DNA of 35,286 nucleotides from an uncultured Clostridia bacterium (GTDB lineage: Bacteria > Bacillota > Peptococcia > Peptococcales > Peptococcaceae). A model generated the notes under the pieces. It was given only the letters and a program-made list of their open reading frames with translations. It was not told the DNA's origin and searched no databases. Position 1 is the first letter of the stretch. Each line of letters opens with the position of its first letter. Position numbers and translations under genes: made by a program. Positions 1-35,286 of the stretch are shown here, one piece after another. The stretch covers positions 1 to 35,286 of the forward strand of contig CALXUG010000032.1 in NCBI GenBank assembly GCA_944391625.1, read 5' to 3'.

Positions 1-122
1 GTGATTTTGCGCTTGCCTTTGGCCGGATAGTTGGGATCCAGCACGTTATCTGCCACTTCCATCATGGCCTGCTCCAGCTTTTCTGCCAGAGCGCCGTTCA
101 TGAATTTGTTTAAATCCCGCAT
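1..122 (-). CDS. Phage replication-terminator-like protein (partial)
   Basis: Only the first ~40 codons are inside the window; the gene continues off the left edge. It starts at an ATG (122-120) about 9 nt after GGGGAGTG, and that ribosome site contains the stop codon of the upstream replication gene, so the two are tightly coupled. The N-terminus begins MRDLNKFMNGALAEKLEQAM and continues with a DPNYPAKGKRKIT stretch. I recognise this as like the small proteins annotated as replication terminator protein in Firmicutes prophages. That name is a family habit; the function is not shown here. Confidence 0.6.
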   Translation of the reverse strand, partial: MRDLNKFMNGALAEKLEQAMMEVADNVLDPNYPAKGKRKI

Positions 123-128
123 TGTTTA

Positions 129-1109
129 TCACTCCCCGTAAAAGTTATTCAATATGCGCTCTTTCTTTTCCCGATTGCGCTCATATTCATGTTGTTCTAA
201 TGTTTCCAGCGAATCAACGCCATTCTTTTCCCAGTTGTTATAAATGCCTGCGATATAATTCCACGGTGTACCACCATTGGAACCATCTGCTGCCAACTCA
301 AAGGCCACTGCCAACAACTCCGCTTTGTGTGCATCATACACGCCAATGGCTTCACCGGATGGTAATTCCTCCCGCCGATATACACGCTTAAACGCTTTTT
401 TCACATCATTTTCAGACGGGGTTGGATTTTTGCGATATTGCTGAAATAACGATGTTATCAGCGTTTGTGCTTTCTGCAGCTCTGCTGCCGTTGTCGGTAT
501 CTCATCACAATAAATCAACTGCCGGCTGTGTGTTGGATGGTTGTCCGCTGCTTTTGCAGCCCCAACTTCAAGGGACATTGCCTGCTGTTGTTTTTCGCCT
601 GCGCTGATGACGATGAATACATCATCACTATCTGGGTTACTATATGGTTTACTATCTGGTATAGGTTTCACAATTTTGTCAATTGGATTTAACAAATTTG
701 TCGATTCCATTTCACAATTTTGTTGAATGGAGTTTACATTTTTGTTATCTCCATTTGACAATTCTGTTTTATCCATTTCACAATTTTGTAAAATGGAATA
801 GCCAAAATCCGTTAATGCATACCACAATGTTCTGTCGTATCCACTTTCGTTATAATTTCCTGTAATCACAATACCGTCTTCTACAAGTTTTTTCATTGCA
901 TAATCAATCTGGCGAGCGGTTAGATAAGGGAATGATTCGGCAAGCGCTTTTTTGCTGTTGTATGTCCAGTACCTACCTTCACGAAAATTTCTACCATTCT
1001 CTTTATTTTTTTGAATCCAAAAATACAGATTATCCAAAATAATAGCTGCATGAACCCCATACTTTACAGCGATTTCTGTATGAAAACCATGTCGCACCTG
1101 CCTCACCAT
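129..1109 (-). CDS. DnaD-like phage replication initiator
   Basis: Probable replisome organiser of the prophage. The N-terminal ~110 residues (GFHTEIAVKYG..AAIILDNLYFWI..YWTYNSKKALAESFPYLTARQIDYAMKKL) look like the winged-helix domain of phage replication proteins. The C-terminus has a DnaD-like PWNYIAGIYNNWEKNGV segment, and the middle is a low-complexity linker with a repeated NCEM motif. The frame is open upstream to 1196. I prefer the ATG at 1109 because family proteins begin close to the GFHTEIA motif, although no strong ribosome site precedes either start. It follows ssb directly, consistent with a replication operon. By family analogy it would load host helicase at the phage origin, which I did not locate. 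Confidence 0.75.
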   Translation of the reverse strand: MVRQVRHGFHTEIAVKYGVHAAIILDNLYFWIQKNKENGRNFREGRYWTYNSKKALAESFPYLTARQIDYAMKKLVEDGIVITGNYNESGYDRTLWYALTDFGYSILQNCEMDKTELSNGDNKNVNSIQQNCEMESTNLLNPIDKIVKPIPDSKPYSNPDSDDVFIVISAGEKQQQAMSLEVGAAKAADNHPTHSRQLIYCDEIPTTAAELQKAQTLITSLFQQYRKNPTPSENDVKKAFKRVYRREELPSGEAIGVYDAHKAELLAVAFELAADGSNGGTPWNYIAGIYNNWEKNGVDSLETLEQHEYERNREKKERILNNFYGE

Positions 1110-1201
1110 CCTTATTGCATAATATTTCAATGTACACCACAACCCACTTCGTGTACCTGCTTGCCATCCCAACTGATCCAAACTGGCAAGTCCCATCTCA
1201 C

Positions 1202-1648
1202 CTAAAACGGCAAATCGTTATCATCAAACATCACTTCCTGGCCTAATCCCGCGTAAGGATTGTTGCCGCTGCTGCTACCAGAAGAACTGTTAGTATTGCC
1301 ATTTCTACCATTACTGTTATTGCTTCCATCATTTTTGCTCCCTACAAATTCAATCTGTTCTGCTACTACTTCTGTCACCCAGCGTTTTTGCCCATCGTTG
1401 CCGTCATAGCTGCGCACCTGCAATCTGCCTTCCAGCGCCATCTGCTTGCCCTTGTGGAAATACTCCGATACAAATTCTGCTGCCTTATTCCACGCCACGC
1501 AGTTGACAAAATCAGCTTCCCGCTCTCCGCTTTGATTGGAGAAACGACGGTCAACTGCCAGTGTAAAACCGGCTACTGCTGTACCCGATTGGGTGTATCG
1601 CAACTCCGAATCCTTAGTCAGCCGGCCGATTAATATAACTTTGTTCAT
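1202..1648 (-). CDS. ssb: Single-stranded DNA-binding protein
   Basis: A 148-residue SSB. The OB-fold starts MNKVILIGRLTKDSELRYTQSG and continues through FTLAVDRRF, DFVNCVAWNKAAEFVSEYFHKG and ALEGRLQVRSYD. A Gly/Asn/Ser-rich linker follows, and the protein ends in the acidic tip FDDNDLPF that docks partner proteins in this family. A clear AGGAGGA site lies ~7 nt upstream. It coats single-stranded DNA during phage replication and annealase-driven recombination, which fits its position downstream of the Bet/RecT gene. It is probably a phage paralogue of the chromosomal ssb, because all its neighbours are phage genes. Confidence 0.95.
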   Translation of the reverse strand: MNKVILIGRLTKDSELRYTQSGTAVAGFTLAVDRRFSNQSGEREADFVNCVAWNKAAEFVSEYFHKGKQMALEGRLQVRSYDGNDGQKRWVTEVVAEQIEFVGSKNDGSNNSNGRNGNTNSSSGSSSGNNPYAGLGQEVMFDDNDLPF

Positions 1649-1663
1649 GCTTTATCCTCCTGC

Positions 1664-1852
1664 TCAGTTTGTTTCCACTGCATCCCCTAGCTTTGAATAA
1701 AACACATGAAGACAATCAGTACACAGAAAGATAGAAGACCAGCCATTTCCATCGGTGGAACAGCTTAACCGTGTCAACGGAAATCCACTATCTCCTGCAT
1801 TTACTCCACAGCTGGTACAAGTTCCATGTTTTGTTTTTTCAATTTTAATCAT
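1664..1852 (-). CDS. Small zinc-ribbon protein, unknown role
   Basis: A 62-residue protein with two CxxC knuckles, CTSCG near residue 12 and CTDCL near residue 46. They are spaced like a zinc ribbon, and a third Cys lies between them. An in-frame GTG precedes the ATG, but the ATG is 7 nt after GGAG and is the better start. It overlaps the end of the upstream gene by 8 bases and precedes ssb, so it is co-transcribed with the replication module. I do not recognise a named family; structural zinc binding is inferred from the cysteines only. Confidence 0.65.
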   Translation of the reverse strand: MIKIEKTKHGTCTSCGVNAGDSGFPLTRLSCSTDGNGWSSIFLCTDCLHVFYSKLGDAVETN

Positions 1853-2198
1853 CACGCTCTCCCATCTCTTTTATAAAATCTATCATAATCCGTTCCGCTT
1901 CATGGTTTGTCACATGCCACATGGTTTCTACTTGGGAAATTGCTTTTGCAATTGCTCTGTCCCAACCATCTGACCAACTGCCCGGCTTTGCATCGCAACC
2001 GCCCAACGCATGTAAAATCTGGCACACTTCTTTTCGGCTGATCAAGTCTTTTTCCTTGATAGCGTTCTCCAATATCTCAAACCGCTCCAACTGCTCTACT
2101 GCAAATGTTCTGGCCTGCAACTCCTGTACTGCGTCAGCCAAGCTGCAATCCAAATGAATATTGGTACTCAAAATTTCAATTGCTTCCCGATAGTTCAT
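1845..2198 (-). CDS. Hypothetical phage protein
   Basis: A 117-residue, mostly helical, soluble-looking protein with no membrane segment. It contains an ISRKEVCQILHALGG segment followed by WSDGWDRAIAKAISQVE. Similar ISRxxVxxxL...GWDxAI patterns are common in small prophage proteins of unknown function. The ATG follows AGGAGCGTGAAGT and overlaps the upstream stop as ATGA, so translation is coupled. No function can be assigned. Confidence 0.65.
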   Translation of the reverse strand: MNYREAIEILSTNIHLDCSLADAVQELQARTFAVEQLERFEILENAIKEKDLISRKEVCQILHALGGCDAKPGSWSDGWDRAIAKAISQVETMWHVTNHEAERIMIDFIKEMGERDD

Positions 2199-2440
2199 AC
2201 TTCACGCTCCTGTCTAAACTTCCGATCCAGCATCCGAACAACATATTCAGGACTGTACTTCCATACGCTGTGGTATCCTTGCCCCCGTATGTGTATTCCA
2301 TCTTCATACACAAATAAAACACACGGAACCATATGGTTTACCCAAATCATTGATTCAAAAGAATTACTCAGAGAATCAAACTCTGTATAATCAATACAGG
2401 CTTCGTACAGCAGCCGTTTCAACCTATTCCGATTGTCCAT
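2195..2440 (-). CDS. Hypothetical phage protein
   Basis: An 81-residue protein of unknown function. It carries an acidic and aromatic middle (FESMIWVNHMVPCVLFVYEDG) and a basic C-terminus. The start ATG is ~7 nt after GGAG, and the stop overlaps the next start by 4 bases. It sits in the continuous leftward early operon between other uncharacterised small genes. I see no conserved catalytic motif. Confidence 0.6.
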   Translation of the reverse strand: MDNRNRLKRLLYEACIDYTEFDSLSNSFESMIWVNHMVPCVLFVYEDGIHIRGQGYHSVWKYSPEYVVRMLDRKFRQEREV

Positions 2441-2849
2441 GCGTTGGCTCCTTTTTCTCTACTGTCAAACCCTCAACTTCCATGGTCCAGGTATCCGTAT
2501 CAATGTAAATACCGCATTCTTCTGCCAGCTGTTCAGCAATGTCTTTTAAACTGATGCCGGAAAATTCTCCTTCTTTCGGCTGTTGCAGCCCATCCTCACC
2601 GGGGCCGATATATTCCAGACAAAAATCATTGATTTTGCGCATAAAGATTGCCAGCCGTTTCTTGCCAAAGCTATGCTCTGTATGCAGCAGCCAAAACATC
2701 ACCAATACTGCAATGCCATACCCATTGCCCAAGCCTTTATTGTAAGCATTTTGCAAATCCATGCCCAATGCATTTTTAAATAGCTTTTCCTGTAACATCG
2801 CTTTATTTCTGGCTGCTGCATTGCTTGTTTTCTTCTTATTTTTTGCCAT
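2424..2849 (-). CDS. Hypothetical phage protein
   Basis: A 141-residue protein with a Lys-rich N-terminus (MAKNKKKTSNAAARNK), an AYNKGLGNGYGIAVLVMFWLLH helix and an acidic C-terminus. The start at 2849 is preferred over the longer frame because AAAGGTGG lies just before it and the basic start is typical. The hydrophobic helix could be buried rather than membrane-spanning. It overlaps both neighbours slightly, as expected for an operon. I recognise the style of small Firmicutes prophage proteins but no named family. Confidence 0.65.
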   Translation of the reverse strand: MAKNKKKTSNAAARNKAMLQEKLFKNALGMDLQNAYNKGLGNGYGIAVLVMFWLLHTEHSFGKKRLAIFMRKINDFCLEYIGPGEDGLQQPKEGEFSGISLKDIAEQLAEECGIYIDTDTWTMEVEGLTVEKKEPTHGQSE

Positions 2850-3021
2850 ATGCCCCACCTTTCTCGCCCACAATCACATGATACATACAGCGTGTCAGGC
2901 TGGTTTCATGATTGAGCATCCAACACGCTAAATGGCACTTCTGGCATACATGGCCGCCCACCATGGGGCAGCTCACTGTATGCTGTAAGACTCTGCCGCA
3001 GATGGGACAGTTATTGGCCAT
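2836..3021 (-). CDS. Small Cys-rich zinc-finger-like protein
   Basis: A 61-residue protein with CPIC near its N-terminus and CQKCHLACWML in the middle, plus further Cys and His residues. This is a likely Zn-binding fold. The ATG at 3021 lies inside the end of the upstream annealase gene (8 nt after GGGGG), so the two genes overlap by 11 bases. Together with the gene at 1664 it makes two different Cys4-type miniproteins in one replication operon. Function unknown. Confidence 0.65.
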   Translation of the reverse strand: MANNCPICGRVLQHTVSCPMVGGHVCQKCHLACWMLNHETSLTRCMYHVIVGEKGGAYGKK

Positions 3022-3883
3022 CTGCTTCATCCCCCATCATGCCATCTTCAAATATAATTTCTTCCGGCATAGTCGGGATATCAATCACATCTTCTTCGGC
3101 GGCGGTTAATTCCACAAAGGCGCGGTTCAGGTCGGACATGATATCATCATAGTCACCGTTGAGAACGGCTTTACAAGAAGAATACCCATAGCCTTGCAAT
3201 ACCTTCTTCGCTGCCTCCACCCGTTCCGGCTCTCTGCCAATCAGGTCATTCATGGCCTTTTTCTTTGCCCCGTTGATTGGCTGCTGCTCTGGATTCTGCG
3301 GAATATCATTTTCCGGCAGGTCTCCATCGGTTCCCATTTCCGATTGGTCATACATCCCCTGGAACTTATCCGGAAAGGCTTCACGCAGTCCCTGCACCAA
3401 TGCAACCTTCCGAATCATCGTAGCGGGCATTTTGTTCCACATGCTATTGCCGCCGTTGTATTCGCTCAAATTTACCGCAGTCTTAAACGGCTTTTCCCAG
3501 CCATCCCGCAGCACAACACACCAACCGCCTACCAGTTTCTCATCCGGCAGCACGATGGTACCTTCCCGTTCCAGATATTCATTCTTTTTGGTGACTACTG
3601 CCACACCGGCCTGCCAACCTTTGCATTCTTCAATCTGCGCTGCCCTTCTGGTGAAAGCATCTTTCCCCACAACGGTGCTGGCCGGTGCTTTTTCACTGTA
3701 CTTAATCAGATATGCTTCACGCAAAAACGGATTCAATCCCTGATACTGACACAGCTTAATAAACATTGCCACTTCCTGATCACTGGGCTTGCCATTACCG
3801 TTGGTTAAATAATCCCTCACAGTCTGAGCATCCAGCTCTACCAGTTCTCCGTTTGCTTCATATTTTGCCATCAATGCGTTCAT
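3011..3883 (-). CDS. bet: Bet/RecT-family single-strand annealing protein
   Basis: A 290-residue phage recombinase of the Red-beta/RecT superfamily. The diagnostic core is readable: EVAMFIKLCQYQGLNPFLRE, AYLIKYSEKAPASTVVGKDAF, GWCVVLRDGWEKPFKTAVNL and MWNKMPATMIRKVALVQGLR. The C-terminal ~90 residues are less conserved and acidic. The ATG is ~8 nt after GGGGG. It anneals complementary single strands during recombination-dependent phage replication and normally works with an exonuclease and SSB. SSB is encoded downstream, but no exonuclease is visible in the window. The adjacent Gp157-like gene fits the same module. Confidence 0.92.
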   Translation of the reverse strand: MNALMAKYEANGELVELDAQTVRDYLTNGNGKPSDQEVAMFIKLCQYQGLNPFLREAYLIKYSEKAPASTVVGKDAFTRRAAQIEECKGWQAGVAVVTKKNEYLEREGTIVLPDEKLVGGWCVVLRDGWEKPFKTAVNLSEYNGGNSMWNKMPATMIRKVALVQGLREAFPDKFQGMYDQSEMGTDGDLPENDIPQNPEQQPINGAKKKAMNDLIGREPERVEAAKKVLQGYGYSSCKAVLNGDYDDIMSDLNRAFVELTAAEEDVIDIPTMPEEIIFEDGMMGDEADGQ

Positions 3884-3895
3884 GTTCTCTGCCCC

Positions 3896-4399
3896 CTATC
3901 GAATTACCAAATGCTCACCCTGCGGTGCCAGATGGGCAAATTCGCAGGAATCTTCGCCGCTATCCTTCAAATATGCGCGGATGGCATCATTGTTTGCGGC
4001 TACTGTCACCATCTGCAATTCGGGCGGCAGCTTGTCCACACCGCAATCTAACACCAGCGCACGTTTGCCGCCATTTTTCTGGATACCAAAGCTGAATAAT
4101 GTGGTCTTGAATTTCGGTTTGCCAACAGCTTTCATGCTTTCGTACAGATTGGCTTTCAACCGTTTTGCCTTGTTTTCTAACGCCATTCTGCGACTTGCCA
4201 GCCGTTCTTCTTCCGCTTTCAGCTTTGCGGCATCGCTTTCCAGTTCACGCATAATCATGGCGTAACCATCCGCTTTATCTTCGATAGCGCCTTCAATACT
4301 ATCCAATGTGTCAATGACGGTTTGTTCGTCATATTCTTCATCGTAGAGCATCTGTAATACATGCTCATAATCCGCTGTCATGCTGTATAAACTGCTCAT
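3896..4399 (-). CDS. Siphovirus Gp157-like protein
   Basis: A 167-residue protein. The N-terminal half is a long coiled coil (about residues 30-95, rich in Glu, Lys and Ala), and the C-terminal half is beta-rich with KPKFKTTLFSFGIQKNGGKRAL and AIRAYLKDSGEDSCEFAHL. This layout matches the Gp157 family found beside phage annealases, whose role is not settled. The start overlaps the upstream stop as ATGA and follows GAGGTG. Its position directly before bet supports a recombination or replication role. Confidence 0.8.
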   Translation of the reverse strand: MSSLYSMTADYEHVLQMLYDEEYDEQTVIDTLDSIEGAIEDKADGYAMIMRELESDAAKLKAEEERLASRRMALENKAKRLKANLYESMKAVGKPKFKTTLFSFGIQKNGGKRALVLDCGVDKLPPELQMVTVAANNDAIRAYLKDSGEDSCEFAHLAPQGEHLVIR

Positions 4400-4695
4400 G
4401 CCTGCACCTCATCTCCCCAGCCTACATGAACAACTGGCAGATACAGAACACCCCGCCGCTGTTCTTCTACAATTTTTTCTAACGCCATTACTGCACCATT
4501 TAAAATGCTGGCTTCTCTGGCCCTGCAATTTTCTGCAATCAATTCCAATGCACCAATAACCTCCTGGCAATCCGCAGCGGTAATATCACCTTTCCGGATT
4601 GCATTAGCAGCCTGATTCAGATATCTGGCTACCGTCATATTGGGTGCTGCCGCTGCCATCACACGCAGCTGGCCCACTAATTTATCTTGATACAT
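4396..4695 (-). CDS. Hypothetical phage protein
   Basis: A 99-residue, helix-rich, Ala-rich protein with no membrane segment or recognised domain. The start at 4695 is chosen because a clean GGAGG lies 8 nt upstream, inside the end of the preceding gene. The stop overlaps the Gp157-like start by 4 bases, so it is translationally coupled. Function unknown. Confidence 0.65.
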   Translation of the reverse strand: MYQDKLVGQLRVMAAAAPNMTVARYLNQAANAIRKGDITAADCQEVIGALELIAENCRAREASILNGAVMALEKIVEEQRRGVLYLPVVHVGWGDEVQA

Positions 4696-5080
4696 AGTTG
4701 CCGCCTCCCAGACTTCCAATAATCAATTTCAATAACATCAGCAATTCTCCAAAATCCATAGCTGCAATTGGCACAAAATCATCCTCTGTTTCCTGTACAA
4801 TCAGGATTGGACCGGCAATAGGGCAACCATGCTGATCAGTCTTATACAGATAGCTGCCAAGGGGATTGAATGGTAAATCTTTCAGTAATCCTTCCTCATC
4901 CACCAACATACAATAGTGCTCCGGAAGGTTTCTCTTTTTCAACCATTCATACAACCGAACCGGCCGCACATGCTCAATATGACCGCCAATCTGCTCTTGC
5001 AAAAATTTGTAGCCCGCACCTTCCGGCCATTCCACCACCGAAACTTCCAAGTCCGGCGTAATTTTTATAAGCTTACCCAT
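4682..5080 (-). CDS. DUF3846-like phage protein
   Basis: A 132-residue protein starting MGKLIKITPDLEVSVVEWPEG with a later GCPIAGPILIVQETEDDFVP segment. This resembles the DUF3846 proteins of Firmicutes phages and plasmids, whose function is unknown. The open frame runs further upstream, but the ATG at 5080 has AAAGGAG ~8 nt before it and starts exactly at the conserved region. It overlaps the next gene by 14 bases. Confidence 0.65.
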   Translation of the reverse strand: MGKLIKITPDLEVSVVEWPEGAGYKFLQEQIGGHIEHVRPVRLYEWLKKRNLPEHYCMLVDEEGLLKDLPFNPLGSYLYKTDQHGCPIAGPILIVQETEDDFVPIAAMDFGELLMLLKLIIGSLGGGNYVSR

Positions 5081-5102
5081 TTGACATTTCTCCTTTTTTC
5101 GC

Positions 5103-5339
5103 TTACAATTCAAGTGTTGATTTTTGTTTCTCGTCCCTTGCCTGGAGTTGCCGCTCCGGCAGGGACATTTTTGTTGGTCCATCCCACCAATCGGTCATGG
5201 TAAAACTCCATGCAGCCAACGGACCGCTGATAAGAACAATTCCGGCAGCTTGTCCTGCGGATAGCGCTCCACCGGCTAAGGCTGCATCTGTGATTGCTAA
5301 TACTACAATACTGGCGATACATAACGGTTTGGGATTCAT
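5103..5339 (-). CDS. Small membrane protein of the prophage
   Basis: A 78-residue protein with two hydrophobic helices, residues ~5-24 (LCIASIVVLAITDAALAGG) and ~28-47, followed by a charged tail (KMSLPERQLQARDEKQKS). The pattern suggests a two-span membrane protein with a cytoplasmic or periplasmic charged end. The start overlaps the upstream stop by 4 bases. I recognise no family. Confidence 0.6.
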   Translation of the reverse strand: MNPKPLCIASIVVLAITDAALAGGALSAGQAAGIVLISGPLAAWSFTMTDWWDGPTKMSLPERQLQARDEKQKSTLEL

Positions 5340-5560
5340 GATTCTTCACCGCCATTGTTGCCATTGTTTTTGATTGACACTAAAAACGCTGCTTCTGCCT
5401 CTATCGCACCAATTAAGGCATCTTCTAATTTTTGATACGGTTCAAATAATGCCTTATGCGGCAGCGCCTCTTTAAACAATGATTCCCTGCTACTTATAAG
5501 CGCTTTTATTCTTTCGATGCAGAATGTTTTTGCTACACTATTTGATAATTGCTTTTCCAT
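5336..5560 (-). CDS. Hypothetical phage protein
   Basis: A 74-residue helical protein, MEKQLSNSVAKTF..., probably cytoplasmic. An in-frame GTG lies 9 nt upstream, but it is only 1-2 nt from the AAGGAGC ribosome site. The ATG at 5560, about 10 nt away, is the better start. It is coupled to the following membrane-protein gene. Function unknown. Confidence 0.6.
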   Translation of the reverse strand: MEKQLSNSVAKTFCIERIKALISSRESLFKEALPHKALFEPYQKLEDALIGAIEAEAAFLVSIKNNGNNGGEES

Positions 5561-5610
5561 TGTTTTCACGCTCCTTATAACAAGCTAGTCCACCTTTTAG
5601 GCATTTCAAA

Positions 5611-5865
5611 TCACACCATCTCACCTTCTTTCTTCATCGCGCTACCCATTAAAAACAACTCTTTGGCTAACTCACTCTGACTGCCATAACCAATGACATA
5701 CAACCGATACAAATGTGGAAATACTACATAGCCTGCACGGTTCCGCTCATCTTTCCGGTTAGTTGGCCGCATAAATGGCAGCAACCCTTGGTCAGCCATA
5801 TTACGTACTGTTATCTCAGCAATCCCCAAAGCCTCTGCTACATCCGAAACTGTAATCTTTTCCAT
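5611..5865 (-). CDS. MerR-like / excisionase-like DNA-binding protein
   Basis: An 84-residue protein. Its first ~30 residues, MEKITVSDVAEALGIAEITV then RNMADQGLLPF, form the helix-turn-helix and start of the wing seen in MerR-type and excisionase proteins. The rest lacks an effector domain. The ATG at 5865 follows GGGAGTGAGAGGG. Its place at the head of the early operon fits an excisionase or early regulator. The palindrome and divergent small gene just upstream suggest it could bind there, which is inference. Confidence 0.7.
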   Translation of the reverse strand: MEKITVSDVAEALGIAEITVRNMADQGLLPFMRPTNRKDERNRAGYVVFPHLYRLYVIGYGSQSELAKELFLMGSAMKKEGEMV

Positions 5866-5893
5866 CCCTCTCACTCCCTTGTTAGTATTTTTA

Positions 5894-5922
5894 TGGTATA
5901 ATCACCTCGGAAGGAGGTGATT
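5894..5922 (+). promoter_or_regulatory. Extended -10 promoter overlapping a 9-bp inverted repeat that holds the SD
   Basis: A perfect extended -10 (TGGTATAAT, 5894-5902) reads rightward. It is overlapped by an inverted repeat AATCACCTC (5900-5908) / GAGGTGATT (5914-5922) with a 5-nt centre. The right arm contains most of the AAGGAGGTGA ribosome site of the small gene at 5927. It may be an operator over the transcription start. If transcription begins further upstream, it would instead form a hairpin hiding the ribosome site. Confidence 0.55.
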
Positions 5923-5926
5923 CCTC

Positions 5927-6100
5927 ATGAATGAAGTAGAAGCATTAACTCTGCTCTATTTGTCTAAGCAAGACTTGCCGAATGCCACTCCGAAAGAATT
6001 TGCTGACAAATACGCAGAAGCATATCTTTCTATTCAATCTGCTTTAGAACAGTCTCGCCTTGGTCATGTTCGGCAACAGCTGAAACAGGTGCATCGTTAA
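5927..6100 (+). CDS. Small rightward ORF, hypothetical
   Basis: A 57-residue ORF on the strand opposite to its neighbours, starting MNEVEALTLLYLSKQDLPNA and ending in HVRQQLKQVHR. A near-perfect ribosome site, AAGGAGGTGA, lies 6 nt before the ATG, and an extended -10 promoter precedes it. It looks soluble and helical, and resembles short phage proteins with a TPKEFADKYAEAYLSIQSAL segment. Its last 71 bases overlap the 3' end of the leftward gene at 6030-6293. Function unknown. Confidence 0.6.
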   Translation: MNEVEALTLLYLSKQDLPNATPKEFADKYAEAYLSIQSALEQSRLGHVRQQLKQVHR

Positions 6101-6293
6101 AAACAGATTGCAATAGTGCGTTTTCACATTTTTTTAGAATTGCGGTTGCGCCAATAATGCTGAATCCCTGTAATGCGTTCAGTATTGTGGTCGCTACCGC
6201 AATTTCTTCTTCTGTTTTGAACATCATACCGAATGTTCCTTGTAGCTGCTCCGTTTCATCAAAGCATACATAATGCAGCTCGTTTAACTTCAC
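6030..6293 (-). CDS. Hypothetical phage protein
   Basis: An 87-residue protein with a hydrophobic middle (EEIAVATTILNALQGFSIIGATAILKKC). It uses a GTG start, with GGGGGTGATG just upstream, and lies 24 nt downstream of the Cro-like gene, so it is the second gene of the leftward early operon. Its 3' end overlaps the convergent small ORF by 71 bases. No family recognised. Confidence 0.6.
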   Translation of the reverse strand: MKLNELHYVCFDETEQLQGTFGMMFKTEEEIAVATTILNALQGFSIIGATAILKKCENALLQSVFNDAPVSAVAEHDQGETVLKQIE

Positions 6294-6317
6294 ACCATCA
6301 CCCCCTGTACAGATTAC

Positions 6318-6530
6318 TCATTTGTTTTGAATTTCCGACATTTCAGATAAAAAATTTAAGTCCATCTGCAAAACATTAGCAATTTTACTTAAGGTTTTCA
6401 CACTTGGAACATATCTATCATTCTCTAAATCAGAAATATAATTCCTAGAAACCCCTATTTTATCGGCAAGTTCGTCCTGCGTTAAACCATTTACATTGCG
6501 TTTTCTTTTTATTTCCTTTCCGATACTCAA
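6318..6530 (-). CDS. Cro-like XRE-family regulator
   Basis: A ~70-residue helix-turn-helix protein: LTQDELADKIGVSRNYISDLENDRYVPSVKTLSKIAN is the HTH core, with no extra domain. That is the size of a phage Cro. A GTG lies further upstream, but it sits inside the GAGGTGA ribosome site; the TTG at 6530, 5 nt after that site, is the more likely start. It is divergent from the CI-like gene and is the first gene of the leftward early operon. It probably represses the lysogenic promoter. Confidence 0.8.
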   Translation of the reverse strand: MSIGKEIKRKRNVNGLTQDELADKIGVSRNYISDLENDRYVPSVKTLSKIANVLQMDLNFLSEMSEIQNK

Positions 6531-6556
6531 TTTTCTCACCTCATTTCCATGCTTAT

Positions 6557-6585
6557 AATGTATATTATTTCCGACACTTTGTCAA
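6557..6585 (-). promoter_or_regulatory. Early leftward prophage promoter
   Basis: A consensus -35 TTGACA (6585-6580 on the minus strand), a 17-bp spacer and TACATT (6562-6557), placed 27 bases before the Cro-like start. The spacer contains one copy of the TCCGACA-type repeat, so a repressor bound there would block this promoter. Confidence 0.7.
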
Positions 6586-6655
6586 TAGATTTTTCATTGT
6601 TTTTCCGACTTTTTTAATGTATAGTTAATATAAAGAGTTGGTATATCCGACATTT
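6568..6655. promoter_or_regulatory. Three direct-repeat operator candidates (TTTCCGAC-type)
   Basis: Copies of a (T/A)TCCGAC(A/T) motif occur in the same orientation at 6568-6577 (TTTCCGACAC), 6602-6610 (TTTCCGACT) and 6645-6655 (ATCCGACATTT). They lie between the divergent Cro-like and CI-like genes. A fourth match, TTTCCGACATTT, sits at 6332-6343 inside the 3' end of the Cro-like gene. Their spacing over both promoters is what phage operators look like; which protein binds is inferred. Confidence 0.6.
6597..6625 (+). promoter_or_regulatory. Lysogenic (repressor) promoter
   Basis: TTGTTT (6597-6602), a 17-bp spacer and TATAGT (6620-6625), reading rightward toward the CI-like gene at 6681. 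A TCCGACT repeat lies in the spacer and a further TCCGACAT copy lies downstream at 6646. This suits autoregulation and competition with the leftward promoter. Confidence 0.6.
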
Positions 6656-6680
6656 TAAACGAAAGATGGTGAAAATAATT

Positions 6681-7103
6681 ATGGCAACCGTTGGAGAACG
6701 CATAAAAATCTATCGAAAAGAAAAGGGATTCACGCAAAAAGAACTTGCTGAAAAAGCAAATCTTTCGCGCTCTCACATTGCTTCCATTGAAGGGAATCAA
6801 TATACACCTAGTTTAGCTACTTTAAATGAAATTGCTGATGCTCTTGGTGTAGATTCCACATTATTAATTTCAGATAAACCGGAAACACCCCCTGTTACAC
6901 TCACTAAAAAAGATAAAATGGAGATTGATGAATATTTGAATAACTTTGAAAATGAATTATTATCCCAAACTGGTTTGATGTTTGACGGCGAACCAATGAC
7001 CCAAGAATCCAAAGAAAAACTAATTGCCGCCATGCGCATTGGTGCCGAGATGGCAAAAAAAGAAGCAAAAGAAAAATATACCCCCAAAAAATTTCGTAAA
7101 TAA
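6681..7103 (+). CDS. CI/ImmR-like XRE-family repressor
   Basis: A 140-residue repressor. The HTH domain is at residues ~5-60 (GERIKIYRKEKGFTQKELAEKANLSRSHIASIEGNQYTPSLATL). A Lys/Glu-rich C-terminal half (ESKEKLIAAMRIGAEMAKKEAKEKY) carries no LexA-type peptidase. The longer frame starts at 6666, but the ATG at 6681 begins at the conserved domain. An ImmA-type protease gene follows after 15 bases. By analogy with the ImmR/ImmA pairs of mobile elements, the repressor would be inactivated by proteolysis from the neighbouring enzyme, not by self-cleavage. Confidence 0.85.
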   Translation: MATVGERIKIYRKEKGFTQKELAEKANLSRSHIASIEGNQYTPSLATLNEIADALGVDSTLLISDKPETPPVTLTKKDKMEIDEYLNNFENELLSQTGLMFDGEPMTQESKEKLIAAMRIGAEMAKKEAKEKYTPKKFRK

Positions 7104-7118
7104 AAAGGGGGAAACATA

Positions 7119-7547
7119 ATGTATGTAGCGGAACAAGTTCAAAAATTAATCAAACAATACAAAACCAAAGACCCGTTTTCTATTTGCGAACAAAAAAACA
7201 TTGCAATTATCTATGATGATCTTGAACTTGATGTTCGGGGTTTTTATCAATACTATAAACGAAAAAGTATGATACACCTAAATCAAAATATTAGTCCAGA
7301 AGAACAACGTATTGTTCTTGCTCATGAACTTGGTCACGCTGTCATGCATAAAGATTATAACTGTATTTTTTTATCCAGACATACATACATGACAAAAAAT
7401 ATCTATGAGCACCAAGCTAACTTGTTTGCAGCAGAATTGCTACTTCCTGATGCTGTGCCAGTGGACTTTTATAATATGAGCTATCAGCAGCTGGCGGCGC
7501 TGTATCATGTGCCAGCTGTGTTTGTGGAAATGAAATGGGGAAAGTAA
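7119..7547 (+). CDS. ImmA/IrrE-family metallopeptidase (repressor protease)
   Basis: A 142-residue zinc peptidase. The catalytic HELGH motif is at residues 69-73, within RIVLAHELGHAVMH. A downstream EHQANLFAAELLLP supplies the third ligand region typical of the family. It is full length for a stand-alone ImmA-type protein and has a GGGGG-type ribosome site. It lies immediately after the CI-like repressor, so its likely substrate is that repressor, cleaved on induction to release the prophage. Confidence 0.88.
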   Translation: MYVAEQVQKLIKQYKTKDPFSICEQKNIAIIYDDLELDVRGFYQYYKRKSMIHLNQNISPEEQRIVLAHELGHAVMHKDYNCIFLSRHTYMTKNIYEHQANLFAAELLLPDAVPVDFYNMSYQQLAALYHVPAVFVEMKWGK

Positions 7548-7550
7548 TCG

Positions 7551-8249
7551 ATGATGCGCTATTCAAAAATTATAGTATTATTGCTACTTTTGTTTATTCC
7601 ATTTACTGCTCATGCGCATCCTGGTGGAACTGATGCAAACGGTGGTCATTATAATAGATCTACTGGCGAATATCATTATCATCATGGCTATCCTGAACAT
7701 CAGCATGAAAATGGTGAATGCCCCTATGATTTTGATGATAAAACTGGAATAAACAGTGGCGGTAATGCTTCTTCAGAAATAAATGAAAATGATTCAAACA
7801 GTGTAACAAACAGCAGCAGTCAAAATAATACCAAAGTATCTTTTGCTGAAAAACATCCTATAATCACTATATTTATTAATTTTATAGGTATCCTTTTCAT
7901 AATAATTCTTGCACTATCTTTTATAGTTGTACTTATTCAATTAGGGTGGTATATAGTCGAAGAATTAATGCATACACCTTTCTTTAGAAAATGTAGAGCA
8001 AAATACAGGAACTCAAAATCTAAAGATGCTTTTCATACTAATTTCCCATTAAAAGTTTACAAAGACTGTTATTCTAAACCAATTGGACCAGAACCATATC
8101 AAGAAAAAGTTTTCATCACTAGGAGTGGAACAAAGTACCACAATAAAAACTGCACAATGTTAAAAAGAAACTATCTAGAACTTACTTTAACGGAAGCAAA
8201 ACGAAGAGGCTATACACCTTGTTCAAAATGTAATCCACCTAAACAATAA
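7551..8249 (+). CDS. YHYH-domain membrane protein with C-terminal Cys/His motif
   Basis: A 232-residue protein. It has a signal-like N-terminus (IIVLLLLLFIPFTAHA), then a YHYH-type domain (HPGGTDANGGHYNRSTGEYHYHHG, His-rich, probably metal-binding), a Ser/Asn-rich linker and a strong membrane helix at ~105-132. The C-terminal domain holds TKYHNKNC...CSKC, a layout like Ada-type metal-binding segments. The start follows GGGGAAAG. It is downstream of the lysogeny genes and is likely a lysogenic-conversion (moron) gene. A metal-binding surface role is inferred from the His and Cys residues only. Confidence 0.7.
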   Translation: MMRYSKIIVLLLLLFIPFTAHAHPGGTDANGGHYNRSTGEYHYHHGYPEHQHENGECPYDFDDKTGINSGGNASSEINENDSNSVTNSSSQNNTKVSFAEKHPIITIFINFIGILFIIILALSFIVVLIQLGWYIVEELMHTPFFRKCRAKYRNSKSKDAFHTNFPLKVYKDCYSKPIGPEPYQEKVFITRSGTKYHNKNCTMLKRNYLELTLTEAKRRGYTPCSKCNPPKQ

Positions 8250-8250
8250 C

Positions 8251-8274
8251 CATTTTCGTGAGGTCAGGAAAATG
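8251..8274 (+). terminator. Weak hairpin after the YHYH gene
   Basis: CATTTTC (8251-8257) pairs with GAAAATG (8268-8274), starting one base after the stop codon. No U-run follows, so it may slow or protect the transcript rather than end it. The toxin gene starts 44 bases later. Confidence 0.3.
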
Positions 8275-8317
8275 ATACACACCTAATGGCAATACTATTA
8301 AAAAGGAGCGTGATACG

Positions 8318-8551
8318 GTGGAAATACGATATAGTAAACAAGCCTCAAAGTTTTTGCAAAAACAATCTAAGCAAGTGCAGCTTAGAATTATCAAAGCAAT
8401 CAATAAACTCCCTGCTGGTGATGTAAAGAAAATGCAGGGAATGAATTACTATAGACTTCGCGTTGGTGACTTTCGTGTTATATTTAGTAATGACGGTACT
8501 GTTTTAATGGTTGAAAAAATCGGCAATCGCGGAGAGGTTTATAAAGACTAG
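8318..8551 (+). CDS. RelE/ParE-superfamily toxin
   Basis: A 77-residue protein with the RelE fold signature: KQASKFLQKQSKQVQLRIIKAI, then LPAGDVKKMQGMNYYRLRVGDFRVIF and EKIGNRGEVYKD. The YYRLRVGDFRVIF strand and basic residues are those of mRNA-interferase-type RelE proteins. It uses a GTG start 7 nt after AAAAGGAGCG. The antitoxin-like gene follows 9 bases later, so the order is toxin first, as in HigBA-type modules. It would stop translation by cleaving mRNA at the ribosome when unpaired. Confidence 0.88.
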   Translation: MEIRYSKQASKFLQKQSKQVQLRIIKAINKLPAGDVKKMQGMNYYRLRVGDFRVIFSNDGTVLMVEKIGNRGEVYKD

Positions 8552-8560
8552 GAGGGATTT

Positions 8561-8806
8561 ATGATGAGTATTGTTAAAAGCAAACTTCTTATGATGATTG
8601 AATTGTTACAGGAAGAAGATGCACAAAGTTTACTAAATTACATGACTTCCCATTACTCCTTAACAAAAAACGCTACTTGGGATCAGGTTGAAGAAGTTAC
8701 TCCCGATGAATGGGACTTGGCGATGATAAAAGAAATTGAAGAAAATCCAGAAGAACATCGTCCTTATCTAAGCCAAGAACAGTTGATGGCTGAGTTAGGG
8801 CTGTAA
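8561..8806 (+). CDS. Antitoxin partner of the RelE-type toxin
   Basis: An 81-residue acidic protein (VEEVTPDEWDLAMIKEIEENPEEH) with an N-terminal helix MMSIVKSKLLMMIELLQEEDAQSLLNYM. No clear helix-turn-helix is visible. Its size, acidity and immediate coupling to the toxin support an antitoxin that wraps the toxin. Similar Glu-rich C-termini (DEWDLAMIKEIEENPE) are seen in antitoxins of this kind. Whether it also binds the operon promoter cannot be told. Confidence 0.75.
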   Translation: MMSIVKSKLLMMIELLQEEDAQSLLNYMTSHYSLTKNATWDQVEEVTPDEWDLAMIKEIEENPEEHRPYLSQEQLMAELGL

Positions 8807-8831
8807 TTCAACTAAAAGGAGCGTGATTGAT

Positions 8832-9362
8832 ATGAACATAGCGAAACCTTTAGAGAGGAAAAACTTTGCCGAATTTGAAGCCATGCCAAAAGAAGAAGGC
8901 TGGAACTATGAACTGATTGACGGTATTGTGCTGATGTCACCCCGCCCATCTTCCACACATCAGATGATTAGCGGAAATCTCTATTTTGAACTACGAACCG
9001 CATTGAAAGGTAAAAACTGCATACCAATTCAAGAGATTGATTTAGTATTAAAAGGTGAAAATTTCATTCCTGATCTAATGGTAATCTGCAATGAAAATAT
9101 CAAAGATATAAAGCGGTACGAAAAACCGCCAATGATTGCCATTGAAATCGTCAGCCTGTCCAGTTCATCGCGTGACCATATCACCAAACGGCGCAAATAT
9201 GAGCAGTTAGGTATCCAAGAATACTGGATCGTGTCTCCGGAAGAAAAGTGCATCACTGTCTTTGACTTTGTCAGCCAAAATGAAGAGATGTACTGCGAAG
9301 GAACTGTAAAATCCTTTGTGCTGCCGGAGATTGAAATCAATTTGGAAAATATCTTTGTGTAA
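8832..9362 (+). CDS. Uma2-family (DUF820) nuclease-fold protein
   Basis: A 176-residue protein of the Uma2 family with a PD-(D/E)XK-like core: YELIDGIVLMSPRPSSTHQ, then FIPDLMVICN, MIAIEIVSLSSSSRD and YEQLGIQEYWIVSPE. The Asp in PDLMV and the Glu in IEIVS are the likely metal ligands. The ATG at 8832 is 10 nt after AAAGGAG; the in-frame GTG at 8823 is too close to it. The family is frequent in mobile DNA and its substrate is mostly unknown. Its leader, AAAAGGAGCGTGAT, matches that of the toxin gene. Confidence 0.82.
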   Translation: MNIAKPLERKNFAEFEAMPKEEGWNYELIDGIVLMSPRPSSTHQMISGNLYFELRTALKGKNCIPIQEIDLVLKGENFIPDLMVICNENIKDIKRYEKPPMIAIEIVSLSSSSRDHITKRRKYEQLGIQEYWIVSPEEKCITVFDFVSQNEEMYCEGTVKSFVLPEIEINLENIFV

Positions 9363-9373
9363 AATAAAAAGCC

Positions 9374-9450
9374 CTCTGTGCTACCAACACAGAGAGCTGC
9401 ATTGAGCGCTACCAACGCTCGAATATAAAGTACCGATAGGACGTGCCTAT
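9374..9450 (+). ncRNA. Three tandem hairpins in the integrase leader
   Basis: Three consecutive stem-loops lie between the Uma2 stop and the integrase. They are CTCTGTG/CACAGAG (9374-9394), GAGCG/CGCTC (9404-9420) and ATAGG/CCTAT (9436-9450). The first two share the identical 7-nt loop CTACCAA. No U-run follows on the plus strand. On the minus strand the first stem is followed by a T-rich run and could end leftward transcripts. I cannot assign a known RNA family. Confidence 0.5.
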
Positions 9451-9517
9451 ACTAATACTCGCAAGTAAAGTATAACACAGCCTACAGATTATTATCAATC
9501 GAAAGGATGTGCTTTTT

Positions 9518-10588
9518 ATGACAAAGCCACTAAGAAGACCGAATGGTTACGGAACCATTATAAAGCGCAATGGTCGGCGCAGAAATCCTTATGAAATCCG
9601 CATAACCGCAGGCTTTGAAACTTATATAGATGCCGCCGGCCAATTGAAAACAAAGCAGATTCAAAAAACATTAGAATCCTTTCCGGATTATAACTCTGCT
9701 GCACTAGCATTGGCATTATACAATGAAAATCCTTACGACCCGGCCTTAAAAAATATTACTTTTGCACAAGCGTATGATAGCTTCTTGAAAGACAACCCTT
9801 CCTTTTCTGAAAAAAATCTCTCAAAATATCGAACCGTTTTCAAAAAAACGGCTTCCATTCATAAAAAACAAATTGTAAAAATAACAAAACAGCAGCTACA
9901 GAGCCTTGTTGAAAAAGAAAAAACTGAAACAACACAAAATCAAATGATTCATGTATTCAGCCCAATCTTCAAATGGTGCGTTGAAAAAGGAATCCTAAAA
10001 ACTAATCCTGCGCAAGGGTTATATACCACTGCCGAGAAAACAACTACCATAAGAACACCCTATTCCGCTGATGAATTAAAAAGTTTATGGAGAGCTCTTC
10101 CCACTATGCATTATATAGATGCTATTTTAATTCAAATCTACACCGGAATGCGCGCCAATGAACTATTGACCTTGCAAAAAGATTTTATCCATTTAGATGA
10201 ACGCTGGGCTCATGTATTCGGCACTAAAAATGAGAATGCTGATAGAGATATCCCGCTCAGAAAAGAAATTATTCCGTTATTACGCCGTAGAATGCAAGAC
10301 AACGATTCTATGTATCTATTTCCTTCAAAAACAAAAAAAGAGGCACCTATCACTTATGAAGGGTACGTAAATCAGTTCAAAAAAATTATGGTCGCACTTA
10401 ACTTCCGACACCATGTTACACATGATGCACGACATACCTTTATTACGAACGCTGATGATTCTAATATCAATAAAACATCCTGCAAAATGATTGTTGGTCA
10501 TGCCAGGGATGGTGTCACAGAAAAAGTTTACACGCATAAAACAATGGAAAATTTAATTAGTGAAGTGGATAAAATCAAATTTTTCTGA
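9518..10588 (+). CDS. int: Tyrosine recombinase (phage integrase)
   Basis: A 356-residue integrase. An N-terminal arm-binding domain (RPNGYGTIIKRNGRRRNPYEIR) is followed by a core-binding SAM-like domain (~75-165) and a catalytic domain. The catalytic residues are visible: Arg in TGMRANELL (~211), His-x-x-Arg in HDARHTF (~301-305), His in GHA (~327) and Tyr in VYTHKTM (~337). The frame extends to a GTG at 9509, but the ATG at 9518 is 10 nt after AAAGGA. It lies at the right end of the prophage with ordinary-looking genes beyond, so the attachment site should be close to 10589-10640. Confidence 0.93.
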   Translation: MTKPLRRPNGYGTIIKRNGRRRNPYEIRITAGFETYIDAAGQLKTKQIQKTLESFPDYNSAALALALYNENPYDPALKNITFAQAYDSFLKDNPSFSEKNLSKYRTVFKKTASIHKKQIVKITKQQLQSLVEKEKTETTQNQMIHVFSPIFKWCVEKGILKTNPAQGLYTTAEKTTTIRTPYSADELKSLWRALPTMHYIDAILIQIYTGMRANELLTLQKDFIHLDERWAHVFGTKNENADRDIPLRKEIIPLLRRRMQDNDSMYLFPSKTKKEAPITYEGYVNQFKKIMVALNFRHHVTHDARHTFITNADDSNINKTSCKMIVGHARDGVTEKVYTHKTMENLISEVDKIKFF

Positions 10589-10638
10589 ATAGAAAATTGG
10601 CACTTACGTGGTACTTATACACAATATACAACTTGTTC

Positions 10639-10667
10639 TTGACTTATTGATACCAGTATAGTAAAAT
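10639..10667 (+). promoter_or_regulatory. Promoter of the ABC-F gene
   Basis: TTGACT (10639-10644), a 17-bp spacer and TAAAAT (10662-10667). Transcription would begin near 10674 and give a leader of about 340 nt before the ABC-F start codon. Between the integrase stop and this promoter (10589-10638) I see no gene; an attachment site may lie there but cannot be recognised without the left end. Confidence 0.7.
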
Positions 10668-10673
10668 AACAAA

Positions 10674-11016
10674 TAGCTTAACCAAGCCTTTTGCAAGGTT
10701 TGGTTGAAGAATTTATGATTTGAGGTGGGAAGATGAAGTAAGATTTCTTGCAGATAAAAACAGCATTTTGTACGTTTACGAGACTTTTTGAAGTCTTTGT
10801 TTGCTGTTGTTTTGCAGGAAAGTTACGGATTCTTTCGATTTTCTGACTTGAATAGGAAAGACAGGGAGATGACTGTTTTATATCATTTTCTGTTTTTTTG
10901 TATGATTGTCTGTAGGCCGTAGGAATTTTCTTTCCTGCGGCTATTTTTGTCGGCCGATTTTTTGTATTGATATGCAAAAACGCTGGCAAAAGATCTATCA
11001 CAAGGAGGAATGCCTT
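10674..11016 (+). promoter_or_regulatory. Long attenuator leader of the ABC-F gene
   Basis: The leader begins with an 11-bp hairpin (10680-10690/10695-10705). A minimal ORF follows, GAGGTGGG then ATG AAG TAA (10733-10741), then a nested stem AACAGCA...TGCTGTT with AGACTT/AAGTCT inside. A terminator lies at 10916-10950. GCAGGAAAG (10814-10822) is exactly complementary to CTTTCCTGC (10930-10938) in the terminator, so it can act as anti-terminator. A second ORF of 17 codons (10869-10922) ends inside the terminator's 5' arm. Antibiotic-induced attenuation is known for several ABC-F resistance genes; the mechanism here is inferred. Confidence 0.65.
10916..10950 (+). terminator. Intrinsic terminator (attenuator) upstream of the ABC-F gene
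   Basis: GCCGTAGGAA (10916-10925) pairs with TTCCTGCGGC (10932-10941), with one G-U pair, and TATTTTTGT follows. It lies 66 bases before the ABC-F start codon and in the same direction, so it must be bypassed for expression. Confidence 0.75.
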
Positions 11017-12504
11017 ATGTCGCAGATTAAAATAAACCAATTATCTTTTACCCATGAAAACAGCTATACCCCTGTATTTGAACAGGTTTCTTTACAATTG
11101 GACACCAACTGGAAGCTGGGCTTTACTGGCCGCAACGGTCGAGGGAAGACCACATTTCTCAAATTACTAACCGGTAAATATACCTATAGCGGTACAATTT
11201 CCGCTTCTGTACAATTTGATTACTTCCCATTTTCAGTGGAACATCCAGACTGGCTGGTGCTGGATTTACTGGAAGAACTGGCGCCGCAAGCAGAACAATG
11301 GCAAATTCGCAAAGAACTTTCTTTATTGGCAATCGATGAAGATATATTTTACCGCCCCTTTGATACCTTATCCAGCGGCCAGCAAACCAAGGTCTTACTG
11401 GCCGCTTTATTTCTGAGAGAAAACCATTTTTTGCTGATTGATGAACCTACCAATCATCTGGATCAGGAAGGCCGACGTATTGTCAGCCAATATTTAAACA
11501 GCAAGAAAGGATTTATTCTGGTTTCCCATGATCGTCGTTTTTTAGATGATTGTGTAGACCACATTCTCTCTATTAACAAAACAAATTTGGAACTACAAGA
11601 AGGGAATTTTTCTTCCTGGTATACCAATAAACAACGACAGGACCAATTTGAGCAAACACAAAACGAACGGCTAAAAAAAGAGATTCAGCAACTGCAGCAG
11701 GCTGCCCAACGTACTTCCGACTGGTCCGATCAGGTAGAAGCTACCAAAACCGGCACACGCATCGGCGGTCTGCGGCCAGACAGAGGCTATATCGGCCATA
11801 AAGCAGCCAAAATGATGAAACGTTCCAAATCTTTAGAAAGCCGCCAACAAAAAGCCATTGATGAAAAATCCAGTTTATTAAAAAATATTGAACGGGCAGA
11901 TGCCTTAAAAATTTCAACTTTGCCAGCTCCGGCAGAACGATTGCTGTCCATACGGAATCTAGCTGTTATTTACGGTCAAACTCCTGTCAATCAACCGGTT
12001 ACCTTTGATATTATGGCAGGTGATCGCATTGCTCTGCAAGGTATCAACGGCTCTGGTAAATCCAGCCTCATAAAACTGATTCTTGGCAATCCGCTGCAGT
12101 ACACCGGTACCATAGAACGCAACAGCCGTTTACAAATTTCTTACATCAGCCAAACGGTCAATCATCTTTCCGGCACATTACAGCAATACGCCCAAGAACA
12201 GCAAATTGAGCTGAGCCAGTTTATGACTATTTTGAACAAACTGGATTTCTCCCGCACACAAATGGAACAACCTATGGAACGCTTTAGTATGGGGCAACGC
12301 AAAAAAGTGCTGCTTGCCGCCAGTCTTTGCCAACAGGCCCACCTTTATATCTGGGATGAACCTTTAAACTATATCGACATTTACTCCCGGTTTCAGTTGG
12401 AAGATGTATTACTGCAATATCAGCCTACATTATTATTCGTAGAACATGATCAGCTGTTTACTGATAAAATTGCAACTAAAGTTATCAAATTACAAACACC
12501 ATGA
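11017..12504 (+). CDS. Lsa-family ABC-F ribosome-protection protein
   Basis: A 495-residue soluble protein with two ABC domains and no membrane segment. Walker A motifs are GRNGRGKT (~38-45) and GINGSGKS (~343-350); LSSGQQTKVLLAALFL and FSMGQRKKVLLAASLC are the signatures; IDEPTNHLD and WDEPLNYID are the Walker B regions. The inter-domain linker WSDQVEATKTGTRIGGLRPD and GHKAAKMMKRSKSLE closely match Lsa(A)/Lsa(E)-type proteins, as I remember them. That group displaces lincosamides, pleuromutilins and streptogramin A from the ribosome. The true start is the ATG at 11017, 8 nt after AAGGAGG. Actual resistance spectrum is untested. Confidence 0.9.
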   Translation: MSQIKINQLSFTHENSYTPVFEQVSLQLDTNWKLGFTGRNGRGKTTFLKLLTGKYTYSGTISASVQFDYFPFSVEHPDWLVLDLLEELAPQAEQWQIRKELSLLAIDEDIFYRPFDTLSSGQQTKVLLAALFLRENHFLLIDEPTNHLDQEGRRIVSQYLNSKKGFILVSHDRRFLDDCVDHILSINKTNLELQEGNFSSWYTNKQRQDQFEQTQNERLKKEIQQLQQAAQRTSDWSDQVEATKTGTRIGGLRPDRGYIGHKAAKMMKRSKSLESRQQKAIDEKSSLLKNIERADALKISTLPAPAERLLSIRNLAVIYGQTPVNQPVTFDIMAGDRIALQGINGSGKSSLIKLILGNPLQYTGTIERNSRLQISYISQTVNHLSGTLQQYAQEQQIELSQFMTILNKLDFSRTQMEQPMERFSMGQRKKVLLAASLCQQAHLYIWDEPLNYIDIYSRFQLEDVLLQYQPTLLFVEHDQLFTDKIATKVIKLQTP

Positions 12505-12510
12505 TGCACA

Positions 12511-12547
12511 AAAGGGATTGCCAACACACTGCGGCAATCCCTTTTTT
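12511..12547. terminator. Bidirectional terminator between ABC-F and retron RT genes
   Basis: An 11-bp stem, AAGGGATTGCC (12512-12522) with GGCAATCCCTT (12533-12543), has a T-run on the right and an A-run on the left. It can end both the rightward ABC-F transcript and the leftward retron transcript. Confidence 0.85.
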
Positions 12548-12552
12548 CATGT

Positions 12553-13518
12553 TTATTCCATCAACCATTGTTTCACTTGCTGTCGTCCCTGCAAACATTC
12601 ACGATCCTGCGGCTGAATCTGCAAAATAAAATTTATTTTTCCTAATAATGTGTGCAAATACCCTTTTACTTGTCCATCCTCTATGACATTCTCCGGCAGC
12701 TGCAGCTGATGGGCCAGATGCGACCTTACACCATACCGCTGACAATAGTAGAGCGCCTGCCGCACTGCCCGCCGATATGCTCGCGGTACCTGTAATTTTT
12801 TATTCACCACAACACCAGTCACAAGCTGCTGCTGTCCCGCCCGCAACAATCTGGTTTTCTTATGATTTAGTAAAAAACCTCGTGCCTGCAATGCGGCCTC
12901 CACCCTGCACCGCACCAAACCAGCATCAAAGTCGCCGGAAAATATCAAATCATCACTATAACGGGTATAGGTAATCTGCTGCTCTTTGCACCAATCCCCT
13001 AACCATGCATCAAAAGAAGCCATTACCAGATTGGAAATTGCCGGCGATGTAGGCGCACCCTGTGGCAAATATCCCCGATAACAACATAAACCAGCTAACA
13101 GCATACCTGCCTGCGGCAAAAAATTCCCACTGGGAAAACAGGCAGACAACACATCAGATATGAGTACAGAAGAAAAGAAATTAGCAATATCCAGCTTTAA
13201 CACCATAGACTTTCCCTGATGAACCACAGCGTTTTTTCTGATGGCGGCACCTTTATGGTACGCCATCGCATAGGGAGAAACAGGCTGCCGTTCTAACACA
13301 TTTCGCAAAATAGCCTGCTGTATCCCTTTTAACAAAGGATCCGGCACCAGCAGTTTGCGGCGTCCACCGTTTTGTTTGGCAATGGTCAGCGGATAATAAT
13401 GCGCTTCCGGCGCATTGCTGCAGCTGTACAGGCAAGCAATCTGCTGTTCCGCGGACCACCCTTTCTCTGCCAGTAATCCCAATGCCAAAATCTGCTCCAT
13501 ATAGTCTGTCAACTGCAT
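12553..13518 (-). CDS. ret: Retron reverse transcriptase
   Basis: A 321-residue RT of normal retron length. Visible motifs are the retron-specific NAVVH (NAxxH, residues 96-100), the motif A Asp110 in MVLKLDIANFF, motif B LPQGAPTSPAISN (151-163), the catalytic YSDD (187-190) and the retron-specific VTG (233-235) in QLVTGVVVNKK. The C-terminal ~85 residues would recognise the cognate RNA. It lies 112 bases downstream of the membrane-protein gene and ~540 bases from the candidate msr-msd RNA, all in one direction. It should reverse transcribe the msd part into branched msDNA. The ATG follows AAAGGTG at ~9 nt. Confidence 0.93.
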   Translation of the reverse strand: MQLTDYMEQILALGLLAEKGWSAEQQIACLYSCSNAPEAHYYPLTIAKQNGGRRKLLVPDPLLKGIQQAILRNVLERQPVSPYAMAYHKGAAIRKNAVVHQGKSMVLKLDIANFFSSVLISDVLSACFPSGNFLPQAGMLLAGLCCYRGYLPQGAPTSPAISNLVMASFDAWLGDWCKEQQITYTRYSDDLIFSGDFDAGLVRCRVEAALQARGFLLNHKKTRLLRAGQQQLVTGVVVNKKLQVPRAYRRAVRQALYYCQRYGVRSHLAHQLQLPENVIEDGQVKGYLHTLLGKINFILQIQPQDRECLQGRQQVKQWLME

Positions 13519-13630
13519 TGCATATCACACCTTTTTTGTTCCTTTATCATGATATATAAACTGTTATCAATTTTCCTTTATATACTTAACACCATCAGCT
13601 TTACATATGAAATCTTAAATCAATCGTATT

Positions 13631-14023
13631 TTACGGTCTTGCCCATTCACCGGTTTCTGTATCCTTTTGCAGAACAAGCTCATATCCGCCATTGGCGCGA
13701 TTAAAATATATTTCTGTGTCATTCTCATCTACTTCTAAAGTGAACTGATTTTTTGCCCCAAACGAGCTATTAAAACCACCGAAAGTTGCATAAAAAGTAA
13801 GGTAATGCGGCTTAACACCGCCACCCTTATCTGTAAATCCCCGTATGTACCCCATAGACGAGCTTACGTGCGCATAAAAGGTCAATTCTTTCCCATTCTC
13901 CGATAGAGAGTAATCATATAATGCCACATCGGTCCGTTTCTGAAATCCGCTTCCAATAAAAAAGGATACTAGCAACGCAAAGAGCACTGCTATCGTAACA
14001 AGTACGATTGTTTTCTTCTTCAT
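13631..14023 (-). CDS. Membrane-anchored accessory protein of the retron (candidate effector)
   Basis: A 130-residue protein with one N-terminal membrane helix (~residues 5-24, TIVLVTIAVLFALLVSFFIG) and a beta-rich exported domain of ~100 residues. That domain contains MGYIRGFTDKGGG, HYLTFYATFGGFNSSFGAKNQF and YELVLQKDTETGEW. The start is 9 nt after AGGAGG. It sits between the msr-msd RNA and the RT, the slot where Ec86-type retrons carry their effector gene. I have a loose memory of similar exported domains in Firmicutes proteins of unknown function. No nuclease, transferase or two-helix Ec48-type layout is seen. The effector role is inference from position. Confidence 0.7.
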   Translation of the reverse strand: MKKKTIVLVTIAVLFALLVSFFIGSGFQKRTDVALYDYSLSENGKELTFYAHVSSSMGYIRGFTDKGGGVKPHYLTFYATFGGFNSSFGAKNQFTLEVDENDTEIYFNRANGGYELVLQKDTETGEWARP

Positions 14024-14054
14024 ATGAGAAGACCTCCTAGCTTAAATTTTCGTT

Positions 14055-14248
14055 ACAAACAACAAAACAGGAACAATACGAAAAAGAAGATACCAGACGC
14101 TGCGCAAAGGCAGCTAAAAGACACATGAAGTGTGCAGTACTGCCTTGCAGCAGCGGATGGTCTGTATTTAACTGCATACTGCTCCGCAGCGGCGACTCGC
14201 CGCCGGGCCGAAAACATCGGTTTTGCTATCGTTCCTGTTTTGTTGTTC
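14055..14248 (-). ncRNA. Retron msr-msd RNA
   Basis: The outer arms are a perfect 17-bp inverted repeat: a1 at 14247-14231 and a2 at 14074-14058. The pairing extends by G-U plus three A-T pairs, and the conserved priming-type G follows directly (GATAGC; G at 14226). Next come msr hairpins, AAAAC/GTTTT (14211-14224) and GCGGCG/CGCCGC (14189-14203), plus a possible CTGC/GCAG. The msd-like long stem pairs 14094-14113 with 14140-14164, with two single-base bulges, and carries an ACAC/GTGT tip. This is the canonical a1-G-msr-msd-a2 order. Confidence 0.88.
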
Positions 14249-14251
14249 CTT

Positions 14252-14260
14252 ATTGTAGCA
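14252..14260 (-). promoter_or_regulatory. Extended -10 promoter of the retron
   Basis: TGCTACAAT on the minus strand (14260-14252) is an extended -10, with a weak TGGAAT-like -35 17 bp upstream. Transcription would start near 14246, at the first bases of a1. That independently supports the RNA boundary. Confidence 0.6.
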
Positions 14261-14420
14261 CAAATATTGGGATAATTCCATACTGATTCCACAAAAAACA
14301 TATAAAACCGCAATGAATTGTCTTTCCTGTACCAACCTGTCAAAACCTTTCTGCAGTCAAACATACAGCTTTAAATTATTGCTATTATCCTTATTGTTTG
14401 TTCAACGGATTTCAGCGCAC

Positions 14421-14469
14421 AAAAAAACAGGAGCAGCCGCCCAATTTGCACTGACAGCTACTCCCGTTT
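14421..14469. terminator. Terminator at the end of the arc operon
   Basis: GGAGCAGC (14430-14437) pairs with GCTACTCC (14457-14464), with one G-U on the RNA. Seven A's on the left become a U-run for the leftward arc transcript; TTTTT on the right gives weak activity the other way. The stretch 14261-14420, between this and the retron promoter, holds nothing I can support. Confidence 0.7.
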
Positions 14470-14511
14470 TTGAACAACTGATTTTATTTCTGTTACTTTC
14501 AGTCAATATTG

Positions 14512-15930
14512 TTACAGTACAGCTCCTACGGCCAAAAATGCCATCGTCAGCACTAAAATAATTGCCACCAATCCCACCATGTAACGCAGCCATCGATCAT
14601 AAGGAATATGAGCCACGGCCAAACCGCCCATTACTACAGCACTGGTGGGGGCCAGCAAATTCACCAGACCAGAAGCAGACTGAAATGCCGTAATAATCAA
14701 CGCACTGCTAATATTAGTAAATTCGCCCAATGGCACCATAATCGGAATGGACAAAGTAGCCAAACCGGAGCTGGAAGGAATCAAGAACGATAACGGCAAA
14801 TAAAGCAAATAGGTAAGAATAATAAACAAAATAGAGTGACTACCTGCCAGTGCCTGCTCGCCCCAGTTCAAAATGGTATCAGTAATAAATCCTGAATTCA
14901 TAATCACAGTAATCCCGCGGGAAATGGCAATGATAAAGGCAACGCCCAGCAATTCAGACGCACCTTGCACAAATCCCTCTATCAGCTCCTGTTCCTTCAT
15001 GCGTACCGCAAACCCTATAACAATACCTGCTACTAGGAATAATGCGGAAAGCTCAGTAAAATACCAACCCAGTGTCGGCAAAAAGGTGATGCCCAGATCA
15101 CTGAAAGGAATTACCGAATAAATCATCAGTATAAAGGTCAGCGCAAATATCACCAACGCCAGCTTACGCTTACCGGTTAGTTCCATACCGGCCTGGTCAT
15201 CCCAGTTAATGGCGAATCGCTTTCGGTTTTCTTCATACTGGCTGGCTACGATAGAAGCCTGCGGATTTGCCCGCACCTTTGCCGCATAGCGCATCACATA
15301 AGTAATGGCCACCGTTTCCAATACCACCAACATAAACAGACGCAAAAATAACCCGTCGCCTAAAGAAACACCGGCAAACCCGGAAGCAATCCCTGTAGCA
15401 AAGGGATTCACCGTGGAACAGAGTGTACCAATTCCGGCACCCAGCATAATCACCGATACCGCTGTAATGGAATCATATCCTGCGGCAATAAATACTGGCA
15501 GCAATAATGGATAAAAGGCTATGGTTTCCTCCCACATACCAAAGCTGGTGCCGCCCAAACCAAATAATGTCATCAGGATGGGAATCATAAATTTTTCCCG
15601 GCCATTCATCAAACGGATTACGTTGGCAATACCGGCATTGATAGCGCCGGTTTTCATCACCACGCCCAAAAATCCGCCTACCATCAATATAAACAACGCA
15701 ATTTCTACCGCTTCATAAAAACCTTGGAATGAAGCCAGAATCACGTCAAAAATATTTTGTTCATTTGAGGTTACTTGATGATACGTACCAGCAATGGGTT
15801 GCTCCACATCGCCATTTTGCACATACTCATACTGTCCGGCCGGGACAATCCAGGTCAATATCATCATAACGATGATAATGGAAAACAGAATGGTATATGC
15901 GCTCGGCATCCGAAACGTTCTGCTTTTCAT
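14512..15930 (-). CDS. YfcC-family transporter of the arginine deiminase operon
   Basis: A 472-residue integral membrane protein with about 11-13 hydrophobic helices. Family features are FRMPSAYTILF and WIVPAGQYEY at the N-terminus, GGTSFGMWEETIAFYPLLLPVFIAAGYDS and GIGTLCSTVNPFATGIASGFAG in the middle, and PLSFLIPSSSGLATLSIPIMVPLGEF with SGLVNLLAPTSAVVMGGL near the end. The ATG at 15930 lies 4 bases past the arcC stop. It belongs to the YfcC/DcuC-like group. By its operon it most likely imports arginine or exchanges it for ornithine, but substrate specificity within the family is not readable from sequence. Confidence 0.85.
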   Translation of the reverse strand: MKSRTFRMPSAYTILFSIIIVMMILTWIVPAGQYEYVQNGDVEQPIAGTYHQVTSNEQNIFDVILASFQGFYEAVEIALFILMVGGFLGVVMKTGAINAGIANVIRLMNGREKFMIPILMTLFGLGGTSFGMWEETIAFYPLLLPVFIAAGYDSITAVSVIMLGAGIGTLCSTVNPFATGIASGFAGVSLGDGLFLRLFMLVVLETVAITYVMRYAAKVRANPQASIVASQYEENRKRFAINWDDQAGMELTGKRKLALVIFALTFILMIYSVIPFSDLGITFLPTLGWYFTELSALFLVAGIVIGFAVRMKEQELIEGFVQGASELLGVAFIIAISRGITVIMNSGFITDTILNWGEQALAGSHSILFIILTYLLYLPLSFLIPSSSGLATLSIPIMVPLGEFTNISSALIITAFQSASGLVNLLAPTSAVVMGGLAVAHIPYDRWLRYMVGLVAIILVLTMAFLAVGAVL

Positions 15931-15934
15931 ACCA

Positions 15935-16882
15935 TCACCCCACAATCACAGTGCCTGTATGGCCAGCCAGCGCATCCTCTGCTTTATACAGAGATGTAAT
16001 TATCGCTTTTCGTCCCGGCCTAGAAGCGGCAAAACGAATGGCAGCCTGCATTTTGGGCAGCATACTGCCAGGTGCAAAATGACCTTCTTCTACATATTGT
16101 TTGGCCTGGGTAACGGTAATCTCACCCAGAGCTTTCTGCTCAGGCTGATTAAAATGCAGATAAACCTGTTCTACCTCTGTCAGAATCATAAGGATATCTG
16201 CCTCCATCCCTTCTGCCAACCGTTCTGCAGCCAAGTCCTTGTCAATCACTGCCGCCACGCCCCGCAGCGAACCATCCTGATTGCGCACCACCGGAACACC
16301 GCCGCCACCGCAAGTTACGGTAATAGTCGTATTCCACAAGGTTTTAATGGTGTCAATTTCTACAATCTCCAGCGGTTCCGGCGAAGCTACCATCCGCCGC
16401 CAGCCGCGACCGGCATCTTCTTTCATAACATAGCCTTTTTCCTGTTCCAATGCCATGGCTTCCTCTTTTGTATAAAAAGGTCCAATTGGCTTGGTTGGAT
16501 TCTGAAAAGCAGGGTCCTGCTCATCTACCACTACCTGAGTAATCACCGTTACTACCGGCAGATGGCGATTTCGTTTTTCCAATGATTTGCGCAGCGCCTG
16601 CTGAATATGATAGCCAATATAACCCTGGCTCATAGCACCGCAAACATCAAAAGGCAGCGCTGGTGTTACATGGTTTGCCGCTTCTGTGGCCAGCAAAATA
16701 CGGCCTACCTGCGGACCATTGCCATGCACCACTGCCAGTTCATATCCATTACTGCTCAACTGCGCAATATATTCGCTGGTTTTGGCAACCACATTCATCT
16801 GTGACTGAGAAGTAGGCGGCAGCCCTTTCTCCTCCAGTGCATTGCCGCCCAAAGCAATCACTACTTTTGTAGGTTGTGTCAT
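15935..16882 (-). CDS. arcC: Carbamate kinase
   Basis: A 315-residue amino-acid-kinase-fold enzyme that turns carbamoyl phosphate and ADP into ATP, CO2 and ammonia, the last step of the arginine deiminase pathway. Signatures are VVIALGGNALEEKG, LAVVHGNGPQVGRIL, GAMSQGYIGYHIQQAL, TCGGGGVPVV, AVIDKDLAAERLAEGMEADILMILTEV and FAPGSMLPKMQAAIRF. Length is normal. It is followed closely by the transporter gene, but is separated from arcB by 375 bases containing two inverted repeats. Confidence 0.96.
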   Translation of the reverse strand: MTQPTKVVIALGGNALEEKGLPPTSQSQMNVVAKTSEYIAQLSSNGYELAVVHGNGPQVGRILLATEAANHVTPALPFDVCGAMSQGYIGYHIQQALRKSLEKRNRHLPVVTVITQVVVDEQDPAFQNPTKPIGPFYTKEEAMALEQEKGYVMKEDAGRGWRRMVASPEPLEIVEIDTIKTLWNTTITVTCGGGGVPVVRNQDGSLRGVAAVIDKDLAAERLAEGMEADILMILTEVEQVYLHFNQPEQKALGEITVTQAKQYVEEGHFAPGSMLPKMQAAIRFAASRPGRKAIITSLYKAEDALAGHTGTVIVG

Positions 16883-16968
16883 ATAGATTCACACTCCTTT
16901 ATGCCAAATTCTAATATTGTGCTGCTGTGGCATCCTTTGCCATTCCTCAGTAAATTGGCCAGCGGCTT

Positions 16969-17015
16969 ATTTGTTTCCTTCGGTCTGGACTATGTCCGCC
17001 GCAGTTGAAACAAAT
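16969..17015. repeat. Inverted repeat upstream of arcC
   Basis: ATTTGTTTC (16969-16977) pairs with GAAACAAAT (17007-17015), and a nested GGAC/GTCC hairpin lies inside. It is in the non-coding stretch 16883-17257 before arcC, on the transcript side. It could be an RNA structure in the arcB-arcC spacer or a protein site; no U-run follows. Confidence 0.5.
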
Positions 17016-17170
17016 GACACTGCAATCCACTTTCATTCGGAATTTAAGGAAAAGATACCACTTCCGCACAATTTATGATTCAAAAATTTTCGTAGAGCAA
17101 AGCGGCTTGGGATTTTTCACAGCGCTTTATTCTACAAAGAATGTTAAATGTTTTCTTCTGGCAAAGCACA

Positions 17171-17225
17171 TTTTAAAAAGCACAACGACGTGTACATGGA
17201 CGTACATAAGAAATGCTTTTTAAAA
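17171..17225. repeat. Perfect 12-bp inverted repeat between arcB and arcC
   Basis: TTTTAAAAAGCA (17171-17182) matches TGCTTTTTAAAA (17214-17225), with a nested TGTAC/GTACA stem inside the 31-nt centre. It begins ~30 bases after the arcB stop on the transcript side. It may be a processing or partial termination structure that sets the arcAB to arcC ratio, or a remnant of a small repeat element. Confidence 0.55.
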
Positions 17226-17257
17226 AGCGGCATAGCCAAGAGAAAAAAGATACATTC

Positions 17258-18250
17258 TTATAAAGTGGCTACCATAACCGCCTTAATCGTATGCATCCGA
17301 TTCTCCGCTTCATCAAACACCACCGAATGAGGACCGCGGAATACTTCGTCGGTAACCTCCCGAATATCTACGCCTTTTTCCTTCCACTGGGCAGCCAATT
17401 TAGTATTGAAATCATGGAAGGATGGCAAACAATGCAGATAAAGTACATTAGGGTTGTTGGTCATTTTCAGCATTTCTTCTGTCACCCGGTATGGAGTCAA
17501 TAGTTTTACCCGTTCCGGAATCAAATCTTCTTCCCCCATAGAGGCCCAGATATCGCCATAAATGACATCAGCGCCTTCTACAGCTTTTACATCATCGGTA
17601 ATTTCAATTTTAGCGCCGGTTTTAGCAGCGATTTGCTGCACATCCTGCAATACCTTTTGGTCGATGCCGTCAATCAGACTCTTTGGACCAATACCAACAA
17701 AATGCATGCCCATTTTGGCACAGCCATACATCCAGGCATAACACATATTGTTCCGCACATCGCCGGGGAATACTACCTTAACCTTATTCAGCGGCAAAGC
17801 CAGATGTTCTTCAATGGTAAGCATATCGGCTAAAATTTGGGTAGGATGGTCTGCATCCGTCAGACCATTAAAAACAGGTACACCGGAATAACGAGCCAGA
17901 TCTTCTACCACTTTCTGATCAAAGCCACGGTATTCAATGCCGTCAAAGAAACGGCCCAATACTTTAGCGGTATCCTCCAGCGACTCTTTTTTGCCCATTT
18001 GTGAGCTGTTAGAGTCTAAAAATGTAACATGGGCGCCTTCATCATGGGCAGCCACTTCAAAGGCACAGCGGGTTCTGGTAGATGTTTTTTCAAACAGCAG
18101 AACAATATTTTTGCCCTTTAAATTCTGTTCACAAATTCCTGCTCTCTTTTTGGATTTCAGATCATGGGACAAATCTAATAAATAGCGAATCTCACAGGGA
18201 GTTAAGTCCATCAATGTTAAAAAACTTTTTCCTTTTAAATTTACCGGCAT
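17258..18250 (-). CDS. arcB: Ornithine carbamoyltransferase (catabolic)
   Basis: A 330-residue enzyme that phosphorolyses citrulline to ornithine and carbamoyl phosphate. Motifs are STRTRCAFEVAA (carbamoyl-phosphate site), SSQMGKKESLEDTA, HPTQILADMLTIEEH, FPGDVRNNMCYAW and YLHCLPSFHD, the catalytic Cys loop. The open frame runs to 18307, but the ATG at 18250 has GGAGG 6 nt upstream and starts at MPVNLKGKSFLTL. The catabolic assignment rests on its place between arcA and arcC; the biosynthetic ArgF has the same fold. Confidence 0.95.
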   Translation of the reverse strand: MPVNLKGKSFLTLMDLTPCEIRYLLDLSHDLKSKKRAGICEQNLKGKNIVLLFEKTSTRTRCAFEVAAHDEGAHVTFLDSNSSQMGKKESLEDTAKVLGRFFDGIEYRGFDQKVVEDLARYSGVPVFNGLTDADHPTQILADMLTIEEHLALPLNKVKVVFPGDVRNNMCYAWMYGCAKMGMHFVGIGPKSLIDGIDQKVLQDVQQIAAKTGAKIEITDDVKAVEGADVIYGDIWASMGEEDLIPERVKLLTPYRVTEEMLKMTNNPNVLYLHCLPSFHDFNTKLAAQWKEKGVDIREVTDEVFRGPHSVVFDEAENRMHTIKAVMVATL

Positions 18251-18306
18251 GGTTTTCCTCCATTCTATCGTATCAACTGCATTACAAAACGAACGATATA
18301 AACACA

Positions 18307-19542
18307 CTAACGTACTAAATCTTCCCGAATCAACGGCATGCTCATGCAGCGCGGACCGCCGCGGCCTCTGGATAATTCCGAGCTGGGCATTACATAGGTT
18401 TTAATGCCATGCTCCTGTAAAATTTCATTGGTCACATAGTTACGGGAATACACAATCACTTCCCCAGGAGCAATGGCCAACGTATTAGAACCATCATTCC
18501 ACTGCTCACGGGCAGAATCGATCACGCTGTTACTACCGCATTTGATCAAATCCACTTTATCCAGATGCAGATGTCGTTTTAAAATGTCTTCCAGCGAACT
18601 GGTTTCCTGAGCAATTTTAATTTTATTATCTCTGTCCCGTTCAATGACAAACACATCCATATCACGGATAATATTAGGATGAATGGTAAATTTATCATAG
18701 TCCACCATGGTGAATACCGTATCCAAGTGCATAAAGGTGCGCTGTTTTGGAATATTAATAGCCAATATCTTTTTAAAATGGCTTTCCTCGGTCAGGATTT
18801 TTTGTGCAAATTTTTCAATAGCATTTTCATGGGTACGCTGAGAAATCCCGATGGCGATAGTTTCTGGATTTAAAATTAAAATATCGCCGCCTTCCAAAGA
18901 GAAGTTTTCATTTCTGTCATACCAAACCTGAGTGTCTTTATACAGCGGATGATATTCAAAAATAAATTTAGCAAACAGCGTTTCACGATGTCGGGTTTCT
19001 GTAGACATTTTGTGAATGGATACCCCATTGCCGATTGAAGCAAAAGGATCGCGGGTAAAATACAAATTGGGCATTGGGTCTAAAATAAACGGATAGTCAT
19101 TGTTCAGATTGCGGAGAAAGTCGCCCAGACTCTTATCCTCAAACTGCTGAATTTCTGTTTTGCGGATGCCTGCCATCATTTGGGCAATCATCTTCTTTTT
19201 GTCCAGAGAAGAAAAATACTCTGTCAAAATTTCCCGTTCCCGGCTTGTTTTTATACCGGCATCATCAATCAACTCTGCAATCAGCTGATCTCTTACATCC
19301 TGGTTAACAATCGATTCTTCCACCAGATCACTTAGATAAACCACTTCTACGTCATTCTGACGCAAAATATCGGCAAAACTGTCATGTTCCTCTTGAGCAA
19401 TACGCAGATAAGGAATGTCGTCAAATAACAACCGATCCAGGTATTCTGGCATCAGGTTTTCCAATTCCTTGCCCGGTTTGTGGAGCATCACTTTTTTTAA
19501 CTTGCCGATTTCTGAATTTACATTAATTGCTGGTATCTGCAA
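18307..19542 (-). CDS. arcA: Arginine deiminase
   Basis: A 411-residue guanidino-group hydrolase that converts arginine to citrulline and ammonia. Motifs are [66 protein letters not shown] and the C-terminal [17 protein letters not shown] with the nucleophilic Cys. Full length. It is the first gene of the leftward arcA-arcB-arcC-yfcC operon, which yields one ATP per arginine and raises pH with ammonia. No ArgR or ArcR gene is nearby. Confidence 0.97.
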
Positions 19543-19624
19543 GATAACACCTCATTTCAAAATTCAATCTTCAACTACACCGTTAGCTTGCACCGCCATT
19601 TGAAACGATATACTGTCAAATAAA

Positions 19625-19652
19625 GCCTGTTCAGGCAGAAGTAAACTTCTGC
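19625..19652. promoter_or_regulatory. Two adjacent palindromes upstream of arcA
   Basis: GCCTG-TT-CAGGC (19625-19636) and GCAGAAGT-AA-ACTTCTGC (19635-19652) lie end to end, 80-110 bases before the arcA start. They may be operator sites or an RNA structure in the leader. Neither matches the ARG box that I know. Confidence 0.4.
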
Positions 19653-19663
19653 AAATCAATCAC

Positions 19664-19700
19664 AATAAAAAAAGTGGACACAATTTATCTTGTATCCACT
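19664..19700 (-). terminator. Terminator after the 19762-20208 gene
   Basis: On the minus strand AGTGGATACAA (19700-19690) pairs with TTGTGTCCACT (19683-19673), with one G-U, a 6-nt loop and a T7 run after it. It separates the unknown upstream gene from the arc operon. Confidence 0.85.
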
Positions 19701-19761
19701 CTCGTTCATAAGCCAGGTAACCATTTTTGTTACTGTACTGATTATGATATTTATTTTTTTA

Positions 19762-20208
19762 TTAATCGGTATGCACCCGACGGCGCAGCACCACATCGCC
19801 CATTTTTTCTGTTTTTTCAGATGTACTCTTATCCTCACTGGTATTGAGCGAGCGCAAATATTCTTCCATCTCATCACAAAACCACAAAGCATCGCTTTCA
19901 AATTCATCATATCCATCGGCATGAATATCAGACCAATCATAAGCATTTAAAAAATACTGTTTAATCAGCTGCACATACATCACAGCGGATGGATCCTTTT
20001 GTTTGGCAATCTGCTGAAAAAATTTTACCAGCTTAACAGCGCCGGCATTAATACCCAAATCACGCACCGCCATAGAATCATAGCTCATTTTCGTCTGTTC
20101 TGTTTCCAGCGGCCGGAACTTGATATAATCTACCAGCCGAGATAATGTATCCAATGCTTCTCCTACAGAAACAATATTCTTTAAGCCCTGCATAAATTTA
20201 AAGGCCAT
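19762..20208 (-). CDS. Hypothetical protein
   Basis: A 148-residue, mostly helical, soluble protein beginning MAFKFMQGLKNIVSVGEAL, with an acidic middle (YDWSDIHADGYDEFESDALWFCDEMEEYLRSL) and a basic end (VVLRRRVHTD). The ATG at 20208 follows AAAGGAGTGG; the frame upstream lacks a better start. It is a single-gene unit with its own terminator. I recognise no domain. Confidence 0.65.
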   Translation of the reverse strand: MAFKFMQGLKNIVSVGEALDTLSRLVDYIKFRPLETEQTKMSYDSMAVRDLGINAGAVKLVKFFQQIAKQKDPSAVMYVQLIKQYFLNAYDWSDIHADGYDEFESDALWFCDEMEEYLRSLNTSEDKSTSEKTEKMGDVVLRRRVHTD

Positions 20209-20594
20209 CTCACACCACTCCTTTGTTGTGCAACTGCACATTTGTCTATCATTAACATTATTTTGTCAAAATAGTATCCATAAACGACAAATTTATTATT
20301 CAAATAAAAAAATGTCCCGTTTTTTTGGGCGCTTACGCTGATTTATCTGTAGTTACAGTTTTGTATATTAGCACTTGCCCATTCCTTAGTCAAGCAATTA
20401 TAGCCACTTTTTTATAGTGTTGCAGCACATTGTTTAATTGCTGCATCCAAACCATTTTTAGTATTCCTACAACCAGTTTCCCTTGTTTTTATACTAGGAG
20501 ACAATTGACAAAGAATCAACCGCAGGATTCAAGTTATTTATTGAAAGATAGGGTTGTTTATGCCTCAAATGCGCAACAGAATACAACGTAAACA
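20209..20594. other. Non-coding stretch
   Basis: No gene is supported here. It contains the probable promoter region of the 19762-20208 gene and a 7-bp hairpin TGCAGCA/TGCTGCA (20421-20427/20439-20445) without a U-run. A weak CCC/GGG hairpin next to an A-rich run lies near 20306-20331. Confidence 0.5.
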
Positions 20595-20637
20595 AGAAAA
20601 AGCCTATGGCTTCTCTTTTTGCAAAGAAAAACCATAG
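20595..20637 (-). terminator. Terminator of nth
   Basis: CTATGG (20604-20609) pairs with CCATAG (20632-20637), the A/T-rich interior extends the stem imperfectly, and a T5 run follows on the minus strand. It lies 28 bases beyond the nth stop. Confidence 0.65.
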
Positions 20638-20664
20638 ACTTTTCCACCACTCCTTACAGCATGG

Positions 20665-21300
20665 TCAAACCCCAATTTTGGGACATAAGTCAATTAAACA
20701 GCAGCGATCACAATAAGGCGCTGTTCTGGCAGTGCAAACTGCTCTGCCATGCTCTACCAACCGATGACAGAAATCATTGCTTTCTTCCGGCGGAATCAGC
20801 TTCCAAAGGGCCATCTCCACCTTTTTAGGTTCTTTCACACCATCTACCAACCCCATTCGATTGACCAGACGAATACAATGGGTATCGGTAACAATGGCAG
20901 GTTGACCAAACACATCGCCCATAATTAAATTGGCACTTTTGCGTCCCACACCAGGTAGTTTCAGCAATGCCTGAAAATCATTGGGAACATTGCCATTGTA
21001 TTGCGACTGCAGTTGTTTCATACAGGCGCTGATATCTCTTGCCTTGCTGGGCCCCAATCCGCAGGGCCGCACAATCTGCTCAATCTCTTCCACCGAAGCG
21101 GCGGCCAGCGCCTCCTGAGTAGGAAACTTCCGGTACAAATCCTGCACCACCACATTGACTCTGGCATCAGTACACTGGGCGGCCAAACGTACGCTTACCA
21201 ACAACTTCCATGCCTGATCGCATTCCAGCGTACAATCTACATCGGGATAGGCTTTTTTTAGCCTTGCAACAATTTTTAATGCCAGCTCTTCTTTTTCCAC
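20665..21300 (-). CDS. nth: Endonuclease III
   Basis: A 211-residue bifunctional DNA glycosylase/AP lyase for oxidised pyrimidines. The helix-hairpin-helix is LPGVGRKSANLIMG, with the catalytic Lys within GRKSAN and the catalytic Asp in AIVTDTHCIRLVNR. The C-terminal CTARTAPYCDRCCLIDLC gives the C-x6-C-x2-C-x5-C set for a [4Fe-4S] cluster, counting one Cys of the CC pair. Length is typical. It stands alone between two terminator-like hairpins. Confidence 0.96.
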   Translation of the reverse strand: MEKEELALKIVARLKKAYPDVDCTLECDQAWKLLVSVRLAAQCTDARVNVVVQDLYRKFPTQEALAAASVEEIEQIVRPCGLGPSKARDISACMKQLQSQYNGNVPNDFQALLKLPGVGRKSANLIMGDVFGQPAIVTDTHCIRLVNRMGLVDGVKEPKKVEMALWKLIPPEESNDFCHRLVEHGRAVCTARTAPYCDRCCLIDLCPKIGV

Positions 21301-21349
21301 AATTGTTTACTCCCTTCATTCTCACTCTTATCTAACCGTTTTACAAAGG

Positions 21350-21387
21350 CTGGACGATGCATCAAACCGTACTGACCCATCATCCAG
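21350..21387 (-). terminator. Hairpin after the YibE/F gene
   Basis: CTGGACGATG (21350-21359) pairs with CATCATCCAG (21378-21387) except for one mismatch. It is 44 bases past the stop of the leftward YibE/F gene. The following T-run is short, so termination is likely but not certain. Confidence 0.45.
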
Positions 21388-21430
21388 TCCTTCTTCCATG
21401 CTGTTTAAGCATAAAAACATTGCCATTCGG

Positions 21431-22633
21431 CTACTGCTGATCAGACTTGTCTGAACCTTCCGGCAAAATAGATGCCTTTTTCTTTCCCTGAAACAGAACC
21501 GCACAAATCAACGATGTAAACGGCAGCGTCATCAGAATCCCCAAACTGCCTACCAGAGCCTGCAAACATTCTACCACAATCACTTCACGATTAAACAAAT
21601 CCAGCATGGAGCTATTATAAGCCACCATCAACAGCACACTGGCCATAAATCCGCCAATATAAGCTAATATCAGCGTATTAGACATCGTACCCATAATATC
21701 CCGACTGATAGTCATTCCCGACTGCATTAACTCTTTGGCCGTGATATCCGGCACTTTTTCCTGCAATTCAGCCAGTGCCGCAGCAATAGAGATGGAAACA
21801 TCCATAATAGCCCCCACTGCACCGATAATAATGGACGCAAATATAATGGCCCGCAAATTGAGCGGATCTTCCGGCCGCAACCCATGCAAAATAACCGAGT
21901 TTTCATCCAGCACGCCGGTCAGCAGCATAGTCTTGTCCATTACCAAAGTCAACACACCGGCCACCAACACACCGGCCAGACAGCCCAAAATGGCGGCAAT
22001 ACTCTTACGGTTAACGCCATTGACAATAAACAGCGTCATAAAAGTCATATAAATGCAGGTGGCGATAGACCACACATAAATATTTTCCCCTGCCAGCACT
22101 GCAGGAATAAATACATAAAATACCGACAGACAGGTTAAAGTCAACGATACAATGGTGTTAAAGCCCTGCCAGTGTCCAAATACCAGCAGCAGTACCAAAA
22201 AGATAACCAACAGCACCAAAATCTGATCCGAGCGCTGATAATCACTAAGTACCCATTGATTTTCAGCCATACCGCCGGGAATGGTATACAACAGAACCTT
22301 ATCGCCGGGTTCCACCGCCCGCAAATTAATGGCCGTAAAATAATCCAGAGTCTGCGCCGCTTCTACCACCTGGCCTTTTTCTTCCCCGCTGCGAATCTTG
22401 GCAGTAAACAAAATGGTCTCATTTTCGGCATATTCCGTTTCGCTGATCTGATAGCTCTCACTGTAGCGGTCTTTGATTTCCTGTACAGTAGCCGTTACCA
22501 CCACCGACTGGTCATCTTCATTAAAGGGCTGATAATTGGTCATGGCAATTTCATGTCCTACAATGATGTAGAGAATCGATATCACCAAAACGACCAGATA
22601 CACCAGATAAGGCTTATAATCTTTTTTGTCCAT
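21431..22633 (-). CDS. YibE/F-family membrane protein
   Basis: A 400-residue protein. It has an N-terminal membrane helix, an extracytoplasmic domain of ~90 residues (VVVTATVQEIKDRYS... VEPGDKVLLYTIPGG), then seven or so membrane helices. The conserved LRAIIFASIIIGAVGAIMDVSISIAAALAEL block and MTISRDIMGTMSNTLILAYIGG are diagnostic of the family. The start at 22633 follows GGGTGA. The role of YibE/F proteins is not established. Confidence 0.9.
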   Translation of the reverse strand: MDKKDYKPYLVYLVVLVISILYIIVGHEIAMTNYQPFNEDDQSVVVTATVQEIKDRYSESYQISETEYAENETILFTAKIRSGEEKGQVVEAAQTLDYFTAINLRAVEPGDKVLLYTIPGGMAENQWVLSDYQRSDQILVLLVIFLVLLLVFGHWQGFNTIVSLTLTCLSVFYVFIPAVLAGENIYVWSIATCIYMTFMTLFIVNGVNRKSIAAILGCLAGVLVAGVLTLVMDKTMLLTGVLDENSVILHGLRPEDPLNLRAIIFASIIIGAVGAIMDVSISIAAALAELQEKVPDITAKELMQSGMTISRDIMGTMSNTLILAYIGGFMASVLLMVAYNSSMLDLFNREVIVVECLQALVGSLGILMTLPFTSLICAVLFQGKKKASILPEGSDKSDQQ

Positions 22634-22732
22634 TTGTTTCACCCTGCACACCTCGTTTTCTAAATAATTGTTTAAATCGTTTCGCTTTTCTACCAGGATA
22701 TCTGATGAAACACCTGTTTATCTTTCCCTGAT

Positions 22733-22780
22733 AAAAAAACAGTGTCTCAAAAAACAGACAAAGGCTGTTTTTCAAGACAC
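22733..22780 (-). terminator. Terminator of rnpB
   Basis: A 16-nt arm at 22780-22765 pairs with the arm at 22757-22742 on the minus strand (GTGTCTTG.../...GAGACAC), with a T7 run after it. It lies just beyond the RNase P RNA. Confidence 0.85.
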
Positions 22781-22792
22781 AGTATGTAACGT

Positions 22793-23135
22793 ATTGGTTG
22801 ACTAAGCCGTAAGCCGGGTTCTGTCGTTGAATGGTCATCTATCTCGAATCCCAGTTGCCTGGAATCTCCAGCGACCTACCCGAGAACGGAGCGGGCCACT
22901 CCATCTATTCTCCTATTAGGTCTTGCACCAGATGGGGTTTACCAAGCCGACAAGTCACCTTGCCGCTGGTGCGCTCTTACCGCACCGTTTCATCCTTACC
23001 TGCAAGCAGGCGGTTTGTTTTCTGTGGCACTTTCCTTAAGGTCACCCTCACTGGCCGTTAGCCAGCATCCTGCCCTGTGGAGCCCGGACTTTCCTCAGCC
23101 TTGCGGCCGCGACCATTTCACTTACTCATCCCAAC
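22793..23135 (-). ncRNA. rnpB: RNase P RNA
   Basis: The RNA subunit of RNase P, which trims tRNA 5' leaders. The conserved opening GAGGAAAGTCCGGGCTCC, the GGGTGACCTTAAGGAAAGTGCCACAG-type core (written here as two parts, GGGTGACC and AAAGTGCCACAG), GGTAAACCCC, and the closing AGAACCCGGCTTACGGC are all readable on the minus strand. Ends are set by the P1 pairing of TTGG..TAAG (5') with CTTA..CCAA (3'), so they are accurate to a few bases. About 343 nt, normal for bacteria. Confidence 0.95.
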
Positions 23136-23344
23136 ACAATTACGTATTATATCATAAAATATCGTAAAGTTCCACTAAAAATATGAATTTCAGCGATTCT
23201 TTTTTACTAATATTTGCTGAATCGCTCAAAGCACTGCCATGTTAGTTCCAATTCAACCTTTATCATATTTTGTGGCTTTCAAAAACACCAACACCAGGAA
23301 TAAATTCTAACATAACATCCTGGCATTTTTTGTTACATAAATTT

Positions 23345-24595
23345 TCAACCAACCAGCTCTGCCATTTGCTGTGGCGATATGGACAAAATTTCATCTATTT
23401 GCCCAAACAAATTGCGCTTTACATACAAACACAAACCAGTTTCTGCCCCACTCTCATAATAGGTGTAGCTGCCGTCACAGTCCAGCAACTGATACACCGG
23501 CTTGCCCTGCCACTGAGCGCTGCCGTCTCCCAGTTCTAACAACCCCCATGCCTGATACTGCCGTTGCCGCTTTTCCCAAGTTTGCTCCGACCACAGAGCA
23601 GACAGCAGAGAATCTTGTTCCGCCATAATAATATCCGCCTCTTCCTCGGCAGTGGTGGCAGTTTGCAACATGGTTGTGCCATCCTGCTCCTGCAGCGGAT
23701 TTGACACAAAAGCCGACTCATCAGCACTGTATGCCACCGCTGCCGCTTCTACTGCCTGACCACCGGACAATGGAGAAGGCAACAGCAATATGAAAACCAC
23801 CAACAGCACCATAGCCGCCGCTATCTGTTTTTTCATCACCGGAATATGCTGACTGACAGGTGTGTTTCCCACAAAAGTCAGCATTCCGCTAACTATGCCC
23901 GCAACAGTCAGGCACAACCCCAACAAACACAATACGGCTCTTTGCTGCACTGCAGTCGGCAAAAGAAAAAACAATGGCTCGCCAGCGCTGTCTGTCGGCA
24001 CCTGCGCCACCCCCTGCAGATAAAACTGCTGCCCTGTCAAATCCCAGCCTGTAAATGGCGCCAATCCATTACTACACAACAGGTAAAACATAAATCCATA
24101 CAGCAAAGCCGGATGCACTGTACCAAGCAGAAGGCTCATACCCAACACAAACAGCATAGCCGGCAGCAGACTGAACAAAACAGGAACCAACAGCTGCAAT
24201 CCATCCCCTGCTGCAAAGCAGCGCTGGCAGAACAATACCTGCAGCCCCCAAACCAATAATGCTGTCAAACACACTGCAAATATAACTACCCCACAACGCA
24301 GCAAGCCATAACCCAGGGCAGAATATGGGGCAGCCTGGCGCAGTTGGGCTATTTGCTGTTCTTTAACACCAAACCACTGGCTGATAAAAAACGCCTCCAT
24401 CATCAAAAGCAGCGGCAAAATTTTGCTAAAACAAGCGCCAGTGCTCCAGCCGGAAAACGGCGCTGCGCCACCGATCCCCAGCACCATCTCGCTGCCCATG
24501 GTCAACCAGCAAAACACTGCCGTCAAAAACAACAGCGCCAAAAAAATTTTGTTCCGCAGTAAACGTTTCCCTTCATAATAAAATAGCCTGGTCAA
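23345..24595 (-). CDS. ABC exporter permease subunit with extracytoplasmic tail
   Basis: A 416-residue protein with an N-terminal cytoplasmic MTRLFYYEGKRLLRNKIFL, then about six membrane helices to residue ~270, and a soluble C-terminal domain of ~140 residues after another helix. The start is a TTG; the one at 24595 is 9 nt after GGAGG and preferred over the one at 24601 (3 nt). It overlaps the end of the permease-peptidase gene by 23 bases. Together with that protein and the ATPase it forms an ABC-2-like transporter. Substrate unknown. Confidence 0.75.
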   Translation of the reverse strand: MTRLFYYEGKRLLRNKIFLALLFLTAVFCWLTMGSEMVLGIGGAAPFSGWSTGACFSKILPLLLMMEAFFISQWFGVKEQQIAQLRQAAPYSALGYGLLRCGVVIFAVCLTALLVWGLQVLFCQRCFAAGDGLQLLVPVLFSLLPAMLFVLGMSLLLGTVHPALLYGFMFYLLCSNGLAPFTGWDLTGQQFYLQGVAQVPTDSAGEPLFFLLPTAVQQRAVLCLLGLCLTVAGIVSGMLTFVGNTPVSQHIPVMKKQIAAAMVLLVVFILLLPSPLSGGQAVEAAAVAYSADESAFVSNPLQEQDGTTMLQTATTAEEEADIIMAEQDSLLSALWSEQTWEKRQRQYQAWGLLELGDGSAQWQGKPVYQLLDCDGSYTYYESGAETGLCLYVKRNLFGQIDEILSISPQQMAELVG

Positions 24596-26780
24596 GATCA
24601 AACGCCTCCTCTGTCAAACCACTGACCTGTAAAAAATCCTGCCAGGTAAGATAACCCGGCATCTGCTGTCCACCGTCGGCAAATAACTGTGACAATACCG
24701 CATCCATAGCCTCTTCGCCGCCTAGCAGCTGTTCTGCCTGCAGCAGCAATAAAGGCATCACCGCATAACGGCTGATAGATTCCTGCTCAGCCACCAAATT
24801 GGCCCGATAAGCCTCCGGCAGCTGCTCCAATAATTCTGGATGGCGGTAATAATACGACTTTTGCAGCTGTCTGGCGTCCTGTTTCCATTGCTCCACATAA
24901 TGTTGCTGGGCATAATCGGTGCCATATTGCTCCTTCATCATACGGTAGGTGGTGTAGCAGGTCATGCCCTCACTGCTCCAGGGGCCTTCATCCCAAAACA
25001 TCCAGCTCAGCCCCCACCACTGATGCACAATTTCATGGGCCAGTACCTCTGCGCTGCTGGCACCCCGGGCTGCATCATTCAAACTTTGCGGGCTAAAAAT
25101 GGTTTCGCCCATCACGCTGAAATTGCCAAATGCACCACCGCCCATGGCATAGGCGCTTTCTTCCACCAGTTGCAGCGGATTGTCCCGATCAAAAGGCAGC
25201 GGCCCATAATGAGCAGCGCAATAATTAAGCGTGTGGGCAATCTGTTCCAATGCGCCCATCTGCTGCAAACTTTGCTGCTGCTGTCTGGGATAATAAAAAT
25301 TGACATACATACCTGCCTCCTCCATGGTCTGCTTTACATACTCCGCTGCATACAAATTAACGCGGGCCTCCTGACTGACCGATCGCCACAGCGTACTGCC
25401 CTGCCGCTGTTCCATCCGTTCCAACTGCTGCCCGTTGGTAACAGGCACCAGATGATCGGGCAATGTAAAATAAAATTCGGTTTGATCGTCCGCTTCTCGC
25501 TGCAAGTAAAATTTGGGACCCAGTTTACTATTAGATAATTCCACATACCTATTGCTAATGCTGCCGCCCATCAGACTGTCCCGCAGAATGGACCAGATTT
25601 TGGGCTGCCCACTGTACAAAACAGTCAATCTCCGCCCCTCTCCGGCAGGCAGTAAAAACTCAATGGTTTTGGCATTATCCACATCATTGTGCAAATCAGT
25701 AAATGTCAAAGACTGCCCATCCAGCAGCATGGCACTGATTGTATAACCAGGATCTATTTGAAAACTGCACAATTCAGCATCAGTTCCCCGGTTATGCAGC
25801 ACATATTCGGCCGTTCCCTCTAAACTTCCGGCCCAGCCATCAATGGCAACCTCCAAACGGCTGTGCTGCAAAAAGATATCTTCCGGTGCAACCTGTTCCG
25901 CAAAAACCGGCTCCAAAGGACTATCATCAATAAAAGGCTCCTGCACCATGCACAGCGCTGCGCCGCTCAAACACAACAACGCCGTCAGCAAGACCTTTTT
26001 ATTTTGTTGCACCTGATATTGAACTGAACCCAGCAAGCCCAACTGATATCGGCGCAAAGCCAGCAGGCTCACCAACCACAATCCCACTGCCAGCAAAAAC
26101 CAGCACAATCGGTTGTAGCACGCCAGCGACAGGGCCGGTCGATTGCTGAATGCATCGGACATCACCGGCACCAACGGATTGATCCAGCGCAGCAGATACT
26201 GCCCGTCAGCCCAGGTGCTGCAGCTAAAAAACACCAGCATGGCGCAGAGCAGCGCCGCCAGCAGCAGCCGATTGGTCAGCTGATAACAGCTAACCGCCAG
26301 TAAAATCGCCAGCAGCCAACAGGGCAACAGCAAAACTACACCGCTGAGCCCATACAGCCCAATGGAAAAGGATGGTATCTGCGCCATGGTCCAGGGAAGC
26401 CACAACAGCAACAACACCAGCCAAACCTGCAATGCTGTTTGCAGCAACGCCGCTGTTTTAGCCACCTGCAGCTCTGTCAGAGATAGGGCCGCCTCAGTCA
26501 GCGGCTCCATATGTTGTTTTTGCACCCGATCCAGTTCCAACAAGGTCAGCACCATCCAGACCAAGGCACCGCCCAAACCGGCAGCCAGCTGGGGATTAGC
26601 CAAATACAGAGAAGTGGCAGTCAAATTGGTAGCTGGCTGATACCAGTACAATCCCAGCACAGGCATACACAAACAAATCAACGCGCCAAGCCGCACCCAT
26701 TTTTGAGCGCGCAGCCGTTTTTTCTCTAACCGATACAAACGCCATCGTCTGCGCCAAAGTTGTTTTGTTTCCTCACTCAT
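24573..26780 (-). CDS. ABC permease fused to M1-family aminopeptidase
   Basis: A 735-residue fusion. The first ~290 residues carry six or seven membrane helices, like an ABC-2 permease. The remainder is an M1 peptidase-like ectodomain with an N-terminal beta domain, a GGGAFGN element in the place of the GAMEN exopeptidase motif, and HEIVH at ~581-585 with a downstream Glu in SSEGMTCY. HEIVH to Glu spans 17 residues, one fewer than the classical 18. The ATG at 26780 follows GGGAGGT. It overlaps both neighbours, so all three genes form one operon. Likely role: export and trimming of a peptide, or a membrane stress response; inferred. Confidence 0.88.
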   Translation of the reverse strand: MSEETKQLWRRRWRLYRLEKKRLRAQKWVRLGALICLCMPVLGLYWYQPATNLTATSLYLANPQLAAGLGGALVWMVLTLLELDRVQKQHMEPLTEAALSLTELQVAKTAALLQTALQVWLVLLLLWLPWTMAQIPSFSIGLYGLSGVVLLLPCWLLAILLAVSCYQLTNRLLLAALLCAMLVFFSCSTWADGQYLLRWINPLVPVMSDAFSNRPALSLACYNRLCWFLLAVGLWLVSLLALRRYQLGLLGSVQYQVQQNKKVLLTALLCLSGAALCMVQEPFIDDSPLEPVFAEQVAPEDIFLQHSRLEVAIDGWAGSLEGTAEYVLHNRGTDAELCSFQIDPGYTISAMLLDGQSLTFTDLHNDVDNAKTIEFLLPAGEGRRLTVLYSGQPKIWSILRDSLMGGSISNRYVELSNSKLGPKFYLQREADDQTEFYFTLPDHLVPVTNGQQLERMEQRQGSTLWRSVSQEARVNLYAAEYVKQTMEEAGMYVNFYYPRQQQQSLQQMGALEQIAHTLNYCAAHYGPLPFDRDNPLQLVEESAYAMGGGAFGNFSVMGETIFSPQSLNDAARGASSAEVLAHEIVHQWWGLSWMFWDEGPWSSEGMTCYTTYRMMKEQYGTDYAQQHYVEQWKQDARQLQKSYYYRHPELLEQLPEAYRANLVAEQESISRYAVMPLLLLQAEQLLGGEEAMDAVLSQLFADGGQQMPGYLTWQDFLQVSGLTEEAFDLDQAILL

Positions 26781-27642
26781 TTTGACTACCTCCCTGATGC
26801 AATACATACAGATAGCCATCTTCCAAAGTTGGCTCGGCAGGCTGGGCAAAATCAGGCAGCTGCTGGCATACCACACGGCAGCGCACACCCTGCGCCCTGT
26901 CCTGACGGCCCGTCACCCAGTACGGTTCCGATAAATAGGCCAGCATGCTTTCATCCATCAGCGCCACATGACCATCTGCCTGCTGCTGCAGCTGCCATGG
27001 CGCACCGTCAAACAAAATCCTGCCTTCATACAGCACAATCAACCGGTTGCAAATAGACTGCACATCCTCAATAATATGGGTGGACAGCAGTACAATCTTA
27101 TCAGTCGCCTGCCCGGCAAATAAGTTACGAAATCGGATGCGCTCCTCCGGATCCAACCCCACCGTCGGCTCATCCAAAATCAACAACCGGGGACTGCCCA
27201 GCAATGCCTGTGCGATTCCTACCCGCTGCCGCTGCCCGCCGGATAAAGCGCTGATTTTCTTTTTTCGCTGTTCAGTCAAACCAGTCTGTTCCAATATCTG
27301 CCGCAGTTGCTCTCCATTACCGGTACAATTCTTTAGCGCAGCCATATAATCCAGAAACTGCTCCACCGTTAGTTCCTCATATAAACCAAACCGCTGCGGC
27401 AAATAGCCCAACGCTGCTTTCAATTGCCGCTGCTGTTGACGCAGTGGGATTCCATCCAGCCTGATTTCACCGCTGCTGGGCAGCAAACCGGCCACCAAAA
27501 GCTGCATCATGGTACTTTTACCCGCCCCGTTGGGCCCCAGCAGACCAATCATACCCGGCGACTGCAGTTCCAGACAAATATCCTGCAGCGCCACCTTGCC
27601 GGAAGTATATTGCTTTGTAATGTGTTCCAATGTAAGATTCAC
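26773..27642 (-). CDS. ABC transporter ATP-binding protein
   Basis: A 289-residue ATPase with Walker A GPNGAGKST (~37-45), signature LSGGQRQRVGIAQALLG, Walker B RLLILDEPTVGLDPEE and H-loop STHIIEDV. It has a short C-terminal extension, as in ABC-2/antibiotic exporter ATPases. It uses a GTG start 9 nt after GGAG and is the first gene of the three-gene exporter operon. Partners are the two downstream permease proteins. Confidence 0.94.
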   Translation of the reverse strand: MNLTLEHITKQYTSGKVALQDICLELQSPGMIGLLGPNGAGKSTMMQLLVAGLLPSSGEIRLDGIPLRQQQRQLKAALGYLPQRFGLYEELTVEQFLDYMAALKNCTGNGEQLRQILEQTGLTEQRKKKISALSGGQRQRVGIAQALLGSPRLLILDEPTVGLDPEERIRFRNLFAGQATDKIVLLSTHIIEDVQSICNRLIVLYEGRILFDGAPWQLQQQADGHVALMDESMLAYLSEPYWVTGRQDRAQGVRCRVVCQQLPDFAQPAEPTLEDGYLYVLHQGGSQNE

Positions 27643-27669
27643 CGTTTTTCACTCCTTTTTGTTGATGCA

Positions 27670-27678
27670 GTCAGTATA
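27670..27678 (-). promoter_or_regulatory. Extended -10 promoter of the ABC exporter operon
   Basis: TGTTATACT-type extended -10 (TATACT at 27678-27673, minus strand), ~30 bases before the ATPase start. The -35 is weak. It is divergent from the threonine aldolase promoter, about 55 bases apart. Confidence 0.5.
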
Positions 27679-27732
27679 ACAGAGGGCTGTGGAGCTGCTG
27701 TGAATCCTTTATGGAGTTTGTGTGAAATCTTC

Positions 27733-27761
27733 TTGCCCCGTTCCTGAAAGTATGCTAGTAT
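27733..27761 (+). promoter_or_regulatory. Promoter of the threonine aldolase gene
   Basis: TTGCCC (27733-27738), a 17-bp spacer and TAGTAT (27756-27761), 40 bases before the start codon. Confidence 0.6.
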
Positions 27762-27800
27762 AAAGCTGAAAATTTTGACAAAACAAAGGAGTTCTCAAGT

Positions 27801-28835
27801 ATGATTCGATTTGAATGCGATTATGGCGAAGGTTGTCATCCCGCCATTTTACAGCGAATGCTGGAAACCAACATGGAACAGACGCCGGGCTATGGACAGG
27901 ATATTCACTGTCAGCAGGCAGCGGCTCTGATCAAACAATTCTGCGGCAGCGATGCCATTGATGTTCATTTTCTGGTGGGCGGTACACAGGCCAACACCAC
28001 CGTTATAGCTTCTGTGCTTCGTCCCCATCAGGGCGTTATCGCCGCTGTAACCGGCCATATCAATGCCCATGAAACAGGAGCCATTGAAGCAACCGGCCAC
28101 AAAGTGCTGCCGTTACTCAGTGCAGACGGAAAAATTACCGCTGCCCAGGTAGCAGACTATTGCCGCACCCATTGGGAGGACAGCACCTTTGAACATATGG
28201 TGCAGCCTGGCATGGTGTATATCTCCCAGCCTACCGAAAACGGTACCCTGTACAGCAAGGCAGAATTGCAGCAGCTTCATGCAGTCTGCCGGCAATATCA
28301 TCTGCCTCTGTTCTTAGACGGCGCCCGTTTGGGCTATGGGCTGGCATCTCCGGCCAACGATGCTTCTATTCAGGATATTGTGTCCTGCTGCGATGTGTTT
28401 TATATCGGCGGCACCAAAGTGGGCACTTTATTCGGTGAGGCAGTGGTCATCGTGCAGGATGAACTGAAAAAGGATTTCCGTTATCATATCAAACAGCATG
28501 GTGGCATGCTGGCCAAAGGACGGCTGCTGGGCATTCAGTTTAAAACATTATTTCAGGATCAGCTCTATCTGCAGATTTCCCGTCATGCAGTAGATTTGGC
28601 GCTGCAAATCAAACAGGCTTTTGCCGAAAAGCAAATTCCTTTCTTGTATGAGTCTGATACCAATCAGCAGTTCCCCATTTTGGAGGATCAGCAGCTGGCC
28701 AAACTGCAGGAAACCTACGCCGTTTCCTTTTGGAGCAAAACCGATGCAACCCACACCGCCGTGCGGTTCTGCACCAGCTGGGCCACCGACCCTGCTGCTG
28801 TCAAACAGTTGATTAGCGATATTCAGGCGCTGTAA
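27801..28835 (+). CDS. ltaE: Low-specificity threonine aldolase
   Basis: A 344-residue PLP enzyme of fold type I that splits threonine or allo-threonine to glycine and acetaldehyde. Seen: FECDYGEGCHPAIL at the N-terminus, FLVGGTQANTTVIASVLRPHQGVI, the Asp of LFLDGARLGYGL and the PLP Lys in YIGGTKVGTLFGEAVV. Length fits the family. A clear ribosome site, AAAGGAG, precedes the ATG. Related beta-eliminating lyases share the fold, so the exact substrate is inferred. It is a single gene ending in a convergent terminator. Confidence 0.9.
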   Translation: MIRFECDYGEGCHPAILQRMLETNMEQTPGYGQDIHCQQAAALIKQFCGSDAIDVHFLVGGTQANTTVIASVLRPHQGVIAAVTGHINAHETGAIEATGHKVLPLLSADGKITAAQVADYCRTHWEDSTFEHMVQPGMVYISQPTENGTLYSKAELQQLHAVCRQYHLPLFLDGARLGYGLASPANDASIQDIVSCCDVFYIGGTKVGTLFGEAVVIVQDELKKDFRYHIKQHGGMLAKGRLLGIQFKTLFQDQLYLQISRHAVDLALQIKQAFAEKQIPFLYESDTNQQFPILEDQQLAKLQETYAVSFWSKTDATHTAVRFCTSWATDPAAVKQLISDIQAL

Positions 28836-28874
28836 CCATTCCCATAACAGCACCCTGACCATTATCCTTTGCAC

Positions 28875-28955
28875 AAAAAAAGACGCATTCTCAACTCTGA
28901 CCGACAATGGACGATGATGTCCTTGCCAGACAGATTGAAAATGCGTCTTTTTATT
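28875..28955. terminator. Bidirectional terminator between ltaE and the 29018 gene
   Basis: AAAGACGCATT (28879-28889) pairs with AATGCGTCTTT (28940-28950). A-runs flank the left side and T-runs the right, with ~50 bases between the arms. It serves both convergent transcripts. Confidence 0.75.
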
Positions 28956-29017
28956 TTTATATTTTGACAATGCGCCCGCAAACAAACTATGTTGCAGCAA
29001 GGTTTCCTCCTTACATG

Positions 29018-29515
29018 TCAGCTGTACCATTCCAACACAAACAGCAGCCGTCTGTACTCCTGCCCATCGCCCAGGGTTACCTGCGGCAGAAACAGCAACA
29101 ACAATTGATCATCGGTATTTCCGTCAATATCGGTTTTCTGCCAGTAAGAAAACCCTCGCTGCCATTCCGGCGACAATGGAACATACGCTTGCTCCACTTC
29201 CAAAAAAGTTAATACATCCTGATAAAGTTCATTGCCAAGCGGTTTATCGGCACGCCAATATCCCTGGGCAAAAAACTGCTTCATATCGCCGGTATATTGC
29301 CAGATGGAATAACTCTGTCCATCGCCAAGCCAACCGCGGCCTGTTTGGCAATACAACAGTGTGAGATCTTCCTCCGGCAGCCAATGCACACCAAACACCT
29401 CCTGCAAATTAGAAAAATCAGGCTGCTCCTGCGCTCCCACATCCTCTGTCTGCATCAGCCAGAGAACACCCAGTAAAAACACCAAAACAACAATTGGTTT
29501 GCCATAAGCTTTCAT
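29018..29515 (-). CDS. Exported protein, paralogue of the 29533 gene
   Basis: A 165-residue protein with one N-terminal hydrophobic segment (PIVVLVFLLGVLWLM) acting as anchor or signal. A soluble domain follows with GRGWLGDGQSYSIWQYTGD and a C-terminal DQLLLLFLPQVTLGDGQEYRRLLFVLEWYS. These blocks align with the upstream gene, so the two are tandem duplicates. The ATG follows GGGGG after 10 nt and lies 17 bases past the previous stop. No known domain recognised; the repeated W/Y-rich GDG motifs are the conserved part. Confidence 0.7.
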   Translation of the reverse strand: MKAYGKPIVVLVFLLGVLWLMQTEDVGAQEQPDFSNLQEVFGVHWLPEEDLTLLYCQTGRGWLGDGQSYSIWQYTGDMKQFFAQGYWRADKPLGNELYQDVLTFLEVEQAYVPLSPEWQRGFSYWQKTDIDGNTDDQLLLLFLPQVTLGDGQEYRRLLFVLEWYS

Positions 29516-29532
29516 GGTTTATCATCCCCCTG

Positions 29533-30051
29533 TCAGCTGTACCTTTCTATCACAAACAACAGATTCTTATATTGCAGTCCATCTCCCAGCTTTCCCTGCG
29601 GTAAAAAGATTAGCAGCAGCTGGTCATCGCCATATCCGTCAGCATCTATAGTCTGATAATAATAGCCCGCCTGCTCCCAATCCTGCGGCAGATAATATCG
29701 GTCTACATCCAGAGATTCCGATTGGGCCACCTCCTGAAACAACTGCTGCTGGAAAGGCTGCCCATCCTCTGCCCAATCAATGTCCTGCAAAAGCTGCTGA
29801 CTATCTTTTATTTGCCATACGCTGTAAACTTCACCATCACCAAACCAGCCCCGATTTTCTTTCTGATACAGGCAGTTCATTGATTCGTCAGACAACACGA
29901 CCGCAAAATTTTCCTGCAAAGCAGAACCCAGCTGGGCTGCCTGTTTCTCGTTGGGTGTCAACTGCGCTGCAATAAACAAAATAACACATACTTCTATCAA
30001 AATAAGCAGCCACACTTTTTTATTCCTGCCTATCCGCGTTTTCTTTTCCAT
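29533..30051 (-). CDS. Exported protein, paralogue of the 29018 gene
   Basis: A 172-residue protein with a basic N-terminus and one membrane helix (VWLLILIEVCVILFIAA), then an extracytoplasmic domain. It shares NRGWFGDGEVYSVWQIKD, YLPQDWEQAGYYYQTIDADGYGDDQLLLIFLPQ and LGDGLQYKNLLFVIERYS with the downstream gene. First gene of a two-gene unit with a strong promoter at 30118-30145. Function unknown; a membrane-tethered sensor or inhibitor is possible but not shown. Confidence 0.7.
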   Translation of the reverse strand: MEKKTRIGRNKKVWLLILIEVCVILFIAAQLTPNEKQAAQLGSALQENFAVVLSDESMNCLYQKENRGWFGDGEVYSVWQIKDSQQLLQDIDWAEDGQPFQQQLFQEVAQSESLDVDRYYLPQDWEQAGYYYQTIDADGYGDDQLLLIFLPQGKLGDGLQYKNLLFVIERYS

Positions 30052-30117
30052 GAATATCCCCCGCTTCCTCTACAGATTCATTACGTCCATCTGTATGAAT
30101 GTCTGTAGTACACTTTT

Positions 30118-30145
30118 ATCATAGCAAATTTTTCATTTTTGTCAA
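30118..30145 (-). promoter_or_regulatory. Promoter of the tandem exported-protein genes
   Basis: TTGACA (30145-30140), a 16-bp spacer and TATGAT (30123-30118) on the minus strand. The 5' leader contains an ACAGAT/ATCTGT hairpin (30072-30094). Confidence 0.7.
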
Positions 30146-30204
30146 GTGTAAAACAAAAGTGAAACAGTACCCACTCCAACCTGGCTCCTATTCAAAAATC
30201 CCAT

Positions 30205-30246
30205 AAAAATATCCTCCTTACTGATTTTTACTCAGCAAAGAGGATA
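30205..30246 (-). terminator. Terminator of the tyrS-GNAT operon
   Basis: TATCCTC (30246-30240, minus strand) pairs with GAGGATA (30216-30210), and a CTGA/TCAG pairing lies inside. TTTTTA follows. It lies ~100 bases after the GNAT stop. Confidence 0.7.
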
Positions 30247-30345
30247 CTTATCATGTTCTATTTCACTGTAAAAGATCTACCTTTTTGGGCGAATATCATT
30301 TCTTCTGCAATTATTTTCAGACAGTTTTATCACCATACCGCCCTA

Positions 30346-30795
30346 TCAGCAGCTTTCTTTGTGTTTCAGATGCAGAATGGGAAAGGGATTGCCCTGCTCG
30401 TCCAGCGCAGAACGGCCAACAACTTCAAATCCCAGATGCTGATAAAATCCAACGCCCTGTTCATTTTGTTCATTGACATCTACCATAGTACAGCCCCACT
30501 GCTCCATGGCAAACTGCATCATCTGCCGTCCCCGGCCGCAGCCACGCTGATCAGGAGCGATAAACAGCATTTCCACTTTGCCTTCCGCCGCACCGATAAA
30601 TCCCACCGGCTGCTGCTGCATCAGCACAACAGCCAGCTTAGGCACTTGCTCCAGTCCTTGCTGCACCGCAGGACGCAATCCTACAATATCCGCCTCCTGC
30701 AAAAAATGATGGGTAGCTCGCACCGATGATTCCCACACCGCCTGCAACGGCTCGATCCATCCAGCCCTTTCTTCTGTTAATTCCAGCAGTTCCAT
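30346..30795 (-). CDS. GNAT-family N-acetyltransferase
   Basis: A 149-residue acetyltransferase with a core VGFIGAAEGKVEMLFIAPDQRGCGRGRQMMQFAM, where RGCGRGR is the acetyl-CoA P-loop. VDVNEQNEQGVGFYQHLGFEVVGRSALDEQGNPFPILHLK completes the fold. The ATG at 30795 has AAGGAGG 8 nt upstream. It follows tyrS by 60 bases and shares its transcript, so it is presumably also under T-box control. Acceptor unknown. Confidence 0.88.
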   Translation of the reverse strand: MELLELTEERAGWIEPLQAVWESSVRATHHFLQEADIVGLRPAVQQGLEQVPKLAVVLMQQQPVGFIGAAEGKVEMLFIAPDQRGCGRGRQMMQFAMEQWGCTMVDVNEQNEQGVGFYQHLGFEVVGRSALDEQGNPFPILHLKHKESC

Positions 30796-30855
30796 TGGTT
30801 TTGCCTCCTTGTTGTTTGAAAGGCAGGCTTGCACAACTTCCCCTATGCCAGCGTT

Positions 30856-32094
30856 CTATTCTACCACAACGCGGCGGAAGTTTTTCTTGCCCCGTTTTAC
30901 AACCAGACCTTCTCCGGCAAACTGTGCGGCAGCAAAGGTCTGCTTGATATCCTCAATTTTTTCACCGTCTACTGTTACGCCGCCCTGTTCTACAGCCCGT
31001 CTGCCTTCTGATTTGGAGTTGACCAGACCGGATTTGGCTACCAGCGTTACCACATCAATCACGCCATCGGTAAAGTCATCGGCAGTTAAGGCAGCGGTAG
31101 GCATTTCTGCTGCTACACCGCTGCTGAACAATGCCCGGGCGCTTTCCTGCGCTTTTACGGCTTCTTCTTCACTATGCACCAGCTTGGTCAACTCATACGC
31201 CAGAATTTCTTTGGCCTGATTGAGCTGGCTGCCCTCCCATTGTTCCATGGCATCAATTTGTTCCAGCGGCAGGAAGGTCAGCATGCGCAAACATTTAAGC
31301 ACATCGGCATCGTTGACATTTCTCCAGTACTGATAAAAATCAAAAGGACTGGTTTTTTCCGGATCCAGCCATACAGCGCCGGACTGGGTTTTGCCCATTT
31401 TTTTGCCCTCTGAATTAAGCAACAGCGTGATGGTCATGGCATAAGCGTCAGCACCGTCCTTACGGCGAATCAGTTCAGTGCCGCCCAGCATATTGCTCCA
31501 CTGGTCATCGCCGCCCAGCTGCATGTTGCAGCCGTATTTTTGATGCAGCACATAAAAGTCATAACTCTGCATGATCATGTAGTTAAATTCCAAAAAGCTC
31601 AGGCCCCGCTCCATCCGGTTTTTGTAGCATTCTGCCCGCAGCATGTTGTTCACGCTGAAATGTGGGCCTACTTCCCGCAGCAGTTCCACATAGTTAAGCT
31701 GCATCAGCCAGTCAGCGTTGTTAAGAAACAGCGCCTTATCATCGGAAAAATCGATAAATTTACTGATTTGCTTTTTAAAGCAGTCGCAGTTATGCTGAAT
31801 GGTTTCCACCGTCATCATCTGCCGCATATCGGTACGGCCCGATGGATCGCCGATCATGCCGGTGCCGCCGCCAACCAGCGCAATAGGTTTGTTGCCTGCC
31901 ATCTGCAGCCGTTTCATCAGACACAGCGCCATAAAGTGACCCACATGCAGGCTGTCCGCCGTCGGGTCAAAGCCAATATAAAATGTCGCTTTCCCATTGT
32001 TAATCAGCTCTTTGATTTCTTCCTCATCGGTAATCTGGGCAATCAGTCCCCGCGCTACCAGTTCATCATAAATTGTCATGTTTGTGTTTGCCAT
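30856..32094 (-). CDS. tyrS: Tyrosyl-tRNA synthetase
   Basis: A 412-residue class I synthetase charging tRNA-Tyr. It shows [15 protein letters not shown] (the HIGH-type motif), [29 protein letters not shown], the KMGKTQSG (KMSKS-type) loop and a C-terminal S4-like RNA-binding domain ([24 protein letters not shown]). It has a Tyr-specific T-box leader upstream. Confidence 0.97.
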
Positions 32095-32129
32095 CTTTCT
32101 GCTCCTTTTCTAAACTACCATATCGGTTT

Positions 32130-32417
32130 GGGCTTTTCGCCCTGCAAAATAAAAAAGCCCCCGTCCATCAAAGGACGAGAGCCAACTCCCGTGTTACCAC
32201 CTTACTTCGCCGACCTGCAATCGGTCAGCCTCCATCGGTATTGCTACCGCAGCAGAATAACGACTGCCATCCGGCGCAGCCTATCGGCAAATGCTGCCTT
32301 CGGTGCGCGGCTCCAAGATGTATTCCCATACAGCGCTGCCTGGCCCTCTCAGCAACCGGTCCCTCTCTGTCGGTGCCACTGTATGCTACTTGTTCTTTTC
32401 ATAGCCATTTCATATTA
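32130..32417 (-). promoter_or_regulatory. T-box riboswitch for tyrosine (tyrS leader)
   Basis: The T-box bulge AAGGTGGTAACAC is at 32203-32191 and is followed by a terminator, GGCTCTCGTCC/GGACGGGGGC, then T6 (32183-32151). The UGGU in the bulge pairs with a tRNA ending A-CCA, as tRNA-Tyr does. A UAC (Tyr) triplet in GGAATACATCTTGG near 32325 is the likely specifier. Uncharged tRNA-Tyr should favour read-through into tyrS. A small GGGC/GCCC hairpin lies just before the gene. Confidence 0.93.
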
Positions 32418-32423
32418 TATGCT

Positions 32424-32452
32424 AGTATACCCAAGGAACCGGTCCTTGTCAA
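32424..32452 (-). promoter_or_regulatory. Promoter of the tyrS T-box leader
   Basis: A near-consensus TTGACA (32452-32447), exactly 17 bp, and TATACT (32429-32424) on the minus strand, placing the start near 32417. The stretch 32453-32530 to its right holds nothing I can identify. Confidence 0.85.
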
Positions 32453-32530
32453 ATAAAATCTGTAAAAATAACGCAATTTTTACTGCCAGCAACGCCGATA
32501 AAAACAGTCCTGTGAACTTCTATGATTCTA

Positions 32531-33061
32531 CTATCGGATAGAATCGGGATAGGCCATCCCTTCAGGAAGCGCGTCCCACTCATTCAGTCCCATACGTTGT
32601 TTGAACTTGGCCTGTTCCATTGTCACTTTAGGCAAATCATCTTCTAAATAGGCGAGCAGCTCCTGAATACCTTCTCCGGTTGCATTATTCACCAAAAAGA
32701 TACGTTCACAGCCGGCCTCCCGCATCCATTGTTCCACCATAGGAATGTTGGCATAGGGCGAATCAATCTTGGTGATAACGCCGATCAGCGGGCGCTGTAT
32801 AAAGGAGCGCAAGCTGGCGCTGAACAAATCATAAGGCTCATCAGCAGCCTGCACAATGGCAACCACATCTGCCTCAAAAGAAAAACAGGCCAGCGCCACA
32901 CCGCAAACCTTTGACTCGGCATACTCCCCCGGCGTGTCAATGGTATCTTCGTTGGTGTTTGTATATTGGGTTTTGACATAATGCAGACTTTCCCCTTTCA
33001 AAGCCTGCGTCAGAGAAGTCTTTCCTGCTTCACTTCTACCCATGAGAAATAATTTTTTCAT
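32531..33061 (-). CDS. eutP: EutP/PduV-family GTPase
   Basis: A 176-residue small GTPase-like protein with P-loop GRSEAGKTSL (~8-17), a DTPGEYAE G3-like element, ITKID as G4 and a C-terminal helix. The family accompanies ethanolamine and propanediol microcompartments; the related PduV has been linked to positioning of compartments. Here it follows two EutS-type shell genes, and no eut enzyme genes are in the window. The ATG is 11 nt from a weak AAGG. Confidence 0.88.
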   Translation of the reverse strand: MKKLFLMGRSEAGKTSLTQALKGESLHYVKTQYTNTNEDTIDTPGEYAESKVCGVALACFSFEADVVAIVQAADEPYDLFSASLRSFIQRPLIGVITKIDSPYANIPMVEQWMREAGCERIFLVNNATGEGIQELLAYLEDDLPKVTMEQAKFKQRMGLNEWDALPEGMAYPDSIR

Positions 33062-33080
33062 CTATCATCATACCTTATTT

Positions 33081-33509
33081 TTAACTTTTATGAATATCAC
33101 AGACTCTGAAATTTAAAACATCGCGGAAAAAACGCACCACTTCCTCCACAGCCACCTGCACATCCATCAGCTCACCGGTGATAATCAAAGCGCCGCAAAA
33201 ACGGTCCATAAATCCAATCTCCACATGGGCGCTTTTCATCGCTACATCAGCAGCCACCAAAATAGATTCCCACGGCGTCACCCGAATCAGACCAATGGCT
33301 TCTCCTGTATGATCCTCCCCTGCATGCACACCAATGTGCAGCCCCAGATTTTCATAAATACAGGACTGGGTCGGTGTTAAAATATGAGCCAGACAAACCT
33401 CGCGCCCGGCCACCCGCATACGAGTCATACGCAGCTGTTTTCCTTTTAAATTTTCATAACGGTCCTGAAATATCCGTTCCAGCAATTCTTGTTGATTCAT
33501 TGAAGCCAT
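33081..33509 (-). CDS. EutS-like microcompartment shell protein
   Basis: A 142-residue BMC-domain protein. The block SCIYENLGLHIGVH...AIGLIRVTPWESILVAADVAMKSAHVEIGFMDRFCGALIITGELMDVQVAVEEVVRFFRDVLNFRVCDIHK follows the EutS layout (given here only as landmarks: NLGL, AIGLIRVTPWE, GFMDRFCGALIITGE). It has an N-terminal extension of ~20 residues compared with its upstream paralogue. It is probably a permuted-BMC hexamer subunit. The pair lies head-to-tail with 12 bases between them. Confidence 0.85.
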   Translation of the reverse strand: MASMNQQELLERIFQDRYENLKGKQLRMTRMRVAGREVCLAHILTPTQSCIYENLGLHIGVHAGEDHTGEAIGLIRVTPWESILVAADVAMKSAHVEIGFMDRFCGALIITGELMDVQVAVEEVVRFFRDVLNFRVCDIHKS

Positions 33510-33521
33510 CTTTACACTTCC

Positions 33522-33887
33522 CTACCGTTTGGTCACCTGGCAGACAACATACCCCATACTATCCCGGAAATAATTCACAATCTCCGTCAGCGCAGTGGTA
33601 ACGTCGGCAATTTCGCCAGTAATAATCAAAGTACCGGTAAAACGATCCGCAAACCCCAAATAAATATCGCCGCTTTTTACAGCAATGTCTGAGGCAATTA
33701 CTGCAGATTCCGGCGGTGTCATATTCATAACGCCGATAGCAGAAGCGCTGTAATCGACTTGCGGATTCAATCCCAATTTTTGATAAATGACCGGCGCAGG
33801 ACCGCCCATTACGTGTGCAAAAGTAATTTCCTTACCTGCTACCGTTTCCTGTACAATTCTAACCTGCTCTTGCTGTTCATAAGCCAC
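33522..33887 (-). CDS. eutS: EutS microcompartment shell protein
   Basis: A 121-residue BMC-domain protein close to EutS in length. It carries TFAHVMGGPAPVIYQKLGL, AIGVMNMTPPESAVIASDIAVKSG and GFADRFTGTLIITGEIADV, the permuted BMC fold. It uses a GTG start ~8 nt after AGGA. First gene of the orphan eutS-eutS-eutP unit, with a strong promoter. EutS hexamers are bent and sit at facets or edges of the ethanolamine compartment in model organisms. Confidence 0.88.
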   Translation of the reverse strand: MAYEQQEQVRIVQETVAGKEITFAHVMGGPAPVIYQKLGLNPQVDYSASAIGVMNMTPPESAVIASDIAVKSGDIYLGFADRFTGTLIITGEIADVTTALTEIVNYFRDSMGYVVCQVTKR

Positions 33888-33941
33888 GCTCGTTTCCTCA
33901 CTTTCTAAAACATGCAGTATTATCTTTGCTTCTAATTAGTA

Positions 33942-33970
33942 ATCATACTCAGAAAAAATTTTTTTGTCAA
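33942..33970 (-). promoter_or_regulatory. Promoter of the eutS-eutS-eutP unit
   Basis: TTGACA (33970-33965), a 17-bp A/T-tract spacer and TATGAT (33947-33942) on the minus strand, 55 bases before the GTG start. Confidence 0.75.
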
Positions 33971-34010
33971 GTAGCCTGAAAAATTTATAATGGTGTAAAT
34001 TTACTGTAGG

Positions 34011-34292
34011 AAAAAAGATAGCGCTATCCGAAATACAATATGTTTGCTCCGCTTTTCATGACATTTCTGTAATCCGTGAGAGGGCAATCTCTTTGCAGAA
34101 AGTCCACCTCTGGATGGAAATTTCTGCAAGCTGTCCAATCGTGGCAGACGCAGTCTGACTAAGATGGACAGGCAAGGAAATGTCCAGAGCAGCGTGTGGA
34201 CGCTGCAACAGATATTGCCCGATAAGCCTTCCTGTTCTCTGCATTTAACCGAATTCATGTATCACGATTTTCTACAAAAACTTTACGCTATC
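34011..34292 (-). ncRNA. Candidate large structured RNA, unassigned
   Basis: The 5' end GATAGCG (34292-34286) pairs with CGCTATC (34023-34017) next to a T6 run (34016-34011), closing the molecule at its terminator. Inside, GGGCAAT (34220-34214) pairs with ATTGCCC (34088-34082) to enclose a multi-branch junction. The three arms are GCAGCG/CGCTGC (34189-34206), CTGTCCA/TGGACAG (34131-34171, with CAGAC/GTCTG inside) and TTGCAGAAA/TTTCTGCAA (34093-34129, with TCCA/TGGA inside). A -10 TATAAA (34303-34298) places the start exactly at GATAGCG. I recognise no family. Confidence 0.65.
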
Positions 34293-34297
34293 AAAAA

Positions 34298-34328
34298 TTT
34301 ATACGTGTACCAAAAGAAAGATGTGCAA
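34298..34328 (-). promoter_or_regulatory. Promoter of the candidate structured RNA
   Basis: TTGCAC (34328-34323) and TATAAA (34303-34298) on the minus strand. The 19-bp spacer is a little long, so strength is uncertain. Confidence 0.45.
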
Positions 34329-34380
34329 TGATTATCACAAAATGATTCAGCATCTTATGCGAAAAAACACATTTTTAATT

Positions 34381-34413
34381 AAAAAAAGAGCTGTCCTGGC
34401 GAGACAGCTCTTT
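34381..34413 (-). terminator. Terminator of the tRNA-like RNA
   Basis: A perfect 11-bp stem, AAAGAGCTGTC (34385-34395) with GACAGCTCTTT (34403-34413), a 7-nt loop and a T7 run on the minus strand. Confidence 0.88.
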
Positions 34414-34531
34414 ACAAGGGGGATAAAAGAGATTGTGGAGCGGCATTCCGGATTTGAACCGGCTGTTGAAAGGAAGGGCGTCTTTCCAACAGTCACCGCT
34501 TGCCGCATAACTTGTGGTCTTTCCTGACCAC
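34381..34531 (-). ncRNA. Candidate small RNA with tRNA-like 3' half
   Basis: Reading leftward from an extended -10 (TGTTATACT, 34546-34538), the RNA opens with hairpin GTGGTC/GACCAC. It then forms a three-way junction: GCGGCA/TGCCGC closes it, one arm is CTGTTG-AAAG/CTTT-CAACAG, and the other is a T-arm look-alike, CCGG-TTCAAAT-CCGG, which matches the tRNA B-box consensus. It is followed by CTCCA. There is no D-arm and no valid anticodon loop, so it is not a working tRNA as read. A terminator ends it. Confidence 0.55.
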
Positions 34532-34657
34532 GCATTTAGTATAACACCAGATTTATCGCCAATGGTTAAGAAAATGTCAAGGTAATTTACTAATAATGTT
34601 GTCATGATGTCAGGATATCTCCACATTGTCCCGTTTTCATAACCCAAATCAGCTTGG

Positions 34658-35176
34658 CTACAGCCCATATTCCATTAGCACAAAGCTGCCTTCCATATCG
34701 CCATAGCGCAGCATAACCTGCCCCATCTGCCGAAAACCCACAGCCTGATACAGCCCAATGGCCGGCAGATTGTCTGCCACCACATCCAGGCGGATGGCTG
34801 CATCACCGCGCAGCCTGCAATGCTGTATTATAAACTGCAGCATCGCTTTCCCCACACCGCGGCCGCGAAAAACAGGAGAAGTAGCCAGTGTATGCAATAC
34901 CGCCACGTCCTGCTCTGCACAAGCAACCTGCCACCGTACCTGCCGATAGCCTTCGTTGGCCTGCCGGTTCAGTATCAAGGCTCCCGCAAGCTGCCCGTCC
35001 GCCACTGCCAGATAAAGCTGCCGGGCAGCAGCGGCCTGTTCAAGAAAATCTGCCGTAGGATAAACACCCTGCGCCCAACCAATATCAATATGATCCTGCT
35101 CCATCTGCGCAATGACCGCTTCATATAACGCCATAACAGCAGGGATGTCGTCCGCTGTCGCTGTTCTCATCTGCAT
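34658..35176 (-). CDS. GNAT-family N-acetyltransferase
   Basis: A 172-residue acetyltransferase: MRTATADDIPAVMALYE at the N-terminus, then LHTLATSPVFRGRGVGKAML, with RGRGVG as the acetyl-CoA loop, and IRLDVVADNLPAIGLYQAVGFRQMGQ at the C-terminus. Two ATGs are close together; the one at 35176 is 7 nt from GGAG and preferred over the one at 35182. Acceptor unknown; the closest-looking GNAT groups act on small molecules or protein N-termini. It reads toward the tRNA-like RNA promoter with no clear terminator between. Confidence 0.88.
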   Translation of the reverse strand: MQMRTATADDIPAVMALYEAVIAQMEQDHIDIGWAQGVYPTADFLEQAAAARQLYLAVADGQLAGALILNRQANEGYRQVRWQVACAEQDVAVLHTLATSPVFRGRGVGKAMLQFIIQHCRLRGDAAIRLDVVADNLPAIGLYQAVGFRQMGQVMLRYGDMEGSFVLMEYGL

Positions 35177-35252
35177 TGTCATTCTCCTTTCTCCACCTTC
35201 ATATAAAAAGGGTTCTTTGTCAATAGTTGGGGTAAAGAAAAAAGTTGAGAAT

Positions 35253-35282
35253 AAGAGGCAGAGGAAAAAACATCTGCCTCTT
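35253..35282. terminator. Hairpin at the window edge
   Basis: A perfect 10-bp stem, AAGAGGCAGA (35253-35262) with TCTGCCTCTT (35273-35282) and an A-rich loop. It probably ends a gene lying beyond the right edge; T-runs at its sides are short. Confidence 0.55.
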
Positions 35283-35286
35283 AACA

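Follow-up and report, generated by a model that had tools for sequence, protein, structure and literature searches.

What does the strong inverted repeat between two genes at 14055-14248 encode? The repeat lies in a 35,286-nucleotide stretch of DNA from an uncultured Clostridia bacterium (hereafter the window), and its arms at 14058-14084 and 14221-14247 are 27 nt long and 89% complementary. A sequence-only reading of this segment had proposed the msr-msd RNA of a retron, with an outer repeat (a1/a2), msr hairpins and an msd stem in that order. The order stands; the strand, which that reading did not give, is the minus strand. The RNA runs from 14247 to 14058, 5' of a 130-aa ORF and a gene for a reverse transcriptase (RT). 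The minus strand is predicted to fold with -90.9 kcal/mol (z = -9.0) and the plus strand also folds strongly (z = -7.5). Because both strands fold well, folding alone is insufficient to choose between them and the strand was assigned from homology. We consider it very probable that the segment encodes the msr-msd RNA (14247-14058) of an Ec107-family (Retron-Eco5) retron, with predicted retron-type DNA synthesis. The features discussed below, all on the minus strand, are:

14252-14260, minus strand: extended -10 element TGCTACAAT with a predicted transcript start at about 14245 (from sequence; -10-like boxes in relatives)
14227-14247, minus strand: a1, 5' arm of the outer helix (fold; covariation over 14 loci)
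14226, minus strand: predicted priming (branch) G in ATAGC, right after the helix
14208-14220, minus strand: msr hairpin 1, CCGA/TCGG (fold)
14184-14207, minus strand: msr hairpin 2 of the GGCGGCG-AGT-CGCCGC type, the family hallmark (covariation and model match)
14079-14178, minus strand: predicted msDNA template of about 100 nt (G before a2; end by analogy with Ec107)
14092-14161, minus strand: msd stem-loop, in which 14149 and 14108 are single-base bulges (repeat and fold analysis)
14058-14078, minus strand: a2, 3' arm of the outer helix (fold; covariation over 14 loci)
13631-14023, minus strand: 130-aa ORF, predicted N-terminal helix and beta-rich domain, a probable passenger
12553-13518, minus strand: retron RT of 321 aa with NAVVH, YSDD and VTG (PADLOC RT_Ec107-like, E 2e-121)

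Conserved pairing and motifs of the RNA

The relatives, gathered by RT similarity, comprise members of the window's own genus and family and of other classes of its phylum, together with one Clostridia-type isolate and one gut scaffold. A common RNA plan was found upstream of each aligned RT. In this plan a1 ends in an A directly before a G, a GAGTCG or GATTCG hairpin follows after 25-38 nt, and then come an msd stem and the complementary arm with a G before it.

In the window the outer helix spans about 21 bp (14227-14247 with 14058-14078), within the range of about 8-30 nt for retron a1/a2 repeats, and stops immediately before G14226. The 17-bp outer repeat described previously is perfect (14058-14074 with 14231-14247) but is not the full helix, which goes on through one G-U pair and then AUA. 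Among 14 non-redundant loci, including one (L014) in which the register was placed by hand, 163 of the 168 positions compared are paired between a1 and the a2 of the same locus. The highest value among 20,000 shuffles was 143. Locus L016 lies outside the RNA alignment. In two further loci, L117 and L118, the helix search found no a1/a2 helix in the standard register; by eye the helix seems shifted there, with GAGCA ending 2-3 nt ahead of AG, as a variant register.

Known retrons are described as having a priming G in a TAGC motif at the inner end of a1 (PMC6868368). The window has ATAGC at this place, and in the aligned relatives the helix boundary falls between an A and a G at the positions equivalent to 14227 and 14226. 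This G is found in all 16 aligned RNAs, Ec107 included, a conservation that is partly by construction since the helix search demanded a G after a1. The G preceding a2 was not demanded by the search and is also present in 16/16 RNAs. The sequence-only reading had put the branched G at 14226 in one place, in agreement with the alignment, and in another had taken the G that begins GATAGC as the one directly after a1; the latter is mistaken, as G14230 sits within a1.

The two msr hairpins that had been proposed are both present, at 14220-14208 and 14207-14184. The sequence of the first varies among relatives. The second reads CCCGGCGGCG-AGT-CGCCGCTG(C)GG and is of the GCGAGTCGC type, which lies about 25-38 nt past the priming G and covaries: 23 cells were altered on both sides of the stem compared with 7.1 in shuffles, and 0/500 shuffles reached 23. 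We defined family membership by a GCGAGTCGC-type msr hairpin together with the Ec107 layout, and the window has both.

A covariance model was built from the msr part only, since a full-length MAFFT alignment misaligned a2, and a1/a2 was tested apart as described above. The window and its closest relative were left out of the training, which leaves out the window's genus. The model matched the window at 14183-14230 on the minus strand (30.6 bits; the runner-up was not significant, E 0.78), and this was the only significant match in the whole 2.97-Mb genome (E = 1.8e-5). The left-out relative L017 was also recovered, as were both L117 and L118. Neither a gathering search of Rfam nor a relaxed search of 13500-14600 gave a retron RNA match. 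The missing match reflects a gap in Rfam and does not count against a retron RNA; the covariation yields an RNA model that can be used to find further members, and Rfam has no such model. A scan of viral contigs with a single RT gave no match. When the RT alignment was used instead, mostly distant retron RTs were found, and the RNA model, applied to 15/80 sampled, had no strong match among them.

The msd stem is formed by 14161-14140 pairing with 14113-14092. Its two single-base bulges were correctly recognised from the sequence, and a 2x2 internal loop is present besides. The covariance check against related loci that had been suggested for this RNA comes out in favour of the retron reading, with covariation in both the outer helix and hairpin 2. 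That reading had been made to depend on homologous loci keeping the pairing of a1/a2 and of the msd stem; the a1/a2 pairing is kept, and msd stems are predicted in the relatives. A strong inverted repeat that lies between dcuC and the 130-aa gene and folds well on both strands could also be read as an intercistronic stem, for example a terminator or the inverted repeat of a mobile element. This would not account for an order, motif, spacing and covariation that are conserved beside retron RTs of unrelated genomes, E. coli Ec107 among them, and we give it practically no weight.

Transcription of the retron RNA could start at the extended -10 element (TGcTACAAT, 14260-14252 of the minus strand). 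There is no good -35 element with it, and it was absent from the output of a generic promoter scan. In most relatives -10-like boxes are found 19-32 nt upstream of the priming G. These boxes support, but do not prove, a start near 14245-14247, where the earlier reading had placed it at the first bases of a1.

The reverse transcriptase and its chromosomal setting

Retron RTs are defined by NAxxH in region X, YxDD and VTG (PMC6868368), and the window RT has NAVVH, YSDD and VTG at these places. The PADLOC model RT_Ec107-like scored 402.9 bits compared with 316.2 for the next model, the second-best models being those of type III-A. The protein shares 45% identity over 311 residues with the Ec107 RT of E. 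coli, and it groups with Ec107 by profile score and identity rather than by a tree. The common YADD motif is varied in both proteins, to YSDD in the window RT and to YCDD in Ec107.

The Ec107 locus was retrieved from E. coli genomes by a search with the slmA-pyrE junction of K-12, the Ec107 site being the intergenic region between pyrE and ttk/slmA. Ec107 replaces 34 bp of intergenic region (PMC6868368), and in split-junction records the matches stop at query position 302 and restart at 337, omitting 34 bp. Two split records were opened, and each contained a 319-aa RT and its RNA with no other annotated gene. The junction had 5747 match places in 5374 records; the 373 extra matches are consistent with a junction that is split, as by Ec107 insertion, in several percent of genomes. 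Judged from its sequence, the window retron is a Gram-positive-lineage newcomer to the E. coli Ec107 family, which was itself already known.

The retron site is directly downstream of a dcuC-type transporter gene in an arginine deiminase cluster. In a sister species of the genus this chromosomal position is also occupied by a retron, one that lacks the 130-aa ORF, and in another species of the genus it is taken by different genes. Between the window and the sister species the RT is 58% and DcuC 90% identical. The dN/dS of the RT in this comparison is about 0.14, a rough ratio as dS is near saturation, and by this measure the RT is under purifying selection.

Prophage-like genes occupy 1-10588 of the window and include those for DnaB_2-type, SSB, RecT, Gp157 and Cro/CI-type HTH proteins, an IrrE-like peptidase and an integrase (9509-10588). 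The retron sits just outside this region, past the integrase. We do not favour the view that it is part of the prophage, as the retron of the sister species, at the same site, has rubrerythrin and rplS genes on the side that is occupied by the prophage in the window. Two loci from different families (L014 and L017) have an Ec107-type retron within a few kb of rplS, which may be a coincidence or a favoured site. Between the integrase and the retron, 10906-12504 of the plus strand encodes an Lsa-family-like ABC-F ribosomal protection protein (722.9 bits, slightly below the NCBI Lsa cut-off of 750 and above the general ABC-F cut-off). Elsewhere in the window are a class A RNase P RNA (22795-23128) and a T-box leader (32168-32411), both on the minus strand.

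The intervening ORF and the missing effector

The usual explanation of a retron is a phage alarm in three parts: an RNA, an RT and a toxic effector. In such a system the 130-aa protein, with its predicted membrane helix, would be the effector and would be kept inactive by the RT-msDNA complex. The position of the ORF fits this, since it lies between the msr-msd and the RT on the same strand, where other retrons carry accessory ORFs (PMC6868368), and it has its own Shine-Dalgarno-like AGGAGG. A single-sequence structure model of the protein (mean pLDDT 67.8) has one N-terminal helix and a beta-rich domain. Against this stand the retron of the sister species, which lacks the ORF at the same site, and the gap between a2 and the RT, which is 548 nt here and does not exceed about 100 nt in any relative measured. 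Searches of the protein against PADLOC, Pfam, NCBIfam and PHROGs gave no match. Eight homologues were found, seven of them in Clostridia-type genomes and the other in a gut scaffold that resembles a mobile element, and in the DNA fetched around them 0/8 had a retron RT or msr, their neighbourhoods being unrelated. An effector role for this protein is therefore disfavoured and seems to us very improbable. As relatives lack the ORF at that place and its homologues lie away from retrons, it is most likely an inserted passenger and no conserved part of the retron. The homologues belong to a small-protein family that is scattered through Clostridia-type genomes.

Among the relatives compared, no neighbour or effector gene is held in common beyond the synteny of close strains. 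In the window the non-conserved 130-aa ORF lies between RNA and RT.

The layout of the RNA, the RT motifs, the covariation and the selection are demonstrated at the level of sequence, and by analogy with known retrons they suggest the following mechanism. The RNA would be transcribed on the minus strand from near 14245 and fold so that the pairing of a1 (14247-14227) with a2 (14078-14058) places G14226 at the helix's inner end. The RT (12553-13518) would recognise the msr, probably via hairpin 2, and would prime DNA synthesis from the 2'-OH of G14226 by the 2'-5' priming of known retrons. The first template base would be G14079, as we infer from the invariant G preceding a2. The length of the Ec107 msDNA, read from its name as 107 nt and counted from the G before a2, puts the end of synthesis in Ec107 20 nt past the start of the GAGTCG of its hairpin. 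The same rule gives an estimate of about 100 nt of DNA here, with G14079 copied back to about 14178. Host RNase H would strip the template, as in known retrons, and the product would be a branched molecule in which a short msr RNA is joined to a hairpin DNA of about 100 nt, with no conserved effector encoded alongside.

The interest of the window retron is this missing effector and the question of what a retron does without one. The likeliest role, which we propose tentatively and with somewhat less than even confidence, is that it may sense phage or cell stress in partnership with a host protein whose gene lies elsewhere. Induction of Ec107 has been reported under phosphate starvation and in stationary phase (PMC6868368), which leaves a role in stress as open as one in phage defence. 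A decaying or selfish retron with no host function would also lack an effector and could have an ORF intervening in it. In line with this account, the site varies between species, with other genes there in one species of the genus, and the RT evolves faster than the product of the adjacent dcuC. Against it, the RT is intact with its motifs and has a low dN/dS, and the pairing of the RNA is fully preserved, making this account unlikely to our minds. More speculative than the sensor proposal is the broader idea that Ec107-family retrons are complete two-part systems of RNA and RT, effectorless, that act via the msDNA-RT complex or a conserved host protein and are kept by selection across Bacillota and Proteobacteria; we regard it as doubtful, though a real possibility. 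In this family RNA and RT are selected in distant bacteria with no linked effector in the copies examined, making it a clean setting in which to ask what msDNA alone does.

Comparison with known retrons

Type III-A retrons resemble the window retron in their RTs, which gave the second-best models, and the RT on a Vagococcus lutrae plasmid is 39% identical. The Vagococcus copy has a phosphoribosyltransferase gene and a small gene before its RT. The window has neither, and in place of the phosphoribosyltransferase and DNA-binding partner genes that mark type III-A the neighbours are dcuC, the 130-aa ORF and the ABC-F gene. Retron-Bth1 is a published retron with no apparent effector, and both Bth1 and Sda1 are described as disrupted by intervening genes; a group II intron interrupts Bth1, and Sda1 carries HipA/DUF3037 genes (PMC12548924). 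The window retron, compared with these two by description only, is similar in having an intervening gene. Retron-Ec107 differs from the window retron in YCDD in place of YSDD and in its host, as the window is Bacillota-like; the 130-aa ORF between RNA and RT and the adjoining arginine-deiminase-pathway genes are particular to the window. The two are alike in an RNA and RT placed in an intergenic gap with no effector gene and in RTs of 45% identity. Their RNAs share an a1 ending in AATA directly before the G, a GGCGAGTCGC hairpin about 33 nt past that G, a long msd stem and the G before a2.
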